A program made the position numbers and the translations under genes. Shown in pieces: positions 1 to 64,000 of a stretch of DNA of 64,000 bases. The stretch's first letter is position 1. The number at the start of each line of letters is the position of its first letter. The notes under the pieces are model-generated. The model made no database searches. It had not been told where the DNA came from and saw only the letters and a program-made list of their open reading frames with translations. The DNA comes from Labrys wisconsinensis (GTDB taxonomy: Bacteria > Pseudomonadota > Alphaproteobacteria > Rhizobiales > Labraceae): contig NZ_JAUSVX010000001.1 of the NCBI RefSeq assembly GCF_030814995.1, positions 868,001-932,000 of the forward strand, in the 5' to 3' direction.

Positions 1-421
1 GGACATCGTGATGGGCTGGGAGCTCATGCAGGCCCTCGCCCATGAGCGGCTGGTCCTCGCCGAACGCCTGGCGCCCAAGACCCTCGCCCTGATGGCGGAG
101 AAGGAAGCGATCACGCTGGCCGATTACGACGCCGCCGTCGCGGCGCTGGCGCCGCTGCAGCAGCGCTTCCATGCCCTCATCGGCGATCTCGACGCGCTGC
201 TGACCCCGGCCGCGCCCGGCGAGGCGCCGGCCGGCCTGGGCTCGACCGGCGACGCGGTCTTCAATCGCGCCTGGACCATGCTGCGCGTGCCCGGCATCGC
301 CGTCCCGGCCGGGCTCGGGCCGGGCGGGCTGCCGGTCGGCGTGCAGCTGGTGGGACGGCTCGGCGACGATGCGCGGCTGCTCGCCGCCGCCGCCTTCGTC
401 GAGGACTCGCTGGCGGCCTGA
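1..421 (+). CDS. Amidase signature family protein, C-terminal part
   Basis: Only the last ~140 residues are in the window; the frame is already open at base 2. The segment GPGGLPVGVQLVGR near the C-terminus is typical of the last beta strand of the amidase signature family (GatA/AtzF/indoleacetamide hydrolase group), which hydrolyses amide bonds with a Ser-cisSer-Lys triad. The triad lies in the missing N-terminal part. It ends 28 bp before the NicX-like dioxygenase gene and is probably co-transcribed with it. A role in opening the amide made by pyridine ring cleavage is an inference; the family alone does not fix the substrate. Confidence 0.85.
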   Translation, partial: DIVMGWELMQALAHERLVLAERLAPKTLALMAEKEAITLADYDAAVAALAPLQQRFHALIGDLDALLTPAAPGEAPAGLGSTGDAVFNRAWTMLRVPGIAVPAGLGPGGLPVGVQLVGRLGDDARLLAAAAFVEDSLAA

Positions 422-449
422 AGACGCAACGGCATGAAGGAGGCATGGG

Positions 450-1493
450 ATGGCGATCAGTGACCTGGCGCTCGTGGAGGCCTGGAAGGACGTCCTGACG
501 CTGTCGAAGCTCAGGGCGGGCGAGCAGGTCTGCCTGCTGGTCAGCGACGACAGCAACCCGCAGCTGGTCTCGACGGCGCGCATCGCCGTCGGCCAGCTCG
601 GCGGCATCCTCACCATCCTGACGCTGCCGCCGCTCAACGGCGACGTGGCGCTGTCCCGGGACAAGTCCGGCTATGTCGGCCACACCGCCCTCAAGGGCAA
701 CCGCCCGGCGCTGGAGGCGATGAAGCACAGCGACTTCGTCATCGACACGATGATGCTGCTGTTCTCGCCGGAGCAGGAGGAGATCCTCAAGACCGGAGCG
801 CGCATGCTGCTCGCCTGCGAGCCGCCGGAGGTGATGCTGCGCATGAAGCCGACGCCGGACGATGCCCGCCGGGCCACGGCGGCGGCGGCGCGGCTGGCCC
901 GCGCCAAGACCCTGACCGTCACCTCCAAGGCCGGCACGGAGTTCTCCTGCGCGGTCGGCCAGTACCCCGTGCTGAAGCAGCAGGGCTTCGTCGACCAGCC
1001 CGGCGGCTGGGACCACTGGCCGAGCTGCTTCGTCGCCACCTGGCCGGACGAGGGCAGCTGCGAGGGCCGCATCGTCATCGACACCGGCGACATCCTGCTG
1101 CCCTTCAAGCGCTACGCCCGCGAGCCGATCGCCCTCACCATCGAGAAGGGCATCATCAGGCGCATCGAGGGCGGCTTCGAGGCCGAATATCTCAAGAGCT
1201 ACATGGAGACGTTCGACGACCCCGATGCCTACGCCATGGCCCATGTCGGCTGGGGCCTGCACAAGCGCGCCCACTGGACCACGCTCGGCCTCTACGACCC
1301 CGAGGCCGGCCTCAGCATGGACGCCCGCTCCTTCGCCGGCAACTTCCTGTTCTCCAGCGGCCCCAACACCGAGGCCGGCGGCACCCGCAACACCCCCTGC
1401 CACATGGACATCCCGCTGCGCGCCTGCTCACTCTCGCTGGATGGCGAGCCGATGACCATCGACGGCAGGGTGGTGCCGGAGGATCAGAGGTAG
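450..1493 (+). CDS. nicX: 2,5-dihydroxypyridine 5,6-dioxygenase-like (NicX family)
   Basis: A 347-residue protein that aligns along its whole length with Pseudomonas putida NicX as I recall it, including DTMMLLFSPEQEEILKTG (~99-116), the WDHWPS block and GGFEAEYL. The Fe(II) ligands described for NicX, His265, His318 and Asp320, fall at the same numbers here (AHVGWG and TPCHMDIPL). NicX opens 2,5-dihydroxypyridine to N-formylmaleamate in aerobic nicotinate breakdown. The start is supported by AAGGAGG 6 bp upstream. The gene follows an amidase and faces a pyridoxamine transaminase gene, so the natural substrate could be another hydroxypyridine, possibly one derived from vitamin B6. Family assignment is firm; substrate is not. 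Confidence 0.88.
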   Translation: MAISDLALVEAWKDVLTLSKLRAGEQVCLLVSDDSNPQLVSTARIAVGQLGGILTILTLPPLNGDVALSRDKSGYVGHTALKGNRPALEAMKHSDFVIDTMMLLFSPEQEEILKTGARMLLACEPPEVMLRMKPTPDDARRATAAAARLARAKTLTVTSKAGTEFSCAVGQYPVLKQQGFVDQPGGWDHWPSCFVATWPDEGSCEGRIVIDTGDILLPFKRYAREPIALTIEKGIIRRIEGGFEAEYLKSYMETFDDPDAYAMAHVGWGLHKRAHWTTLGLYDPEAGLSMDARSFAGNFLFSSGPNTEAGGTRNTPCHMDIPLRACSLSLDGEPMTIDGRVVPEDQR

Positions 1494-1540
1494 GGGGAGC
1501 GGGCGACGATAGGAGATGGCGGCGCGGACTCCCCACACGC

Positions 1541-1680
1541 AACCGTCATGGCCGGGCTTGACCCGGCCATCCACGCGCACGCGCCGATAGCCCGTGTTTG
1601 TCGCGACCTCGGCAGCGCTTTTTACGACTCTCGTCCGTGGTCGCGTGGATGGCCGGGTCAAGCCCGGCCATGACGCTACC
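1541..1680. repeat. Family A palindromic repeat pair (REP-like)
   Basis: Two 34-bp units, 1544-1577 and 1642-1675, are exact reverse complements of each other, and each also contains an inner palindrome (GGCCGGG...CCCGGCC). Together they could form a long cruciform or an mRNA hairpin. The pair sits between the converging nicX and ppaT genes, where it could act as a bidirectional terminator or transcript stabiliser. The same unit recurs at about 8.3, 35.4-35.7 and 61.6 kb. Confidence 0.9.
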
Positions 1681-1727
1681 GTGGCGGGTGAAGCAGGCCG
1701 GACCTTCCGCGCAGCCCGTTTCCCCCT

Positions 1728-2909
1728 TCACCCCTCCCCGTCGATCGCCGCCATCGCCGCTGCCGCGCCGGCCCCGACATCCACGCGCACGCCCTGCGCG
1801 GCGAGCGCACCGCCGAGGGCCATCACCGCCGTGGCGGCATGGATCGGCTGGGCCGTCGGGCCCATATGGCCGATGCGGGTGAGGCGGCCCAGCGTCTCGC
1901 CGCGGCCGGAGGAGAACACCACGCCGTAGCGGGCCCGCGCCGCCGCGCGCAGCGCCGCCTCGTCGACGCCCTCCGGCGTGCGCACCGCCGTGGCGGTCGG
2001 CGAGGCGATGGCCTCGCGCGCCGGCCAGAGCTTCAGGCCCATCGCCTGGACGCCGGCCCGGCAGGCCGCCGCCGTGCCGGCATGGCGGGCCCAGACCCGC
2101 TCGGGCCCCTCGCCGAGATAGAGATCGAGCGCCGCCTCGAGGCCGTTGACCTCGGCGACGGAAGGCGTGAACGGGAAGGGCGCGTCGCGCCGCCAGGCGT
2201 CCTCCCAATCGAGGATGCTCAGCATCGAGGCGCGTGGCGCGTCGGGATTGGCCTTCAGCCGGGCCCAGGCCCGGTCGCTCACCCCGAGGATCGACAGCGC
2301 CGGCGGGCAGCCCAGGCACTTGTTCGGCCCGGTGACGAAGATATCGGCCTTGCAGCTCTCGGGGTCGACGTCCATGCCGCCGAAGGAGGAGACCGCGTCG
2401 ACGATCAACTGCGCCCCGTGCGCCGCCACCACCGCGCCGATCTCGCGCACCGGATTGATCGTGCCGGACGGCGTGTCGTGGTGGCAGACCGCGACGACGG
2501 CGATGTCGGGCCGCGCCCTGAGCTGCGCCTCGACCGCACCGGGGTCGATCGCTTCGTCATAGGGCACTTCCAGCTCGATCAGCTCGGCGCAATAGCGCTT
2601 CGCCCAGAAGCCGAAGCCCTTGCCGTAGACGCCGGAGACGAGGTTCAGCACCACGTCGCCGCGGCGGATCAGCGAGGCCGCCGCCGCTTCCAGGCCCAGC
2701 ACCGGCTCGCCGTGCAGCAGCACCGGCACTCCGGCGCTGCGCAGGGCGCGGCGCAGCTTGTCCGCCACCACCCGCTCATAGGTCAGCTGGAAGGCCGGAT
2801 CGTAGTCGTAGAGCACCGGCCGCGCCAGGCCGCGCAGCACGGCGGCATAGGCATCCACCGGCCCGGTGGTCAGCGTCAGGACCGGGTCCTGCTCGGGTGC
2901 GTAGGGCAT
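1728..2909 (-). CDS. ppaT: Pyridoxamine-pyruvate transaminase
   Basis: A 393-residue fold-type I PLP aminotransferase (class V) that matches Mesorhizobium loti PPAT in length and sequence as I recall it. It converts pyridoxamine plus pyruvate to pyridoxal plus L-alanine, the entry step of pyridoxamine degradation (EC 2.6.1.30). The residues known for PPAT are all at the same positions: Glu68 (HGEPVL), Lys197 (TGPNKCLG), Arg336 and Arg345 (SGRGETLGRLTRIG). The start has a GGAGGAG ribosome site just upstream. It is divergent from a GntR-type regulator, and a pyridoxine 4-oxidase-like gene lies beyond that, giving two B6-catabolic enzymes in one locus. Cytosolic; no signal peptide. Confidence 0.95.
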   Translation of the reverse strand: MPYAPEQDPVLTLTTGPVDAYAAVLRGLARPVLYDYDPAFQLTYERVVADKLRRALRSAGVPVLLHGEPVLGLEAAAASLIRRGDVVLNLVSGVYGKGFGFWAKRYCAELIELEVPYDEAIDPGAVEAQLRARPDIAVVAVCHHDTPSGTINPVREIGAVVAAHGAQLIVDAVSSFGGMDVDPESCKADIFVTGPNKCLGCPPALSILGVSDRAWARLKANPDAPRASMLSILDWEDAWRRDAPFPFTPSVAEVNGLEAALDLYLGEGPERVWARHAGTAAACRAGVQAMGLKLWPAREAIASPTATAVRTPEGVDEAALRAAARARYGVVFSSGRGETLGRLTRIGHMGPTAQPIHAATAVMALGGALAAQGVRVDVGAGAAAAMAAIDGEG

Positions 2910-3353
2910 GGGCTCCTCCAGACACCGGCTGCAGCCATGCCGAAGGGCGCGCGCCGGCAGGCCCGAGCTTAGACATCAAACCAATTTCAGACAATGGTTT
3001 GCCGATATGGTTGCAAATCGCCGACGCCGCCGGGCCGCCGGTTCCGCCTGCCGCGGGCGCGTCGCCGCGTCCCCTCGGGTCGGACATGTGTCGAATTCGT
3101 CGCCAAACCCGGCGGTTCCGGCCGAAATATCGGGAAAACTGTCCAGAATCCACCCTGCACCACCACCTGACGGATTGCCGCAAAAAAGAGTTGCGACCCG
3201 GTTGCAACCAATGTTGTCAGATGGTGGATGTTTTTGGTACCCTTGGCCGGAAAGTCGAGGGGGCTCCGGCGGGTCGGCCTCGCGGCTTCCCGATGATACG
3301 GGCCGCTCCGCGGCAGGGGACGACAGGCCGCTCCGCGGCAAGGGAGGACCGGA
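2910..3353. promoter_or_regulatory. Divergent control region ppaT / gntR
   Basis: This 444-bp gap separates divergent genes and is lower in G+C than the coding DNA. Visible elements are an AAACCA/TGGTTT inverted repeat (2979-2984 and 2996-3001), the palindrome GGTTGCAACC (3200-3209) with a half-copy GGTTGCAA at 3009-3016, and a 15-bp direct repeat GGCCGCTCCGCGGCA at 3301-3315 and 3326-3340 just before the gntR start. No confident -35/-10 pair was picked. Operators for the adjacent regulator are likely here but unproven. Confidence 0.55.
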
Positions 3354-4079
3354 GTGGCTTCGACCGAAGGCCCCGAGACCAAGAGCCGCAGAATGCCCAA
3401 GGCCCAGAAGGTCCAGAACGCGACCGGGCTCGATACGGTGCAGTCGATCATGGCGGCGATCCGCGAGATCATCGCCGAGACCGGCTCGATGCCGCCGGAG
3501 CGCGCCGTCGCCGAGCGGCTGAACATCAAGCGTCACATGCTGCGCCGGGCGCTGGAATCCCTGCGCGCCTCGGGCGAGCTGGAGCCGGCCCGGGCGGGCC
3601 GGCGCGCCTCGCAGAGCGTCCAGCAGGGCGCCAACCTGGTCAAGTCGACCAATCCCATCGAGGTGATGGAGCTGCGCATGGTGCTGGAGCCGGCGCTGGC
3701 CCGCCTCGCCGCCCTGCGCGCCTCGCCGGCCGAGATCGAGCGCATCCAGCGGGCGGCCACGACACCCCCCGGCGCCAGCCCCAGCGCCGCCGACCTGGTC
3801 TTCCACAAGGCGGTGGCGGTCGGCTCGCGCAACAGCCTGGCCTCGGCGCTCTACGTGCTGCTGCACCAGGTGGCGACCGACGGGCGGCTGCGCTTCGCCG
3901 ACAGCGACAGCGCCACCAGCCCGACCCGCATCCTCGCCCGAGACCAGGAGCACAAGGCCATCGCCGATGCCATCGCCGCCCGCGATCCGGAGACGGCGGA
4001 ACGGGCGATGTGGGAGCATCTCGCCGTGGTCCAGCGCAAGATCATGAGCCGGCTGGCGCCCGGCCTCGACGCGGCGTGA
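3354..4079 (+). CDS. GntR family regulator with FCD domain
   Basis: A 241-residue protein with an N-terminal winged helix (~residues 28-85, including PPERAVAERLNIKRHMLRRALESL) and a C-terminal all-helical FCD ligand domain with an FHKAVAVGSRN segment and a late DHEH-like histidine region. Such proteins are usually repressors released by an acid or amine effector. The GTG start at 3354 follows an AGGGAGGA site; an ATG at 3393 is a second choice. It sits between ppaT (divergent) and the pyridoxine 4-oxidase-like gene (63 bp downstream), so it probably controls this B6 catabolic set. Confidence 0.87.
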   Translation: MASTEGPETKSRRMPKAQKVQNATGLDTVQSIMAAIREIIAETGSMPPERAVAERLNIKRHMLRRALESLRASGELEPARAGRRASQSVQQGANLVKSTNPIEVMELRMVLEPALARLAALRASPAEIERIQRAATTPPGASPSAADLVFHKAVAVGSRNSLASALYVLLHQVATDGRLRFADSDSATSPTRILARDQEHKAIADAIAARDPETAERAMWEHLAVVQRKIMSRLAPGLDAA

Positions 4080-4094
4080 TCCCGGATCGAACGG

Positions 4095-4129
4095 GACGAT
4101 CATGATCGTCGATCTCTGATCAAAGATCA
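4095..4129. promoter_or_regulatory. Candidate GntR operator cluster before the pyridoxine oxidase gene
   Basis: A perfect 16-bp palindrome GACGATCATGATCGTC (4095-4110) is followed at once by a second dyad, TGATC-AAA-GATCA (4117-4129), 14 bp before the ATG at 4143. Both contain TGATC/GATCA half-sites of the size bound by FCD-type GntR dimers. The position suggests control of the oxidase gene separate from gntR. Confidence 0.6.
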
Positions 4130-4142
4130 AACGAGGGGCGGC

Positions 4143-5690
4143 ATGGGTTTCGATGTCCTGATCCTGGGCGCCGGCTCGGCCGGCTCGGTGCTGGCGGCAC
4201 GCCTCAGCGAGAACCCGGCGCTGCGGGTCGGCCTGGTCGAGGCCGGCGCCATGCCCGATGATCCCGACATCGCCGTGCCGCAGAAATGGCCGGCGCTGCA
4301 GGGCCGCGCCTTCGACTGGGCCTATGCGACCCTGCCGCAGCCGGGCACGGCCGGGCGCATCCATCCCTGGCCGCGCGGCCGGGTGGTCGGCGGCTCGAGC
4401 TGCCTGCACGCCATGGCGCATGTGCGCGGCCATCCCGACGATTTCGAGGCCTGGGCCGCCGCCACCGGCACCCGGCGCTGGTCCTATGACGGGCTGCTGC
4501 CCGCCTTCCGCCGCAGCGAGAGCTTCTCCAGCGGCGCCAACGCGCCGCCCGGCGGCGCCGGCCCGCTGCACGGCGGCGAGGGACCGTTGCCGGTCTACCT
4601 GCCGGACGCCGAGCTCAGCCCGGTGGTCCGCGCCTATATGGAAGCGGGCCTGGCGCTCGGCGTGCCGCATCTCGGCGACCACAACGGCCGCAGCCTCAAG
4701 GGCGTCGCCGCCAATTCCCTGACCATCCGTGACGGGCGTCGGGTCAGCGCCGCCGATGCCTGGCTCGTTCCGGCGCTCGACCGCCCCAACCTGACCCTGA
4801 TCACCGGCGCCACGGTCGAGCGCCTGGAGCTGGAGGGCTCACGCGTCACCGGCGCGACGCTGGCGCGCGACGGCCGGACCGAGCCCGTCTTCGCCGACAC
4901 CGTGCTCATCTGCGCCGGCGCCGTCGCCTCGCCCCTCCTCCTGATGCGCTCGGGCATCGGCGCCCCCGCGGTGCTGGCGAAGGCCGGCGTCGCCTGCCGG
5001 CTGGCCTCGCCCGATGTCGGCGAGAACCTGCACGACCATCTGCTCGCCGCCGGCAACCTCTACCGCGCCCGCCGGCCGGTGCCCCCGTCCCGGCTGCAGC
5101 ATTCGGAATCGCTGATGTATCTCGACGCCGCCGATCCGACCCGGGGCGAGGGTGCGCCGGACGTGGTGCTCGCCTGCGTCGCCGCGCCCGCCGTCTCCGA
5201 ATGCTTTTCCGCCCCGCCGCCGGGCGAGGCCTACACCGTCCTCTGCGGCGTCACCCATCCGACCAGCCGCGGACGCCTCGCCATCACCGGACCGGACGCA
5301 GCCGACCCGCCGCTGATCGACCCCGCCTATCTCACCACAGAGCACGACCGGCGCAGCTTCGTGCGCGCCCTGCAGCGCGCCCGCGAGATCGGCCACCACG
5401 CCGCCCTGGCGCCCTGGCGCGCCGAGGAGCTGCTGCCCGGCCCGGCCGCCGTGACCGAGGCGGAGCTCGCCGCCTTCATCGCCCGCGCCGCCATCACCCA
5501 TCACCATCCCGTCGGCACCTGCCGCATGGGCGCCGACCCCGGCGCGGTGGTCGACGCGGACCTGAGGCTCAACGGCCTCGACAACGCCTATGTCGTCGAC
5601 GCCTCGGTGGTCCCCGCGATCACCTCGGGGCCGGTGCATGCGGCCGTGCTCGCCATCGCCGAGACCTTTGCGGCGGATTTCACCGCCTGA
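4143..5690 (+). CDS. pno: Pyridoxine 4-oxidase-like GMC flavoenzyme
   Basis: A 515-residue glucose-methanol-choline oxidoreductase. The FAD-binding GAGSAGS motif is at residues 8-14, GGSSCLHAM and RGHPDDF follow the PS00623-type region, and the catalytic base area THHHPVGTCRM is at 452-462 with a second conserved His near 499. The stretch VPPSRLQHSES and other blocks match the Mesorhizobium loti pyridoxine 4-oxidase (mlr6785 product) as I remember it, which oxidises pyridoxine to pyridoxal with O2. With PPAT this gives two routes to pyridoxal in one locus. No signal peptide, so cytosolic. A different primary alcohol as substrate cannot be excluded. Confidence 0.85.
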   Translation: MGFDVLILGAGSAGSVLAARLSENPALRVGLVEAGAMPDDPDIAVPQKWPALQGRAFDWAYATLPQPGTAGRIHPWPRGRVVGGSSCLHAMAHVRGHPDDFEAWAAATGTRRWSYDGLLPAFRRSESFSSGANAPPGGAGPLHGGEGPLPVYLPDAELSPVVRAYMEAGLALGVPHLGDHNGRSLKGVAANSLTIRDGRRVSAADAWLVPALDRPNLTLITGATVERLELEGSRVTGATLARDGRTEPVFADTVLICAGAVASPLLLMRSGIGAPAVLAKAGVACRLASPDVGENLHDHLLAAGNLYRARRPVPPSRLQHSESLMYLDAADPTRGEGAPDVVLACVAAPAVSECFSAPPPGEAYTVLCGVTHPTSRGRLAITGPDAADPPLIDPAYLTTEHDRRSFVRALQRAREIGHHAALAPWRAEELLPGPAAVTEAELAAFIARAAITHHHPVGTCRMGADPGAVVDADLRLNGLDNAYVVDASVVPAITSGPVHAAVLAIAETFAADFTA

Positions 5691-5812
5691 ATTCCGGTGG
5701 CGCATCCCACCCGATCTTTGGGCTTGGCGCCGCGGCCTCGAAAGGTCCAAGGAAGATCGATGGCCAGGAGCGCGCACATGACGACAAATCCTTGCGGCGG
5801 GAGCGCTGCCTG

Positions 5813-7135
5813 ATGGGCCCGCAAGTCGACCCCGTCCCCTCCGATCCCGCTCTCCCCGCCCGCGCGGATGTGGTCATCGTCGGCGGCGGCATCATCGGCA
5901 CCAGCGCGGCCCTGTATCTCTCGCAGCGGGGCGTCTCGGTCGTGCTGTGCGAGAAGGGCCATATCGCCGGCGAGCAGTCGAGCCGCAACTGGGGCTGGGT
6001 GCGCAAGGCCCGGCGGGATCCGCGCGAGATCCCGCTGGTCGTGGAAAGCCTGCGGCTCTGGGAGGGCCTGAACCAGGCGGTCGGGGCCGAGACCGGCTTT
6101 CGGCGCACCGGCATCGTCTTCGCCGCCGAGACCGAGGCGGAGGTCGCCCGCGGCGAGGCCTGGATCGAGCTGGCGCGGCCCTACCAGATCGAGGCGCGCA
6201 TGGTCGCGGGCGCCGAGCTCGACCGGCTGATGCCGGGCGCGCGCTGGAAAGCGGCGCTCTACTGTCCGACCGATGGGCGGGCCGAGCCGCAGAAGGCGGC
6301 GCCGGCCATCGCCGCCGCGGCCCGCCGGGCCGGCGCCACCATCCTGACCGGCTGCGCCGTGCGCGGGCTCGACCGGGCCGGTGGCAAGGTCGCGGCCGTG
6401 GTGACCGAGCGCGGCCGCATCGCCTGCGACGCCGTGGTGGTGGCCGCCGGCGCCTGGTCGCGCCGCTTCCTGAGGGATGTCGGCCTGACGCTGCCCCAGC
6501 TCAAGGTCCGCGCCAGCGTGCTGCGCACCGCGCCGATCGAGGGCGCCCCCGAGACGGCGCTGTGGTGCGGCGACGCCGCCTTCCGCAAGCGCCTCGACGG
6601 CGGCTACACCATCGCCAACGGCCATGTGAACGTCGTGCCCGTCGTGCCCGACAGCGTCCGCTTCTTTGCCGACTATCTGCCGGCGCTGCGCATGGGCTGG
6701 AGCGACCTCCGATTGCGGCTCGACGGGCGTTTCCTGCAGGAATGGCGCGAGGCGGCCCCGGTGCCGCTCGACCAGGTCTCGCCCTACGAAGAGGTGCGCG
6801 TGCTCGATCCCGCGCCGGACCGGCGCTACCTCGCCGCGGCGCTTGCGAGCCTCGCCCGCCAGTTCCCGGCCTTCGTCGGGGCGCGGGTGCTGCAGGAATG
6901 GGCCGGGCTGATCGACGTGATGCCGGACGCAGTGCCGGTGATCTCGCCGGTGGACGCCGTGCCCGGCCTCGTGGTGGCCACCGGCTTTTCCGGCCACGGC
7001 TTCGGCATCGGCCCAGGCGCCGGCCGCCTCGTCGCCGACCTCGTCACCGGCGCGCCGCCGCTGGTCGACCCCCGCGACTTCCGCTTCTCACGCTTTTCCG
7101 ACGGCTCGCGGCCGCGGCCGATCGCCGGCTTCTGA
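5813..7135 (+). CDS. FAD-dependent oxidoreductase, DAO/DadA family
   Basis: A 440-residue flavoprotein with an N-terminal dinucleotide motif VVIVGGGIIGTSAALYLSQRG (first ~45 residues), an internal VVVAAGAWSRRFL strand, and the closing FAD loop VVATGFSGHGFGIGPGAGRL near the C-terminus, all features of D-amino-acid oxidase/sarcosine oxidase relatives. It would oxidise a C-N bond of an amine or amino acid. ATG 5813 is the first ATG in this open frame, preceded by GGGAG. It lies between the pyridoxine oxidase and an ABC importer on the same strand, so a link to B6 or amine breakdown is likely; the exact substrate is unknown. Confidence 0.8.
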   Translation: MGPQVDPVPSDPALPARADVVIVGGGIIGTSAALYLSQRGVSVVLCEKGHIAGEQSSRNWGWVRKARRDPREIPLVVESLRLWEGLNQAVGAETGFRRTGIVFAAETEAEVARGEAWIELARPYQIEARMVAGAELDRLMPGARWKAALYCPTDGRAEPQKAAPAIAAAARRAGATILTGCAVRGLDRAGGKVAAVVTERGRIACDAVVVAAGAWSRRFLRDVGLTLPQLKVRASVLRTAPIEGAPETALWCGDAAFRKRLDGGYTIANGHVNVVPVVPDSVRFFADYLPALRMGWSDLRLRLDGRFLQEWREAAPVPLDQVSPYEEVRVLDPAPDRRYLAAALASLARQFPAFVGARVLQEWAGLIDVMPDAVPVISPVDAVPGLVVATGFSGHGFGIGPGAGRLVADLVTGAPPLVDPRDFRFSRFSDGSRPRPIAGF

Positions 7136-7243
7136 GCCGCCGCTTTCCGCGCCAGCCGAAAGGCAAAAATTGGGCTGGACAAATGCCGCGCCAGGGTCTG
7201 CGCTGCGCCCGCAGGCGGACGATCCGCCCAAGGGAGAAAACCC

Positions 7244-8188
7244 GTGAAAACGCGTATGCTGACGATCTTCTCTGCGCTCTCGATCGCTTTCGCCGCCCCG
7301 GCGTCGGCAGCCACACCGGTGGCGATCGGCATCAGCGGCTGGACGGGCTTCGCCCCGCTGACGCTGGCCAAGGTTGCCGGCATCTTCGAGAAGCACGGGC
7401 TCGACGTGACGCTGAAGAAGGTGCCGCAGGCCACCCGCCCGCTCGCCATCGCCAGCGGCGACCTGCAATGCGCAGCGACCACGGTCGAGACCTGGATCGT
7501 CTGGAACGCCAACGGCGTCGCCACCAAGCAGATCGTCCAGCTCGACAAGTCCTACGGCGCCGACGGCATCGTCGCGCGCGGGCCGATCAAGACCGTCGCC
7601 GACCTGAAGGGCAAGACCGTCGCCGCCTCGGCGCCCGGCACCTCGCCCTATTTCATGCTCGCCTGGGTGCTGGGGAAGAACGGCCTCACCACCAAGGACG
7701 TCACCGTGGTCAATCTCGAGCCGGACGCGGCGGCGCAGGCCTTCCTCGCCGGCCAGAACGATGCGGCGGTGAGCTACGAGCCCTTCCTCTCCGCCGTGCG
7801 CGACAAGCCGGACCAGGGCCACATCCTCGCCACCACGCTCGACTATCCCATGGTGCTCGATACGCTCGGCTGCACGCCCACCTTCCTCGACGCCCATCCC
7901 GATGCCGCCAAGGCGCTGGTGGAGAGCTACTACGAGGCCCTCGACCTGATCAAGGCCGAGCCCGACAAGTCGAACGGGCTGATGGGCGCCGACGTCAAGC
8001 AGTCCGCCGCCGAGTTCGCGGATTCGGCCAAGTACCTGCGCTGGGCCAGCCGGGACGACAACAAGACATTCTTCAACGACGAGTTCCAGTCCTTCTCCAA
8101 GACGGCCGGCGACCTGCTTTTGCAGATGGGCTTGATCAAGGCCGCGCCTGATGTCGCGACGCTCGCCGACACGCGCTTCGTGAACTGA
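7244..8188 (+). CDS. ABC transporter substrate-binding protein, NMT1/SsuA type
   Basis: A 314-residue periplasmic protein. Residues 1-22 form a signal peptide (KTR, hydrophobic core, cleavage after ASA). The mature part starts VAIGISGWTGFAPL and contains KTVADLKGKTVAASAPGTS, typical of the nitrate/taurine/thiamine-precursor (NMT1) binding proteins. GTG start after AAGGGAGA. The permease and ATPase follow. Members bind small heterocycles or sulfonates; next to pyridoxine and pyridoxamine enzymes, a B6 vitamer is a reasonable but untested ligand. No cysteine for lipidation. Confidence 0.9.
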   Translation: MKTRMLTIFSALSIAFAAPASAATPVAIGISGWTGFAPLTLAKVAGIFEKHGLDVTLKKVPQATRPLAIASGDLQCAATTVETWIVWNANGVATKQIVQLDKSYGADGIVARGPIKTVADLKGKTVAASAPGTSPYFMLAWVLGKNGLTTKDVTVVNLEPDAAAQAFLAGQNDAAVSYEPFLSAVRDKPDQGHILATTLDYPMVLDTLGCTPTFLDAHPDAAKALVESYYEALDLIKAEPDKSNGLMGADVKQSAAEFADSAKYLRWASRDDNKTFFNDEFQSFSKTAGDLLLQMGLIKAAPDVATLADTRFVN

Positions 8189-8264
8189 GGGCGCGTCTCC
8201 CATTCAAGAGAGGGTAGAGAATGAGGGTCTACGCGGGCGTGTGCTGGTACTTGCGCTGCACCCT

Positions 8265-8360
8265 CCGCCGTCATGGCCGGACTTGATCCGGCCATCCACG
8301 CGAACACCATCGGACGTCGCGTTCGCGTGGATGGCCGGGACGAGCCCGGCCATGACGGAC
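8265..8360. repeat. Family A palindromic repeat pair between binding-protein and permease genes
   Basis: Inverted units at 8269-8305 and 8321-8357, joined by a 15-bp spacer, each with an inner GGCCGG/CCGGCC palindrome. It lies in the 212-bp gap after the substrate-binding gene. In E. coli a REP element in the malE-malF gap protects the upstream message and keeps binding protein in excess; the same role fits here. Confidence 0.88.
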
Positions 8361-8400
8361 CGCCTCACTTGTCTTCGAACGACGCCTTTCCGGGATCAAG

Positions 8401-9177
8401 ATGCCCCGCCCTCTCGAGCCCATCTCCCCCGTGCTGCGCATCGGCCTGGGGATCTCCTTCTTCGTGCTGTTCGTCGCGGCCTGGGCCTGGCTCACCTTCG
8501 GCGGCCACGTCGCGCGGATCTTCCTTGCCGATCCCCTCACCATGCTGGCCGATGGCTGGCGGCTGATCGTCGAGGACAATTTCCTGCTCGACATCGCCAT
8601 CACCATCTGGCGCGTGTTCGGCGGCTTCGTCCTGGCCTCGGTGATCGCGGTGCCGCTCGGCATCATGATGGGCGCCTGGAAACCGGTTGAAGCCTTCTTC
8701 GAGCCCTTCGTCTCCTTCGCCCGCTACCTCCCGGCCTCGGCCTTCATCCCGCTGCTGATCCTCTGGGCCGGCATCGGCGAGGTCGAGAAGCTGCTGGTGA
8801 TCTTCATCGGCTCCTTCTTCCAGATCGTGCTGATGGTGGCGGTCGCCGTGGGCAACACCCGCCGCGACCTGGTGGAGGCCGCCTATACCCTCGGCTCGAC
8901 CAGCACCGGCATCGTCCGGCGGGTGATCATCCCGGCCAACGCCCCCGACATCGCCGAGACCCTGCGCCTGGTGCTCGGCTGGGCCTGGACCTATGTCATC
9001 GTCGCCGAGCTGATCGGCTCCTCCTCCGGCATCGGCTACATGATCATCAACAGCCAGTCGCGGCTGGCGACGGGGCAGATCATCTTCGGCATCATCGTCA
9101 TCGGCCTGATCGGCCTCGTCTCCGACTTCCTGTTCAAGATGCTGAACCGCGCCCTGTTCGCCTGGAGGCTGGCATGA
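8401..9177 (+). CDS. ABC transporter permease, SsuC/TauC type
   Basis: A 258-residue inner-membrane protein with about six hydrophobic segments, the first at ~12-34. The EAA loop that contacts the ATPase is DLVEAAYTLGSTSTGIVRRVIIPANAPDI near residues 158-186. It pairs with the NMT1-type binding protein upstream and overlaps the ATPase gene by 4 bp (ATGA). The ribosome site is weak. Substrate specificity is set by the binding protein and is unknown. Confidence 0.92.
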   Translation: MPRPLEPISPVLRIGLGISFFVLFVAAWAWLTFGGHVARIFLADPLTMLADGWRLIVEDNFLLDIAITIWRVFGGFVLASVIAVPLGIMMGAWKPVEAFFEPFVSFARYLPASAFIPLLILWAGIGEVEKLLVIFIGSFFQIVLMVAVAVGNTRRDLVEAAYTLGSTSTGIVRRVIIPANAPDIAETLRLVLGWAWTYVIVAELIGSSSGIGYMIINSQSRLATGQIIFGIIVIGLIGLVSDFLFKMLNRALFAWRLA

Positions 9178-9959
9178 GCCTGCTCGCCGTCCGCGACGTC
9201 ACGCGCAGCTTCCCCGCCGCCCACGGCGGCGAGCCGACCCGGGCGCTCGAGCCGATCCGCCTCGACGTCGCCCGCAACGACTTCATCACCATCCTCGGCC
9301 CCTCCGGCTGCGGCAAGTCGACCCTGCTGCGCATCATTGCCGGGCTGGACAAGCCGACCGCCGGCTCGGTGACCATCGAGGGCCGGACCGTCACCGGCCC
9401 GGGCAGCGACCGCGGCATGGTGTTCCAGTCCTACACCCTGTTCCCGTGGCTGACGGTCGCGGAGAATGTGGGCTTCGGCCTGCGCGAGAAGGGCGTGCCG
9501 CAGGCGCGCCGTGAGCAGGTCGTCGCCGAATGGCTCGACAAGGTCGGCCTCGCCGGCTTCGCCCGCCACTATCCCCGGCAATTGTCCGGCGGCATGCAGC
9601 AGCGCACCGCCATCGCCCGCGCGCTCGCCAACGAGCCGGAGATCCTGCTGCTCGACGAGCCGTTCGGCGCGCTGGACAACCAGACCCGCAGCCTGATGCA
9701 GGAATTGCTGCTCGGCATCTGGGAGCGCGAGCGCAAGACGGTCCTGTTCGTCACCCATGACATCGAGGAAGCGGTGTTCCTCGCCTCCCGCGTCGTGGTG
9801 ATGTCGGCCCGGCCGGGCCGGATCAAGGCCGAGGTGCCGGTCGACCTGCCGCATCCCCGCCACTACACGCTGAAGACCAGCCCGGACTTCTCGGCGCTGA
9901 AGGCGCGGCTGACGGAGGAGATCCGGGTGGAGGCGGTGCGGGCGGCCGCGGAGGTTTGA
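9174..9959 (+). CDS. ABC transporter ATPase, SsuB/TauB type
   Basis: A 261-residue nucleotide-binding subunit: Walker A GPSGCGKST (~43-51), Q-loop VFQSYTLFPW, signature LSGGMQQRTAIARAL, Walker B ILLLDEPFGALD and switch His in FVTHDIEEAVFLA. It energises the NMT1-type importer encoded just upstream, which it overlaps by 4 bp. It ends the operon; a family B repeat follows and then a convergent regulator gene. Confidence 0.95.
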   Translation: MSLLAVRDVTRSFPAAHGGEPTRALEPIRLDVARNDFITILGPSGCGKSTLLRIIAGLDKPTAGSVTIEGRTVTGPGSDRGMVFQSYTLFPWLTVAENVGFGLREKGVPQARREQVVAEWLDKVGLAGFARHYPRQLSGGMQQRTAIARALANEPEILLLDEPFGALDNQTRSLMQELLLGIWERERKTVLFVTHDIEEAVFLASRVVVMSARPGRIKAEVPVDLPHPRHYTLKTSPDFSALKARLTEEIRVEAVRAAAEV

Positions 9960-10019
9960 GCGGGGCGATGCGGAAGTGCTGGCCCTATGACGCGCCCCTC
10001 GTCGATGAGCGCGCGACGC

Positions 10020-10195
10020 CTGCCGCTCCCCTCCCCCTTGCGGGGGAGGGGTAAGGGGCTGGGGGTCCACCAGGACAGAGCGCGACGCCGGTCTACGAGC
10101 TTTGCACTCGATTTTCTACCCGTCGAGGCGGGCGTCACGACCCCCACCCCGTACCCCTCCCCGCAAGGGAGGGGAGTGGCTGGCGTCGAGCTCGA
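10020..10195. repeat. Family B palindromic repeat, copy 1
   Basis: A left unit (about 10022-10070, CCCTCCCCCTTGCGGGGGAG then a run of G-rich bases ending TGGGGGTCC) and its approximate reverse complement (about 10137-10194) flank a ~65-bp variable centre. The element lies between the convergent ATPase and HxlR genes. Five more copies occur in this window. The stem could fold in RNA from either strand. No U-tract follows, so it is not a classic intrinsic terminator. Confidence 0.88.
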
Positions 10196-10246
10196 CACAG
10201 TTCTACGGCAACGCCGTCCACCCCCGACGCCCGTCACGACGCAGCC

Positions 10247-10663
10247 TCAGTCCCGATCCTCGACGCTCGCCTCGGGCCCCGGCTCCGGAGCCGGCACCTC
10301 GCCGCGCTGCGCGGCCCAGGTCAGCAGGGCGTCGAGCGCCGGGCACAGGGCCTGTCCCCACGCCGTCAGCCCATACTCGACCTTGGGCGGCACCTGGTGG
10401 TGGACGATGCGGCGCACGATGCCGTCCTTCTCCATCTGCCGGAGCTGCTGGATCAGCATCTTCTGCGAGACGGCGGGAATCGCCCGCTCCAGGTCGGAGA
10501 AGCGCAGGATGCGGCCGCCGAAGAGGTGGAACAGGATCACCAGCTTCCAGCGGCCCTCCAGCAGCTTCAGCGCCTGCTCGACGCCTTCCGCGGCCGTTTC
10601 GCGCGTATAGCCGTGGTCCTTACTTTCTGGTGTGTACCTTACTTTTTCGTGCGTTCTTGTCAT
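10247..10663 (-). CDS. HxlR family transcriptional regulator
   Basis: A 138-residue winged-helix regulator. The core EGVEQALKLLEGRWKLVILFHLFGG...LRFSDLERAIPAVSQKMLIQQLRQMEKDG is the HxlR/MarR-like fold, though the usual N-terminal cysteine is absent. It is divergent from a SnoaL-like gene (55 bp gap), which it probably represses. The first ~20 codons (10600-10663) use A/T-rich codons unlike the rest and contain two CCTTACTTT repeats (on the + strand), so the true start may be further in or the operator may overlap the coding start. The C-terminal tail is acidic and proline-rich. Confidence 0.88.
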   Translation of the reverse strand: MTRTHEKVRYTPESKDHGYTRETAAEGVEQALKLLEGRWKLVILFHLFGGRILRFSDLERAIPAVSQKMLIQQLRQMEKDGIVRRIVHHQVPPKVEYGLTAWGQALCPALDALLTWAAQRGEVPAPEPGPEASVEDRD

Positions 10664-10673
10664 TTGGTAAGGT
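10618..10673. promoter_or_regulatory. Candidate HxlR operator/promoter
   Basis: Direct repeats CCTTACTTT at 10618-10626 and 10637-10645 and an inverted pair ACCTTAC (10636-10642) / GTAAGGT (10667-10673) lie around the start of the regulator and upstream of the SnoaL-like gene at 10719. The A/T-rich sequence stands out from its surroundings. Autoregulation is the simplest reading. Confidence 0.5.
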
Positions 10674-10718
10674 TAGGGCGATCTCTGTCGTGACGCAACG
10701 CCGAGGAGAGGTCCCGTC

Positions 10719-11045
10719 ATGACGATCACCCTGCCGAAGCCGATCGCGACCTATTTCGCCGCCGATAGAGCCGACAGCGACGCCATTGCCCGCTGCTTCT
10801 CCGAAGACGCCGTCGTGGTCGACGAGCGACACACCCATGCCGGGCGCGATGCCATCCGCCGCTGGAAGACGGAGGCCGCGACCAAATACGACTATGTCAG
10901 CGAGCCCGTGGCCGTCGCCCGCGAGGGCGACCGGACCATCGTCACCAGCCGTGTCACCGGCAATTTCCCGGGCAGCCCCATCGAGCTGCGCTATGCCTTC
11001 GTCCTCGACGGCGATGCCATCGCACGGCTCGAGATCGTGCCGTGA
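10719..11045 (+). CDS. SnoaL-like / NTF2-fold protein
   Basis: A 108-residue single-domain protein with the cone-shaped NTF2 pattern: an N-terminal helix pair (YFAADRADSDAIARCFSEDAVVVDE) then HAGRDAIRRWKTE and a beta sheet. Relatives include ketosteroid-isomerase-like enzymes and many proteins with no known reaction. AGGAGAGG precedes the ATG. It is divergent from the HxlR gene, a common pairing in which the regulator senses a reactive or aromatic compound. Function cannot be said from sequence. Confidence 0.82.
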   Translation: MTITLPKPIATYFAADRADSDAIARCFSEDAVVVDERHTHAGRDAIRRWKTEAATKYDYVSEPVAVAREGDRTIVTSRVTGNFPGSPIELRYAFVLDGDAIARLEIVP

Positions 11046-11058
11046 GCTTCGCCCTCCG

Positions 11059-11853
11059 TCACGCCCCCGCCTCCGGCAGGATCGCCGTTGCCATTTCCGG
11101 CAGGAGCTGGCCGCCGTCGACCACGATGCTCTGGCCGGTGATGTAGGCGGCCTCGTCGGAGGCGAGGAAGCGCACGGCATGGGCCACGTCCTCAGGCGTG
11201 CCGAGGCGGCGCAGCGGCACGGCGGCACGCTGGGCCTCGACGAAGCTTCGCGGCTGGTGCTCCAGCACGCCCTCGGTCAGGATGTTGCCGGGCTCGACCG
11301 CGTTCAGCGTGACGTTCCAGGGCGCGAATTCCAGCGCGGCGGTGCGCATGAAGCCGAGGATGCCGGCCTTGGTGGCGGCATAATGGGCATAGCCCGGCGA
11401 GGACACGCGGGCGCCGGTGATCGAGGACAGGAAGATCACCCGGCCGCCGCGCCGGCGCTGGAAATGCGGCAGGCAGGCCTGCGCCAGCAGGAAGGGGCCG
11501 CGCAGGTTCACCGCCATCACCGCGTCCCATTCCTCGGGCGCGATCGCCGATATCGGCGTGTTGGGATAGATCGCAGCATTGGCGACGGCGATGTCGAGCC
11601 GGCCATGCTCGGCCGCGATTCCCCCCACCACGCGCGGCACGGCCGCCTCGTCGCGCATGTCCATGCTTCGATACGAGGCCGGCAGGCCCCCGGACCGAAG
11701 CTCGGCGGCGGCGCGCTCGCCCTCCGCGTCCATGATGCCGGTGAGGACGACATGGGCGCCGGCGCGCGCCAGCTCGGCGGCGATGCCGAGGCCGATGCCG
11801 CGTTGCGCCCCGGTGACGACGGCGACCTTGCCGGACAAGTCGAAGCCACTCAT
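11059..11853 (-). CDS. Short-chain dehydrogenase/reductase
   Basis: A 264-residue classical SDR: cofactor motif TGAQRGIG (~14-21), NNAG equivalent VANAAIYPN, catalytic Ser in FLSSITG and YxxxK in YAHYAATKAG, with a C-terminal YITGQSIVVDGG. Likely oxidises a sugar or polyol with NAD(P)+. Its ATG at 11853 overlaps the stop of the upstream GH4 gene by 4 bp, so the two are translationally coupled and probably act on the same carbohydrate. Confidence 0.9.
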   Translation of the reverse strand: MSGFDLSGKVAVVTGAQRGIGLGIAAELARAGAHVVLTGIMDAEGERAAAELRSGGLPASYRSMDMRDEAAVPRVVGGIAAEHGRLDIAVANAAIYPNTPISAIAPEEWDAVMAVNLRGPFLLAQACLPHFQRRRGGRVIFLSSITGARVSSPGYAHYAATKAGILGFMRTAALEFAPWNVTLNAVEPGNILTEGVLEHQPRSFVEAQRAAVPLRRLGTPEDVAHAVRFLASDEAAYITGQSIVVDGGQLLPEMATAILPEAGA

Positions 11854-13184
11854 GCCGCGGCCCGGGCGAAGACCGGCAGCAGCGGGCCGTGCGCCTCGAT
11901 CAGGGCATCGACCAGCGCCTCGATCTCGGCGAGCGACAGCTCGGCCGCCGTGTGCGGGTCCATGGCGGCGGCGTGATAGATGTGCTCGCGCCGCCCGGTG
12001 AGGGCGGCCGTCACCGCCAGCTCCTGGACGTTGATGTTGCTGCGCATGATGGCGGCGAGCTGCACCGGCACGCGGCCGAGGCGCAGGGGCTGGATGCCGT
12101 TGCGGTCGACATGGCAGGCGACCTCCACCGCCGCCTCGGCCGGCAGGTTCTCGATCAGGCCGGCATTGCGGACATTGCCGTAGATCAGGCTCGGCGTGCC
12201 GGTCACGCAGGAATGGATGATGGCCGCCGCATATTCGCGGCTGCGGCAGACCTCGATCGGGCGGCTCTCGTCCTCCAGCTCCTGGCGCAGGTGGTGCCAC
12301 GTGGCGACCTGGCGCTCGCAGCGCGTGATGTATTCGTCGAGCGGCAGCTGGAATTCCTGAAGCAAGTCCTCGCGCCCGCGCTTGATGAACCATGGCGTGT
12401 ATTCGGAGAAATGGATCGAGCTTTCGGTGACGAAATGGCCGAAGCGCTTCATCACCTCGAAGCGCACCGCCTCGTTGGGCGGGAAAGTGCCGTCCGCCGC
12501 GATCGCACGCAGCCGGGGGTAGAGGTCGACGCGGCTGCCGTCGGCGAGGCGCTTCTCGAACTTGAGGAAGAAGGCGACATGGTTGAGGCCGGCGCAGGTA
12601 TAGTCGATGTCGGCGATGTCCTCGCCGAGCGTGCGCGCCAGGAACTGCGAGGTGTCCTGCACGGAATGGCACAGGCCGACATAGCGGATGTCGGGATAGG
12701 CCTCGCCCATGGCCCAGCTGATCATCGCCATCGGGTTGACGTAGTTCATCATCAAGGCCTGCGGGCAGTGCCGGCGCATGTCCTCGGCGATGTCGAACAC
12801 CACCGGAATGGTGCGCAAAGCGCGGAAGATGCCGCCGATGCCGAGCGTGTCGGCGATGGTCTGGCGCAGGCCGAAGCGCTTCGGCACCTCGAAATCGGTG
12901 ACGGTCGCCGGCCGGTAGCCGCCGACCTGCATCATCAGGATGACGAAGTCCGCCCCTTCGAGCGCGGCGGCGCGGTCGAGCGTGGCGACGAGGTTGACCT
13001 GACCGGCGAGGCCGAGGGCGCGGCAGATGCGGCGCGCCATCACCTCGGAGGTGGCGAGGCGCTCGGGGTCGATGTCGTAGAGCGCGATCTCGCAGTGCGA
13101 CAGGGCCTCGTTGCTCAGGACGTCGCTCAGGATGGCGCGAGCGAACACCGTGCTTCCCGCACCGACGAGACAGATCTTGGGCAT
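11850..13184 (-). CDS. Glycoside hydrolase family 4 (alpha-galactosidase/6-phospho-glycosidase type)
   Basis: A 444-residue GH4 enzyme. The NAD-binding N-terminus is KICLVGAGSTVFARAILSD; the DIADTLGIGG-like region is QTIADTLGIGGIFRALRT, the metal-binding cysteine-histidine is in YVGLCHSVQ (~170), and GLNHVAFF supplies the next His. GH4 enzymes cleave alpha- or beta-glycosides by an NAD+- and Mn2+-dependent oxidation-elimination route. The CHSVQ form is that of MelA-like alpha-galactosidases acting on non-phosphorylated sugars. A GGGAGGA ribosome site precedes the start. Divergent from an AraC regulator with a CUT1 importer beyond, which fits uptake and hydrolysis of an oligosaccharide. Confidence 0.9.
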   Translation of the reverse strand: MPKICLVGAGSTVFARAILSDVLSNEALSHCEIALYDIDPERLATSEVMARRICRALGLAGQVNLVATLDRAAALEGADFVILMMQVGGYRPATVTDFEVPKRFGLRQTIADTLGIGGIFRALRTIPVVFDIAEDMRRHCPQALMMNYVNPMAMISWAMGEAYPDIRYVGLCHSVQDTSQFLARTLGEDIADIDYTCAGLNHVAFFLKFEKRLADGSRVDLYPRLRAIAADGTFPPNEAVRFEVMKRFGHFVTESSIHFSEYTPWFIKRGREDLLQEFQLPLDEYITRCERQVATWHHLRQELEDESRPIEVCRSREYAAAIIHSCVTGTPSLIYGNVRNAGLIENLPAEAAVEVACHVDRNGIQPLRLGRVPVQLAAIMRSNINVQELAVTAALTGRREHIYHAAAMDPHTAAELSLAEIEALVDALIEAHGPLLPVFARAAA

Positions 13185-13340
13185 GGCGGGTCCTCCCTTC
13201 CCTGAGTTTGGCGCCGACGGCGCAAGCTTTGTCTTGCCATCGGAAAACAGAAAATGCTTGCTTGAATGTCCGTGTTATTTCCGGATTTTAAGTGAGGCGT
13301 GACCGCCGGCATCCGGACGCGGCCCGCCACGAGGACGCCG
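13185..13340. promoter_or_regulatory. Divergent promoter region GH4 operon / araC
   Basis: This short A/T-richer gap (roughly 13215-13290) contains poly-A/T stretches and repeated GCTTG motifs (ATGCTTGCTTGAATG) between two divergent genes. It is the obvious binding region for the AraC protein. No exact promoter is claimed. Confidence 0.5.
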
Positions 13341-14216
13341 ATGCGCCAGCTCGATCCGCACCAGACCGGGAACCGCTTCCTCAAGCCCGACGAGTTCCTG
13401 GCCGAGACGCACGTGGTCGAGCCCATGCCGGCGGCGCACTGGCACGACCATGTCGAGCTCAACGTCATCACCCATGGCGGCATGACCTACCTGATCAACG
13501 GCAAGCAGGTCCGGCTGCAGGAGGGCGCGATCTACAGCTTCTGGGCGGCGGTGCCGCACCAGGTCATCTCCGCCGTCGATGGCACGGTGCTGGTCTGCGT
13601 CTACGTGCCCTTCGCCGACCTCCTGTCGCTCGCCGTCTCCAGCGACTTCAAGAACGACCTGATGACCGGCCATGTCCTGACCGCGCCGTCGGTCGATCCG
13701 GCCGACGCGCTGATGGTGGCGCGCTGGGCGCGGGACTGGGACGGCGCCGGCGAGCTCGTCGCCGACATCCTGCGCGACGAGGTCCGCCTGCGGGTGCGCC
13801 GGCTGGCCGCCGACCAGCGGCGGGCCGACACGGTGGAGGGCGGATTCGACGGCGACCACCGGCGCAACGCCACCCATGTCGCCGACCGGCGGGCGATCGC
13901 CCGGGTGCAGGAGATGACGAGCTTCATCAACGCCGAGTTCTCAAGGCCCATCAACGTGACCGACGTCGCCCGCGTCGGCGGCCTGCATCCCACCAACGCC
14001 ACGGCGACCTTCCAGAGGGTGCTCGGCCAGTCGATTGCGCAATATCTGCGCCAGCGGCGGCTCAACCATGCCCAGAAGCTGCTGGCCGACACGGACATGG
14101 CGATCATCGAGGTGGCCTTCGAGAGCGGCCACGGATCGCTGAGCCGCTTCTACGATGCCTTCCAGCGCCAGTTGAGCTGCACGCCCCGGGATTATCGCCG
14201 GCGCTTCCGCGACTGA
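13341..14216 (+). CDS. AraC family regulator with cupin domain
   Basis: A ~291-residue regulator. The N-terminal cupin has AAHWHDHVELNVITHGGMTYLINGKQ and sensing of a sugar is likely. The C-terminal double HTH begins around QEMTSFINAEFSRPINVTDVARVGGLHPTNATATFQRVLGQS and ends FESGHGSLSRFYDAFQRQLSCTPRDYRRRF. The ATG at 13341 has GAGG 8 bp upstream and is preferred; a GTG at 13299 would add 14 residues. It likely controls both the divergent GH4-SDR pair and the CUT1 importer downstream. Confidence 0.88.
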   Translation: MRQLDPHQTGNRFLKPDEFLAETHVVEPMPAAHWHDHVELNVITHGGMTYLINGKQVRLQEGAIYSFWAAVPHQVISAVDGTVLVCVYVPFADLLSLAVSSDFKNDLMTGHVLTAPSVDPADALMVARWARDWDGAGELVADILRDEVRLRVRRLAADQRRADTVEGGFDGDHRRNATHVADRRAIARVQEMTSFINAEFSRPINVTDVARVGGLHPTNATATFQRVLGQSIAQYLRQRRLNHAQKLLADTDMAIIEVAFESGHGSLSRFYDAFQRQLSCTPRDYRRRFRD

Positions 14217-14374
14217 CGGCCGAGCGCGGGCGCTGAAAAAGCTGAAGACTTGCGACGAAACCGGCAAGAATATCAGGATTTCCAGCGATAGCGTCGCAAC
14301 GACCAGCCTGTGCTGGCGCACCCGCAAGCACGACAAGAAGGGACGACGGTCCCCGCCTGCCAGAGGAGAAAGAG

Positions 14375-15643
14375 ATGCATCTCACCCGATCGCGGCTGAT
14401 TCCAGCCCTTGCCGCCGCCTTCCTGACCACGACCAGCGCGATCGCGCTGGCGGACGATGCCAAGCCCTTTGCCGGACAATCGATCTCGGTGCTGCTGCCG
14501 TCCCCGCAGGATGCGACCATGGCGGCCGACTTCGAGAAGGCCACTGGCATCAAGCTCGACCTGCAGACCGCGTCCTGGGACGACGTCTCGGTCAAGGTCT
14601 CCACCGCCCTGCTGGCCGGCACGGCGCCCGCCGACGTGACCGAGTTCGACTGGTCCTGGACCGGGCAGTTCGCGGCCACGGGCTGGTACCTGCCGCTCAA
14701 CGACATCGTCGACAAGGCGACGGTCGAGGACATCAAGGGCTCGACCATCTTCACCGTCAACGGCAACCTGCTGGCCGTGCCCTACACCAACGACTTCCGC
14801 GTCATGCTGGTCAACAAGAAGCATTTCGCGGACGCGGGCGTCACCACGATGCCGAAGACGCTGGACGAGCTCGTGGCCGCGGCCAAGGCCGTCAAGGCCA
14901 AGGGCATCGTCAAATACCCGATCGGCCTGCCGCTGTCGGCGACCGAGGGCGCCTCGACGAGCTGGTACCTCCTCACCAAGGCCTTCGGCGGCGACCTGTT
15001 CGACAAGGACATGAAGCCCCTGTTCACGGCGCCGGATTCGGCAGGCCATAAGGCCATGGCCTTCGAGCTGATGCTGCTGAAGGAGGGCCTGGTCGATCCG
15101 GCCTCGACCGGGCTCAAGGACTCGGAGATCAACGAGGCCGTCTTCGGCAAGGGCCTGACCAGCATCATGATCAGCGGCGAGCCCGGCCGCCTCGGCGCCT
15201 TCAACGACCCGGCGAACTCGCCGGTCGCCGGCCAGGTCGAGGCCATCCCGGTGGCGACCGCCAGCGGCAAGACGCGCAGCTTCGGCCTGCTGGAGGGCCT
15301 CGGCATCCCCAAGAACGCCGCCAATCCGGAAGCCGCCAAGGTCTTCGTCAAGTGGATGACGACCCGGGAGTTCCAGATCCACAACTACGGCAACGGCGTG
15401 CTGCCGACGCGCACCTCCGCGCTGGCCGACCTGCAGCAGCAGGGCAAGCTGGTGAGCGGCGCGGCGCTGGTGGAGCAGGCGCCGACGGTCGAGGCCCTGT
15501 TCCCGGCGGGCACGCCGACCTGGTATCCGCAATTCTCGCTGGCCGTGAACACGTCCATCAACAGCGCGGCCAAGGGTGAGATCACGGTGGACCAGGCCAT
15601 GCAGCGCATCGCCGACGCCGCCGCCGAAGCCATGAAGCAGTGA
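14375..15643 (+). CDS. Sugar ABC transporter substrate-binding protein (CUT1)
   Basis: A 422-residue periplasmic binding protein of solute-binding family 1. Signal peptide about 1-27 ending ALADD. The mature protein has SISVLLPSPQDATMAADFEKATGIKLDLQ and later an aromatic-rich sugar site region (DWSWTGQFAATGWYLPL). A GAGGAGAAAGAG site precedes the ATG. Its stop overlaps the permease start by 4 bp, the only importer here with a visible binding protein and no hairpin after it. Likely binds an alpha-galactoside or other oligosaccharide, judging from the GH4 neighbour. Confidence 0.92.
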   Translation: MHLTRSRLIPALAAAFLTTTSAIALADDAKPFAGQSISVLLPSPQDATMAADFEKATGIKLDLQTASWDDVSVKVSTALLAGTAPADVTEFDWSWTGQFAATGWYLPLNDIVDKATVEDIKGSTIFTVNGNLLAVPYTNDFRVMLVNKKHFADAGVTTMPKTLDELVAAAKAVKAKGIVKYPIGLPLSATEGASTSWYLLTKAFGGDLFDKDMKPLFTAPDSAGHKAMAFELMLLKEGLVDPASTGLKDSEINEAVFGKGLTSIMISGEPGRLGAFNDPANSPVAGQVEAIPVATASGKTRSFGLLEGLGIPKNAANPEAAKVFVKWMTTREFQIHNYGNGVLPTRTSALADLQQQGKLVSGAALVEQAPTVEALFPAGTPTWYPQFSLAVNTSINSAAKGEITVDQAMQRIADAAAEAMKQ

Positions 15644-16560
15644 CGTCGGAGGCGGCCCCCGCGCTTGCGCGGCGCGGTCACGGGGCGGGAGGGGACTCCG
15701 GCCTCGTGACCGGCCTCCTCCTGGTGCTGCCCATCGTGCTGACCATGGGCGGGCTGGTGTTCTATCCCTTGGCTAGCACGGCCTGGGACAGCCTGCACCG
15801 CGTCAATCCGATGCAGCCGGGCACGCCCTTCGTCGGCCTCGCCAACTACACGCGCATGTTCGGCGACCGGGAGGTCGGGCAGGCCTGGCTCAACACCTTC
15901 AAGTACGTCTTCCTCGCCGTATCGGCCGAGACGGTGTTCGGCGTGCTGGCCGCCTCCCTGATCAACCAGGTGAAGCGCGGCCGCCAATGGGTGCTGGCCG
16001 CCGTCGTGCTGCCCTGGGCCCTGCCCGGCGTCGTCAGCGGCGTCATCTGGCAGTGGATCTTCGCGCCGGGACCCGGCCTGCTCAACGGGCTCCTCCTGCT
16101 CATGGGCTTCGACTTCGAGGGCCATGTCTGGTTCAACGACAGCACCAGCGCCATGCTGGCGGTCACCATTGTGCATGTCTGGCGGATGATGCCGCTGACC
16201 ATCGTCATCGTGCTGGCCGCCATGCAGGGTATCCCGGCGGAGCTCTACGAGGCGGCGCGCATGGACGGGGCCACGCGCCTGGGCATGTTCCGCCTGATCA
16301 CGCTGCCGCTGACGCGCGGCGCCATCGCCGTGGCGATGACCAATGCCACCGTCTCGGCCTTCAACCTGTTCGACGAAGCCTTCGTGCTGGCGCGCAACAG
16401 CCTGGAGACGCGGCCGATCCTGATGCAGATCTATCTCGAGGCCTTCAAGAAGTTCAACTTCTCCTATGGCATGGCGCTGTCGCTGATGGTGACCTTCGTG
16501 TCCCTGGCCGTCTCGCTCGGCTATGTCCTGCGCATCCACCGCTCGACGAGGCTGGACTGA
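15640..16560 (+). CDS. Sugar ABC permease, MalF/UgpA type
   Basis: A 306-residue membrane protein with about six transmembrane segments and the EAA loop ELYEAARMDGATRLGMFRLITLPLTRGAI near 203-231. GTG start overlapping the binding-protein stop. Its 3' end abuts the next permease (TGATG). Together they form the membrane channel of a CUT1 importer. Confidence 0.93.
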   Translation: MTSEAAPALARRGHGAGGDSGLVTGLLLVLPIVLTMGGLVFYPLASTAWDSLHRVNPMQPGTPFVGLANYTRMFGDREVGQAWLNTFKYVFLAVSAETVFGVLAASLINQVKRGRQWVLAAVVLPWALPGVVSGVIWQWIFAPGPGLLNGLLLLMGFDFEGHVWFNDSTSAMLAVTIVHVWRMMPLTIVIVLAAMQGIPAELYEAARMDGATRLGMFRLITLPLTRGAIAVAMTNATVSAFNLFDEAFVLARNSLETRPILMQIYLEAFKKFNFSYGMALSLMVTFVSLAVSLGYVLRIHRSTRLD

Positions 16561-17417
16561 TGCGCGAGCCCTGGTCCATCCGCCTCGGCATCCCGGCCGG
16601 CATCGCGCTGCTGCTGGTCTGGTCGCTGCTGCCGATCTATTGGACGCTGGTCTCCAGCCTGACGCCGGCGGCCGAGTTCAGCGCACGGCCCATCCACCTC
16701 TTTCCCGAGGATCCCACGTTCGGCCATTACCTGCGCCTCCTCGGCCTCGCCGACGGGCGCGTCGGCGGCGTCGACGTCGCCGGCGAGTTCCGCCTCGCTT
16801 TGCTCAACAGCGTCCTGACCGCAGGCGGCGCCACGGTGCTCTGCGTGCTGATGTCGCTGCTCGGGACCTATGCCTTCGCGCGGCTCCGCTTTCCCGGCCG
16901 GGACGCGCTGTTCACCGCTGTCGTCGCCACGATGGCGGTCCCGGGCTATGCCGTGCTCATCCCGCTGTTCCGGCTGATGGTGTCGCTCGGCCAGATCGAC
17001 ACCTATCTCGGCGTGACGCTGATCTATGTCTCCGCCTTCCTGCCGCTCTGCCTCTGGTTGCTCAAGGGCGTGATGGATTCGTTGCCGCGCTCGCTCGAGG
17101 AGGCGGCGCGCATCGACGGCGCCGGGCACCTGCGCATCCTGTTCTCGATCATCGCGCCGATCGCCGCACCCGGCCTGACCGCGGCGGCGATCCTCACCTT
17201 CCTCGGCGCCTGGGGCCAGTACGTGGTGCCGCTGGTGTTCTCGCCGAAGGCCGCCAAGCCGCTGACGGTCCTCATCCCCGAATTCGCCGGCAAGAACTTC
17301 GTCGACTACGGGCTGATCATGGCCGGCGGCTCGATCGCCATCGTCATCCCCTGCCTGCTCGTGATCTTCCTCAACCGCTACCTCATCGCCGGGCTGCTGG
17401 CGGGATCGACGAAGTGA
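16560..17417 (+). CDS. Sugar ABC permease, MalG/UgpE type
   Basis: A 285-residue membrane protein, six predicted segments, EAA loop LEEAARIDGAGHLRILFSIIAPIAAPGL in the second half. The ATG overlaps the previous stop by one base. No ATPase gene follows: the operon ends here and a family B repeat comes next. The missing ATPase must be supplied from elsewhere, as with shared MsmK/MalK-type subunits. Confidence 0.93.
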   Translation: MREPWSIRLGIPAGIALLLVWSLLPIYWTLVSSLTPAAEFSARPIHLFPEDPTFGHYLRLLGLADGRVGGVDVAGEFRLALLNSVLTAGGATVLCVLMSLLGTYAFARLRFPGRDALFTAVVATMAVPGYAVLIPLFRLMVSLGQIDTYLGVTLIYVSAFLPLCLWLLKGVMDSLPRSLEEAARIDGAGHLRILFSIIAPIAAPGLTAAAILTFLGAWGQYVVPLVFSPKAAKPLTVLIPEFAGKNFVDYGLIMAGGSIAIVIPCLLVIFLNRYLIAGLLAGSTK

Positions 17418-17487
17418 TCAGGCCAGCAGCCCGGCGAAGGGCGAAACGCCAGCGAGATACGGCGACGGCAAAAGCCGATCCGCGACG

Positions 17488-17650
17488 CCAACCGCTCCCC
17501 TCCCCCTTGCGGGGAGGGGTACGGGGTGGGGGTCCATCAGGATAAGGCGCCGTGCGTGTCAAAGGGCGCTCTTTGCCGGTCGATCTGCCCCATTCGGCAC
17601 CACCCCCGCCCCGTACCCCTCCCCGCAAGGGGGGGAGCGGCTGGCGTCGC
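17488..17650. repeat. Family B palindromic repeat, copy 2
   Basis: Left unit around 17493-17540 (CCCTCCCCCTTGCGGGGAGG then GGGTGGGGGTCC) and a near reverse complement at about 17601-17646. It lies between the permease stop and the LacI promoter, so it may also insulate the two transcription units. The rest of this 338-bp gap holds the LacI promoter and operator. Confidence 0.88.
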
Positions 17651-17700
17651 GCCCGATGATTCAAAACCCGATGCGGCGAATGTTCCCTCCCCTCCGCCCC

Positions 17701-17746
17701 TTGACAGCTCCTTCTGCAACCGGTTTCATGAAACCGGTTGCAGAAG
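17701..17746 (+). promoter_or_regulatory. LacI promoter with two abutting LacI-type operators
   Basis: A TTGACA -35 (17701-17706), 17-bp spacer and a TTTCAT -10 (17724-17729) precede the lacI-type ATG at 17756. A perfect 36-bp palindrome (17711-17746) covers the -10. It is made of two adjoining 14-mers, TGCAACCGGTTTCA (17715-17728) and TGAAACCGGTTGCA (17729-17742), each matching the LacI/GalR family pattern TGnAAnCGnTTnCA. Binding would block the polymerase, so negative autoregulation of the lacI-nagB operon is expected. Confidence 0.85.
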
Positions 17747-17755
17747 CGAGCGCGC

Positions 17756-18829
17756 ATGCCGGTCCGATCCCCTGGAGGTCCCCGATCGACGCCGACCATC
17801 CGCCACGTCGCCGAGGCGGCGAACGTGTCGCGCGCCACGGTGTCGCGCGCCTTCGGCCAGCCGCATCTGCTCAGCCGCGAGACGGTGGAGCTGGTGCAGG
17901 CGGTGGCCGCGCGCCTGGGCTACGTGCCCAACCACACCGCACGGGCCCTCAGCACCGGGCGGGCCGGCAACATCGCCCTCGTCGTGCCCGACATCACCAA
18001 CCCCTTCTTCGCGGCGCTGATGCGCGGCGCCCAGGCCAAGGCCCGCGACGCCGGCTTTGCCACCTTCCTCGGCGATTCCGACGAGACGCCGGAGCTGGAG
18101 GACATGCTCCTCGCCAAGCTCTCGGCCCAGGTCGAGGGCTTCATCCTCGCCTCCTCGCGCCTGTCGCGCGAGCGCATCCTGCACCATGCCCAGCGCCGGC
18201 CCTTCGTGCTGATCAACCGCGACGTGCCGAAGCTGCCGCGCCTGCTGATCGACACCGGCCCGAGCTATGCCCGCGCGGTGGAGCACCTCGCCGGCCTCGG
18301 CCACCGCGCCATCGCCTATCTCGCCGGGCCGACCCTGTCCTGGTCCAACCGCCAGCGCCACAAGGCCAGCCTCGAGGCCGCCCGCCGCCTCGGCCTCGCC
18401 CTCACCCGCATCCCGACCTCGCGGCCGAGCTTCGAGGCCGGCCGAGCCGCCACCGACGCGTTGCTGGCCAGCGGCGCCACGGCGGCGCTGGCCTTCGACG
18501 ACGTCATGGCCCAGGGCGTGATGGCGGGCCTCGCCGCCCGCGGCCTCTCGGTGCCGGGCGACATCAGCCTGATCGGCTGCGACGGCGTGCTCGCCACCAC
18601 CACCTACCCGCCGCTGACCTCGGTGACGGCGCACTGCACCCGGGCCGGCGAGGAGGCCGTCGACCTGCTGCTCGACGTGCTCGACGGCAAGGCGCCGCGC
18701 GACCGGACGCTGAATCTGCCGACCGAGCTGGTGATCCGCGCCACCACGGCCGCGCCGGCCTCAGCCGCTTCTCTCGGCCTGCCCGGCATCGAGCCCGGCA
18801 GCGCCGCTGCACTCCCGGAGCCGTTCTGA
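17756..18829 (+). CDS. LacI family regulator
   Basis: A 357-residue repressor: HTH and hinge TIRHVAEAANVSRATVSRAF...VAARLGYVPNHTARAL (~12-65), then a periplasmic-binding-like sensor starting IALVVPDITNPFFAALMRGAQ and a LIGCDGV...TSVTAHCTRAGEEAV segment. The ATG at 17756 is ~20 nt below the predicted transcription start; an upstream TTG lies inside the operator and is unlikely. The stop overlaps the NagB-like start by one base. It probably responds to an amino-sugar or sugar phosphate handled by the next genes. Confidence 0.92.
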   Translation: MPVRSPGGPRSTPTIRHVAEAANVSRATVSRAFGQPHLLSRETVELVQAVAARLGYVPNHTARALSTGRAGNIALVVPDITNPFFAALMRGAQAKARDAGFATFLGDSDETPELEDMLLAKLSAQVEGFILASSRLSRERILHHAQRRPFVLINRDVPKLPRLLIDTGPSYARAVEHLAGLGHRAIAYLAGPTLSWSNRQRHKASLEAARRLGLALTRIPTSRPSFEAGRAATDALLASGATAALAFDDVMAQGVMAGLAARGLSVPGDISLIGCDGVLATTTYPPLTSVTAHCTRAGEEAVDLLLDVLDGKAPRDRTLNLPTELVIRATTAAPASAASLGLPGIEPGSAAALPEPF

Positions 18830-19590
18830 TGAAGATCCATGTCGAGCCGACCAAGCAGAGCCTGGGCGAGGCGGCGGCCGCCCTCGGGGCGAGCGCCATC
18901 CGCGCCGCCATCGCGGCGCGCGGGGCGGCGAACGTCGTCGTCGCCACCGGGGCGAGCCAGTTCGAGCTGCTCGCCGCGCTGGTCCGCCGGGACGACATCG
19001 ACTGGGCTCGCGTCACCGCCTTCCATCTCGACGAATATATCGCCATGCCGGAGAGCCATCCCGCCAGCTTCCGGCGCTATCTCAAGGAGCGCTTCACCTC
19101 ACGCCTGCCTGCGCTCGGCGCCTTCCACTTCATCGAGGGCGACGCGCCGGACCTCGCCGCCGAGCTCGCGCGCATCGACGCCTTGATCGCGGCCCATCCG
19201 ATCGACGTCCTGTTCGCCGGCATCGGCGAGAACGCCCATCTCGCGTTCAACGATCCGCCGGCGGATTTCGAGGCGACGGAGGCTTTCCGCGTCGTCGCGC
19301 TGGAGGAGCGCTGCCGCCGCCAGCAATTCGGCGAGGGCTGGTTCCCGACCCTGGACGACGTGCCGCACGAAGCCATCTCCATGACCATTCCGCAGATGAT
19401 GCGGGCCGGCCTGATCGTCCTCGCCGTGCCCGACAGCCGCAAGGCGCAGGCGGTGCGGGATACGATCGAAGGGCCGGTCACCCCTGACGTGCCGGCCAGC
19501 ATCCTGTGCCGGCATTCCGCCTGCCACCTCTTCCTCGATCCGCCATCCGCCGCGCTGCTGCGGCAGATCCCCGACACCGCCGGCGCCTGA
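18829..19590 (+). CDS. nagB: Glucosamine-6-phosphate deaminase/isomerase family (NagB-like)
   Basis: A 253-residue NagB/6-phosphogluconolactonase-fold enzyme. AFHLDEYIAMPESHPASFRRYL corresponds to the NagB signature (MDEYVGLP...HPESY), VLFAGIGENAHLAFNDPP to the active-site loop with its His, and SMTIPQMMRA to the ring-opening region. NagB turns glucosamine-6-P into fructose-6-P and ammonia. It is translated together with the LacI gene and followed after 61 bp by a PotD-type binding protein, an unusual partner for NagB, so the real substrate may be a different amino-sugar conjugate. No allosteric-site claim is made. Confidence 0.87.
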   Translation: MKIHVEPTKQSLGEAAAALGASAIRAAIAARGAANVVVATGASQFELLAALVRRDDIDWARVTAFHLDEYIAMPESHPASFRRYLKERFTSRLPALGAFHFIEGDAPDLAAELARIDALIAAHPIDVLFAGIGENAHLAFNDPPADFEATEAFRVVALEERCRRQQFGEGWFPTLDDVPHEAISMTIPQMMRAGLIVLAVPDSRKAQAVRDTIEGPVTPDVPASILCRHSACHLFLDPPSAALLRQIPDTAGA

Positions 19591-19651
19591 CCGGCGGCGA
19601 CAACGAGAAGACGACAGCAAGAACACGGGCCTCCAGCAACAGAGGGACATC

Positions 19652-20839
19652 ATGACGACGCGACGCACTGCCATCCTCTCCATCCTGACCGCGGGCCTCG
19701 CCCTCGCGGCGCTGCCGCAGCTCGCGGCGGCGCAGGACTTCCCCAAGCTGAAGCAGCCGCTGGTCATCAGCGTCATCGACGTCGCCGGCGACCTGCAGCT
19801 CAGCCAGCCGGCGCTGGAGAAGTTCGCCGCCACTCATCCCGACCTCGTGTCGAAATTCGTCTTCACCCAGGCGACGGCGCCCGAGCTCGCCGGCAAGCTC
19901 CAGGCCCAGCAGGCGGCCGGCCGGGTCGACATCGACTTCGTGCTCACCGGCAACGACGCGCTGGCCGCCGGCATGGAGCAGGGCCTGTGGACCGAGATCC
20001 TGCCGAAATACGAGGCCAAGTTCCCGGACCTGGAGAAGATCTACCTGCCCGGCGCCTGGGCCATGCAGAAGATGGCGCGGGGCCAGGCCTTCGTCGACGA
20101 CTGGTATCCCTCCGGCCCGCTGCTCGAATATGCGCCGGACCGGGTCAAGGAGGTGCCCGACACCGCCGAGAAGCTGCTCGCCTGGTGCAAGGCCAATCCC
20201 GGCCGCTTCATGTATGCCCGCCCGGCCAATTCCGGCCCGGGCCGCACCTTCGTGATGGGCCTGCCCTATCTCCTCGGCGACAAGGACCCGATGGACCCGG
20301 TGAAGGGCTGGGACAAGACCTGGGCCTACCTGAAGGAGCTGGACGGCTGCATCGAGTACTATCCCGGCGGCACCACCGCGACGATGAAGGAGCTCGGCGA
20401 GGGCAGCCGCGACATCATCGCCACCACCACGGGCTGGGACGTCAACCCGCGCTATCTCGGCATCGTGCCGGAGGAATACAAGGTGGCGACGCTGAAGGGC
20501 TTCCACTGGGTGGGCGACGCCAACTATGTTGCCATCCCCAAGGGGGTCTCGGAGGAGAAGCTCGGCGTGCTGCTGGAGCTTATCGCCTTCATCCTGAAGC
20601 CGGAGCAGCAGGCCTTCATGTACGACCACGGCTACATGTATCCCGGCCCGGCGATCAAGGACGTGCCGATCGAGATGGCCCCGCCGGAGAGCCAGGACAC
20701 GTTCAAGCGCTTCGGCCGGCCGGAATATGCGGCGATGATCGCCGACAACCCGGTCGAGCCGCCGCTCGATGCCAAGCCGCTGGTCGCCATGTTCGAGAAA
20801 TGGGACCGCGACATCGGCGGCGCCAAGCTGAAGAAGTAG
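19652..20839 (+). CDS. ABC transporter substrate-binding protein (family 1, PotD/opine-like)
   Basis: A 395-residue periplasmic protein with signal peptide ~1-27 (TTRRTAILS, cleavage after AAAQ). Mature part begins with LVISVIDVAGDLQLSQPALEKF; later TTGWDVNPRY and DYLP-like aromatic patches form the ligand site. It heads a transporter whose permeases are of the polyamine/opine/phosphonate group. GAGGGAC precedes the ATG. Ligand unknown; the NagB-like neighbour hints at an amino-sugar conjugate. Confidence 0.87.
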   Translation: MTTRRTAILSILTAGLALAALPQLAAAQDFPKLKQPLVISVIDVAGDLQLSQPALEKFAATHPDLVSKFVFTQATAPELAGKLQAQQAAGRVDIDFVLTGNDALAAGMEQGLWTEILPKYEAKFPDLEKIYLPGAWAMQKMARGQAFVDDWYPSGPLLEYAPDRVKEVPDTAEKLLAWCKANPGRFMYARPANSGPGRTFVMGLPYLLGDKDPMDPVKGWDKTWAYLKELDGCIEYYPGGTTATMKELGEGSRDIIATTTGWDVNPRYLGIVPEEYKVATLKGFHWVGDANYVAIPKGVSEEKLGVLLELIAFILKPEQQAFMYDHGYMYPGPAIKDVPIEMAPPESQDTFKRFGRPEYAAMIADNPVEPPLDAKPLVAMFEKWDRDIGGAKLKK

Positions 20840-20847
20840 GGAAGAAC

Positions 20848-20872
20848 GGCCGCGGCGGCTGTCGCCGCGGCC
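20848..20872 (+). promoter_or_regulatory. Intercistronic hairpin after binding-protein gene
   Basis: A 10-bp perfect stem GGCCGCGGCG / CGCCGCGGCC with a 5-nt loop fills the gap between the binding-protein stop (20839) and the ATPase start (20891). No T-run follows, so it more likely shields the upstream message from 3' exonucleases than ends transcription. Confidence 0.75.
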
Positions 20873-20890
20873 CATGGCATGGGAGACCCG

Positions 20891-21973
20891 ATGGCCATTG
20901 CCGCGTCGCGTTTCGAGACCCTGGCCCTGGAAGGCGTCGGCCGCAGCTTCGGCCACCACAACGCCCTGGCCGGCGTCGACCTCACCATCCGGCGCGGCGA
21001 GTTCGTCGCGCTGCTCGGGCCGTCGGGCTGCGGCAAGTCGACCACGCTCAACTGCATCGCCGGCCTGCTGGCGATCTCGGCCGGCCGCATCCTGCTCGAC
21101 GGCCGGCGGATCGACCCGCTGCGCCCGGAGGAGCGCGGCTTCGGCATGGTGTTCCAGAACTACGCGCTGTTCCCGCATCTCAGCGTGCGCCAGAACGTCG
21201 GCTTCGGCCTGAAGATGCGCGGCGTCGGCCGTGAGGAGACCCGCCGGCGCGTCGAGGAAGCGATCCGCCTGGTGCGCCTCGGCGGCCAGGAGGAGAAGCT
21301 GCCGGGGCAGCTCTCCGGCGGCCAGCAGCAGCGCGTCGCCATCGCCCGGGCGGTGGTGATCGAGCCGCCGCTGGTGCTGATGGACGAGCCGCTCTCCAAC
21401 CTCGACGCCAAGCTGCGCCTGGAGATGCGGGCCGAGATCCGCCGCATCCACAACACGCTCGGCGCGACCACCATCTACGTCACCCACGACCAGGACGAGG
21501 CGCTGTCGCTGGCCGACCGCATCGTCGTGCTGCGCGACGGCGTCATCCGCCAGGTCGGCACGCCGCGCGAGCTCTACGAGACGCCGGCCGACGTCGACGT
21601 CGCCGAGTTCATGGGCTTTCGCAACGCCGTGCCCGGCACCTGGCGCGCCGGCGCCGGCGGCGAGACGCGCATCGAGGCGGCGGAGGCGGTGCTGACCGGC
21701 CGCGCCCAGGGCGCGCTGGCGGACGGGGCGCCGGTGCTGGCGGTGTTCCGGCCCGACGATCTCGTCGCCGGCCCCGCCTCGGCCGGCGGCATTCCGGCCG
21801 TGGTGGAGACCATGGAATATCGCGGGCGCGAATTCGTCGGCTCGGCCCGCACGCCCGGCGGCCTGTCGCTGGTGTTCCGCGCGGAGACGCCGGCCGAGGT
21901 CGGCGCGGCCATCGCCCTGGTGCCCGATCCCGCCAAGGTCCTGGTCTTTCCACGGACGGGGGGGCCGCGATGA
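20891..21973 (+). CDS. ABC transporter ATPase, PotA/UgpC type
   Basis: A ~360-residue ATPase: Walker A GPSGCGKST (~45-53), VFQNYALFPHLSVRQNV, signature [15 protein letters not shown], Walker B LVLMDEPLSNLD, switch His in YVTHDQDEALSL, and a C-terminal TOBE-type regulatory part. The ATG at 20891 has GGGAGA upstream; an ATG at 20879 is an alternative. It overlaps the next permease by 4 bp. Being MalK-like, it is also the nearest candidate to energise the ATPase-less CUT1 importer at 14-17 kb. Confidence 0.93.
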   Translation: MAIAASRFETLALEGVGRSFGHHNALAGVDLTIRRGEFVALLGPSGCGKSTTLNCIAGLLAISAGRILLDGRRIDPLRPEERGFGMVFQNYALFPHLSVRQNVGFGLKMRGVGREETRRRVEEAIRLVRLGGQEEKLPGQLSGGQQQRVAIARAVVIEPPLVLMDEPLSNLDAKLRLEMRAEIRRIHNTLGATTIYVTHDQDEALSLADRIVVLRDGVIRQVGTPRELYETPADVDVAEFMGFRNAVPGTWRAGAGGETRIEAAEAVLTGRAQGALADGAPVLAVFRPDDLVAGPASAGGIPAVVETMEYRGREFVGSARTPGGLSLVFRAETPAEVGAAIALVPDPAKVLVFPRTGGPR

Positions 21974-22860
21974 GCGGCCGGGACGAGGGCCCGGACTGGC
22001 GCCGGCGCCTCGCCGCCCGCGGCATCGACGGGGTGACGCTGCTGGTCGTGCCGGCGCTGCTCTTGATCCTCCTGCTGTTCGTCTATCCCTTCGCCTATGG
22101 CCTGGTGCTGTCCTTCGAGCCGAAGGAGGGCGGCCCGTTCGGCAACTATGTCGCCTTCTTCTCCGATCCCTTCCTCTACGACACGATCCCGGCGACGCTG
22201 TGGATCGCCGTGCCGGTGACGCTGGTCAGCCTGGTGCTGGCCCTGCCCATCGCCTTCCGCGTCCGCCTGATGCGGCGCCAGCGCCTGCTCACCACCATCC
22301 TGGTGATCCCGATCACGCTGGGCACCGTGCTGGTGGCCGAGGGCCTGCTCAACTATCTCGGGCCCCAGGGCTGGTTCAACCGCACCCTGATCTGGCTCGG
22401 CCTGATCGAGAAGCCGCTGCGGCTGGTGCACAACTACTGGGGCGTGTTCGCCTCGCTGCTGATCACCGGCTTCCCCTTCACCTTCCTGCTCACCCTCTCC
22501 TATGTCTCGGGCATCGACCCGGCGCTGGAGCGGGCCGCGGCGACGCTCGGCGCCGATGCGCGGCGGCGTTTCGTGCATGTCTTCCTGCCGCTGCTGGTGC
22601 CCGGCCTCGCCATCAATTTCTGCCTGTCCTTCGTGCAGAGCTTCTCGGTCTTCCCCTCCGCCGTGCTGCTCGGCGCGCCGGCGGGGGAGACGCGGGTGAT
22701 CTCGATCGCCGCCTACCAGGCCGCCTTCGAGCGCTACGACGCCTCGATGGGCGCGGCCATCGCCATCATCATGGGGCTGGTGCAGCTCGCCGTGGTGGTG
22801 GCGGTGCTGGCGGCACGCGGCCTGTTCTATCGCGGCTCGACCGCCGGCTCGAAGGGGTGA
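21970..22860 (+). CDS. ABC permease, PotB type
   Basis: A 296-residue inner-membrane protein with six hydrophobic stretches (first ~20-42) and the EAA loop LERAAATLGADARRRFVHVFLPLLVPGLAI around 189-217. Part of the transporter encoded from 19652. ATGA overlap with the ATPase gene; 4 bp before the next permease start. Confidence 0.92.
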   Translation: MSGRDEGPDWRRRLAARGIDGVTLLVVPALLLILLLFVYPFAYGLVLSFEPKEGGPFGNYVAFFSDPFLYDTIPATLWIAVPVTLVSLVLALPIAFRVRLMRRQRLLTTILVIPITLGTVLVAEGLLNYLGPQGWFNRTLIWLGLIEKPLRLVHNYWGVFASLLITGFPFTFLLTLSYVSGIDPALERAAATLGADARRRFVHVFLPLLVPGLAINFCLSFVQSFSVFPSAVLLGAPAGETRVISIAAYQAAFERYDASMGAAIAIIMGLVQLAVVVAVLAARGLFYRGSTAGSKG

Positions 22861-22864
22861 GGCC

Positions 22865-23698
22865 GTGATCCGCGACACCACGACCGGCGCCCGGCTCTGG
22901 TCCACCCTGGTCTGGGTCCTGACCGGCTTCTTCGTGCTCAACGTCGCCGCGATGATGGCGACGGTCGTGACGAGCTCGTTCTCGACCCGCTGGCTGCAGT
23001 CCTGGCTGCCGGCCGGCTACACCACGCGCTGGTACCTCGCCGCGTGGCGCGAGTTCCAGCTCGGCGACGTGCTGCTGACGACCTTCGAGGTGGTGGGAGC
23101 CGTGGTCCTGCTCTCCGGCCTGATCGGCGTGCCCGCCGCCTATGCCATGGCCCGGCGCGACTTCTCCGGCAAGCGCCTGGTGCTGCTGATCTTCCTGCTG
23201 CCGCTCCTGGTGCCGCCGATGACCTTCGGCATCCCGCTCGCCACCGTGCTCTACCAGCTCGGGCTCGGCGGCACCTTCTGGGGCGTGGTGCTGGCCAATC
23301 TCGTGCCCTCGGTGCCCTTCGTCATCATGGTGATGATCCCCTTCATCGAGCAGATCGACCCGAAGGTGGAGGCGGCGGCGCGGGTGTTCGGCGCCGGCAC
23401 GCTGCAGCTCTTCCGCCACGTGCTGATCCCGATGCTGACGCCGGGCGTGCTGGCGGCGCTGCTGCTGGTGCTGGTGCGCACCATCGCCATGTTCGAACTG
23501 ACCTTCCTCACCGCCGGCCCGACCAGCCAGACCCTGGTGGTGGCGCTCTACTATTCCGTGTTCGCCGCCGGCGTGCGCGCCGTGCAGTCGATCGACGCCA
23601 TGGCGGTGGTCTACACCGCCACCACCCTGGTCTGGCTGCTGATCGCCCTGCGCTTCGTCAACCCGACCCAGATCGTCGGCCGCGGCGGGCGGCGGTGA
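22865..23698 (+). CDS. ABC permease, PotC type
   Basis: A 277-residue membrane protein, six segments, EAA loop VEAAARVFGAGTLQLFRHVLIPMLTPGVL near 170-198. GTG start. Its last 128 bases are repeated almost exactly 984 bp downstream, on the far side of a toxin-antitoxin module. The gene itself is intact, so the downstream piece is the extra copy. Confidence 0.92.
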   Translation: MIRDTTTGARLWSTLVWVLTGFFVLNVAAMMATVVTSSFSTRWLQSWLPAGYTTRWYLAAWREFQLGDVLLTTFEVVGAVVLLSGLIGVPAAYAMARRDFSGKRLVLLIFLLPLLVPPMTFGIPLATVLYQLGLGGTFWGVVLANLVPSVPFVIMVMIPFIEQIDPKVEAAARVFGAGTLQLFRHVLIPMLTPGVLAALLLVLVRTIAMFELTFLTAGPTSQTLVVALYYSVFAAGVRAVQSIDAMAVVYTATTLVWLLIALRFVNPTQIVGRGGRR

Positions 23699-23701
23699 GG
23701 G
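23570..23701. repeat. 132-bp direct repeat, copy 1 (3' end of permease gene)
   Basis: Spans the end of the PotC-type gene from its GVRAVQSIDAMAVVY codons to just past the stop. It agrees with copy 2 (24554-24685) except for two bases near the ATGGCGGTGGTC/ATGGCTGTCGTC position. The pair frames the first toxin-antitoxin module. Confidence 0.97.
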
Positions 23702-23778
23702 GTGGCGGTCTTTGCCGGTGTCGGCCGAGGGCAGCGCCCCGATCGGCTGCCTGGCATAGAAGTGCACCAATGCCTTGT

Positions 23779-23810
23779 GTTAATATATCCAAACAGGTAT
23801 ATTTATTGCG
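23779..23810 (+). promoter_or_regulatory. Candidate promoter/operator of toxin-antitoxin module 1
   Basis: An A/T-rich stretch directly before the toxin ATG (23811) with an imperfect dyad, AATATATCC (23782-23790) and GGTATATTT (23796-23804). Its base content differs sharply from its G+C-rich surroundings. Antitoxin or toxin-antitoxin complexes of this type usually bind such dyads to repress their own operon. Confidence 0.55.
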
Positions 23811-24182
23811 ATGGCACGCCCTCCCATCCTGTCGGGTGAAAAGCCCCTCCATTGGGTGGGAACGTCCAAGCACGATTTCCTCGCGTTTCCCGACGCGGTA
23901 AAAAGTGACATGGGCTATGCCCTCGGCTTGGCACAACTCGGCGGCAAGCACCCACACGCCAAGCCCTGGAAGGGAGAGGGTCCCGGCGTGTTCGAGGTGG
24001 TCGAGGACCATGACGGCGACACCTATCGTGCCGTTTACACCGTGCGGTTCGAAGGTGTCGTGTATGTGCTGCATGCCTTCCAGAAGAAGAGCCCTTCGGG
24101 AAGACGGACTGCAACACCGGACGTTGCGCTGATTGCCGGGCGGTTGAAGCGAGCCCGGGAAGACTACGAGGCGAACCGATGA
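23811..24182 (+). CDS. HigB/RelE-type toxin, Gp49-like family
   Basis: A 123-residue basic protein. The pattern HPHAKPWKGEGPGVFEVVED then TYRAVYTVRFEGVVYVLHAFQKKS is that of Gp49-like (HigB-type) toxins of the RelE/ParE superfamily, which cleave mRNA on the ribosome. Followed with a 4-bp overlap by an XRE-type antitoxin gene. The toxin-first order is typical of HigBA. The module lies between two copies of the end of a permease gene and is lower in G+C than its neighbours, suggesting insertion. Confidence 0.9.
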   Translation: MARPPILSGEKPLHWVGTSKHDFLAFPDAVKSDMGYALGLAQLGGKHPHAKPWKGEGPGVFEVVEDHDGDTYRAVYTVRFEGVVYVLHAFQKKSPSGRRTATPDVALIAGRLKRAREDYEANR

Positions 24183-24523
24183 CCGACAGCCGAGGGGGGT
24201 TCGAGATGACCGTCGAGCGTGGAACTGGCAATGTGTTCGCCGACCTCGGCTTGCCCGATGCGGCCAACCGGCAGACCAAGACCCGTCTAGCCCTGGCGGT
24301 GACCGAGATCATCAAGGATCGCAAGCTGCGCCAGGTTGAGGCCGCGAAAGTGCTCGGCATCCCGCAGTCGAAGGTCTCCGCGTTGATGAACTACCGGCTG
24401 GATGGGTTTTCGGTGGAACGGCTGATGAGCTTCCTGACGCGGCTCCATCGCGATGTCGAGATCGTCATCCGGCCGAGCAGGGACGACGGCGAAGGCCGCG
24501 TCTCCGTCCACGCGCTGCTCTGA
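24179..24523 (+). CDS. HigA-type XRE antitoxin
   Basis: A 114-residue protein (or 105 from an ATG at 24206). The helix-turn-helix is LRQVEAAKVLGIPQSKVSALMNYRLDGFSVERLMSFL, roughly residues 51-87. It would neutralise the toxin encoded directly upstream and repress the shared promoter. The first start overlaps the toxin stop as ATGA, favouring coupled translation. Confidence 0.9.
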   Translation: MTDSRGGFEMTVERGTGNVFADLGLPDAANRQTKTRLALAVTEIIKDRKLRQVEAAKVLGIPQSKVSALMNYRLDGFSVERLMSFLTRLHRDVEIVIRPSRDDGEGRVSVHALL

Positions 24524-24553
24524 TCGGACGCTCGAACCTGCGGGAAGGCGCCT

Positions 24554-24685
24554 GGCGTGCGCGCCGTGCAGTCGATCGACGCCATGGCTGTCGTCTACAC
24601 CGCCACCACCCTGGTCTGGCTGCTGATCGCCCTGCGCTTCGTCAACCCGACCCAGATCGTCGGCCGCGGCGGGCGGCGGTGAGGG
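24554..24685. repeat. 132-bp direct repeat, copy 2 (detached permease 3' fragment)
   Basis: A stray copy of the last ~43 codons and stop of the PotC-type permease gene, with two base changes in 132 bp relative to 23570-23701. It has no start of its own and is a non-functional remnant. It begins 30 bp after the HigA stop. The near identity suggests a recent event. Confidence 0.97.
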
Positions 24686-24775
24686 CGCTGAAGCCCCGTC
24701 CCGCCTCATCCTGCCGGTCAGCCGGCGCGCGGATGAAGAAACGCGATGAGGTCTGCCGCGGATCGTCGGCATGCG

Positions 24776-24822
24776 ATATTCCATGGATGGAATAATCTTG
24801 CGTTATTACATCCATGGAATAT
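24776..24822. promoter_or_regulatory. Large dyad operator of toxin-antitoxin module 2
   Basis: Arms 24776-24795 and 24803-24822 are inverted repeats with 19 of 20 bases paired and a 7-bp spacer. Each arm holds the smaller palindrome ATTCCATGGA(A)T. It lies 14 bp before the toxin ATG at 24836 and probably overlaps its promoter. Confidence 0.75.
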
Positions 24823-24835
24823 TTTGGGCGACGGC

Positions 24836-25195
24836 ATGGGCTGCGATGTCGAGTACACGGATGAGTTTGGCACGTGGTATGAGACCCTGATCGAGGGAAT
24901 CCAGGACGATATCGACCGGGCGGTCGGCATGCTGGAGGCCAGAGGCCCCCAACTGCCGTTCCCTTACTCATCGGGGATCGAGGGCTCGCGGCACACCCAT
25001 ATGCGCGAGTTGCGTATCCAGAGCGGTAGCGAGCCTTACCGGGTCTTCTATGCCTTCGATCCCCGGCGGACGGCCATTCTGCTCATCGGCGGCAGCAAAG
25101 CCGGGCACGATCGCTTCTACGAGACGATGATCCCGGTCGCCGACCGCCTGTACGAGGAGCACCTGATCGAGATCAGGAAGGAAGGACTGATATGA
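24836..25195 (+). CDS. RelE/HigB-type toxin (phage-derived Gp49-like/DUF891)
   Basis: A 119-residue protein: EFGTWYETLIEGIQDDIDRAV, then LPFPYSSGIEGSRHTHMRELRIQSGSEPYRVFYAFDPRRTAILLIGGSK and DRFYETMIPVADRLYEEHL. The MRELR...YRVFYAFDP...AILLIGG core is the hallmark of this toxin family. The start at 24836 is chosen because the upstream part of the open frame lies in the dyad operator. Overlaps the antitoxin gene by 4 bp. A second module of different sequence from the one at 23.8 kb. Confidence 0.9.
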   Translation: MGCDVEYTDEFGTWYETLIEGIQDDIDRAVGMLEARGPQLPFPYSSGIEGSRHTHMRELRIQSGSEPYRVFYAFDPRRTAILLIGGSKAGHDRFYETMIPVADRLYEEHLIEIRKEGLI

Positions 25196-25533
25196 CCGGA
25201 CGCCGCCCATTCGATGAGCTGCGCAAGGGAATGGCGCCGGAGCGCCGTACCCGCAATGCCGAAGCCACCAAGGCCATGCTCCACGAGATGGCGCTGCATG
25301 AGCTGCGCCAAGCCCGCGAGAAGTCGCAGGAGGAGCTTGCCCGCGACCTGCATGTCGGGCAGCCGGCCGTTGCCAGGCTGGAGCGTCGGGCCGACATGTA
25401 TGTGAGCAACCTGCGCCGTTATATCGAGGCGCTGGGGGGCAAGCTGGAGATCACGGCGCGCTTCCCGGACGCGTCGGTATCGATCACCAACTTCAGCGAA
25501 CTCGCCGAGCCCGAGGAGCAGCGGCCGGCATAA
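25192..25533 (+). CDS. XRE-type antitoxin
   Basis: A 113-residue protein with an HTH in ELRQAREKSQEELARDLHVGQPAVARLERRADMYVSNLRRYIEALGGKLEI (~37-87), typical of antitoxins that follow DUF891 toxins. ATGA overlap with the toxin gene. It should bind the large dyad at 24776-24822. Confidence 0.92.
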   Translation: MTGRRPFDELRKGMAPERRTRNAEATKAMLHEMALHELRQAREKSQEELARDLHVGQPAVARLERRADMYVSNLRRYIEALGGKLEITARFPDASVSITNFSELAEPEEQRPA

Positions 25534-25994
25534 CCGAGCGATATCGCGCGATCTCCGTCCGCGCGTGGCCGAAGCCGGCGTGGGAGGAATCGGAGGCGGC
25601 AGCCGGCGGGGGCCGAGGCGAAAGACCTCGACCGTTCGGCACCGGCGTATCTCTCCCCGCCACGCCCGTGCCCGCGTGGAGAACGCCACCCACGCAAATC
25701 GGTCGCGCCGCCAATGCTGGCTGACCCGGGCGAGCCCGCCCTGACGATCCTCCACGGCTATGGGGCTGCCTGGGGCGTGACGGGCACGCCCGCGACGCGC
25801 AGAGGTGAGCTCGACCCTGCTCGCTCCCATCGCGCCCTCTTGCGCGTCGTCGGGGCCCGGTCTAGCATCCCTTCGTCCGATATACTGATCATCGTTCCAC
25901 TATATTGGACTTCATAAGAACAGCCGCACGGCTGAGCTTCCGGGACGCGCTTCCCGGGGGCCAAAGCGCCGGGCACCATCGAAGGGATCGTGAC
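25534..25994. promoter_or_regulatory. Intergenic region before the CUT2 operon
   Basis: This 461-bp gap carries no convincing gene. Close to the operon is an inverted repeat, TCCGATATA (25876-25884) and TATATTGGA (25901-25909), 8 of 9 bases paired across 16 bp, in A/T-rich DNA 86 bp before the binding-protein start. It is a candidate operator or promoter. The rest appears to be spacer left by the toxin-antitoxin insertions. Confidence 0.5.
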
Positions 25995-27044
25995 ATGAAG
26001 CTTTCACTCCGAACGGCCGCGAGCGCCCTGTGCCTCGGCCTGCTCACAGCGCTCGCCGCGACCACGGCGGCCGAGGCCGCGGCCAAGTGCATCAAGGGCG
26101 ACCGCAAGCCGCCCTACACCATCGGCTGGGCCAACATCTATTCGGTGCCGACCTGGATGAAGCAGACCCAGGGCACCATCGAGGCCGAGGTCGCCGACCT
26201 CAAGAAGCAGGGCCTCGTCGACAAGCTGGTGGTCACGGACGCCCAGGGCGACGCCAACATCCAGATCCAGCAGATCCAGTCGATGATCGACGCCAATGTC
26301 GACGCCATCATCCTGATCGCCGGCTCCTCCACCGCCCCCGCCCGCGTCATCGCCGACGCCTGCGCCAAGGGCATCGCCATCATCAATTTCGACAGCCTGG
26401 TCGACACCGACCAGGTCACCGCCAAGATCAACACCGATTCGTCCCAATGGGGCGCCGGCGCCGCCAAGTTCCTGATCGACGCGATCGGCGGCAAGGGCAA
26501 GATCATCGTCCTCAACGGCCCGGCCGGCGTCTCCGTCTCCGACGACCGCCGCAAGGGCGCCGAGCCGGTGCTGAAGGCCCATCCCGACGTGCAGATCCTG
26601 GCCGAGACCAACACCGCCTACAACACCGCGCCGGCCCAGGAGGCGGTGACCAGCCTGCTCTTCGCCAATCCCGAGATCGACGGCGTGCTCTCCCTCGGCG
26701 GCGCCCTCTCCGCCGGCGCGGTCCTCGCCATGGACAAGCAGGGCCGGGCGATGGTGCCGATCACCGGCGAGAACGCCCGCCAGTTCCTCGAATTGTGGAA
26801 GGAGAAGGACCTCAAGGCCTGGGCCACCATGCAGCCCAACTGGCTCGGCGCCTTCGCGACCTATGTCGCGGTCCAGGCGCTTTCCGGCAAGGACGTGCCC
26901 GCCTTCGTCAAGATCCCGCTGCCGGTGATCGACAATTCCAACATCGACCAGTACCTGGCCCGCGCCAAGGACTTCCCGGCCGACGGCTATATCTTCTCGC
27001 CCTACGACCAGGCGCTGTTCGAGAAGCTGCTGGCCGGAAAGTAA
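25995..27044 (+). CDS. Ribose-type ABC substrate-binding protein (CUT2)
   Basis: A 349-residue periplasmic binding protein of the RbsB/XylF class. Signal peptide ~1-29 (cleavage near AAEAAA). Body includes YTIGWANIYSVPTWMKQTQGTIEAEV, DAQGDANIQIQQIQSMIDANVDAIILIAGSS and IIVLNGPAGVSVSDDRRKG. ATG 25995 has GAAGGGA upstream. First gene of an importer with RbsA- and RbsC-like subunits. Substrate unknown; the divergent and convergent catabolic genes beyond 30.8 kb may use it. Confidence 0.93.
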   Translation: MKLSLRTAASALCLGLLTALAATTAAEAAAKCIKGDRKPPYTIGWANIYSVPTWMKQTQGTIEAEVADLKKQGLVDKLVVTDAQGDANIQIQQIQSMIDANVDAIILIAGSSTAPARVIADACAKGIAIINFDSLVDTDQVTAKINTDSSQWGAGAAKFLIDAIGGKGKIIVLNGPAGVSVSDDRRKGAEPVLKAHPDVQILAETNTAYNTAPAQEAVTSLLFANPEIDGVLSLGGALSAGAVLAMDKQGRAMVPITGENARQFLELWKEKDLKAWATMQPNWLGAFATYVAVQALSGKDVPAFVKIPLPVIDNSNIDQYLARAKDFPADGYIFSPYDQALFEKLLAGK

Positions 27045-27078
27045 GCGCCGCCAGGGACCAGGCATGACGTTTGCTGCC

Positions 27079-27102
27079 CCCCTCTCCCGGCTGGGAGAGG
27101 GG
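27079..27102 (+). promoter_or_regulatory. Intercistronic hairpin after binding-protein gene
   Basis: A perfect 10-bp stem CCCCTCTCCC / GGGAGAGGGG with a GGCT loop, 35 bp after the binding-protein stop and 60 bp before the ATPase start. No T-run. Probably limits decay of, or read-through from, the binding-protein message. Confidence 0.75.
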
Positions 27103-27161
27103 TTCCCCGTGCTCCATCGACTCACGTCGCGCGCGCCGTATCGCGTCCACGAGACCTCTTC

Positions 27162-28667
27162 ATGCCCGAACCCGTCCTGGCCGCCCGCGGGGCGACCCGT
27201 TCCTTCTTCGGCAACACCGTGCTGCGGGACGTGTCGATCCGCCTGGAACCCGGCCGCATCCACGCCCTGCTCGGCGAGAACGGCGCCGGCAAGTCGACCC
27301 TGATCAACCTCCTCTCCGGCGCGCTGCGCCCCGACGGCGGCTCGATCGAGATCGACGGCAAGCCGCAGGCGCGGTACGGCCCGCCAGCCGCCCGGCGGGC
27401 CGGCATCGCCGTGGTGCAGCAGGAGCTCAGCCTCACCAGCCATCTCTCCATCGCCGAGAATATCGGCCTCGGCGCCTATCCCCGCCGCTTCGGCTTCGTC
27501 GACTATGTCGGCCTGGGGCGCGAGGCGGCTCATGTCTGCGCCCTGGTCGGCCTCGACGAGCCGCTCGCCACGCCCGTCGGCGAGCTGCCGCTCGGCCGGC
27601 GCCAGATGGTCGAGATCGCCAAGGCGCTGTACCGCAGGCCGCGGGTGCTGATCCTCGACGAGCCGACCTCCTCGCTCTCCGCCCACGAGACCGCGGCCCT
27701 GGTCGCCGTGCTGCACCGGCTGAGAGACCAGGGCACCGCCATCCTCTACATCTCGCACCGGCTCAACGAGGTGCTGACCCTGTGCTCGCACGTCACCGTG
27801 CTCAAGGACGGACAGGTGACCGCCGACCGGCCGATGCAGGACCTCGACGCCGCCGGCCTGGTCCGCCTGATGGTCGGCCGCGATCCCGGCGACATCTTCC
27901 CCGCCTGGCAGCGCCAGGAGGAGCGGCCGCCCGTCGTCGAGGTCCGCGGCTTCCATGCCGGCATGATGCAGGGCGTCGACCTCGACATCCGCGCCGGCGA
28001 GGTGCTCGGCATCGGCGGCCTGGTCGGCCAGGGCCAGGAGGACCTGCTCCTCGGCCTCTACGGCGCCATCCGCGCCGGCGCCGACAGGGCCACGGTCGGC
28101 GGCGAGCCCGGACTGCCGGCCTCGGTGCCGCGGGCCAACCGCCTCGGCCTCGCCTATGTCCCGGCCGACCGCAAGCGCGAAGGCCTGCACCTCGTCCACA
28201 CCATCCTCGCCAACCTGATGCTTCCCGCCCAGGCCCGGGCTCCGGCCCTCGCCCCGCGCAGCCGGGCGCGGGAGCGGCTGGCCGGCCGGGGCCTGGCGGC
28301 GCGCCTCGCCATCAAGGGCGACCTCGACCGGCCGGCGCTCGCCCTCTCCGGCGGCAACCAGCAGAAGGTGGCGCTGGCCAAATGGATGCCGCACGAGCCG
28401 AAGGTGCTGCTGCTCAACGATCCCACCCGCGGCGTCGACGTCGAGACCAAGCGCGAGATCTATGCCATGCTGCGCCGCTTCGCGGCCGAGGGCCGGGCGG
28501 TGGTGCTCCTGAGCTCCGACACGCCCGAGCTGGTGCATCTGTGCGACCGGGTCGCGGTGGTGCGCGACGGACGCATCGTCGCCGCGCTCGAGCGCGAGGC
28601 CCTGTCGGAGGAAAGCATCGTCGGCGCCGCCATGGGCGCGACCGCAGGGGAGGCCGCCCATGCCTGA
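27162..28667 (+). CDS. Ribose-type ABC ATPase with two nucleotide-binding domains
   Basis: A 501-residue RbsA-like protein. First domain: Walker A GENGAGKST (~43-51), signature LPLGRRQMVEIAKAL (degenerate, usual in this class), Walker B VLILDEPTSSL. Second domain: degenerate Walker A region VGQGQEDLL, signature LSGGNQQKVALAKWM, and LLLNDPTRGVDVETK. Overlaps the next permease gene by 8 bp. Confidence 0.94.
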   Translation: MPEPVLAARGATRSFFGNTVLRDVSIRLEPGRIHALLGENGAGKSTLINLLSGALRPDGGSIEIDGKPQARYGPPAARRAGIAVVQQELSLTSHLSIAENIGLGAYPRRFGFVDYVGLGREAAHVCALVGLDEPLATPVGELPLGRRQMVEIAKALYRRPRVLILDEPTSSLSAHETAALVAVLHRLRDQGTAILYISHRLNEVLTLCSHVTVLKDGQVTADRPMQDLDAAGLVRLMVGRDPGDIFPAWQRQEERPPVVEVRGFHAGMMQGVDLDIRAGEVLGIGGLVGQGQEDLLLGLYGAIRAGADRATVGGEPGLPASVPRANRLGLAYVPADRKREGLHLVHTILANLMLPAQARAPALAPRSRARERLAGRGLAARLAIKGDLDRPALALSGGNQQKVALAKWMPHEPKVLLLNDPTRGVDVETKREIYAMLRRFAAEGRAVVLLSSDTPELVHLCDRVAVVRDGRIVAALEREALSEESIVGAAMGATAGEAAHA

Positions 28668-29631
28668 CGCGACGATGCGGGGGCCGGCCCCCGGCCGGCT
28701 CTATGCGGCGATCCAGGGCCGGCGCAATGCCGGCTCGCTCGGCCTCTTCGCCGTGGTCGCGGCCTTCCTCCTCGCCTATGCCGTGCTGCATCCCGGGCTC
28801 CTCACCCCGGCGGGCCTGGCCAAGTTCACCCAGAGCTGGTTTCCCCTCGCCCTGGTCGCGATGGCGCAGGCCATGCTGATGCTGGCCGGCGGCATCAGCC
28901 TCGCCATCGGCCCGACGGTCAGCCTCGGCGCCGTCATCGCCGCGACCGTGATGGCCGGGGGCGGCGGCGTCGCCGGCGGCATCGCCGCGGTGGCGCTGGC
29001 CGGCCTCGCCAGCGGCCTCGTCACCGGCCTGATCGTCGTGCGCCTCAACCTGCCGGCCATCGTCGTCACCCTGGCCGGCTCCTTCATCATCAGCGGCGCC
29101 GCGCTGGTGGTCCTGCCGAGGCCCGGCGGCAGCGTGCCGGACTGGCTCTCCGACCTCCTGGCTGGCAACAGCCCGACGGCGCTGGCGATCCTGGTCCTGG
29201 TGGTGCTGGCCTGGAAGGCCTATCTCGCCACGCCCCTCGGCCTCAGCCTCTATGCCGCCGGCGAGAACCCGGTCGGGGCCTACCGCTCCGGCGTGCCGGT
29301 CGACCGCGCCCGCATCGCCGCCTATGCGCTCTCCAGCCTGCTCGCCGCCGGCGCCGGGCTGTTCGTCGCCGCCCAGACCGGCTCGGGCGACCCGCTGATC
29401 GGCCAGGCCTTCACGCTCAACTCCATCGCCGCCGCCGTGCTGGGCGGCATCGGCTTCCTCGGCGGCCAGGGCACCATGCGCGGCGCGCTGGCCGGCAGCC
29501 TGCTGCTCAGCGTCATGATCAGCGTGATGTTCCACCTCGGCTTCTCGCCGGTTTCGCAATATGTGGCGCAGGGCCTGATCATCATCGGCGCCGTCGCCCT
29601 GCCGCAGCTGCGCAAGGCCCTGCTGCCATGA
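28660..29631 (+). CDS. Ribose-type ABC permease 1 (RbsC-like)
   Basis: A 323-residue membrane protein with 8-10 hydrophobic segments and the conserved GGISLAIGPTVSLGAV and AAVLGGIGFLGGQGTMRGALAGSLLL blocks of the RbsC family. Works with a second permease of the same family directly downstream (4-bp overlap), so the channel is probably a heterodimer. Confidence 0.93.
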   Translation: MPDATMRGPAPGRLYAAIQGRRNAGSLGLFAVVAAFLLAYAVLHPGLLTPAGLAKFTQSWFPLALVAMAQAMLMLAGGISLAIGPTVSLGAVIAATVMAGGGGVAGGIAAVALAGLASGLVTGLIVVRLNLPAIVVTLAGSFIISGAALVVLPRPGGSVPDWLSDLLAGNSPTALAILVLVVLAWKAYLATPLGLSLYAAGENPVGAYRSGVPVDRARIAAYALSSLLAAGAGLFVAAQTGSGDPLIGQAFTLNSIAAAVLGGIGFLGGQGTMRGALAGSLLLSVMISVMFHLGFSPVSQYVAQGLIIIGAVALPQLRKALLP

Positions 29632-30581
29632 CCCTGTCCCCTCGCCTCAAGAGCATCCTCGCCCACCGCGCCGTCCTCACCGCCCTGCTGGTCGTCGCGG
29701 TGTGGATCGGCGCCAGCTTCGTCTCGCGCGGCTTCGGCGCCTATGGCCATCTGCGCTATCTCCTGGAGCTCGCCGCCGTGATCGGGCTCGTCGCCATCGG
29801 CCAGACCTTCGTGGTCATCGCCGGCGGCATCGACCTCTCCGTGGCGGCGCTGGTGACCGTGGCCGCCGTGGCGCTGCCGCTCCTCTCCGTCTCCGGGGAC
29901 GAGACCGGACTGGTGCCGGTCGTCGGCGTGCTGGCGCTGACCAGCCTGATCGGCCTCCTCAACGGCGCCGGCATCGCCTGGCTCCGGGTGCATCCGATGA
30001 TCATGACCCTGGCCATGGCGACCTTCCTGCAGGGCCTGCTGATCATCATCGCCGGCGGCAGCGCCATCACGCCCTCCAACCCGCTGGTCTCCTGGCTCGG
30101 CTCGGCCCGGCCGGCCGGCATCCCCGCCGGCATCCTGCTCTGGATCGCCTGCGCCGCCCTCGCCTTGCTGGTGCTGCACGTCACGCCCTTCGGCGCCCGG
30201 GTCTACGCCCTCGGCGCCAACGAGCTGGCGGCGCGCCTCTCCGGCGTGCCGGTGCCGGCGACCATCCTCGCGGTCTATGCCCTCAGCGGCTTCGCCGCCG
30301 GGCTCGCGGGCGTGCTGGTGCTCGGCAACAACGGCCAGGGCTATGTCGGCGTGGGCGATCCCTACCTCCTCGCCTCGATCGCCGCCGTGGTGCTCGGCGG
30401 CACCTCGATCTTCGGCGGCCGCGGCACCTATGCCGGCACCATCCCCGGCGCCATCCTGCTGGTGACCATCACCGCCCTGATCACCGTGATCAACGCCTCG
30501 CCGGGCTGGCGCAGCATCCTGTTCGGCTCGCTGATCCTGGCGCTGCTGCTGCTCTCGGGGCGCGAGGCGGCGCGGCGGTGA
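29628..30581 (+). CDS. Ribose-type ABC permease 2 (RbsC-like)
   Basis: A 317-residue relative of the preceding permease, with VVIAGGIDLSVAALVTVAAV and AVVLGGTSIFGGRGTYAGTIPGA as family blocks. Last gene of the operon. A family B repeat separates it from a convergent amidohydrolase gene. Confidence 0.93.
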   Translation: MTLSPRLKSILAHRAVLTALLVVAVWIGASFVSRGFGAYGHLRYLLELAAVIGLVAIGQTFVVIAGGIDLSVAALVTVAAVALPLLSVSGDETGLVPVVGVLALTSLIGLLNGAGIAWLRVHPMIMTLAMATFLQGLLIIIAGGSAITPSNPLVSWLGSARPAGIPAGILLWIACAALALLVLHVTPFGARVYALGANELAARLSGVPVPATILAVYALSGFAAGLAGVLVLGNNGQGYVGVGDPYLLASIAAVVLGGTSIFGGRGTYAGTIPGAILLVTITALITVINASPGWRSILFGSLILALLLLSGREAARR

Positions 30582-30617
30582 TGGGCGGGGTGGAAAGAAA
30601 GACCTCAGGCGCGCCGC

Positions 30618-30788
30618 TAGCCGCTCCCCTCCCCCTTGCGGGGAGGGGTGAGGGGTGGGGGTCCCTCAGAATAGGGCGCGACGTCGGTCGAAAGGCCTTG
30701 TCCCTGACTTTCCATCCGCCATGGCGGGCGTTACGACCCCCACCCCTTACCCCTCCCCGCAAGGGGGAGGGGATTGGCTGGCGTTGCG
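30618..30788. repeat. Family B palindromic repeat, copy 3
   Basis: Left unit about 30622-30664 and inverted right unit about 30735-30788, with a ~70-bp variable centre, between the convergent permease and amidohydrolase genes. It fills nearly the whole 254-bp gap. Confidence 0.88.
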
Positions 30789-30835
30789 CCTCGTTCAACG
30801 AGCGTTGCGTCCGACCCAGGCGTAACCGAAGCCCC

Positions 30836-31738
30836 CTACCCCACCCCATACACCCTCCGCGCCGTGTCGTGGAACACCGCCCGCTGTTCGTCCCGGCTGA
30901 GATCCGCGGTGAGCGCACGCAGCGTCCCCACCACCTCTCCATAGCTTGCATGCAGCCCCGCCACCGGGAAATCGCTGCCGAACATCGTGCGCTCCGGCCC
31001 GAAGCCGTCGAGGCAATGGCCGATCACCGGGCGCATGCTCTCCAGCGTCCAGTGCGGGTCATAGGCGACGAGGTCGGAGATCTTGATCACCACGTTCGGC
31101 CGCCGCGCCAGCTCGGCGAGGCCGCGCCGCCAGACCGCCATACCCTCGGGATCGCGGTCGATCGGGCTGCCGCCGTGCTCCAGCACGAAGAGCTGGTCGG
31201 GGTGGTCGGCGACGAGCCGTGCCGCCTCGGCGAGCTGCGGCGGGAACAGCATGAGGTCGAAGACGAGGCCGTGGCGCTGCAGTCGGGCGAGGCCGGCGCG
31301 CCAGGCCGGATCGGCCATCAGGTCGCCGCGCGGCGCGAAGCGCCGGGCCGGATCCGGCGTCCAGCTGAGGATGTCGCGTATCCCCGCGACCCGCGGATTG
31401 GCCGCCTGCGCCTCGATCTGCGCCGCCGCGCCGACATCGGCCAGCGCCACGCGCGCGACATAGCGGCTGGCGACGCCGCCGGCCTTGTCGAGGCCGTCGA
31501 GCCAGCGCGTCTCGCCGAGGCCGTCGCCCTCCTGCCAGCCGGCCTCGACATGCACGCTCGCCACGACAGTCTGGCCGGCGGCGTCGGCCAGGAAATCGGC
31601 AGGGAGGTAATTGCGCCGGATCGGTCCGAGATCGCCGAGGCCGCCGAGTTCGCCGGCCGTGGCCGCAAGCCAGGGATGCCGGCCCATCGCCAGGTCCCAC
31701 AGATGATGGTGCGCGTCGATCACCGGCCCGTCATACAT
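30836..31738 (-). CDS. Amidohydrolase family protein (amidohydrolase 2, lactonase-like)
   Basis: A 300-residue TIM-barrel hydrolase. VIDAHHHLWDL (residues 6-16) gives the first metal-binding histidines, FVLEHGGSP a later His, and ERTMFGSDFPV the catalytic Asp. The size and motifs are those of L-fuconolactonase/rhamnonolactonase and 2-pyrone-4,6-dicarboxylate hydrolase relatives. It is divergent, 53 bp away, from a PLP enzyme gene. It probably opens a lactone or cyclic amide made in the same pathway; which one is not evident. Confidence 0.85.
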   Translation of the reverse strand: MYDGPVIDAHHHLWDLAMGRHPWLAATAGELGGLGDLGPIRRNYLPADFLADAAGQTVVASVHVEAGWQEGDGLGETRWLDGLDKAGGVASRYVARVALADVGAAAQIEAQAANPRVAGIRDILSWTPDPARRFAPRGDLMADPAWRAGLARLQRHGLVFDLMLFPPQLAEAARLVADHPDQLFVLEHGGSPIDRDPEGMAVWRRGLAELARRPNVVIKISDLVAYDPHWTLESMRPVIGHCLDGFGPERTMFGSDFPVAGLHASYGEVVGTLRALTADLSRDEQRAVFHDTARRVYGVG

Positions 31739-31791
31739 CGCCCGTCCTCCATGGCCGCCCAGCCAGACCCTGATTTGCCGAGGGATGCAAG

Positions 31792-33129
31792 ATGACCACC
31801 GACGCCCCGACACTTCTGCCCGCCCCGCTCCTGTCTGCCTCAGCCCGGCCGGTGCTGCTCGACGACAGCCTGCGCGGCGTGCCGCCGGGCACCGCGGATC
31901 TCTCCGCCGCGGACCTGCCGCTCCTGCGCTGGCACCCCGCGGATGGGCGCATGGCGCTCCCGGTGCTGACGCTGGACGAGACCGCCTTCCGCGCCAACCG
32001 CGACCTGTTCCTGTCCTATGCCCGGGAGCAGGGCGTCGCCGTCGCCCCGCACGCCAAGACGCCGATGGCGCCAGACCTCGCCCGCGCCCTGGTCGAGGGT
32101 GGGGCCTGGGGCACAACCGTGGCCGACATCCGCCAGGCCGGCGTGATGCTGCGCGCCGGGCTCGACCGGCTGATCCTGGCCAACGGCATCGGCGGGGCCG
32201 GCGGCGCCGGCCGGCTCGCCGCCCTCATCCGCCGCTATCCCGGAGCGCTGCTGCATGTCTTCGTCGATTCGGTGGCTGCCGCTTCCGCGCTCGCCGCGGC
32301 CTGGCGCGCCGATCCCGCCCTGCCGCCGCTGCGCGTGCTGGCCGAGACCGGCGCCGCCCGCGGCGGGGCGCGCAGCCTCGCCGAGGTCGAGGCCATTCTC
32401 GACGTCGTCCTCGCCAGCGGCGGCCGGCTGGAGCCGGCGGGCGTCGCCACCTATGAGGGCGCCGCGGCGGTCGCCTCCCCCGAGCGCACGCTCGAGATCA
32501 TTGCCGGGCTGCTCGAATTGACCGCGGAGGCCTTCGCCCTGCTGCGCCGCCGGCTCGGCGACCGTCGGCCGCTGATCGTCACCGCCGGCGGCTCGGTGTT
32601 CTTCGACCGGGTGATCGCGGCGCTCGGGCCCGTGGTCGCCGCGGACGGGGCGGCCGAGCTGGTGCTGCGCAGCGGCGCCATCTTCTTCCATGACCATGGC
32701 GTCTACGACCGTGCCTTCGCCGCCCTCGACGCGCGGCAGGGCTTCCACCCGGGTGGCGCACCGGCCGCCGCCCGCGCCCTGTTCCGGCCGGCGCTGCGGC
32801 TCTGGGCCGAGGTGCTGTCGCGCCCCGAGCCTGGCCTCGCCGTCTGCGGCCTCGGCATGCGCGACGCCTCCTTCGACCAGGGCTTTCCCTCGGCCCTCGC
32901 CATCTGGCGCGACGGCCGGCGCCAGGACCGGCCCCCCGCGGCCGAGGTGACCAAGCTCAACGACCAGCACGCCTTTCTCGCGCTCGGCCCGGGCGCCGAC
33001 ATCCGGGTCGGCGACGTCGTCGAGTTCGGCATCTCCCATCCCTGCACCTGCCTCGACCGCTACCGCGTCCTCTTCGGAGCCGATGGCAAGGGCTTCGTGC
33101 AGCACGCCTTCCCCACCTTCTTCGGCTAG
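31792..33129 (+). CDS. D-serine dehydratase / D-threonine aldolase-like PLP enzyme
   Basis: A 445-residue fold-type III PLP enzyme. Lys89 in VAPHAKTPMAPDL is the expected Schiff-base lysine, and GISHPCTCLDRY (His416, Cys418) matches the zinc pair of eukaryotic-type D-serine dehydratase. The alanine-racemase-like barrel is followed by a beta domain. Known members split D-serine or D-3-hydroxy amino acids such as D-threonine and D-3-hydroxyaspartate. With a deacylase next door, release and then cleavage of a D-amino acid is plausible. Eleven bp separate it from the next gene. Confidence 0.87.
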   Translation: MTTDAPTLLPAPLLSASARPVLLDDSLRGVPPGTADLSAADLPLLRWHPADGRMALPVLTLDETAFRANRDLFLSYAREQGVAVAPHAKTPMAPDLARALVEGGAWGTTVADIRQAGVMLRAGLDRLILANGIGGAGGAGRLAALIRRYPGALLHVFVDSVAAASALAAAWRADPALPPLRVLAETGAARGGARSLAEVEAILDVVLASGGRLEPAGVATYEGAAAVASPERTLEIIAGLLELTAEAFALLRRRLGDRRPLIVTAGGSVFFDRVIAALGPVVAADGAAELVLRSGAIFFHDHGVYDRAFAALDARQGFHPGGAPAAARALFRPALRLWAEVLSRPEPGLAVCGLGMRDASFDQGFPSALAIWRDGRRQDRPPAAEVTKLNDQHAFLALGPGADIRVGDVVEFGISHPCTCLDRYRVLFGADGKGFVQHAFPTFFG

Positions 33130-33139
33130 GGCTCGAGCC

Positions 33140-34150
33140 ATGCATTCCGGCGTCTTCCATGACCTCGATTTCGAGCGCGACGGCAAGGCCCGCGGCCATG
33201 TCAGCATGCCGTTCTCGGTCGACCGCTCGCCCTATTTCCACGTGCGCACCCCTGTCGTCACCGTGCGCAACGGCCCGGGGCCGCGTCTGCTGCTGATGGC
33301 CGGCAACCATGGCGACGAGTACGAGGGCGAGTTGACGCTGGCCCGCCTCGCCCGCCGCCTGGAGCCGGCCGACATCCGCGGCGCCGTCACCATTCTCCCG
33401 GTCGCCAACCGGCCGGCGGTCATTGCGGCGAAGCGCTGCTCGCCGCTCGACGCGGGCAACCTCAACCGCGCCTTCCCCGGCGATCCCCTGGGCGCACCGA
33501 CCGGCCGCCTCGCCTGGATGCTGGAGAAGGAGATCTTCCCGCGCCACGACGTGGTGCTCGACCTCCATTCCGGCGGCACCTCCATGGCGCACCTGCCCTG
33601 CTCGCTGATCGAGAAGGACGAGGACACCGCCCGCCACGCCCGGGCGCTCGACCTCCTGCAGGCGCTCGGCATGCCCTACGGCTTCGTCGCCGCGAACGGG
33701 CCGGGCGCGCCGACCTCGATGGGCGCCGCCCGCCGGGCCGGCGCCATCGGCGTCAGCGGCGAGTTCGGCGGCGGCGGCACCACCACGCCGGCCAGCATGG
33801 CGCTGACCGCCCGCGCCATCGACGGGCTGATGATGCGCCTCGGCATCACCGCGGCGCCGCTGCTCGGCGAGCATGCGCCGGTGGAGCGGCCGACCGCGCT
33901 GCTCTCGCTCGCCCGCCATTCCCAGGCGATCTACGCCGAGCGCCGCGGCTGGTGGGAGCCGGCGGTCGAGCCGGGCGCGGCCGTCGCGGCGGGCGATCTC
34001 GCCGGCTGGTATCATGACCTCGACGACGACACGGCGCAGGAGCAGCCCCTGCGCTTCGCCGAGGCCGGCATCGTCATCTCCTGCCGGCTGCACACCATGT
34101 CGGAAGCCGGCGACTGCCTGATCCAGGTGGCCGAGCCGCTGCGGGCCTGA
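33140..34150 (+). CDS. Succinylglutamate desuccinylase/aspartoacylase family deacylase
   Basis: A 336-residue zinc hydrolase. AGNHGDEYEGE provides His57 and Glu60, LDLHSGGT the third ligand (~148), and GVSGEFGGGG the catalytic Glu region. The family includes AstE, aspartoacylase and DoeB (N-acetyl-diaminobutyrate deacetylase), which remove acyl groups from amino-acid nitrogens. Placed between a D-amino-acid PLP enzyme and an unknown TIM-barrel-like protein on the same strand. Confidence 0.87.
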   Translation: MHSGVFHDLDFERDGKARGHVSMPFSVDRSPYFHVRTPVVTVRNGPGPRLLLMAGNHGDEYEGELTLARLARRLEPADIRGAVTILPVANRPAVIAAKRCSPLDAGNLNRAFPGDPLGAPTGRLAWMLEKEIFPRHDVVLDLHSGGTSMAHLPCSLIEKDEDTARHARALDLLQALGMPYGFVAANGPGAPTSMGAARRAGAIGVSGEFGGGGTTTPASMALTARAIDGLMMRLGITAAPLLGEHAPVERPTALLSLARHSQAIYAERRGWWEPAVEPGAAVAAGDLAGWYHDLDDDTAQEQPLRFAEAGIVISCRLHTMSEAGDCLIQVAEPLRA

Positions 34151-34162
34151 AGGGAGCACGCC

Positions 34163-35398
34163 ATGAACCGCTCGATCTGGACCTATCCCTGGGACGTGCA
34201 GGACCTCGGCCTCGACACGGTGTGCGGCGAGATCCGCGATGCCTGCGGCCTCGACGGCATCAGCCTGGCGACCTCCTACCATGCCGGCCGCTTCCTCCAG
34301 CCGCGCAGCCCGCGCCGCCGCTCCTACTTCCCCGAGGACGGCACCATCTATTTCCGGCCGACGCTGGAGCGCTGGGCCGACCTCGCCGTCACGCCCGAGG
34401 TCGCCTCGATCGTCGCCGAGCAGGACGTCTTCGCCGGGCTCCTGGCGGCGCGCGAGCGCTCGGGCCTCGGCGTCTCCTGCTGGACGGTCTGCCTCCACAA
34501 CACCCGGCTCGGCATGCGCCATCCCGACGTGGTGGCGCGCAACGCCTTCGGCGATCCCAGCTATTTCAGCCTCTGCCCGTCCAACGAAGACGCGCGCGCC
34601 TATGTCCGCACCCTGGTGGCCGACCTCACCCACACCTGGCGGCCGGACCGGGTGGAGCTGGAGAGCCCCTGCTTCATGGACTTCGTCCACGGCTACCACC
34701 ACGAGAAGGACGGCGTCGGCCTCACGCCGGACGCCAATTTCCTGATGTCGCTGTGCTTCTGCCCGGCCTGCACCGAGCGGGCGACCCGCGCCGGCGTGCC
34801 GGTCGAGGCGGCGCGGCAGCTGGTGCGCGGCTGGATCTGCGAGGCCTGCGAGCAAGAGGTGCCACAGGCCCGCTTTCCCGATTTTCCCGGCGCCGGCCTC
34901 ACCGCCTTCGCGCCCTGGCCGGAGCTCCATGCCTTCCTCGCCTGGCGCTTCGAGCCGGTGACCAGCCTCGTCGCCGAGATCCGCGAGGCCGCCCATCCCG
35001 ATAGCCAGGTGGTGACGATCGATCTCAGCGAAGGCTGGCTCGGCGGCTGCGACCATGCGGCGATCGCCCGCGCCTGCGACGGCCTGCTGATCTGCGCCTA
35101 TGACATGGACGCGGCGGCGACGCACGCCGTGCTGGCCAGGGCCCGCGCCGCGGCCGGCCCGGACAAGGTCGTCGGCGCCGGATTCCGGGTGTTCCATCCC
35201 GAGATGGCGGGCGCGGACGACCTCGCCGCCAAGGTCGCGGCGGCGGAAGCCGGCGGGGCGCGGGCCTTCAACTTCTACAATTATGGCCTGATCCCGCAGC
35301 CCCGCCTCGCCTGGATCCGCCGCGCGGTGGACGGGCTGGCGAGTAACAACGTGAAGCCTGCAATTCCGGTGCCTGGCAGAACTGTCGAGAAACGCTGA
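34163..35398 (+). CDS. Uncharacterised protein, possible TIM-barrel hydrolase
   Basis: A 411-residue protein I do not recognise as a named enzyme. It starts RSIWTYPWDVQDLGLDTVCGEI, has a central CFCPACTERAT motif (two CxxC-like cysteines), and ends with GARAFNFYNYGLIPQPRLAWIRRA. Spacing of beta strand-like segments (VSCWTVCLHN, VELESPCFMDF, VVTIDLSEGW, LLICAYDMD, VVGAGFRVF) suggests an alpha/beta barrel like those of family-10-type glycosidase relatives. It follows the deacylase gene by 12 bp after AAGGGAGC and is surely in that operon. Candidate catalytic acids are not assigned. Confidence 0.7.
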   Translation: MNRSIWTYPWDVQDLGLDTVCGEIRDACGLDGISLATSYHAGRFLQPRSPRRRSYFPEDGTIYFRPTLERWADLAVTPEVASIVAEQDVFAGLLAARERSGLGVSCWTVCLHNTRLGMRHPDVVARNAFGDPSYFSLCPSNEDARAYVRTLVADLTHTWRPDRVELESPCFMDFVHGYHHEKDGVGLTPDANFLMSLCFCPACTERATRAGVPVEAARQLVRGWICEACEQEVPQARFPDFPGAGLTAFAPWPELHAFLAWRFEPVTSLVAEIREAAHPDSQVVTIDLSEGWLGGCDHAAIARACDGLLICAYDMDAAATHAVLARARAAAGPDKVVGAGFRVFHPEMAGADDLAAKVAAAEAGGARAFNFYNYGLIPQPRLAWIRRAVDGLASNNVKPAIPVPGRTVEKR

Positions 35399-35430
35399 TC
35401 ATATATTCTCGACGTATCTCCACGCACAAC

Positions 35431-35690
35431 CGTCATGGGCGGACTTGATCCGCCCATCCACGCGAACGTGACGATGGCCAGCGCTTGCCACGCCGCCACC
35501 GGTGCTTTGCCGCACTGCCGGCGTTCGCGTGGATGGCCGGGACAAGCCCGGCCATGACGGCACGGTTGAGTACAATGCGGAGAGGGCGGTGCCGCCCGCG
35601 ACGTCATGGGCGGACTTGATCCGCCCATCCACGCGAACTCGACATGGAACTATGTTCGCGTGGATGGACGGGACAAGCCCGTCCATGACG
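35431..35690. repeat. Two family A repeat pairs in tandem
   Basis: Pair one: 35431-35468 and inverted 35523-35560. Pair two: 35602-35638 and inverted 35654-35690. Some units carry GGGCGG/CCGCCC or GGACGG-type arms instead of GGCCGG, with the change compensated in the other arm (for example GGACGGG/CCCGTCC at 35662-35684), which shows that pairing is selected. They occupy most of the 423-bp gap between the catabolic operon and the aldo/keto reductase gene; the remaining ~130 bp show nothing definite. Confidence 0.9.
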
Positions 35691-35821
35691 ACGAAGGTTG
35701 CGCCCTTGAAAGAAATTGCGGGCATGCGTCGAGCAGAAAGTGAAGAACGAGGGTCTCGCTCCCCTTGCCAGGGCCCGGCCCGATCTGGTGAAACGTTTAT
35801 CCCGCCTTCCGGACCTTTCCC

Positions 35822-36868
35822 ATGCAGTACCGCCCGCTCGGCCGCACCGGCCAGACCGTCTCCGTCATCTGCCTCGGCACCATGACCTGGGGCGACCAGA
35901 ACACGGCCGAGGAGGGCTTCGCCCAGATGGACTACGCCCTCGACCGGGGCGTGACCTTCTTCGACACGGCCGAGCTCTATTCGGTTCCGCCCAAGGCCGA
36001 GACGACGGGCTCGACCGAGCGGATCATCGGCGACTGGTTCGCCTCGCGCAAAAGCCGCGACCAGGTGATCCTCGCCTCCAAGGTGGTCGGCGCCTCGGCC
36101 ATGACCTGGTTCCGCGACGACGGGTCCGAGAGCCGCCTCAACCGGGCGCAGATGACCGAGGCGCTGGACAAGAGCCTGAAGCGCCTCAGGACCGATTATA
36201 TCGACCTCTACCAGCTGCATTTCCCCGAGCGGCCGATGCAATGGGGTGCCAATCCCACCGCGTTCCGGCCCTCGCCGCAGACCGAGACCACCACCATCGC
36301 CGAGCAGCTCGAGGTGCTCGACGATTTCGTCAAGGCCGGCAAGGTGCGCTGGGTCGGCCTCTCCAACGAGAGCGCCTGGGGCGCCATGACCTTCCTCAGG
36401 GAGAGCGAGGTCAAGGGCCTGCCCCGCATGCAGTCGATCCAGAACGCCTATTCCCTGATCAACCGCACCTTCGAGACCGGCCTCGGCGAGGTCGCCATGC
36501 GCGAGGGGCTCGGCCTGCTGGCCTATTCGCCGCTGGCCCAGGGCTACCTCACCGGCAAGTACCAGGGTGGCGCGCTGCCGCCGGGCTCGCGCAAGGCGCT
36601 CTACAACCGCCTGCAGCGCTACGAGAAGCCCGGCGCGGCCGTCGCCATCGACGCCTATGTCGCCCTGGCGGCCAGATCCGGCCTCGACCCGGCGCAGCTG
36701 GCGCTCGCCTTCGTCAACACCAGGCCGTTCCTGACCGCGACCATCATCGGCGCCTCGACCATGGCCCAGCTCAAGACCGCGATCGATTCGATCGACGTCG
36801 TCCTGCCGCCGGAGCTGGAGGCCGAGATCGACGCCATCCACCAGTTGCACATGAACCCGGCGCCCTGA
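35822..36868 (+). CDS. Aldo/keto reductase
   Basis: A 348-residue NAD(P)H-dependent reductase of the Tas/YajO type. The catalytic tetrad is visible as Asp and Tyr in FFDTAELYS, Lys in ILASKVVGA and His in YQLHFPERP; the cofactor-binding C-terminal part is ATIIGASTMAQLKTAI. Reduces aldehydes or ketones; the natural substrate is not known. Fifteen bp before the thpR gene, so possibly co-transcribed. Confidence 0.92.
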   Translation: MQYRPLGRTGQTVSVICLGTMTWGDQNTAEEGFAQMDYALDRGVTFFDTAELYSVPPKAETTGSTERIIGDWFASRKSRDQVILASKVVGASAMTWFRDDGSESRLNRAQMTEALDKSLKRLRTDYIDLYQLHFPERPMQWGANPTAFRPSPQTETTTIAEQLEVLDDFVKAGKVRWVGLSNESAWGAMTFLRESEVKGLPRMQSIQNAYSLINRTFETGLGEVAMREGLGLLAYSPLAQGYLTGKYQGGALPPGSRKALYNRLQRYEKPGAAVAIDAYVALAARSGLDPAQLALAFVNTRPFLTATIIGASTMAQLKTAIDSIDVVLPPELEAEIDAIHQLHMNPAP

Positions 36869-36883
36869 CCGCGGGCTCCCGCC

Positions 36884-37426
36884 ATGCCGCGCCTCTTCAC
36901 CGCCCTGGAAGTGCCCGAGACCGTCGGCATGGCCCTCTCGCTGCTGCGCGGCGGCCTGCCGGGCGCGCGCTGGATCGATGTCGAGAACTACCACATCACC
37001 CTGTGCTTCATCGGCGACCTCGACGACGCCCTCGCCCGCGACGTCGCCGAGGCGCTCGACGGGGTGAGGCGGCCGGCCTTCGAGGTGACGGTCGCCGACC
37101 TCGACGCCTTCGGCGGCGCCCGGCCCAAGGCGGTCTATGCCGCGGTGGCGCCGGTCCCGGCCCTCATGGAGCTGCAGGCGGCGCAGGAGCGGCTGCTGCG
37201 CCGCCTCGGCGTGCCCATGGAGAACCGCCAGTATACCCCGCACGTCACCCTGGCGCGCCTGCGGGTCGAGGCGACCGCCCGCCGCACCGCCGACTGGCTG
37301 GCCCTGCGCGGCGGCGGCCGGCATTCCTTCCGCGCCGAGCGCTTCGTCCTGATGTCTTCGCGTGATTCCGTCGGCGGCGGGCCCTATATCATCGAGGAGG
37401 CCTACGATCTTCAGGGGGCGGCATGA
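36884..37426 (+). CDS. thpR: RNA 2',3'-cyclic phosphodiesterase
   Basis: A 180-residue 2H phosphoesterase (formerly 2'-5' RNA ligase LigT). The two HxTx motifs are YHITLCFIGD (His37) and YTPHVTLARL (His120), at the usual spacing. The enzyme opens 2',3'-cyclic phosphate ends of RNA. It overlaps the next small gene by 4 bp. Confidence 0.93.
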   Translation: MPRLFTALEVPETVGMALSLLRGGLPGARWIDVENYHITLCFIGDLDDALARDVAEALDGVRRPAFEVTVADLDAFGGARPKAVYAAVAPVPALMELQAAQERLLRRLGVPMENRQYTPHVTLARLRVEATARRTADWLALRGGGRHSFRAERFVLMSSRDSVGGGPYIIEEAYDLQGAA

Positions 37427-37644
37427 ACGATGAGCAGGAAGCCCGGCGCATCCTCGACCGGGTCGACCGCGAAGGCGACGTGCTCGGCTCGGCGCTGCGC
37501 CGCACCGCCGACCATTTCGCCGCCCGCGAGGCCGACCCCGCCGACAGGATCGAGCTCTGGGGCCGGCGCATCGGCCGCGGGCTCTCGCTGGTCGGCGTGA
37601 TCGTGCTGGCCATCCTCCTCGTGCGGCAATTGGGTGCCCGATGA
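37423..37644 (+). CDS. Small membrane protein, unknown
   Basis: A 73-residue protein: a charged helical N-terminal half (NDEQEARRILDRVDREGDVL) and one membrane segment at ~51-68 (GLSLVGVIVLAILLV). Overlaps both its neighbours by 4 bp (ATGA), which is strong evidence that it is translated. No known domain. It may be a partner of the zincin or YihY protein. Confidence 0.8.
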   Translation: MNDEQEARRILDRVDREGDVLGSALRRTADHFAAREADPADRIELWGRRIGRGLSLVGVIVLAILLVRQLGAR

Positions 37645-38060
37645 CCGATCTCGATCTCGCCGGGCTCAGCGCCCCGACCCTCGCCGATTTCGAGCGCCTG
37701 GCCGAGGAGGCCTATGCGCGCCTGCCCCCGGCGTTCCGGCGCATGAGCGCCGGCGTCATCATCCGCGTCGAGGATTTCCCGACCGACGCGGTGCTCGACG
37801 AGCTCGGCATCGAGGACGAGTTCGACCTGCTCGGCCTGTTCCAGGGCGTCGGCCTGGCGCAGGCGACCGCCACCGGCCATACCGGCCAGATGCCGAACAT
37901 GGTCTCCCTCTATCGCCGGCCGATCCTCGACTATTGGGCCGAGCACGAGGAGACGCTCGGCCATCTCGTCACCCATGTCCTGGTCCACGAGATCGGCCAT
38001 CATTTCGGCCTGTCCGACGACGACATGGAGGCGATCGAAGCGGCCGCCGACCCCGATTAG
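37641..38060 (+). CDS. Zincin-like metallopeptidase (DUF1025 type)
   Basis: A 139-residue minimal zincin. VLVHEIGHHFGLSDDDMEAIE holds HExxH (116-120) with an Asp cluster after it, typical of this small family whose structure resembles a stripped-down metalloprotease. GVGLAQATATG and MVSLYRRPILDY precede it. Proteolytic activity has rarely been shown. Tightly linked to the small membrane protein (4-bp overlap) and to the YihY gene (9 bp). Confidence 0.9.
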   Translation: MTDLDLAGLSAPTLADFERLAEEAYARLPPAFRRMSAGVIIRVEDFPTDAVLDELGIEDEFDLLGLFQGVGLAQATATGHTGQMPNMVSLYRRPILDYWAEHEETLGHLVTHVLVHEIGHHFGLSDDDMEAIEAAADPD

Positions 38061-38069
38061 GGCTTGAGC

Positions 38070-38915
38070 ATGCCGGGGTTGCACCTGCTGCTCGACGTCT
38101 GGGACCGTTTCGCCGAGGATGACGGCTGGCCGATGGCGAGCCATATGGCGCTCTCGGCCTTGATGGCGCTGTTCCCCTTCCTGATCTTCGTCACCGCCCT
38201 CGCCGGCCAGCTCACCACGCCGGCGGTGCAGGCGGAGATCGTGCGCCTCCTGTTCGAGACCTGGCCGCATATGGTGGCCGCGCCGATCGCCGACGAGGTC
38301 AACAAGGTGCTGGGCAATTCCCGGCCCGGCGTGCTGACCTTCGGCGCGGTCCTCTCCTTCCTGCTCGCCACCAACGGCGTCGAGGCGATGCGCGTCGGCG
38401 TCAACCGCGCCTATCGCGTGCGCGAGATGCGCCCGTTCTGGCTGCTGCGCCTGCAGGGCCTGCTCTTCGTCGTCATCGGCGCCCTCGCCCTGATGGTGCT
38501 GGCCGGCTTCGTGCTGTTCTGGCCGGTGCTCTGGGATGCCGCCGTCACCCTGGTGCCGCCGCTCGGCGATCTCGCCATGCCGGTCACGGCCCTGCGCTAT
38601 GCCGCCGCCTTCGTCGTGCTCGGCAGCGCCATCGTGCTGGTCCATCTCTTCCTGGCCGCCGGCGAGCGCAGGCTCGCCGACGTCTGGCCCGGCGTGCTGC
38701 TCACCTTCGTGTTCTGGCTGGCGGGCGGCGGCCTGTTCGGCATCTATCTCGCCGACTTCGCCAGCTATTCCCGCACCTATGCGGGCCTCGCCGGCGTGGT
38801 GGCGGCGCTGTTCTTCCTCTGGCTGGTCTCGGTGGTGTTCCTCATCGGCGCCGAGCTCAACGCCGTGCTGATCGAGCGGAGGAGGAAGAAGCGCGACAGG
38901 GGGGTGGATATCTGA
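38070..38915 (+). CDS. YihY/BrkB family inner-membrane protein
   Basis: A 281-residue polytopic protein with about six membrane segments and the family pattern MALSALMALFPFLIFVTALAG, LSFLLATNGVEAMRVGVNRAYRV and YSRTYAGLAGVVAALFFLWLVSVVFLIGAELNAVL. Once annotated as ribonuclease BN in error; its role is unclear. ATG at 38070 chosen over a TTG at 38064. Confidence 0.92.
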   Translation: MPGLHLLLDVWDRFAEDDGWPMASHMALSALMALFPFLIFVTALAGQLTTPAVQAEIVRLLFETWPHMVAAPIADEVNKVLGNSRPGVLTFGAVLSFLLATNGVEAMRVGVNRAYRVREMRPFWLLRLQGLLFVVIGALALMVLAGFVLFWPVLWDAAVTLVPPLGDLAMPVTALRYAAAFVVLGSAIVLVHLFLAAGERRLADVWPGVLLTFVFWLAGGGLFGIYLADFASYSRTYAGLAGVVAALFFLWLVSVVFLIGAELNAVLIERRRKKRDRGVDI

Positions 38916-38973
38916 GGCCTTGCCGGGCGGACGTCAACGGCATAGAGGGCATTCCGGTCAGCGGAATGGTGCC

Positions 38974-39243
38974 ATGGCCGTTACGAAAATCGACACGGGA
39001 AAGAGCTGGACGGCGGCAAGCGCCAAGGCGCGGTTCTCCGAAGTGATCGACCTTGCCCAGGAGCGCCCCCAGATCATCACCCGCAACGGCGAACCGAGCG
39101 TCGTGGTCGTGTCCGTCTCGGAATGGGCGCGCGTGACGGTTCGGCAGGGCACGCTCGCCGAGTTTCTCCTGGCTTCGCCGTTACGGGCCGCCGCACTGGA
39201 TCTCGAGCGCGAACGCGACCTGCCACGCGACGTCGACCTCTGA
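38974..39243 (+). CDS. Phd/YefM-type antitoxin, orphan
   Basis: An 89-residue protein with the Phd/YefM N-terminal fold: WTAASAKARFSEVIDLAQERPQIITRNGEPSVVVVSVSEW, a DNA-binding domain, followed by a short tail (EFLLASPLRAAALDLERERDLPRDVDL) of the type that wraps a PIN or RelE toxin. No toxin gene follows; the next gene is a convergent permease only 79 bp away. It is therefore an orphan antitoxin or the remnant of a module that lost its toxin. Confidence 0.88.
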   Translation: MAVTKIDTGKSWTAASAKARFSEVIDLAQERPQIITRNGEPSVVVVSVSEWARVTVRQGTLAEFLLASPLRAAALDLERERDLPRDVDL

Positions 39244-39322
39244 CAATCGCCCTCGCCAGTCACGCGATTTCGAGCGCCTCGGCGTTGCGCTCCTCGATCC
39301 CCGGGCGGCGTGAGCCCGGCCG

Positions 39323-40198
39323 CTACGCCGCCGCCGGCGTCGCCAGCGGCCCGGCAGCGGCGAGGTCGGCGTCCTCGGCGGCGGCCGCGGCCGCCGCTTC
39401 CTCCATGGCCCGCCTCTCCGCCCGGCGGCGGGTGATCTCGTAGACGATGGCGCCGATCACGGTCAGCGCGATCAGGCTGAGCGCCAGCGCGTTGATGGTC
39501 GGCGTGATGCCCGAGCGCGTCTTGGAGAAAACATAGACGGTGAGCGTGTCCGAATTGCCCTTGGTGAACAGGGTGACGTTGAAATTCTCCACCGACTGGA
39601 AGAAGGCGATCAGCGCCCCGGCGCCGATGGCGGGGTAGAGATGCGGCACCACGATGCGGCGCATCACCTGGGTGTGGCTGGCGCCGAGGTCGAGCGCCGC
39701 CTCCTCCAGGAGGGGATCGAAGCTCTGCAGCCGCGCCAGCACCAGCAGCATGACATAGGCGGCGATGAAGGAGACCTGGCCCAGCACCGAGAGCCAGAGG
39801 CCCGCGGGAGCGTTGAACGCGTTCCAAAACAGCAGGGTGGAGATGCCGATCACCACGCCCGGCGTCAGGATCGGCGCGATCATCACGCCGTAGAGGAAGC
39901 CGCGCGCCCGGGCATCGATGCCGTTGATCAGGATGGCCGCCGCCGTGCCGATCGGCACGGCGAGCGCCACCACCGAGAGCGCCACCAGCAGGGTGTTGCG
40001 GATCGCCGTCCACATCCGCGTGTCGGCCCACAGGTCCTCGAACCAGCGGCCGGTGAAGCCGACCCAGGGATAGATCGAGGGGAAGCGCGAATTGTTCAGC
40101 GCCGCGCCGCCCATGATCACCAGCGGCATCAGCATGTAGAACAGGAAGACCGCCACGAAGATCTTCATCAGGAGGCGGCCGAACGCGTGTTGTCTCAT
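39323..40198 (-). CDS. ABC permease, PotC/PotI type
   Basis: A 291-residue membrane protein with six hydrophobic segments and the EAA loop LLEEAALDLGASHTQVMRRIVVPHLYPAI. The C-terminal ~35 residues are an alanine/glutamate-rich tail (AMEEAAAAAAAEDADLAAAG...) outside the family consensus. Last gene of a four-gene minus-strand importer operon, 10 bp after the PotB-like gene. Confidence 0.92.
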   Translation of the reverse strand: MRQHAFGRLLMKIFVAVFLFYMLMPLVIMGGAALNNSRFPSIYPWVGFTGRWFEDLWADTRMWTAIRNTLLVALSVVALAVPIGTAAAILINGIDARARGFLYGVMIAPILTPGVVIGISTLLFWNAFNAPAGLWLSVLGQVSFIAAYVMLLVLARLQSFDPLLEEAALDLGASHTQVMRRIVVPHLYPAIGAGALIAFFQSVENFNVTLFTKGNSDTLTVYVFSKTRSGITPTINALALSLIALTVIGAIVYEITRRRAERRAMEEAAAAAAAEDADLAAAGPLATPAAA

Positions 40199-40208
40199 CC
40201 GCCCCTCC

Positions 40209-41132
40209 TCACTTGGCGATATCGGCGAGGCGCACCTTGAACAGGCGCATCATCAGGCTGACGAAGAGCACGCAGATCAGCAGGAGCAGGAAGGCGTAGG
40301 CCGAGCCGGTGTTCCAGTCCTGGCTCTCGAACATCCATTGCTGCACGATCTCGGTGAACCAGCGCGATGTGGTCGAGGCCAGCAGGGTCGGCACCAGGAT
40401 CGAGCCGGCCGAGAGCATGAACACCATGACGCAGCCCGAGGCGATGCCGGGCTTGGAATGGGGGATCACCACCCGCCAATGCGTGCGCCAGGTCGGCGAG
40501 CCCAGATCCTGCGCCGCCTCGATCTGGTTGGAATCGAGCGACTGGATGGCGTTGTAGATCGGGAACAGCATGAACAGCACATAGGTGTAGACCAGCCCGA
40601 CGACGACGCCGTTGAAGCCGGTGAGCCAGCGCACCGGCCGGGCGATCAGCCCGAGGCCTATCAGGGACGTGTTGAGCGGTCCCTGGAACGACAGGATGAT
40701 GAACCAGGCGAAGGAGCGCAGCACCTCGCTGACCCAGAGCGGGATCAGGAGCACGATGAACAGGGTCGGCGCGTTCCTCGGCGCCGCCATCTTGGCCAGG
40801 AAATAGGCCAGGGGATAGGCGGCCACCAGGCAGATCACCGTGACGACGCAGGAATAGAACACCGTCAGCACGAAGATCTGCACATGGATCGGGATGTCGA
40901 AGGCCCAGCCGAACAGCTGGATCGTGCGCGGGCTGCTGAAGAAGGTGGCGTAGTTGCCGAGGGTGTAGACGTCGTTCGGTCCGCCGAGCTGGTCCACCGG
41001 CAGGTAGGGCCGGAAGGAATAGCGGAACATGATGAAATAGGGCAGCACCACCAGGGCCAGCAGCCAGAAGGCGGTCAGGCCGAGGATGGCGATGGTAAGG
41101 CCGCGGCCGTAGCGCCTGAGGAGGGCGGTCAT
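40209..41132 (-). CDS. ABC permease, PotB/PotH type
   Basis: A 307-residue membrane protein, six segments, with IEAAQDLGSPTWRTHWRVVIPHSKPGI as EAA loop and ILVPTLLASTTSRWFTEIVQQWM in the last third, typical of spermidine/putrescine permeases. Eight bp after the ATPase gene. Confidence 0.92.
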   Translation of the reverse strand: MTALLRRYGRGLTIAILGLTAFWLLALVVLPYFIMFRYSFRPYLPVDQLGGPNDVYTLGNYATFFSSPRTIQLFGWAFDIPIHVQIFVLTVFYSCVVTVICLVAAYPLAYFLAKMAAPRNAPTLFIVLLIPLWVSEVLRSFAWFIILSFQGPLNTSLIGLGLIARPVRWLTGFNGVVVGLVYTYVLFMLFPIYNAIQSLDSNQIEAAQDLGSPTWRTHWRVVIPHSKPGIASGCVMVFMLSAGSILVPTLLASTTSRWFTEIVQQWMFESQDWNTGSAYAFLLLLICVLFVSLMMRLFKVRLADIAK

Positions 41133-41140
41133 GACGGCCT

Positions 41141-42235
41141 CTAGGCCCGGCCGCGCACGGCGGCGTCGGCGAGGACGACCGCGTGCTCCGGTGCAAAGGT
41201 CAGGTGGCGCCTGGCGCCGACGGCGGGCGGAGGCCTCGACGGATCGTTGGGCAGCTGCACCATGTGCACCGCGCCGTGCGTGTCGTGCGCATGGACATGG
41301 ATGAAATTGCCCTCGAAGGCGACTTCCTGCACCGTCACCGGCACGCTGTTCATGCCCTCCACCGGCTGGGCCTCCAGGGTCGAATGCTCCGGCCGGACAT
41401 AGACCTTGGCGCTCGCGCCCTGGCCGATGCCGGGCCCCAGGCGCGTGGCGAAGGTGCCCGCGGTGGTGTCGAAGCGCGCCGCCTCGCCCGCCACCGACAC
41501 GACCTGGCCGGCGAAGCGGTTGTTCTCGCCGACGAAGGAGGCGACGAAGCCGTTCGCCGGCGCGTTGTAGATCTCCTGCGGCGTGCCGACCTGCTGCAGC
41601 ACCCCCTGCGACATGATGCCGACCCGGTCGGACATCGCCAGCGCCTCGCCCTGGTCGTGGGTGATGTAGACGAAGGTGACGTTGGTGCGCTTCTGGATGG
41701 CGCGCAGCTCGCTGCGCATGTGCTGGCGCAGCTTGAGATCGAGCGCCGAGAGCGGCTCGTCGAGCAGCATCACCTTGGGCTCGACCGCCAGCGCCCGGGC
41801 GATGGCGACGCGCTGCTTCTGCCCGCCGGAGAGCTGGCTGACCCGCTTGTCGGCGGCATCCGGCAGGTCGACCAGGCGCAGGAGCTCGTCGGCCCGGCGC
41901 CGGCGCGTCTCCCTGGACACGCCGCGCACCTCCAGCCCGAAGGCGATGTTCTCCCAGACCGGCATCAGCGGGAACAGAGCCAGGTTCTGGAAGATCAGCG
42001 CCGTCGGCCGCTGGTTCGGCCCGATGCCGCGCATGTCGCGGCCGCCGATATGGATCGCGCCGGCGGTGGGGTCGTTGAAGCCGGAGATCATGCGTAGGAT
42101 CGTGGTCTTGCCGCAGCCCGACGGCCCGAGGAAGGAAAAGAACTCGCCGGCCCTGATCGTGACGTCGACGTTGTCGACCGCGCGGAACTTGCCGAATTCC
42201 ATGGTCACGCTGGAAAGCTGGACGTCTTCGCTCAT
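41141..42235 (-). CDS. ABC ATPase, PotA/PotG type
   Basis: A 364-residue ATPase: Walker A GPSGCGKTT (~38-46), Q-loop IFQNLALFPLMPVWEN, signature LSGGQKQRVAIARAL, Walker B VMLLDEPLSALD, His in YITHDQGEALAM, and a C-terminal TOBE domain (VRPEHSTLEAQP...). ATG 42235 (SEDVQLSSV) is preferred over a start 19 codons upstream that lacks conservation. Confidence 0.93.
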   Translation of the reverse strand: MSEDVQLSSVTMEFGKFRAVDNVDVTIRAGEFFSFLGPSGCGKTTILRMISGFNDPTAGAIHIGGRDMRGIGPNQRPTALIFQNLALFPLMPVWENIAFGLEVRGVSRETRRRRADELLRLVDLPDAADKRVSQLSGGQKQRVAIARALAVEPKVMLLDEPLSALDLKLRQHMRSELRAIQKRTNVTFVYITHDQGEALAMSDRVGIMSQGVLQQVGTPQEIYNAPANGFVASFVGENNRFAGQVVSVAGEAARFDTTAGTFATRLGPGIGQGASAKVYVRPEHSTLEAQPVEGMNSVPVTVQEVAFEGNFIHVHAHDTHGAVHMVQLPNDPSRPPPAVGARRHLTFAPEHAVVLADAAVRGRA

Positions 42236-42366
42236 CGGCCCCCGGCACTCAGGTTGGCGAGGCGGCAGCGCCGGCCTCGCGGGCAGGAACACGCAAATGC
42301 GATGCCATCGCCGCCGGCATGACGCGGGATGGACCCGGCGGCCCGTCTCAGGCCGCCGGCGGAGCA

Positions 42367-42389
42367 GCCCGCCCGTGACTCGGGCGGGC
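42367..42389 (-). promoter_or_regulatory. Intercistronic hairpin after binding-protein gene
   Basis: Perfect 9-bp stem GCCCGCCCG / CGGGCGGGC with a 5-nt loop, within the 168-bp gap between the binding-protein stop (42404) and the ATPase start (42235). Probably stabilises the binding-protein part of the message. Confidence 0.72.
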
Positions 42390-42403
42390 CGTGCGGCTCG
42401 GGC

Positions 42404-43549
42404 TCAGGCCGCCTTCCACTTGTCGGCGTATTCGCCGCGCAGCTTGACGAACCAGGCATCCTGGATCGGCCACCACCACAGCTTGGACAACGCATCGCCG
42501 GGATAGGCGCCATGATAGAACTCGGTGACCTTGGCATCCATCTTGTCGATGCCGCCCTTGCCGGTCGGGTTCGCCGAGAAGGCCGTGGCATTGAGGGCGG
42601 AGCCGTCGGCCGTGGAGACGAAGTTGGCGAACTCGTAGGCCTGCTCGGTGTTCTTGGCGTTCTTCATCAGGAAGTAGCCCTGAAGCCAGGCGAAGGCGCC
42701 TTCCTTCGGCGCGACGAAGCCGAACGCCAGCCCGTCCTTCTTCAGGTTGTAGCCGGTGGAGTCCCAGGTCAGGCCGAGGACGCAGCCATTGGTGCGGAAG
42801 GCGGCCTGGGCGTCGTTCTCGCCGTTCCAGAACTGGGCGATGTTGGACTTGTGCTTGATGGCCTCGGCCAGGACGATGTCCCAGATCTGCTTCATCGTCG
42901 CCTCGTCCTTGTAGCTGTCAAGGAAGGGCTTGGGCAGCTTGCCCTGCGAATCCAGCACACGGCCCATCGCCGCGAGCGAGGAATGGGCGCGCACCACCAC
43001 CTTGCCCTCGAACTTGGGGTCGAACAGGTCGGCCAGGCTCGCCTTGCCGTACTCGGTGTTGGCGTCCGTGGTGGAATAGGTCAGCGCCTCGGTGCCCCAG
43101 ACGCTCGGGATGAAGTAGCGCTTGCCGTCGACCTTGGCCGTGTCGCCGGCGACGCCGGTGACGAAGGCCTGGTCGTAGTTGTCGAGCTTGATCTTGGTCT
43201 CGTCCCAGGGCTGGGGGATGCCGTTCGCCACCCAGCTCGCCACGCGGTCGACCGTCGGCTCGACGAAATCCACCGCTCCGGTCTGCAGGGAGAGCTTGCA
43301 CTGGGCGAACATCGAATCCTGGTCGGGCTGCTCCAGGAAGTTCACCTTGATGCCGGTCTTGGCGGTGAAGCTGTCGAACAGCTTCTTGAAGTCGTAGCCC
43401 GACCAGCCCATGAAATTGACCTCCCCCGAGGAGGAGAAGGCGTTCGAGACGATCGCCGGCGAGGCGACCAGGCCGAGGCCGGCCGCAGCGCCCGCCTTCA
43501 GGATCGACCGGCGGCTGATGCCGCCCGGGGTCCAGATCTTGTCCTTCAT
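42404..43549 (-). CDS. Polyamine-type ABC substrate-binding protein (PotD/PotF-like)
   Basis: A 381-residue periplasmic protein with a twin-arginine-like leader (SRRSILKAGAAAGLGLVASPAIV, ~12-35). Mature part VNFMGWSGYDFKKLFDSFTAKTGIKVNFL and VGWDSTGYN-like WDSTGYNLKK are PotD/F features; FFIPSVWGTEAL-type region lines the ligand. ATG preceded by GGGAGA. Likely binds a polyamine or similar cation; the exact ligand is not readable. First gene of the minus-strand importer operon. Confidence 0.9.
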   Translation of the reverse strand: MKDKIWTPGGISRRSILKAGAAAGLGLVASPAIVSNAFSSSGEVNFMGWSGYDFKKLFDSFTAKTGIKVNFLEQPDQDSMFAQCKLSLQTGAVDFVEPTVDRVASWVANGIPQPWDETKIKLDNYDQAFVTGVAGDTAKVDGKRYFIPSVWGTEALTYSTTDANTEYGKASLADLFDPKFEGKVVVRAHSSLAAMGRVLDSQGKLPKPFLDSYKDEATMKQIWDIVLAEAIKHKSNIAQFWNGENDAQAAFRTNGCVLGLTWDSTGYNLKKDGLAFGFVAPKEGAFAWLQGYFLMKNAKNTEQAYEFANFVSTADGSALNATAFSANPTGKGGIDKMDAKVTEFYHGAYPGDALSKLWWWPIQDAWFVKLRGEYADKWKAA

Positions 43550-43920
43550 TGCAATGTCTCCCGTCTGGTTGTTGGCTCACGCCCTGCGGCGGAACGAAGC
43601 GACGCCCTGCTGCCCGTTTCGGGCTTGTTACAGTTCTTCCGGATGCGGTCCCGACAGGCCTTCCGGTCTGTCATGGAACGAAGACTTGCACGCTGGTCCG
43701 AAACTGACAACGGGAATGAGTCGCCGACATTCTCCACAAACGCCGCTTTTGTGTGCATGCCCGACATCCATGCAATCTGCGTGACACATGCGGCCACGTT
43801 TATCAGTGTATTGCGGATCGTTATGCGTGGGGAGCCCCTTTCGACCGACGCGGCGGAGGTCCCAGCCGGCCCGGCCGGGGACGGGCCGGGCGACGGCGGC
43901 AGGGGAGCGGGCGGCCGCCG
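43550..43920. promoter_or_regulatory. Intergenic region upstream of the PotF-type operon
   Basis: A 371-bp stretch without a gene, lower in G+C around 43680-43830. It must contain the promoter of the minus-strand importer operon, and the end of the FAD oxidase transcript. No repeat of families A or B is present and no exact promoter or operator is claimed. Confidence 0.45.
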
Positions 43921-45312
43921 TCAGGCCGGCGGCAGCACCTTGCCAGGGTTGAGGATGCCGCGCGGGTCAAGCGCCGCCTTCACCGCCCGCATCGCCGCGA
44001 GCTTGCCGGGGTCGCCGTGGCGCGCCAGCGCCTCGCGCTTGTCGAGGCCGACGCCGTGCTCGGCCGAGAAGGCGCCGCCGGCCTCGCGCAGGCCTTCGTA
44101 GAGCGCCGCCTCGATCGCCTCGTGCGGAACGTGCTCCGGCCTCTCCCGGCGCGCGGCCATCACGTGCAGATTGCCGTCGGCGAGATGGCCGATGAAGTGC
44201 AGCTCCAGCGCCGGGTCGACGGCGGCGAGGCACCGGCCGGCCTCGGCGACATAGGCGTCGATGCGCGCCGGCGGCACCGAGACGTCGTACCACAGCTCCA
44301 GCCCGTAGGCGCGGCCGATGGCGTCCGAGGCTTCGCGAATCAGCCAGATCGTCTCGCGCTGCTTCAGCGTGGCGGCGACGACGCCGCCCTGGATGCCGGC
44401 GCTCTCCCACACCGTGGCGAGCCCGTCCTCCAGGGCCTCGCGCGTCTCCGCCTCGATCGATCCCGAGACCTCGACGATGAGGTGCACCGGCGCGCCGAGC
44501 CCGAGCGCCCCGCCGTCGACCCCGAGCGCCGCCGCCGAGCCCGTGGCATAGCCGCCACTCATGATCTCCGCCGCCTGCAGGCTCGGACCGTCCGCGCCGA
44601 GGAAGTGCCGCACGACGGCGAGCGCCGCCGCGGCGCCGGGCAGGCCGATCAGCGCCGTGGCGCGCGGACCGGGCAGCGGCTCCAGCCGGATCACCGCCCG
44701 GGTGACGACGCCGAGCGTGCCCTCCGAGCCGACCAGGAGCTGCTTGAGGTCGTAGCCGCTCGAGGTCTTCAGCACCTGCGTCATGTCGTCGATCACCGTG
44801 CCGTCGGCCAGCACCGCCTCCAGGCCCAGCACCCGGTGGCGCATGACGCCGTGGCGGAAGGCACGGATGCCGCCGGCGCAGGTGGCGATCATGCCGCCGA
44901 TGGTGGCCGAGCCGCGCGCGGCGGTGTCGATCGCCGGGTCGAGCCCGTGCTCGGCCGCCGCCTGCTGCAGCCGCTCCAGCGTCACGCCGGCCTCGACCAC
45001 GGCGGTGCGGCCGACCGGGTCGATCGCCGCGACGGCGGCCATGCGCGTCAGCGACAGCACCACCTCGCCCGGCAGCGACACAGCCCCGCCGACCAGGCCG
45101 GTGCGCCCGCCCTGCGGCACCACGCCGATACCGCGCTCATGGCAGAAGGCCAGCAGGCGCGACACCTCGGCGGTGGTCGCCGGCGACACCACCAGGCCGG
45201 CATCGAGGTTGTGCGGGTTCCAGCCGGGATCGAGCAGCGCCACCGCGGCGCCGGCCCGCACCGCCTCCGGGCCGAGCAGGCCGGCGAGCTCGTCGGCCAG
45301 GGCCGCGGTCAT
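43921..45312 (-). CDS. FAD-linked oxidase, GlcD/D-2-hydroxyglutarate dehydrogenase family
   Basis: A 463-residue VAO-family flavoprotein. The N-terminal FAD domain holds VVPQGGRTGLVGGAV and the PP-loop region RGSATIGGMIATCAGGIRAFRHG; the C-terminal catalytic part has LHFIGHLADGNLHV and FSAEHGVGLDK. Members oxidise D-lactate, glycolate or D-2-hydroxyglutarate and pass electrons to quinone or ETF. Last gene of a three-gene operon with 4-bp overlaps (DNA glycosylase, esterase, oxidase). Confidence 0.9.
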   Translation of the reverse strand: MTAALADELAGLLGPEAVRAGAAVALLDPGWNPHNLDAGLVVSPATTAEVSRLLAFCHERGIGVVPQGGRTGLVGGAVSLPGEVVLSLTRMAAVAAIDPVGRTAVVEAGVTLERLQQAAAEHGLDPAIDTAARGSATIGGMIATCAGGIRAFRHGVMRHRVLGLEAVLADGTVIDDMTQVLKTSSGYDLKQLLVGSEGTLGVVTRAVIRLEPLPGPRATALIGLPGAAAALAVVRHFLGADGPSLQAAEIMSGGYATGSAAALGVDGGALGLGAPVHLIVEVSGSIEAETREALEDGLATVWESAGIQGGVVAATLKQRETIWLIREASDAIGRAYGLELWYDVSVPPARIDAYVAEAGRCLAAVDPALELHFIGHLADGNLHVMAARRERPEHVPHEAIEAALYEGLREAGGAFSAEHGVGLDKREALARHGDPGKLAAMRAVKAALDPRGILNPGKVLPPA

Positions 45313-45989
45313 GGCCTGGCGGCCGCGTGCGGAAGGTGCCGGGCGAGGAATTCGCCGCCGAGGCGCAGGCCGTCGCCGTCGATGCCGTGGCCGACGCCGC
45401 GGCTCATATGGAACTCGACCGGCACGCCGAGGGCGGCCAGCCCCTGGACCGAGAACATCAGCGCCTCCGGCGGGATCACCTGGTCCTCATCGCCGTGCAC
45501 CAGCAGCACCGGCGGGCGCGCCGTCACCTCCGCCTGCATCGCGGCGGGCTCCTGGTCCTCCGGCGTCACCAGGAGGCCGGAATAGCCGATGATCGCCGCC
45601 GGCTGCGGCCGGCGCAGGCCTGCATGCAGCGCCATCATGGTGCCCTGGCTGAAGCCGACCAGCGCCAGGGCTTCCGGCGGCAGGCCGAGACGCTCGAGCT
45701 CGGCGTCGAGGAAGGCGTTCAGCACCGGCATCGCCGCCTGCACCCCGCGCCAGCGCTCGTGCGGGACGCGGAAGGTCAGAGGGAACCATTGCCGGCCAAA
45801 GGGCGCCCCGGCGCAGGGCTCCGGCGCGTGCGGCGAGACGAAGGCCGCGTCCGGCAGCAGCCCCTGCCAGTGCCGGCCGATATCGATCAGGTCGTTGCCG
45901 TCGGCGCCGTAGCCGTGCAGGAACACGACGAGGCTCCTGGCGGCGGCGCCGGAACGGGGGGCGAGGCGGGGGCCGTCGAGCAGCGTCAT
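45309..45989 (-). CDS. Carboxylesterase/phospholipase-type alpha/beta hydrolase
   Basis: A 226-residue alpha/beta hydrolase: oxyanion region VVFLHGYGADGNDL, nucleophile GFSQG, Asp in HGDEDQVIP and His in GVGHGID. Resembles YpfH and bacterial acyl-protein thioesterase-like esterases. Both ends overlap neighbouring genes by 4 bp. Confidence 0.92.
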   Translation of the reverse strand: MTLLDGPRLAPRSGAAARSLVVFLHGYGADGNDLIDIGRHWQGLLPDAAFVSPHAPEPCAGAPFGRQWFPLTFRVPHERWRGVQAAMPVLNAFLDAELERLGLPPEALALVGFSQGTMMALHAGLRRPQPAAIIGYSGLLVTPEDQEPAAMQAEVTARPPVLLVHGDEDQVIPPEALMFSVQGLAALGVPVEFHMSRGVGHGIDGDGLRLGGEFLARHLPHAAARP

Positions 45990-46648
45990 GTCGGGTCTCC
46001 GGTGGGCAGGGGCGCACCCTCGCGGCCCGCCTTCATCCAAGCGTAGTAGGCCCAGAGCAGCCGCGCGGCAACGCCCCGCCACGGCCGCCAGGCCTCCGCT
46101 TCGGCCAGCAGCGCCGCGGTCGTCGGCCGCGCCGGCAGGCCGAGCGCCGCGCGCGCCGCCTCCTGCACCGCGAGATCGCCCGCGGCGAAGGCGTCGGCAT
46201 GGCCGAGGCAGAACAGGAGGTAGACATCGGCGGTCCAGGGCCCGATGCCCTTGACCGCGGTCAGGGCGGCATGGGCCTCGTCGGGAGCGAGGCCGGCCAG
46301 CCCGTCGAGGTCGAGCCCCTCGGCCACCGCCTGCGCCAGCGCCCGCAGCGTGCGGATCTTGGGGCCGGACAGGCCGGCCGCCCGGAAGCGCGCCTCCTCG
46401 GCGCCGATGAGGTCGTCCGGTGAGAAGGGCGCGAACACCGCCCGGGTCCGCGCCCAGATGGCGCGGGCGCTCGCCACCGACACCTGCTGCGAGACGATGA
46501 TCCAGGCCAGCCCCTCGAAGCCGCCGGCGGTGCGCCGCAGCGGCGGCATGCCGGTGAGCCGGTGGGCGGCCGCCAGCCGGGGATCGGCGGCGGCGAGCGC
46601 CGCCATGCCCTCGGCGATGTCGTCCGGCGTCATGATGATGCGGGGCAT
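45986..46648 (-). CDS. DNA-3-methyladenine glycosylase II (AlkA-like)
   Basis: A 220-residue helix-hairpin-helix glycosylase. ALTAVKGIGPWTADVYLLFCLGHADAFAAGDLAVQ carries the HhH motif and the catalytic Asp; IIVSQQVSVASARAIW is the usual damaged-base pocket region. Short form without the AlkA N-terminal domain. It removes alkylated purines. ATG 46648 follows the usual domain start (PRIIMTPDDIAEGMAAL). Divergent from gluQ with a family B repeat in between. Confidence 0.92.
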   Translation of the reverse strand: MPRIIMTPDDIAEGMAALAAADPRLAAAHRLTGMPPLRRTAGGFEGLAWIIVSQQVSVASARAIWARTRAVFAPFSPDDLIGAEEARFRAAGLSGPKIRTLRALAQAVAEGLDLDGLAGLAPDEAHAALTAVKGIGPWTADVYLLFCLGHADAFAAGDLAVQEAARAALGLPARPTTAALLAEAEAWRPWRGVAARLLWAYYAWMKAGREGAPLPTGDPT

Positions 46649-46687
46649 GGGAGGGTCCGGATCCTGTCTTGCGAACGGCCCTGCCAC

Positions 46688-46818
46688 GACGCTGGCCGAT
46701 CCCCTCCCCCTTGCGGGGAGGGGTAGGGGGTGGGGGTCCTTCCGGACAGGGCGCGTACTACGTCGACCACCCCCACCCCTTATCCCTCCCCACAAGGGGG
46801 AGGGAAGACGCAAGCGTC
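46688..46818. repeat. Family B palindromic repeat, copy 4
   Basis: The shortest B copy: left unit about 46699-46740 and inverted right unit about 46769-46812. It lies in the divergent gap between the glycosylase and gluQ genes, the only copy in a position where both flanking promoters should be, so it is not simply a terminator. Confidence 0.87.
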
Positions 46819-46894
46819 GAGCTCGCTCCGGCAACGGTCCCATCTCGCTCCGCCGACGGCGCCCTGCTCCGATCCGACTCCTGCTTCCGTCTCT

Positions 46895-47833
46895 TTGCTT
46901 TCCCCGCCGAACTCCGGAAATATCCCGCCCTCCCGTCCCCGACGAGCGACGATCATTCCGAGCCCGCGTCCGACCTTCCGCTTCGCGCCCAGCCCCAACG
47001 GCCACCTGCATCTCGGCCATGCCTACTCGGCCCTGCTGAACGCCGATCTCGCGCGCCGCCGCGATGGCCGGCTGCTGCTGCGCATCGAGGACATCGACAT
47101 CACGCGCTGCCGGCCGGCCTTCGTCGCCGACCTCTTGGAGGATCTCGCCTGGCTCGGCCTGACCTTCGACGGGCCGCCGCGTCGCCAGTCCGAGCATTTC
47201 GCCGACTATGCCGCCGTGCTCGGGCGCCTCACGGCGAAGGGCCTGACCTATGCCTCGCTCGCCTCGCGCAAGGAGATCGCCGCCGCGGTCGCCGCGCTGG
47301 AGGCCGCCGGCGCCTGGCCGCGCGATCCCGACGGCGCGCCGCTGCATCCCCGCGCCGCCCTGCCGGATGACGCCGATGGCGCCCGCCTCGCCGCCGGCGA
47401 GCCACATGCGCTGCGGCTCGACATGGCCCGCGCGCGCGCGCTCGCCCCGCCGCTCGCCTGGACCGAGCAGGACCCCGACGGCACGCCTCGCACCGTGCCC
47501 GCCGATCCCGGGCGCTGGGGCGACGTGGTGCTGGCGCGCAAAGAATTCCCGGCGAGCTACCACATCGCCGTGGTGGTCGACGATGCCCTGCAGGGCGTCA
47601 CCGACGTGGTGCGCGGGCAGGACCTCTACGAGGCCACCGCCGTGCACCGGCTGCTGCAGCACCTCCTCGGCCTGCCGGCGCCGGCCTATCGCCATCACGG
47701 CCTGATCCGCGGCGGCGACGGCGAGAAGCTGTCCAAGAGCCTGGCCTCCAGGAGCCTGCGCGCCTTCCGGGCCGAGGGCGCCACGCCCGCCGATATCCGC
47801 CGGCTCGTCGGCCTGGCGGACGTTGCCGGCTGA
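46895..47833 (+). CDS. gluQ: Glutamyl-Q tRNA(Asp) synthetase
   Basis: About 290-312 residues of a truncated class I glutamyl-tRNA synthetase. FRFAPSPNGHLHLGHAYSAL is the HIGH region, LLLRIEDIDITRC follows, and GEKLSKSLASRS is the KMSKS loop; there is no anticodon-binding domain. It glutamylates queuosine in tRNA(Asp). The start is uncertain: there is no ATG or GTG close to the conserved core, TTG 46895 is the nearest usual codon, and an ATT at 46955 is possible. The zinc cysteines known from E. coli GluQ are replaced (TYASLASRKE). Confidence 0.9.
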   Translation: MLSPPNSGNIPPSRPRRATIIPSPRPTFRFAPSPNGHLHLGHAYSALLNADLARRRDGRLLLRIEDIDITRCRPAFVADLLEDLAWLGLTFDGPPRRQSEHFADYAAVLGRLTAKGLTYASLASRKEIAAAVAALEAAGAWPRDPDGAPLHPRAALPDDADGARLAAGEPHALRLDMARARALAPPLAWTEQDPDGTPRTVPADPGRWGDVVLARKEFPASYHIAVVVDDALQGVTDVVRGQDLYEATAVHRLLQHLLGLPAPAYRHHGLIRGGDGEKLSKSLASRSLRAFRAEGATPADIRRLVGLADVAG

Positions 47834-47909
47834 GATTGCCGGCGCCGGCGTCCCATGCGACAGAGCGGGTGTGGAGCGGCCCGGCCGCTCGCCTCGCGCG
47901 GAGACCTTT

Positions 47910-48572
47910 GTGAAGATCGCCTGCCTGCACACCCACGAGGGCAACGTCGCCATGTTCGAACAGGCCGCGGCGGCGCTCGGCCTTCCCGACGGCACGCTGC
48001 ATCATGAGGTCCGGCCGGAGCTGCTGCGCGCGGCCGAGGATGCCGGCGGGCTCACGCCCGCCATCGCGGACGAGACCGGCGCCATCCTGCTCGAGCTCGG
48101 CCGGGACGCCGACGCCGTGCTCCTGACCTGCTCGACCTTGGGGCAGGCGGCCGCCACGGCCGCACCGGCCGCCCCGGTTCCCATCCTGCGCGCGGACGGC
48201 GCGCTGGCGGAGCGGGCGACCGGCGCCGGCGGAGCGGTCGCGGTGCTCTGCGCCCTGGAAACGACGGTGGTGCCGACGACGCGGCTCTTCGCCGAAGCGG
48301 CGGCACGGTCCGGCGCCAGGCTCGACATCCGCCTCGTGCCCGGCGCCTGGGCCCTGTTCCGGGCCGGCGATCGCGACGGCTATCTCCGGGCGATCGCGCG
48401 GGCGGCGGACGAAGCCTATGGCGACGGCGCGTCGATCGTCGCCCTCGCCCAGGCGTCGATGACCGATGCCGCCGCTCTGGTCACCCGGGGGCCACGGCCG
48501 CTGAGCAGCCCGGCGGCCGGGCTGGCGGCAGCCGTCGAACGGATCGGCGCGGCATCCCCGCAGGCCGTCTGA
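47910..48572 (+). CDS. Aspartate/glutamate racemase-like protein
   Basis: A 220-residue protein of the Asp/Glu/hydantoin racemase fold. The N-terminal catalytic cysteine is Cys74 in AVLLTCSTLGQAA; the expected second cysteine near the C-terminal half is replaced (SIVALAQASMTDAA). Loss of one of the two cysteines is seen in relatives that are not true racemases. GTG start at 47910 because conserved sequence starts KIACLHTHEGN. It begins 76 bp after gluQ. Function unknown. Confidence 0.78.
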   Translation: MKIACLHTHEGNVAMFEQAAAALGLPDGTLHHEVRPELLRAAEDAGGLTPAIADETGAILLELGRDADAVLLTCSTLGQAAATAAPAAPVPILRADGALAERATGAGGAVAVLCALETTVVPTTRLFAEAAARSGARLDIRLVPGAWALFRAGDRDGYLRAIARAADEAYGDGASIVALAQASMTDAAALVTRGPRPLSSPAAGLAAAVERIGAASPQAV

Positions 48573-48599
48573 CGGCATCGGCCGCTGCGGTTCACGCCG

Positions 48600-49061
48600 C
48601 TACACCGGCACCACCACCAGGGCCGCGCCGTCCACCCGCGTCACCTTGACCCGCGTGCCGGCCGGCGCGTCGGCGCCGGTCACCCGCCAGACCGTGTCGT
48701 CGATCCGCACCCGGCCGCCGCCATGGACGATCGGATCGGCCAGCACGAATTCGCGGCCGACAAAGGCCTCGGCCCGGCGGTTGAGGAAGGGGCTGTCGCT
48801 GCTGCGGGCGGCGACGCGCCGCATCACAGAGCGGCCGATCGCCGCCGAGGCCAGCGCGAGCACGGCGAAGACCAGCAGCTCCTGCTGCCAGGTGAGGTTG
48901 ACGAAGACGAGGCTGACGACGCCGGTCGCCGCGGCGCCGAGCCCGAGCCAGAACATGAAGGCGCCGGGCGCGGCGAGCTCCAGGATCATCAGCACGGCCG
49001 CCACCAGGAACCAGGTCCAGATGCCGAGCGCGAGAAGGGCGCTTTCGGCCATGCCGCTCAT
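48600..49061 (-). CDS. NfeD family membrane protein
   Basis: A 153-residue protein with three membrane segments ([45 protein letters not shown]) and a C-terminal OB-fold ending [36 protein letters not shown]. NfeD proteins work with SPFH proteins in membrane microdomains. It overlaps the upstream SPFH gene by 4 bp. Confidence 0.92.
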
Positions 49062-50035
49062 TCCTCGCGGGGCTCGACGCGCGGAATGCCGCCGGCCGGC
49101 CGGCGCGCCGGGGGCGTGGCGGCATCGCCGAACACGCTCTTGGCGATCTCGCCGATGCCGGCCAGCGAGCCGATCAGGGCGGTCGCCTCCATCGGCAGCA
49201 CCAGCACCTTCTGGTTGGGCGCCGAGGCCAGGCTCTGGAACGCCTTCACATATTTGTCGGCGATGAAGTAGTTGAGCGCCGCGGTGTCGCCCTTGGAGAT
49301 CGCCTCGGAGACCACGAGCGTGGCGGCGGCTTCGGCCTGCGCCGAACGCTCGCGGGCTTCGGCGTCACGGAAGGCGGCTTCCTTGCGGCCCTCGGCCTCC
49401 AGCACCTGCGCCTGCTTCTGGCCCTCGGCCTTGAGGATCTCCGACTGGCGCTGGCCTTCCGCCTCCAGGATCACGGCGCGCTTCTCGCGCTCGGCCTTCA
49501 TCTGCCGACCCATGGCGGCGATCAGGTCGGCCGGCGGCACGATGTCCTTGATCTCGACGCGAGTGACCTTGACGCCCCAGCTCGTCGCGGCGGCGTCGAC
49601 CACGTTGAGCAGCCGCACATTGATCTCGTCGCGATGCGACAGGAGCTGGTCGAGGTCCATCGAGCCCATGACCGTGCGGATATTGGTCATGATCAGGTTC
49701 AGGGCGGCGCTGTTGAGGTTGGAGACCTCATAGGCCGCCTTGGCGGCATCGATCACCTGGTAGAAGGCGACGCCGTCGACCGCGACGGTAGCATTGTCCT
49801 TGGTGATGATCTCCTGCCGAGGGACATCGAGCACCTGCTCCATCACGTTCATCTTCGCGCCGATCGTGTCGAAGAAGGGCACGATCAGGTTGAGGCCGGG
49901 AGACAGCGTGCGGGTGTATCGGCGGAAGCGCTCGACGGTGTAGGTGTAGCCCTGCGGCACGGTCTTGATGCCGGCGAACAGCACGAGCACGATCAGAACG
50001 GCAACGACGATCAAGACGATATTCGCGCCCGACAT
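49058..50035 (-). CDS. SPFH/band 7 protein (QmcA/stomatin-like)
   Basis: A 325-residue membrane-anchored SPFH protein. N-terminal segment ~5-22 is hydrophobic; the SPFH core runs from [20 protein letters not shown] to [12 protein letters not shown]; a long coiled coil ([22 protein letters not shown]...) follows. Forms large ring assemblies in lipid microdomains with NfeD. ATG 50035 precedes the membrane segment directly. Confidence 0.93.
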
Positions 50036-50182
50036 ACCCGAATCCTCCCCTGGAATTGGGCCGGACTGTGGACGTCGCGTGCCGTGGGGGCAAGTGCGAA
50101 GGCGCACGCGAAAGGCGGAGCGTGGCGTAACGCCCTGCGCTGATCCCAGGATGCTTCAGGCGCGACGCTCACCGTGTCCCCC

Positions 50183-51469
50183 TCACCCCGCCGCCGCCAG
50201 CGCCTGGGTCAGGTCGGCGACGAGGTCGTCGGGATGCTCGATGCCGATGGAGAGCCGGATCGTGGTGTCGAGGATGCCGATGCGGGCTCGCACTGCCGCC
50301 GGCACGCCGGAATGGGTCATGGCCGCGGGGTGGCTGGCGAGGGATTCGGTGCCGCCCAGGCTCACCGCCAGCTTGAAGATCTCCAGCGCGTTGAGGAAGG
50401 CGAAGGCAGCCTTCTCGCCGCCGCGGATGTCGAAGGAGAAGGTCGAGCCCGCCCCGAGGCTCTGGCGCCCGAACACCTCGGCCGCCGGCGTGCCCTGCGC
50501 CAGGAACGGCAGGTAGTGCACCCGCTCCACCTTGGGATGGCCGCGCAGGAACTCGGCCACGACGCGGGCATTGTCGTCGGCCCGCTGCATGCGGATGCTG
50601 AGCGTCTCCAGCGAGCGGCCGAGCATCCAGCAGGAATGCGGGTCGAGCTGGGTGCCGATCGCCCCGCGCAGCGCCTTGATCGGCCTCGCCACCGCCGTGC
50701 GCCCGAGCGCCGCGCCGGCGATCAGGTCGGAATGGCCGCCGACATATTTGGTCAGCGAATAGACCGAGACGTCGGCGCCGTGCTCGAGCGGGCGCTGGAA
50801 CACCGGCCCGAGCAGGGTGTTGTCGCACACCACCACCGGCCGGTGGCCCTGGCGCTCGCCGAGCTCGTCGGCGATGCGCCGCATCAGCGCGATGTCGACC
50901 AGCGTGTTGGTCGGGTTGGACGGCGTCTCGATCATGATGAGCGAGACGCGGCCCTTGGCCGCTGCCTCCTCCGCCGCGGCCCGCACCGCCGCCTCGTCGA
51001 CGCCGTCGGCGAAGCCGACCGCGGCGATGCCGAGGGTGGCGAAGGTGCGCGCCAGCAGCGTCTCGGTGCCGCCGTAGAGCGGCTGGGAATGCAGGATGGC
51101 GTCGCCCGGCCGGGCGAAGGCGAGCAGGGTGGTGGCGATCGCCGACATGCCCGAGGAGAACAGCACGCAGGCCTCCGCGCCCTCGTAGATTGCCAGGCGG
51201 TCCTCGACGATCTCGCTGTTGGGATGGTTGAAGCGCGAATAGACCAGCCCGGCGCCGGTGCCGCGCGGCGGCTCGCGCCGGCCCGAGACATAGTCGAAGA
51301 AGTCGCGCCCCTCCTCGGCCGACTTGAACACGAAGGTCGAGGTCAGGAACACCGGCGGCTTGACCGCGCCCTCAGAGAGCTGCGGGTCGAAGCCGTAGCC
51401 GAGCATCAGCGTCTCGGGATGCAGCGCATGGTTGCCGATATGGGTCTTGGACGGTCTCGGTGCGGTCAT
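50183..51469 (-). CDS. Cys/Met metabolism PLP enzyme (cystathionine gamma-synthase/lyase family)
   Basis: A 428-residue fold-type I enzyme: [44 protein letters not shown] and the PLP lysine in [19 protein letters not shown], with [13 protein letters not shown] near the end. Members include cystathionine gamma-synthase, gamma-lyase, methionine gamma-lyase and O-acetylhomoserine sulfhydrylase. The ~30-residue insert [13 protein letters not shown] is a feature of a subgroup in Rhizobiales. The exact reaction is not decided by sequence. Confidence 0.9.
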
Positions 51470-51775
51470 GGAGCGGTCCTCGGCGCGATCGTGGAACGGC
51501 GGACGGCAGGCTCGACGCCCATCCTATCAGGGAATGGCGCACCCGGCAGCGGCACGGGCGAGATGTTCACCGGGGCGTCCGCGCTCGGCCTGTCTCGGCG
51601 TCGCAGCGGTCTTCGGAGCCGGCCTCAAGATTAGATATATTCTAACATAGAAATATCGACGGAGTTTCGAGTTATAATAATTACAAAAGATAGACGTTGA
51701 CGGCGGCAAGACCCGCGAGCAAAAGGCCACGTCCCCCCGGGCTGGCGAACGTGTCTTTGCACCGCAGAGGTTTTC
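51470..51775. promoter_or_regulatory. Divergent region PLP enzyme / iron importer
   Basis: A 306-bp gap without a gene. The part from 51625 to 51700 is strongly A/T-rich and holds the candidate iron box (see separate entry) and a perfect TATAAT at 51672-51677. The part next to the PLP enzyme shows nothing definite. Confidence 0.55.
51629..51645 (+). promoter_or_regulatory. Candidate Irr (iron control element) box
   Basis: ATTAGATATATTCTAAC is a near-palindrome close to the ICE motif bound by Irr in Rhizobiales (TTTAGAA-N3-TTCTAAA as I recall it); 11 of 14 defined bases agree. It lies 27 bp before a TATAAT (51672-51677) and 131 bp before the fbpA-like start. Irr-type control would match an iron importer. 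Confidence 0.6.
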
Positions 51776-52801
51776 ATGAAGATTGCTGTTCCATCCCTCG
51801 CCGGTATCGCCTCGCTCGCCCTCGCATTGATCTCGGCACCGGGGATGCTCGCGCCGGCGGCGGCCGCCGACGACGCGGGCATCGTCGTCTACAACGCCCA
51901 GCATGAGAGCCTGACCCAGGCCTGGGCCGACGGCTTCACCAAGGAGACCGGCATCAAGGTGACGCTGCGCAACGGCAGCGACACCGAGTTCGGCAACCTC
52001 ATCGTCCAGGAGGGCAAGGGCTCGCCGGCGGACGTGTTCCTGACCGAGAACTCGCCGGCCATGGTGCTGGTCGACAATGCCGGCCTGTTCGCGCCGATCG
52101 ATCCGGAGACGCTGGCCGAGGTGCCCGAGCAGTTCCGGCCGGCCCACGGCCGCTGGGTGGGCGTGGCGGCCCGCAGCACGGTCTTCGCCTACGACAAGAC
52201 CAGGCTGACCGAGGACAAGCTGCCCAAGTCCCTCCTCGACCTCGCCGATCCCGCCTGGAAGGGCCGCTGGGCCGCCTCGCCCTCCGGCGCCGACTTCCAG
52301 GCCATCGTCAGCGCCCTGCTCGAGCTCAAGGGCGAGGCGGCGACGCTCAACTGGCTCAAGGCGATGAAGCAGAACGCGACGGCCTACAAGGGCAACAGCG
52401 TCGCCATGAAGGCGGTGAATGCCGGCCAGGTCGAGGGCGCGGTGATTTACCACTACTATTATTTCGGCGACCAGGCGAAGACCGGCGAGAACTCCAAGAA
52501 CGTGGCGCTGCACTATTTCCGCAACCAGGATCCCGGCGCCTTCGTCTCGATCTCCGGCGGCGGCGTGCTCGCCTCGAGCCAGCATCCGAAGGAGGCGCAG
52601 GCCTTCCTGAAGTGGGTCGCCGGCAAGGGCGGCCAGGAGATCCTGAAGACCGGCACGTCCTACGAATATGCAGTCGGCGTCGGCGCGCAGTCCAACCCCA
52701 AGCTGGTGCCGCTCGACGATCTGCAGGCGCCCAAGGTCGAGGCCTCGAAGCTCAACAGCGCCAAGGTCACCGAGCTGATGACCGAGGCGGGACTGCTCTG
52801 A
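51776..52801 (+). CDS. fbpA: Fe(3+) ABC substrate-binding protein
   Basis: A 341-residue periplasmic protein with signal peptide ~1-31 (cleavage after AAAD region). IVVYNAQHESLTQAWADGFTKETGIKVTLRNG and the tyrosine run VIYHYYYFGDQ (iron-binding tyrosines) identify the ferric-binding group. GAGG precedes the ATG. First gene of an fbpABC operon under a candidate Irr box. Confidence 0.93.
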   Translation: MKIAVPSLAGIASLALALISAPGMLAPAAAADDAGIVVYNAQHESLTQAWADGFTKETGIKVTLRNGSDTEFGNLIVQEGKGSPADVFLTENSPAMVLVDNAGLFAPIDPETLAEVPEQFRPAHGRWVGVAARSTVFAYDKTRLTEDKLPKSLLDLADPAWKGRWAASPSGADFQAIVSALLELKGEAATLNWLKAMKQNATAYKGNSVAMKAVNAGQVEGAVIYHYYYFGDQAKTGENSKNVALHYFRNQDPGAFVSISGGGVLASSQHPKEAQAFLKWVAGKGGQEILKTGTSYEYAVGVGAQSNPKLVPLDDLQAPKVEASKLNSAKVTELMTEAGLL

Positions 52802-52808
52802 ACCGGGC

Positions 52809-52840
52809 GGCATGGACCGGGCGCGCATCCGGTCCGTGCC
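52809..52840 (+). promoter_or_regulatory. Intercistronic hairpin after fbpA
   Basis: A 12-bp stem GGCATGGACCGG / CCGGTCCGTGCC (one G-U pair) with an 8-nt loop, starting 8 bp after the fbpA stop. A second, weaker stem at 52882-52909 (CTCCTGCG / CGCGGGAG) is followed by TTTT and may terminate part of the transcripts. fbpB begins at 52937. Confidence 0.72.
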
Positions 52841-52936
52841 ATTCCGGCCTCCTTGGCGAAGGGCCTTCGCCTTGCTATTGGCTCCTGCGGGTCGCGGCTC
52901 GCGGGAGTTTTGCGTTGGACAGGACCTGTTGCTGGA

Positions 52937-54529
52937 ATGACCGCCGCGCATCCCACGGCTGAGATCGGACGGCCGGGCCGGCTCGCCCTCCCGGGCGCCG
53001 GGGCGCGCCGCCGGCTGGCGGCGCCCTGGATGGTCGCCGCCGCGGTGCTGGTCGCCCTCGCGACGCTCCTGCCGCTCGGCTTCGTCGTCGCCGTGGCGAT
53101 CCAGACCGGCTGGACCACCGCCTCGGCTCTCATTGTCCGTCCGCGCGTCGGCGAGCTCCTGGTCAACACCGCCCTCCTGGTGGCGCTCACCGTGCCGATC
53201 TCGGCCGTGCTCGCGGTGGCGCTCGCCTGGCTGACCGAGCGCACCGACCTGCCCGGCGCCCGGCTCTGGTCCTGGCTGGCGGTGGCGCCGCTCGCCGTGC
53301 CCGCCTTCGTCCAGGGCTATGCCTGGGTGACGCTGATCCCGAGCCTCGAGGGGCCGCTCGCCGGCGTGCTGGTCTCGGTGATCGCCTATTTCCCCTTCCT
53401 CTACCTGCCGGTCTCGGCGACGCTGCGCCGCCTCGATCCCGGGCTGGAGGATGCCGCCGCCTCGCTTGGCCATTCGCCCTGGCGGGTGTTTTTCCGGGTG
53501 GTGCTGCCGCAGCTGCGCCTGGCGCTGTGCGGCGGCTCGCTGCTGATCGGCCTCCACCTGCTGGCCGAATACGGCCTCTACGTGATGATCCGCTTCGACA
53601 CCTTCACCACGGCGATCATCGACCAGTTCCAGTCGAGCTATAACGGGCCGGCCGCCAACATGCTGGCGATCGTGCTCGTCGCCTGCTGCTTCGGCCTGCT
53701 GGGCTTCGAGGCCGGCCTGCGCGGGCGGGCGCGCTATGCCCGCGTCGGCGCCGGGGCCGACCGCCAGCCGCAGCCCCGCCGGCTCGGCCGGGCGCGGCTG
53801 CCCTGCCTCGCCCTGCCCGCCATCGTCACGGCCCTCGCCCTCGGCGTGCCCTGCGTCACCCTGGCGCGCTGGCTGGCCGCCGGGGGCGCCGAGATCTGGC
53901 GCTTCGACGAGATCCTGCGGACCCTCGGCCAGACCCTCGGCCTCGCCCTCATCGGCGCGGCGCTGACCACGCTGGCCGCCATCCCGATGGCCTGGCTGTC
54001 GATCCGGGCGCCGGGGCGGCTGCAGCGCCTGCTGGAGGGCTCCAACTACATCGTCGGCTCGCTGCCGGGCGTGGTCGTGGCCCTGGCGCTCGCCACCATC
54101 ACCGTGCGCGTGGCGCTGCCGCTCTACCAGACCGCGGCCACCATCCTGTTCGCCTATGTCCTGATGTTCCTGCCGCGGGCCCTGGTCAGCCTGCGCGCCA
54201 GCATCGCCCAGGCGCCGGTGGAGCTGGAGCAGGCGGCGCACAGCCTCGGCCGCTCGCCGGCCGGGGCGCTGTGGGCGGTCACCATCCGCCTCGCCGCCCC
54301 CGGCGCGGCCGCCAGCATGGCGCTGGTCGGCCTCGGCATCACCAACGAGCTGACGGCGACGCAGATGCTGGCCCCCAACGGCACCCGGACGCTGGCCATG
54401 GCCTTCTGGGCCTATAGCAGCGAGATCGACTATGCGGCGGCCGCGCCCTATGCCTTGATGATGGTGCTCTTGTCGCTGCCGCTCACCTGGCTGCTCTATG
54501 TCCAGTCGAAGCGGACGGCCGGCCGATGA
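52937..54529 (+). CDS. fbpB: Fe(3+) ABC permease, fused double-length
   Basis: A 530-residue membrane protein made of two permease halves, about 12 membrane segments. Each half has an EAA loop: [28 protein letters not shown] and [31 protein letters not shown]. This fused form is usual for FbpB/SfuB. ATG 52937 is used because upstream codons lie in the intercistronic hairpin. Overlaps fbpC by 4 bp. Confidence 0.93.
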
Positions 54530-55587
54530 GCTTCCTGGAGCTGCGGTCGGTGACGAAGCGCTACGGCGCGGTGGCGGCGCTCGACGGCGTCGACCTCACC
54601 GTGGCCGCCGGCAGCCGCACGGCGGTGGTCGGCCCCTCGGGCTCGGGCAAGACCACGCTGCTGCGCGTCGTCGCCGGCTTCGAGGCGCCGGATGCCGGCG
54701 GGGTGACGCTGGAGGGCGAGGTGCTGGCCGATGCGCGCGGCGCCGTGCCGGCGCACCGGCGCGGCATCGGCGTGGTGGCGCAGGACGGCGCCCTGTTCCC
54801 GCATCTCACCATCGCCGAGAATATCGGCTTCGGCCTGGAGCGCGGCGACCCCGGCCGCGCCGCCCGCATCGCCGAGCTGATGGCGATGGTCGGCCTGGAG
54901 ACCGCCATGCTGCGGCGCCGGCCGGACGAGCTCTCCGGCGGCCAGCAGCAGCGTGTGGCCCTCGCCCGCGCCCTCGCCCGCCGGCCGCGGCTGATGCTGC
55001 TGGACGAGCCTTTCTCCGCCCTCGACACCGGCCTGCGCGCCTCGACCCGCAAGGCGGTGGCGGACCTGCTCAGCGGCGCCGGCATCGCCACCATCCTGGT
55101 GACGCACGACCAGGCCGAGGCGCTCTCCTTCGCCGACCAGGTGGCGGTCATGCGCGAGGGCCGGCTCAGCCAGGTCGGCACGCCGCGCGAACTCTACCTG
55201 CGCCCGCGCGATGCGATGATCGCCGAGTTCCTGGGCGAGGCCATCATCCTGCCCGCCCGCATCGCCGGCGGCTGGGCCGAGTGCGCCCTCGGCCGCGTCG
55301 GCGTCGACGACCGCGAGCTCAGCGGCGCGGCCGAGATCATGCTGCGCCCCGAGCAGGTCTCCCTCACCCCGGTGCCGGAGGGATGGGCCGCCGATGCCGA
55401 GCCGACGCCGCTCGGCGAGGTGGTCGACACCGATTTCGCCGGCGCCGCCTGCACCGTGGTGGTGGCCTTGCGAGGCGGCGGCGCCACGCCCCCGCTGCTG
55501 CTGCGGCGATCGAGCCTGGAGATTCCGGCAGTCGGCACCCTGGTCCGCCTCGCGGTGGCCGGGACGGCACACGTGTTCCGGGGGTGA
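54526..55587 (+). CDS. fbpC: Fe(3+) ABC ATPase
   Basis: A 353-residue ATPase: Walker [10 protein letters not shown] (~38-46), [16 protein letters not shown], signature [15 protein letters not shown], Walker [25 protein letters not shown] and a C-terminal domain with ALFRPEQV-like [11 protein letters not shown]. Energises the FbpB channel. Ends the operon; a family B repeat follows. Confidence 0.93.
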
Positions 55588-55617
55588 AGAGAATCACACC
55601 GTCAGCTCGTCGCCCTC

Positions 55618-55785
55618 GACGCCAGCCGATCCCCTCTCCCTTGCGGGGAGGGGTACGGGGTGGGGGTCCATCCGGATAAAGCACCACGTCGGTCAAGGGA
55701 GCCCTTTGAACACCCTTCCATCCCGTTCTGCACGACCCCCACCCTTTATCCCTCCCCGCAAGGAGGAGGGAAGACGCAGGCGTCG
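55618..55785. repeat. Family B palindromic repeat, copy 5
   Basis: Left unit about 55629-55672 (CCCTTGCGGGGAGGGG, then GGGTGGGGGTCC) and inverted right unit about 55735-55778. Lies between the convergent fbpC and 3-HIBADH-like genes. Outside it the 236-bp gap has nothing else visible. Confidence 0.88.
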
Positions 55786-55823
55786 AGCTCGATCTGAAGC
55801 CATGGCGTCTCGCCCAGCCGTCG

Positions 55824-56711
55824 CTACCCCTTCCGCCCCCGCCCGAAATCGAACAGCTTCATATACGCCGCGCTGTCCTCCGGGCCGATCCCGGCCGCCA
55901 CCAGCATCCTGTGCAGCTCCGTCGCCAGCCCCGTGAGCGGCATCGGGGTGCGCAGGCGGGCGGCGAGGCGCTGGGCGCCTTCGAGGTCCTTGAGCATGTT
56001 GTCGATGCGGCCCGTCGGCGAGAGGTCGAAGGCGGCCATCTTCGGCATGAATTCCTGCAGGATGCGCGAATCCGCCCGGCCGCCGGCGAGGGCCGCGGGG
56101 ATGCGGGCGGCGTCGACGCCGGCGTCGAGGGCGAGGCGGGTCGCCTCGGCCACGGCCAGGAAGGAGCAGGCGCAGAGCACCTGGTTGATCAGCTTGGTGG
56201 TCTGGCCGGCGCCGGAGGGGCCCATATGGGTGATGTTGGCGGCGAGGTCTCCCAGCACCGCCCGGGCGCGCTCGACGTCGGCCGCCTCGCCGCCCAGCAT
56301 CAGGGTGAGCCGGCCCTCGCGCGCCGCCGGGGCGCCGCCGGAGAGCGGCGCGTCGACATGGGCCATGCCGACCTCCGCGCGCAGCCGCTTCGCCATGGCG
56401 GCCGTCGCGCCGGGGTCGATGCTCGACATGTCGATCAGCAGCTTGCCGGCGACCGGGCCGGCGACGAGGCCGTCCGGCGCGAACAGCACCCTCTCCACGA
56501 TCTCGGCCGTGTTGAGGCTGGTGATCACCGTGTCGACGGCGCCGGCCAGGCCGGCGAGGCTCGAAGCGGCCGTCGCGCCCTGCGCCAGCAGCGGCGCGAG
56601 CTTCTCCGGATGGGGATCGCGCAGCACCACCCGATGCCCGCGCGCGATCAGGCGGGCGGCGATGGCGCTACCCATCACCCCGACGCCGACGATGCCGATG
56701 CGCTGCGTCAC
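55824..56711 (-). CDS. 3-hydroxyisobutyrate/tartronate-semialdehyde reductase family
   Basis: A 295-residue beta-hydroxyacid dehydrogenase: NAD(P) motif GIVGVGVMGSAIAARL (5-20), DAPLSGGAPAAREGRLTLMLGG substrate loop, and catalytic Lys in GAGQTTKLINQVL. Covers 3-hydroxyisobutyrate, tartronate semialdehyde and related acids. The GTG start overlaps the lacI-type stop by 4 bp. Part of the minus-strand idnD-lacI operon, so a sugar-acid breakdown role is likely. Confidence 0.9.
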   Translation of the reverse strand: MTQRIGIVGVGVMGSAIAARLIARGHRVVLRDPHPEKLAPLLAQGATAASSLAGLAGAVDTVITSLNTAEIVERVLFAPDGLVAGPVAGKLLIDMSSIDPGATAAMAKRLRAEVGMAHVDAPLSGGAPAAREGRLTLMLGGEAADVERARAVLGDLAANITHMGPSGAGQTTKLINQVLCACSFLAVAEATRLALDAGVDAARIPAALAGGRADSRILQEFMPKMAAFDLSPTGRIDNMLKDLEGAQRLAARLRTPMPLTGLATELHRMLVAAGIGPEDSAAYMKLFDFGRGRKG

Positions 56712-57769
56712 GGCTCCCCTCCCCGCTCCCGCCGCGCCGCGGCGGTCGTCTCCCGCACCACCAGCTCGAAGCCGACGTCGAGGCTCGCGGGCTCGCCCGC
56801 CGGGCTGCCTTTGCCGAGCAGCGCGAGCAGGAGCTCGCCGGTGCGCCGGCCGATGCGCTGGGCGTCGACCCGGATCGTGTCGATCGAGGGCACGCATTGG
56901 CGGCCGATCTCGAAATCGCCAAAGCCGATGAGGGAGAGGTCCTCCGGCACCCGGATGCCGCGCCGGCGGCACTCCATCAGCGCGCCGACGGCGGCGATGT
57001 CGCTGACCGCGAACACTGCCTCGACATCACCTGCCCGCTCCAGCAGCACGGCCAGCGCCCGCGCCCCATGGTCGAAGGAGACCGGCGGCTCGCCGTGGCG
57101 CAGCACCAATTCGTCGCCGAGCCCGGCCTCGCGCAGCGCCGCGGCGAAGCCGGCGAGGCGGTCCTCGCCGCGGAAGTCGCGCGCCGCGCCGTCGATGCCG
57201 GGGCCGAGCGCGCCGATGCGCCGGTGGCCGAGGGCGATCAGGCGGCGGGCGGCGGCGCGGCCGGCCTCGTGGTTGGAGAAGCCGACGGCCCGGTCGATCG
57301 GCCGGTCGGGACGCTCCCAGATCTCGACCACCGGCACGCCGGCCTGGTGGAGCAGCTCGCTCGCCGCCTTGGTGTGCACCGTGCCGGCCACGACCACCGC
57401 CTCCGGCCGGCGGGCCAGCATGGCGCGGATCAGCCGCTCCTCCTCGTCGAGCCGGTACATGGTGTAGCCGATCAGCGGCTGGTAGTCGGCCGGGCGCAGC
57501 GCCTCGGTCAGGCCGTGCGCCGTGTCGGCGAAATTGGCGTTGGTCAGGGTCGGCAGGATCACCGCGATGAAGCTGGTGCGCCGCGAGGACAGGCTGCCGG
57601 CCACCATGTCGGGCACATAGCGCAGCTGCGCCACCGCCTCCAGCACGCGCCGGCGCGTCGGCTCGGTGACGCGCTGCGGGTCGGCCAGCACCCGCGACAC
57701 CGTCATGGGCGAGACGCCCGCCAGGCGCGAGACGTCCTGCATGGTCGGCTTGCGCGGCGGGGACCCCAC
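56708..57769 (-). CDS. LacI family regulator (IdnR/GntR type)
   Basis: A 353-residue repressor: HTH TMQDVSRLAGVSPMTVSRVLADPQRV then LRYVPDMVAGSL, and a sugar-binding domain with FAVSDIAAVGALMECR and SLIGFGDFEIGRQCVPSIDTI. The GTG start at 57769 is supported by AAGGAGA 6-7 bp upstream. It lies in the operon of idnD and probably binds the TGnTAnCGnTAnCA sites at 58.86, 61.46 and 61.90 kb, which resemble the E. coli GntR/IdnR operator. Confidence 0.92.
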   Translation of the reverse strand: MGSPPRKPTMQDVSRLAGVSPMTVSRVLADPQRVTEPTRRRVLEAVAQLRYVPDMVAGSLSSRRTSFIAVILPTLTNANFADTAHGLTEALRPADYQPLIGYTMYRLDEEERLIRAMLARRPEAVVVAGTVHTKAASELLHQAGVPVVEIWERPDRPIDRAVGFSNHEAGRAAARRLIALGHRRIGALGPGIDGAARDFRGEDRLAGFAAALREAGLGDELVLRHGEPPVSFDHGARALAVLLERAGDVEAVFAVSDIAAVGALMECRRRGIRVPEDLSLIGFGDFEIGRQCVPSIDTIRVDAQRIGRRTGELLLALLGKGSPAGEPASLDVGFELVVRETTAAARRERGGEP

Positions 57770-57793
57770 GGCCCGTCTCCTTCCAGAGGGCAA

Positions 57794-58831
57794 TCAGAAG
57801 TGCAGGTGCACCTTGATCGCCCGGGTGCGGTCGGCCGCGAGGCGGAAGGCCTCGTCGGCCCGGGCCATCGGCATCTCCGCGGACAGGATCGGGGCGACGT
57901 CGATCAGGCCGCGGGCGAGCGCCTCGACCGCCGTGCCGAACTCCTCGTGGAAGCGGAAGGCGCCGACGAAGTCGATCTCGCGCGCCATCAGCATGTTGGC
58001 GGGCACCGGGATGTCGCCGGGCGGCATCATGCCGAGCTGGACGACGCGCCCGCCCGGACGCACCACCTTGAACAGCGAGGCGAGGGCCTTGGGCGAGCCG
58101 GTCGCCTCCAGCGCCACGTCGAAGAAGCCCTTGTCGGCCTCGTAGCGCTGGAGGCGCTCCGGCTCGGCCGCGACATCGATGGTCTCGTCGACGCCGGCCT
58201 GCCGCGCCAGGGCGAGCGGCTCGGCGACGAGGTCGGTGATGGCGATGAAGGCGGCGCCGGCCCGCCGCGCCGCCAGGGCGCAGAGCATGCCGATCGGCCC
58301 GGAGCCGGCGATCAGCACCTTGCGGCCGAGGAGCTCGCCGGCCCGGCGCACCGCGTGCAGGCTCACCGCGAGCGGCTCGGCGCAGGCGGCGACGCGCAGC
58401 GGCATGGAAGCCGGCACGCGCACGCACTGGTCCTCGCGGGCGAGGATGGTCTCGCTGAAGCCACCCTGCACATGCGGGAAGATGGCGGCGCTGCCGAAGA
58501 AGCGCATGTTGCGGCAGAGGTTCCCCCGGCCGATGCGGCAATAGTCGCAGGTCCGGCACGGCCGGCTCGGATTGACCGCCACCGGATCGCCCGGCTTCAC
58601 CGCCTCGACCTTCGGTCCGACTCGCTCGACCACGCCGGCCACCTCGTGGCCGAGCACCATCGGCTCGCGCAGGGCGAAGTCGCCGACGCGGCCCTTGAAG
58701 TAATAGGAGAGGTCCGAGCCGCAGATGCCGCCGGCGGCAAAGCGCACGCTGACCTCGTCCGGGCCAATCTCCCGCTCGGCGAGGTCCTCGACCCTGAGGT
58801 CCTCAGCGGCGTGCAGCACGGCAGCCTTCAT
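57794..58831 (-). CDS. idnD: L-idonate 5-dehydrogenase-like zinc alcohol dehydrogenase
   Basis: A 345-residue medium-chain dehydrogenase. Catalytic zinc ligands: Cys in GGICGSDLSYY, His-Glu in VLGHEVAG; structural zinc cysteines in CRTCDYCRIGRGNLC; Rossmann GSGPIGMLCAL. The GSDLSYY...GRVGDFALREPMVLGHE wording is that of L-idonate 5-dehydrogenases, which make 5-ketogluconate. Divergent from a gluconate 5-dehydrogenase gene, with an operator between. Confidence 0.9.
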   Translation of the reverse strand: MKAAVLHAAEDLRVEDLAEREIGPDEVSVRFAAGGICGSDLSYYFKGRVGDFALREPMVLGHEVAGVVERVGPKVEAVKPGDPVAVNPSRPCRTCDYCRIGRGNLCRNMRFFGSAAIFPHVQGGFSETILAREDQCVRVPASMPLRVAACAEPLAVSLHAVRRAGELLGRKVLIAGSGPIGMLCALAARRAGAAFIAITDLVAEPLALARQAGVDETIDVAAEPERLQRYEADKGFFDVALEATGSPKALASLFKVVRPGGRVVQLGMMPPGDIPVPANMLMAREIDFVGAFRFHEEFGTAVEALARGLIDVAPILSAEMPMARADEAFRLAADRTRAIKVHLHF

Positions 58832-58856
58832 GGCGTTCCTCCCGGGGCTCTTGTCT

Positions 58857-58870
58857 TGATATCGATAACA
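58857..58870. promoter_or_regulatory. Operator site 1 of the idonate/gluconate LacI regulator
   Basis: TGATATCGATAACA, matching TGnTAnCGnTAnCA, lies in the 91-bp divergent gap between idnD and idnO. It differs by one base from the site at 61902-61915. In this position it could control both transcription directions. Confidence 0.78.
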
Positions 58871-58922
58871 TGCTTTATCCCGAACACAAGCGGGAAAGCC
58901 GCGGGTGCGGACGGGAGGCGCC

Positions 58923-59690
58923 ATGTCGACCCAGCTCTTCGACCTCGGCGGGCGCCTCGCCCTGATCACCGGCTCGAGCCAGGGCATCGGCCTGTCGCTC
59001 GCCCGCGGCCTCGGCCGGGCCGGCGCCCGGGTGGTGCTGAACGGCCGCGACCGGGGCAAGCTCGATGCGGCCGTGGCCGAGCTCAGGGGCGAGGGCCTCG
59101 ATGCGGCGGCCGCGCCGTTCGATGTTACCGATCCCAGCGCGGTGGCCGCCGGCGTCGCCGCCATCGAGGACGGCATCGGCCCGATCGACATCCTCGTCAA
59201 CAATGCCGGCATCCAGCGGCGCACGCCGCTGGAGGATTTTTCCGTCGAGACCTGGCACGAGCTGATGCGCGCCAATCTCGACAGCGTCTTCTATGTCGGG
59301 CAGGCCGTGGCCCGGCGGATGATCCCGCGCGGGCGCGGCAAGATCATCAACATCGCCAGCCTGCAGAGCGAGGCGGCGCGCTATTCCATCGCGCCCTACA
59401 CCGCCTCCAAGGGCGCGGTGAAGAACCTGACCAAGGGCATGTGCACCGACTGGGCCCGTCACGGCCTGCAGGTCAACGCCATCGGCCCCGGCTATTTCGT
59501 CACGCCGCTGAACCAGGCGCTGGTCGACGACCCCAAGTTCGACGCCTGGCTGAAGGGCCGCACCCCGGCCGGCCGCTGGGGCCGGATCGAGGAGCTGCAG
59601 GGCGCGGCGATCTTCCTCGCCTCCTCGGCCTCGGACTTCATCAACGGCCAGATCATCTATGTCGACGGCGGCGTGCTCGCCACGCTCTGA
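58923..59690 (+). CDS. idnO: Gluconate 5-dehydrogenase-like SDR
   Basis: A 255-residue SDR: TGSSQGIG cofactor motif (17-24), NNAGIQRRTPLEDF, catalytic YTASKGAVKNLTKGM and FINGQIIYVDGG. NAGIQRRTPL...W is typical of gluconate 5-dehydrogenase/IdnO, which reduces 5-ketogluconate to D-gluconate. Starts a plus-strand operon with the 2-hydroxyacid dehydrogenase (18 bp later). Confidence 0.9.
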   Translation: MSTQLFDLGGRLALITGSSQGIGLSLARGLGRAGARVVLNGRDRGKLDAAVAELRGEGLDAAAAPFDVTDPSAVAAGVAAIEDGIGPIDILVNNAGIQRRTPLEDFSVETWHELMRANLDSVFYVGQAVARRMIPRGRGKIINIASLQSEAARYSIAPYTASKGAVKNLTKGMCTDWARHGLQVNAIGPGYFVTPLNQALVDDPKFDAWLKGRTPAGRWGRIEELQGAAIFLASSASDFINGQIIYVDGGVLATL

Positions 59691-59708
59691 GCGCCGGAGG
59701 AGGACCCC

Positions 59709-60644
59709 ATGAGACCAGAGGTGCTGCAGCTCTGCCCGCTGACCCCGGCGCTGGAGGCGGGGCTCGCCGACCGCTTCACCGTGCATCGCGGCTTCGACGA
59801 CGCGCAGCGCCGGGCGGCGCTGGACGAGGCCGGCGAGCGCATCCGCGCCGTCGCCACGGCCGGCAATGTCGGCATTCCCGCCGAGGTGGCGGCGGCGCTG
59901 CCGGGGCTGGAGATCGTGGCGATCAACGGCGTCGGCTACGACAAGGTCGACCTCGCCGAGGCGCGGCGGCGCGGCGTCCGCGTCACCAACACGCCTGATG
60001 TGCTGACCGACGACGTGGCGGACCTCGCCGTCGGCCTTTTGATCGCGCTGAAGCGCCAGCTCGTGCTCGGCGACCGGCACGTGCGCGAGGGTCGCTGGCC
60101 GGCCGGGGATCTCGGCCTCGGCCGCAAGGTCGCGGGCCGGCGCTGCGGCATCCTCGGCCTCGGCCGCATCGGCCTCGGCATCGCCCGGCGCCTGGAGGCC
60201 TTCGGCGCCATCATCGCCTATTGCAACCGCTCGCCGCGCGACGTGCCCTACGCCTATCACGCCACGCCCCTGGCGCTCGCCGGCGACTGCGAGGTGCTGG
60301 TCGTCGCCGCCGCGGCGTCGGCCGAGACCCGTCATATCATCGACGCGGCGGTGCTGGCGGCGCTTGGGCCGGACGGCGTGCTGGTCAACGTCGCCCGCGG
60401 CTCGCTGGTCGACGAGGCGGCGCTGATCGCGGCGCTGCGCGATGGCCGCCTCGGCGGCGCCGCGCTCGACGTGTTCGAGAACGAGCCCCATGTGCCCGAG
60501 GCGCTGATGGCGTTCCCCAACGTGGTGCTGACGCCGCACATGGCCAGCGCCACCCGCGAGACCCGCCAGGCCATGGCCGACCTCGTCCTCGCCAACCTCG
60601 ACGCGCATTTCGCCGGCGCGCCCCTGCCGACGCCGGTGGTGTAG
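59709..60644 (+). CDS. D-2-hydroxyacid dehydrogenase (2-ketogluconate reductase/GhrB-like)
   Basis: A 311-residue NAD(P)-dependent enzyme: GLGRIGLGIARRLEAFG (GxGxxG), catalytic Arg in VNVARGSLVDE, Glu in DVFENEPHVPEAL and His in VLTPHMASATRE. Relatives reduce 2-ketogluconate, hydroxypyruvate or glyoxylate; the idnO-gntK context favours 2-ketogluconate to gluconate. Confidence 0.9.
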   Translation: MRPEVLQLCPLTPALEAGLADRFTVHRGFDDAQRRAALDEAGERIRAVATAGNVGIPAEVAAALPGLEIVAINGVGYDKVDLAEARRRGVRVTNTPDVLTDDVADLAVGLLIALKRQLVLGDRHVREGRWPAGDLGLGRKVAGRRCGILGLGRIGLGIARRLEAFGAIIAYCNRSPRDVPYAYHATPLALAGDCEVLVVAAAASAETRHIIDAAVLAALGPDGVLVNVARGSLVDEAALIAALRDGRLGGAALDVFENEPHVPEALMAFPNVVLTPHMASATRETRQAMADLVLANLDAHFAGAPLPTPVV

Positions 60645-60715
60645 GGGGCGGAGACCTGCATCGAGGCACGCGACGGTGGGGCGAGACGCGGCTCTTGTCG
60701 ATCGGGGCGCGACGC

Positions 60716-60878
60716 CGACGTCTTCCCTCCCCCTTGCGGGGAGGGATAAAGGGTGGGGGTCGCAGGCGTGAAGCTCGACGAATCAGGATCAGGCTGCGCT
60801 CCTCGGCCGAGCTTGAGCCTGATCCTGATGGACCCCCACCCCTTACCCCTCCCCGCAAGGGGGGATCGGCCAGCGTTG
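60716..60878. repeat. Family B palindromic repeat, copy 6
   Basis: Left unit about 60722-60762 and inverted right unit about 60833-60873, inside the 303-bp gap between the 2-hydroxyacid dehydrogenase and gntK genes. It separates two genes of the same pathway on the same strand and could lower read-through or protect the upstream message. The remaining gap holds only the gntK ribosome site. Confidence 0.87.
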
Positions 60879-60947
60879 CGTAAAAGAGGATTCCCCATCC
60901 GCTCGAAAGCAGAATGGGTCAGCCCTAAAGGCCAAAACCAGAAAGGC

Positions 60948-61463
60948 ATGGCGATGGTGATCGTGGTGATGGGCGTCTCGGGCAGCGGCAAGTCGACCTT
61001 CGGGGCGCTGCTGGCGCAGCGGATCGGCGCCCGCTTCTTCGATGCGGATGCGTTCCACCCGCCCGCCAATGTCGAGAAGATGTCGCACGGCATTCCGCTC
61101 ACCGATGCCGACCGCGAGCCCTGGCTCGCCGCCATGGCCGCGGCGATCCGCGGCTGGGTCGCCTCCGGCACCGACGCGGTGCTGGCCTGCTCGGCGCTGA
61201 AGCGCAGCTATCGCGACCGCTTCAGGGCCGCCGACCCGCAGGTCCGGTTCGTCCACCTCGCCGGCGCGGAGGGGCTGATCGCCGGGCGCATGGCCCATCG
61301 CAGCGGTCATTTCATGCCGGTCGAGCTGCTGCGCAGCCAGTTCGCCACCCTGGAGCCGCCGGACGCGGACGAGGGCGCGCTGACGCTCGATATCGCCAGG
61401 CCGCCCGAGGCCCTGGTCGAGGAGGCGGCCGCGGCGCTGCAACGGCGCGGCGCGGCCGACTGA
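60948..61463 (+). CDS. gntK: Gluconokinase
   Basis: A 171-residue GntK/IdnK-type kinase. P-loop MGVSGSGKST (8-17), FFDADAFHPPANVEKMSHGIPLTDADREPWL and ACSALKRSYRDRFR are all family hallmarks. It phosphorylates D-gluconate to 6-phosphogluconate for the Entner-Doudoroff or pentose phosphate route and so completes the idonate path. GAAAGG precedes the ATG. Confidence 0.95.
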   Translation: MAMVIVVMGVSGSGKSTFGALLAQRIGARFFDADAFHPPANVEKMSHGIPLTDADREPWLAAMAAAIRGWVASGTDAVLACSALKRSYRDRFRAADPQVRFVHLAGAEGLIAGRMAHRSGHFMPVELLRSQFATLEPPDADEGALTLDIARPPEALVEEAAAALQRRGAAD

Positions 61464-61474
61464 TAGCGATATCA
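61461..61474. promoter_or_regulatory. Operator site 2 of the idonate/gluconate regulator
   Basis: TGATAGCGATATCA also fits TGnTAnCGnTAnCA and starts on the gntK stop codon. It lies 440 bp before site 3, a spacing that would permit DNA looping. Weaker than the other two because its outer bases differ. Confidence 0.5.
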
Positions 61475-61586
61475 TCGGGGCATACCATGTATAGCCATCC
61501 CGTGTGATCGATCAGATGTCGCGGTGACCGCCGTTGGCGCACGCGGGGGTCCATCGGGCGGCGTGGCACTCTACTATCGACGTGGC

Positions 61587-61703
61587 GTTCGCGTGGATGG
61601 GCGGATCAAGTCCGCCCATGACGGTCGCGGGTGGAGGGACCGTCGCCATTCTTGCCGCAACCGGTCCGTCATGGCCGGGCCTGTCCCGGCCATCCACGCG
61701 AAC
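61587..61703. repeat. Family A palindromic repeat pair, reversed order
   Basis: Units at 61587-61624 and inverted 61667-61703. The first carries GGGCGG/CCGCCC arms, the second GGCCGG/CCGGCC. Between gntK and the CUT2 importer; the rest of this 519-bp gap has two operator-like sites (61461, 61901) and no gene. Confidence 0.88.
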
Positions 61704-61900
61704 ACTGCCGTTCGAGGAAAGGAAACGCCGTTCCGCGCCGAACGCCGAGGCCGCGCGCGCCTCGAGATTGAAGCCGTCCGGCTGACATAGTCAGGACGAC
61801 GCCGGCGACACGACGGCCGCAACCGCTCCACGTGGCCCGAGCAATGGTGACTGCCGCCGGCGCGCTCCAACCAAATCGGCCTTTACACCCACCGATCCCT

Positions 61901-61916
61901 TTGTTATCGATAACAA
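61901..61916. promoter_or_regulatory. Operator site 3, perfect palindrome before the CUT2 importer
   Basis: TTGTTATCGATAACAA is a perfect 16-bp palindrome 67 bp upstream of the importer ATPase start. Its core TGTTATCGATAACA equals site 1 but for one base, linking this importer to the idnD-lacI regulator. Confidence 0.82.
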
Positions 61917-61982
61917 GCACGGAGCGGACGACACCACCGCACCGCCAAGAAGGCCATCAGGCCTCGGACCGGGAGGAAAGGC

Positions 61983-63488
61983 GTGACCGGCGTCCTGCGC
62001 TTCGACGACATCGTCAAGACCTTCGGCGGCACGCGTGCCCTCAAGGGCGTGAGCATGAGCGTGGCGCGCGGCGAGGTCGTGGCGCTGCTCGGCGAGAACG
62101 GCGCCGGCAAGTCGACGCTGATCAAGATCCTCGGCGGCATCTTCCGGGCCGACAGCGGCCACATCACCATCGGCGACGAGCCCTACCGGCATCGCGCCCG
62201 CTCGCGCGGCGAGCGCCGGGAGGTCGCCTTCATCCACCAGGACCTCGGCCTGGTGGAATGGATGACCGTGGCCGAGAACATGAGCCTGGCCCAGGGCTTT
62301 TCCGGCCGGGCCTGGTCGGGCGCGCTCGGCCTGATCGACTGGCGCCGGGCCGAGCAGCGCGCCGCGACGGCGCTCGCCGCCGTCGGCTGCGACATCGCCC
62401 CGACCACCCGGGTGCACAGCCTCAGCCGCACCGAGAAGTCGCTGGTCGCCATCGCCCGGGCCCTGGTGGTCGATTGCGACTTCCTGGTGCTGGACGAGCC
62501 GACCGCCAGCCTGCCGGCGGACGAGGTCGAGCGCCTGTTCGAGGCGGTGCGCCGCCTCAAGGCCCGCGGCGTCGGCATGATCTATGTCTCGCACCGCCTC
62601 GACGAGATCTTCCGCATCGCCGACCGCGTCGTGGTGATGCGCGACGGCCTCAAGGTCGGCGAGAAGCCGGTGGCCGAGACCACGCCGGAGGAGCTGGTCA
62701 GCCTGATCGTCGGCCGCTCGACCCTCGACCTCTTCCGCAAGGCCGAGCTGCGCTCGGGCGCGGTGCGCGTTGCCGTGCGCGGCCTCGCCACACCAGCCGC
62801 CGGGCCGATCGATTTCGACGTGCGCGAGGGCGAGCTGCTCGGCCTGGTCGGCCTGCGCGGCGCGGGCCAGGAGGAGGTCGGCCGGGCGCTGTTCGGCGCG
62901 GCGCCGCATCGCGGCACGATCACCCTCGACAGCGCGCAGCCGGACCTGTCCTCGCCGCGCGCGGCGCTCGCCGCCGGCATCGGCCTGGTGGCGCGCGACC
63001 GGACGGAGGAATCGGTCGCCCCCTCGCTCAGCGTGCGCGAGAACGCCTTCCTCAATCCGGGCGCCGCCGGTCGCGGCCTGTTCTCGGCCCTGTCGCCGCG
63101 AGCCGAGGCGCGCCGGGCCGTGGCGCTCGGCGCCTCGGTGGGCCTGCGCCCCAACGACCCCGACCTGCCGATCGAGGGCCTCTCCGGCGGCAACCAGCAG
63201 AAGGTGGTGGTCGGGCGCTGGCTCGCCACCGGCCGGCGCCTGCTGGTGGCGGAGGACCCGACCGCCGGCGTCGACGTCGGCGCCAAGGCGGAGATCTACC
63301 GCCTGATCGCCCGCGCCCTCGACGAGGGCCTCGCCGTGGTGGTGGTCTCGACCGATTTCGAGGAGGTCGCCCATATCTGTCACCGGGCGCTGGTGTTCAA
63401 CCGCGGCCGGATCATCGCGGAGCTCACCGGCCATGCCTTGACGACCGAGGCGGTGATCACCGCCGCCTCCGCGTCGGAAGCGGCCTGA
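61983..63488 (+). CDS. Ribose-type ABC ATPase with two nucleotide-binding domains
   Basis: A 501-residue RbsA-like protein: Walker A GENGAGKST (~36-44), unusual first signature HSLSRTEKSLVAIARAL, Walker B FLVLDEPTASLPADE; second domain VGLRGAGQEEVG, signature LSGGNQQKVVVGRWL and VAEDPTAGVDVGAK. GTG start after GGGAGGAAAGG. The binding-protein gene is not upstream and probably lies beyond the window. Imports a sugar or sugar acid under the idn-type regulator. Confidence 0.94.
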   Translation: MTGVLRFDDIVKTFGGTRALKGVSMSVARGEVVALLGENGAGKSTLIKILGGIFRADSGHITIGDEPYRHRARSRGERREVAFIHQDLGLVEWMTVAENMSLAQGFSGRAWSGALGLIDWRRAEQRAATALAAVGCDIAPTTRVHSLSRTEKSLVAIARALVVDCDFLVLDEPTASLPADEVERLFEAVRRLKARGVGMIYVSHRLDEIFRIADRVVVMRDGLKVGEKPVAETTPEELVSLIVGRSTLDLFRKAELRSGAVRVAVRGLATPAAGPIDFDVREGELLGLVGLRGAGQEEVGRALFGAAPHRGTITLDSAQPDLSSPRAALAAGIGLVARDRTEESVAPSLSVRENAFLNPGAAGRGLFSALSPRAEARRAVALGASVGLRPNDPDLPIEGLSGGNQQKVVVGRWLATGRRLLVAEDPTAGVDVGAKAEIYRLIARALDEGLAVVVVSTDFEEVAHICHRALVFNRGRIIAELTGHALTTEAVITAASASEAA

Positions 63489-63503
63489 GAGAGGGAAGAC
63501 GGC

Positions 63504-64000
63504 ATGTCGATGAACTCGATCAAGTCCGACGCGCTGGAGCCGACCCGGGCCGAGCTCGAGCCGCTCGGAGCCCGCGAGCGGCTGCTGCGGCGCCTGCCCG
63601 TCTTCGGCCTGCCGATCCTGGCGGTGGCGCTGGCCGTGCTGTTCTCGATCCTGCTGCCGCAGACCTTCCCGACCATGCTGAACGTGCGGTCGATCGTCTC
63701 GGACAAGGCGATCATCGCCCTGCTCTCCCTGGCGGCGATGATCCCGATGGTCTCGGGCAAGATCGACCTCACCGTCGGCTACGGCATCGTGCTCTGGCAC
63801 ATCCTCGCCATCAGCCTGCAGACCATGCTCGGCCTGCCCTGGCCCCTGGCGGTGCTGGTGGTGATCCTGCTCGGCGCCGGCGTCGGCCTGGTCAACGGCG
63901 TGCTGGTCGAGGTCGCCCGCATCGACAGCTTCATCGCCACGCTCGGCACCGGCACGGTGCTCTACGCCGTTGCGCTCTGGCACACCGGCGGCCGCCAGGT
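63504..64000 (+). CDS. Ribose-type ABC permease, N-terminal part
   Basis: The first ~165 residues of an RbsC-family permease, cut by the window end. A polar N-terminal tail (~1-35) precedes membrane segments LPILAVALAVLFSILLP and others; VSGKIDLTVGYGIVL and GAGVGLVNGVLVEVARIDSFIATLGTGTVLYA are family blocks. Starts 15 bp after the ATPase gene (GAGGGAAGA upstream). Confidence 0.92.
   Translation, partial: MSMNSIKSDALEPTRAELEPLGARERLLRRLPVFGLPILAVALAVLFSILLPQTFPTMLNVRSIVSDKAIIALLSLAAMIPMVSGKIDLTVGYGIVLWHILAISLQTMLGLPWPLAVLVVILLGAGVGLVNGVLVEVARIDSFIATLGTGTVLYAVALWHTGGRQ

Follow-up and report, generated by a model that had tools for sequence, protein, structure and literature searches.

The attack on chitin by LPMOs yields oxidised amino-sugar acids. 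The catabolism of N-acetylglucosaminate (GlcNAc1A) is encoded by the ong cluster of Pseudoalteromonas prydzensis ACAM 620 (PMC9537276). In that work, OngB is a D-aminoacylase-like GlcNAc1A deacetylase, OngC is a fold-type III deaminase yielding KDG and ammonia, and OngD is a RidA protein on which growth depends and whose role is called unknown; KdgK also belongs to the pathway, and the "D-amino acid" of the route is 2-amino-2-deoxy-gluconate. Within the literature covered, the only complete route for oxidised amino-sugar acids is that of marine gammaproteobacteria. A search of open-access full text, judged by titles and the openings of abstracts, returned nothing on point for the gene set described here or for a glucosaminate dehydratase, which is not proof of absence. 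We used the homologous ong cluster of Pseudoalteromonas sp. CF6-2 (L112) for comparison with a window of 64,000 nucleotides from Labrys wisconsinensis, in which the following eight genes were considered.

25995..27044, + strand: SBP, CUT2 sugar-binding protein (Pfam Peripla_BP_4, 1.6e-49)
27162..28667, + strand: CUT2 ABC ATPase (ABC_tran; best NCBIfam model AraG, 434.9 bits, cut-off of 689 not reached)
28660..29631, + strand: CUT2 permease A (open reading frame; homologues at the matching place in relatives)
29628..30581, + strand: CUT2 permease B (open reading frame; homologues at the matching place in relatives)
30836..31738, - strand: AMH, lactonase-type amidohydrolase (Amidohydro_2, 7.3e-45)
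31792..33129, + strand: DSD, fold-type III PLP enzyme of the amino-acid-deaminase family (D-ser_dehydrat and Ala_racemase_N)
33140..34150, + strand: ASTE, AstE/AspA-type N-deacylase, DoeB-like (AstE_AspA_cat, 1.5e-47, scored on a longer open reading frame)
34163..35398, + strand: BARREL, 411-aa glycoside-hydrolase-fold protein (GHL10-like, below family cut-offs; predicted structure)

The layout confirms the original prediction that the amidohydrolase is divergent from a tight three-gene run and that a CUT2 importer adjoins it. AMH and DSD are separated by 53 bp, and the gaps within the run are 10 bp (DSD-ASTE) and 12 bp (ASTE-BARREL). The start of ASTE was taken as 33140, which fits the relatives; the alternative ATG at 33083 overlaps the DSD gene. 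The four importer genes (25995-30581) encode together a Peripla_BP_4-type SBP, a double ATPase and two permeases, as is characteristic of a CUT2 system, with the permeases identified by position and homologues rather than by a family scan.

To assess the conservation of the gene set, we compared 80 relatives, which are loci found with BARREL as the query; region L102, which has no annotation, was left out. SBP, AMH, DSD, ASTE and BARREL occur together in 54 of the 80, in loci that do not exceed about 21 kb, and 52 of these complete loci also contain a RidA gene, which is present in 60/80 relatives overall and absent from the window. A D-aminoacylase-like gene, likewise absent from the window, joins or replaces ASTE in 10/80. 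The called genes number 62/80 for SBP, the most conserved protein of the set (identity up to 91%), and 60/80 for AMH; such counts are slightly low, with no calls in L075 and tblastn-visible genes missed in L047 (AMH and DSD), L069 (ASTE) and L051 (DSD). The pairwise distances of the five proteins are correlated with r of 0.90-0.96 (in each of the 10 pairs, none of 500 permutations reached the observed value), which shared species ancestry alone could give. The original prediction named a lack of joint conservation of the genes as one refuting outcome, and the comparison did not refute it: the set is kept and its parts co-diverge. The gene set is real, and its wide conservation is beyond chance. 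Its relatives are centred on rhizobia; plasmid records with a BARREL relative number 152, of which 114 are from Rhizobium, and the whole cluster is visible in the annotation of pRL10 of R. johnstonii 3841. In the actinomycete Nonomuraea, genes for a D-aminoacylase, DSD, RidA and BARREL lie side by side. The importer, AMH, RidA and BARREL are kept in three loci (L034, L035 and L036) that leave no space for DSD; in four others (L006, L010, L013 and L068) BARREL occurs and the named partners are all absent.

No lactone-making dehydrogenase belongs to the set conserved in the 80 relatives. The aldo-keto reductase encoded nearby, at 35822-36868, was rejected as a candidate for this dehydrogenase, since tblastn gave no match in any of the 80 loci. 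In the distant relatives L141 and L143, BARREL has as neighbours genes for an SDR and for a Gfo/Idh-like protein, the second of which was assigned by eye.

The residues singled out in the original prediction, K89, H416 and C418 of DSD and H57 and E60 of ASTE, proved invariant in 64/64 aligned rows each, as did H151 and E208 of ASTE; the window is included in both alignments and one OngC in that of DSD, from which 2/59 DSD rows were left out for a length differing by at least 60. K89 would bind PLP, and H416 and C418 would be metal ligands. Among solved structures, DSD matches 3gwq with 193 bits and the D-threonine aldolase 7dib with 54 bits, and 3gwq is also the best solved relative of the CF6-2 OngC homologue, to which DSD is 28.8% identical. 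In a phylogenetic tree, DSD and OngC fall on one side of a 100/100 branch and the aldolase-type enzymes on the other; some forks of the tree are open and its OngC branch is long, and DSD lies outside the group that contains OngC. The model of the 3-hydroxy-D-aspartate aldolase BhcC (NF045642) gives DSD 61.2 bits against a cut-off of 690. A reading of DSD as a D-serine dehydratase by name alone was set aside, since OngC, a member of the same family, is reported to accept D-glucosaminate, D-serine and D-threonine.

For ASTE, the best NCBIfam model is that of DoeB, the N-acetyl-L-2,4-diaminobutyrate deacetylase (TIGR02994), yet its score of 206.2 bits is half the curated cut-off of 402.7, and no ectoine genes were recognised around ASTE. 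Its first match in the PDB is the uncharacterised 3cdx (177 bits), followed by DoeB itself (6twm, 168.6 bits). The D-aminoacylase of L056, the only one scored, gives 297 and 291 bits with the D-aminoacylases AfDam and BbDam and 241 bits with OngB, which places it closer to the former pair. AMH matches the L-fucono-1,5-lactonase model NF052480 with 142.3 bits, below the cut-off of 400, and PDB entry 4dlf with 87.9 bits. The best solved relative of SBP scores 104 bits, which is too distant for naming a ligand. Monosaccharides are the usual cargo of CUT2 importers, which argues against a disaccharide substrate.

The 411-residue BARREL had been described as belonging to no recognised family. At the sequence level this is true of the window protein, which has no match in Pfam or NCBIfam, including GHL10 (PF02638) at E<=10, and only chance-level matches to solved structures whether searched as a single protein or as a profile. 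It does not hold for the fold: 28/32 aligned relatives weakly match GHL10 at E<=10 (best 1.2e-6), and the predicted structure (pLDDT 89.8) has the glycoside-hydrolase (beta/alpha)8 fold. Its fold matches include Cwp19 (Z 26.1, rmsd 2.9 over 288) and PgaB (Z 24.1), which act on amino-sugar glycans, Cwp19 breaking down peptidoglycan, as well as beta-galactosidases and an alpha-L-fucosidase (Z 20-24). The invariant residues in 21 rows are E167, H40, W107, Y313 and Y372. The sole acidic one, E167 (21/21 rows), lies at the end of strand 4, where Cwp19 D196 and PgaB D474 are the catalytic aspartates. An hhalign alignment sets E167 on the first D of the DigH DD pair, with a probability of 25 and an unsure register; profile comparisons with DigH, another GHL10 protein and PgaB (probabilities 25, 70 and 0.65) are too weak to fix the register of the active site. 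BARREL resembles GHL10 (PF02638; Cwp19, DigH) and GH153 (PgaB) in its fold and in an acidic residue ending strand 4, and has no conserved strand-7 acid, as reported for Cwp19. It differs from them in an identity of 12% over the aligned fold, in the lack of a Pfam match, in having E167-S168 in place of the GHL10 Asp-Asp, and in a C198-x-C200-x-x-C203 motif. No signal peptide was seen by eye, and BARREL is probably cytosolic. One BARREL homologue has genes for GH20, a PIG-L deacetylase and a D-aminoacylase nearby.

The combination of a CUT2 importer, a lactonase-type AMH and a glycosidase-fold BARREL suggests that the substrate derives from a sugar and is not simply an N-acyl-D-amino acid. We tentatively propose, as a reading that falls a little short of an even chance, that the cluster takes up and breaks down a neutral compound that resembles a sugar and derives from an N-acylated 2-amino-2-deoxy-aldonic acid; an N-acetylhexosaminono-lactone and a small N-acetylglucosaminate glycoside would be examples. 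To judge from the protein families, the substrate would enter through the CUT2 importer; BARREL, whose only invariant carboxylate is that of E167, might then free or prepare the amino-sugar unit, which is the weakest step, and AMH would open the lactone. ASTE, or the D-aminoacylase in some relatives, would remove the N-acyl group. By analogy with OngC and from its conserved residues, DSD, with K89 carrying PLP and H416/C418 binding a metal, would eliminate the 3-hydroxyl and ammonia, and RidA, encoded in the operons of most relatives and here supplied from elsewhere or dispensable, would clear the enamine. The resulting 2-keto-3-deoxy acid would join the Entner-Doudoroff pathway through a KDG kinase and a KDPG aldolase encoded elsewhere. 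The host genome has nine RidA-family matches, none of them within the window; the closest, at 52% identity, is on a different contig. It also has a KdgK-like gene on another contig (30% identity, a weak similarity) and two KDPG-aldolase-family matches. The acid-processing half of this route is the better supported one; the substrate and the BARREL reaction are offered as suggestions. In favour of the route are the conserved gene set, the RidA and D-aminoacylase-like genes of relatives, the ties of DSD to OngC, the Nonomuraea gene run, the fold matches of BARREL to Cwp19 and PgaB, and two BARREL homologues, one from a haloarchaeon among genes for chitin and peptidoglycan and one near the GH20, PIG-L and D-aminoacylase genes. 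Against it count the lack of a lactone-making dehydrogenase, the loci without DSD or without any named partner, the galactosidases and fucosidase among the fold matches, the RidA gene missing from the window, the weak KdgK similarity, the closeness of the L056 enzyme to D-aminoacylases, the place of DSD outside the OngC group and the Glu-Ser of BARREL. A bolder extension appears possible but doubtful, namely that BARREL founds a new family of glycosidases or related sugar-cleaving enzymes in alphaproteobacteria, an actinomycete and haloarchaea. Such enzymes would act intracellularly on N-acyl-amino-sugar acids or lactones and supply a terrestrial pathway that is the full equivalent of marine chitin oxidation, and in some genomes (L056 and L079) a single barrel gene would serve two import-and-breakdown modules.

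The original prediction is supported in part. The D-aminoacylase-like and RidA genes of the relatives agree with the uptake of an N-acylated D-amino acid and its breakdown in steps; the sugar-directed signs given above speak for a sugar-derived compound over a plain one of this kind. In its plain form, an N-acylated 3-hydroxy-D-amino acid (D-serine, D-threonine or D-3-hydroxyaspartate) or its sugar conjugate would be deacylated by ASTE and dehydrated by DSD, with RidA clearing the enamine. We consider this unlikely, although it agrees with the D-serine dehydratase domain of DSD, with the annotation of DSD relatives as alanine racemase or amino acid deaminase, and with the reported deamination of D-serine and D-threonine by OngC. 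A version of the cluster with an amino-acid (PAAT) importer also speaks for it, as do the PLP enzymes near BARREL in L059, L081, L141 and L143, which are of the aldolase type by the tree (198.5-405.7 bits against BhcC for the three scored, cut-off 690). However, it leaves no clear role for the CUT2 importer, AMH or BARREL, and a module that adjoins BARREL in 9/80 relatives points to sugars: it encodes an FGGY kinase and a protein with phospho-furanose lactonase as its best NCBIfam model (159.3 bits, cut-off 630, in the one case scored).

A peptidoglycan-derived substrate (muramic acid, its lactam, lactone or lactyl-peptide), whose lactam or amide would be opened by creatininase- or AstE-type enzymes and whose muramyl bond would be split by BARREL, is quite improbable. 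The activity of Cwp19 is in its favour, as are the surroundings of the BARREL homologue of Halorussus, which lies between a serine hydrolase and a DUF1343 gene and near genes for NagZ, an anhydro-MurNAc kinase, a peptidoglycan-recognition protein, a creatininase and two GH18 proteins; but this is one of six haloarchaeal loci examined, the homologue is 27% identical, and the recurrent neighbours identified in the 80 relatives are others (this identification covers the recurrent families). An opine-like or signalling conjugate has a very slight probability as the substrate; examples would be an N-acyl-homoserine lactone or a sugar-linked amino acid of the mannityl-opine kind, on which AMH would act as lactonase and ASTE as acylase. 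The lactonase-type and N-deacylase pair and the rhizobial relatives suit it, but the breakdown of acyl-homoserine lactones is not known to involve a D-serine-dehydratase-type enzyme or a CUT2 importer, and no opine dehydrogenase or oxidase is among the recurrent families identified.

The claim that no described pathway has this set was half right, since its acid-processing core follows the same logic as the published ong pathway (PMC9537276). Both would place deacylation before deamination, both use a fold-type III PLP enzyme with the same K, H and C residues, a RidA gene is in the cluster of most relatives, and no kinase acts first; deacylation, deamination and enamine removal in the proposed route would work like OngB, OngC and OngD. 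The cluster is nevertheless not a member of ong. The OngB-type deacetylase, RidA, KDG kinase, GH20 OngA, SSS transporter and TonB receptors are missing from the eight genes considered here, and the last four are also not among the recurrent families identified in the relatives. The ong cluster has an SSS symporter with TonB receptors where this cluster has a CUT2 ABC importer, OngB where it has an AstE-type deacylase (a D-aminoacylase in the 10 relatives noted above), GH20 OngA where it has the GHL10-like BARREL, and MurR where its relatives have IclR or LacI regulators; the lactonase-type AMH is an addition here. If the proposed pathway is true, many rhizobia own a separate route with a different importer, a different deacylase and a new glycosidase-fold family, and the cluster offers four enzymes and a binding protein that can each be tested against a clear prediction. 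The PAAT version, arranged as DSD-ABC(amino acid)-RidA-AstE-LacI in Azospirillum (L117) and Chelatococcus (L118) and found also in Agrobacterium (L113), has a PLP enzyme 57-61% identical to DSD in the first two and 48% in the third, and shares RidA and the AstE-type deacylase. In contrast to the cluster described here, it has an amino-acid importer, with no lactonase-type enzyme or barrel protein annotated, which suggests which genes handle the acid and which prepare it.

Eight genes adjoin one another in the window cluster and encode a CUT2 sugar importer, a lactonase-type amidohydrolase (AMH), a fold-type III PLP enzyme (DSD), an AstE/AspA-type N-deacylase (ASTE) and a 411-aa protein (BARREL), with DSD, ASTE and BARREL in a tight run:

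25995-27044, CUT2 binding protein (SBP)
27162-28667, CUT2 ATPase
28660-29631, CUT2 permease
29628-30581, CUT2 permease
30836-31738, minus strand, amidohydrolase AMH (Pfam/NCBIfam)
31792-33129, PLP enzyme DSD (Pfam/NCBIfam)
33140-34150, deacylase ASTE, 10 bp after DSD (Pfam/NCBIfam)
34163-35398, BARREL, 12 bp after ASTE

The families given to AMH, DSD and ASTE in the original prediction are the same in Pfam and NCBIfam, and the residues it named are each invariant in 64/64 aligned rows, for DSD (K89, H416, C418) as well as for ASTE (H57, E60). The binding protein (25995-27044) is the most conserved part, its identity to relatives in Mesorhizobium reaching 91% where the AMH, DSD, ASTE and BARREL of those relatives are 62-70% identical to the window's; this suggests that one ligand imposes a tight constraint. 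Upstream of the importer lie genes for a small HTH_37 protein and a Gp49-like protein (24206-24523 and 24836-25195), which together would fit a toxin-antitoxin pair of the HigBA type. About 2 kb upstream from the CUT2 importer, a LacI regulator, a Glucosamine_iso-family protein and an ABC importer (17738-23698) may make up another locus for amino sugars.

The gene set is real and conserved. A scan with one genome per species yielded 156 BARREL relatives, the best 80 of which were kept with at most 10 kb on each side, and their genes were called and clustered by script. In these counts, in which some loci stop at contig ends and a few genes were missed by the gene caller, the binding protein was present in 62/80 loci, AMH in 60/80, DSD in 58/80 and ASTE in 59/80. 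This neighborhood survey, which the original prediction had proposed, placed all four together with BARREL in 54 of the 80. A RidA-type gene, usually located between those for DSD and ASTE, occurs in 60/80 loci and an IclR regulator in 48/80; both are missing from the window cluster. Since ASTE starts 10 bp past DSD in the window, the RidA gene is cleanly missing there; of the 54 full-set relatives, just two (L062 and L078) are without a called RidA. None of the nine RidA-family matches in the genome falls in the window, and the closest (52% identical) lies on another contig. A D-aminoacylase-like gene is found in 10/80 loci, always adjoining BARREL, beside ASTE or replacing it. Inter-locus distances correlate for all pairs of the five proteins (r 0.90-0.96), as would be expected from joint inheritance of the set; species ancestry by itself also adds to these correlations. 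Counter to a strict unit, three loci (L034, L035, L036) are without DSD and in four (L006, L010, L013, L068) BARREL stands without any of the named partners. Elsewhere the genes near BARREL include an aldolase-type PLP enzyme (L059, L081), Rid with an Amidohydro_3 protein (L061) or creatininase (L030).

Recurrence with RidA and N-deacylases extends to two bacterial phyla and, in part, to haloarchaea. Nonomuraea (Actinomycetota; L111) has genes for a D-aminoacylase, a DSD homologue and a Rid protein in one contiguous run with BARREL. The family is patchy, because only 7 of 398 sampled genomes of the window's phylum, its own genome included, gave a BARREL match. In seven further stretches around BARREL matches from this phylum, partners were sought by blastp against the cluster's families. 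L138 holds the full set, L140 creatininase and Rid, L142 creatininase, and L144 Rid with a D-aminoacylase-like gene; L141 and L143 hold Rid, a D-aminoacylase-like amidohydrolase and an aldolase-type PLP enzyme, with an SDR adjoining BARREL, and no enzyme partner was found by this search in L139. The homologues in the six haloarchaeal loci examined are 27-36% identical. Creatininase is annotated in three (L094, L099, L100), Rid in two (L094, L099) and a D-aminoacylase in one (L096, with GH20, heparinase and PIG-L deacetylase); L094 also has an enolase-superfamily protein and an SDR. Other partners are absent from L095 (sugar importer, Gfo/Idh, M20 peptidase, dipeptide epimerase) and L101 (Gfo/Idh, SDR, sialidase, fucosidases). 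In L100 (7489-19575), the homologue lies amid chitin/peptidoglycan genes (anhydro-MurNAc kinase, NagZ, DUF1343, peptidoglycan-recognition, GH18); this company is odd, as archaea are not known to have peptidoglycan.

BARREL also heads a second module in 9/80 loci, consisting of another CUT2 importer, phosphotriesterase-family and creatininase-family proteins, a GntR regulator and an FGGY kinase; in L056 (10013-19935) and L079 both modules flank a single shared BARREL gene. A Listeria record (L147:7942-11119) holds a related phosphotriesterase and creatininase (the latter 45% identical) together with a PTS and a gene of the KDGP aldolase family, a lead to the chemistry of the second module.

The original prediction placed BARREL in no recognized family, which holds for Pfam and NCBIfam; however, the structure prediction it proposed (AlphaFold2, 32-row alignment A1, pLDDT 89.8) gave a (beta/alpha)8 barrel matching glycoside hydrolases. 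The best solved matches by VIA-align were Cwp19 (Z 26.1), alpha-L-fucosidase 6tvk (Z 24.4) and the PgaB C-terminal domain (Z 24.1), followed by beta-galactosidase-type enzymes (5e9a, Z 23.5; GH42 5xb7, Z 23.1), and Foldseek E-values ranked PgaB first. At E<=10, Pfam GHL10 was touched by 28 of the 32 rows, GHL6 by 13/32 and GH42 by 1/32, with no match to any of the three for the window protein. Residues invariant over 21 rows, window included, comprise H40, W107, C138, P139, E167, Y313 and Y372, among others, E167 being the sole invariant acidic residue. A CxCxxC motif, which may resemble the GH42 zinc site, is retained in 20/21 rows. Judging by eye from an N-terminus without a signal peptide, BARREL would be cytosolic. 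As in Cwp19, strand 7 (residues 336-342) has no acid kept across the 21 rows. According to the available text of the respective reports, the residue considered key in Cwp19 is Asp196 on strand 4, with glycine standing where related enzymes have their strand-7 glutamate (PMC5765458), and PgaB requires D474 (PMC5933820).

Related clusters without BARREL were found among 194 records of plasmid DSD homologues. Those of Azospirillum (L117) and Chelatococcus (L118) carry DSD, an amino-acid-type ABC importer, RidA, an AstE-type deacylase and LacI, with no AMH, CUT2 or BARREL in the annotation; in Agrobacterium (L113) these parts recur, and RidA is divergent. One stretch of Aureimonas (L098) combines both importers, an AstE-type deacylase, AMH, DSD and BARREL, with no RidA annotated. 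On a Klebsiella plasmid (L114:5212-13739) and a Mesorhizobium plasmid (L115:5199-13844), the core takes yet another form, in which DSD relatives (43-44% identical) are accompanied by RidA, hydantoinase/oxoprolinase subunits and an amino-acid importer. We infer a division of labor: the deacylase, DSD and RidA would act on an open N-acyl-amino acid, which CUT2, BARREL and AMH would make from a neutral sugar-like precursor; the substrate class, the order of steps and the reaction of BARREL are all putative. The uptake and stepwise breakdown originally proposed is right in outline, and its substrate would better be sought among N-acyl-amino-sugar acids than among plain N-acyl-D-amino acids.

The published marine ong pathway for N-acetylglucosaminate offers a comparison. 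According to the available text of its report (PMC9537276), OngB, a D-aminoacylase relative (structure described in PMC12017989), removes the acetyl group from N-acetylglucosaminate; OngC is a fold-type III PLP enzyme that converts D-glucosaminate to 2-keto-3-deoxygluconate (KDG) plus ammonia, with D-serine and D-threonine as further substrates; KdgK phosphorylates KDG; and OngD (RidA) is required for growth, its role being called unknown by the authors. A KdgK-like gene (30% identity) lies on contig 8 of the window's genome, 16 kb from a KDPG aldolase, compatible with KDG entering central metabolism; such genes are probably common in bacteria of this sort. The genome has no second close DSD, the next match being 35% identical over part of the protein only. 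Pseudoalteromonas sp. CF6-2 carries a cluster homologous to ong, examined here, and its OngC homologue and the window DSD have a common best solved relative, 3gwq (401 vs 193 bits). In the tree, OngC and DSD fall on the same side of a 100/100-supported branch, with aldolase-type enzymes on the other. However, the partners of OngC (97/90) are proteins of Nonomuraea, Eleftheria and Shinella and not DSD; its branch is long, and several forks close to it are open. On these grounds the window cluster appears to work like ong in its second half, yet we do not file it as an ong member.
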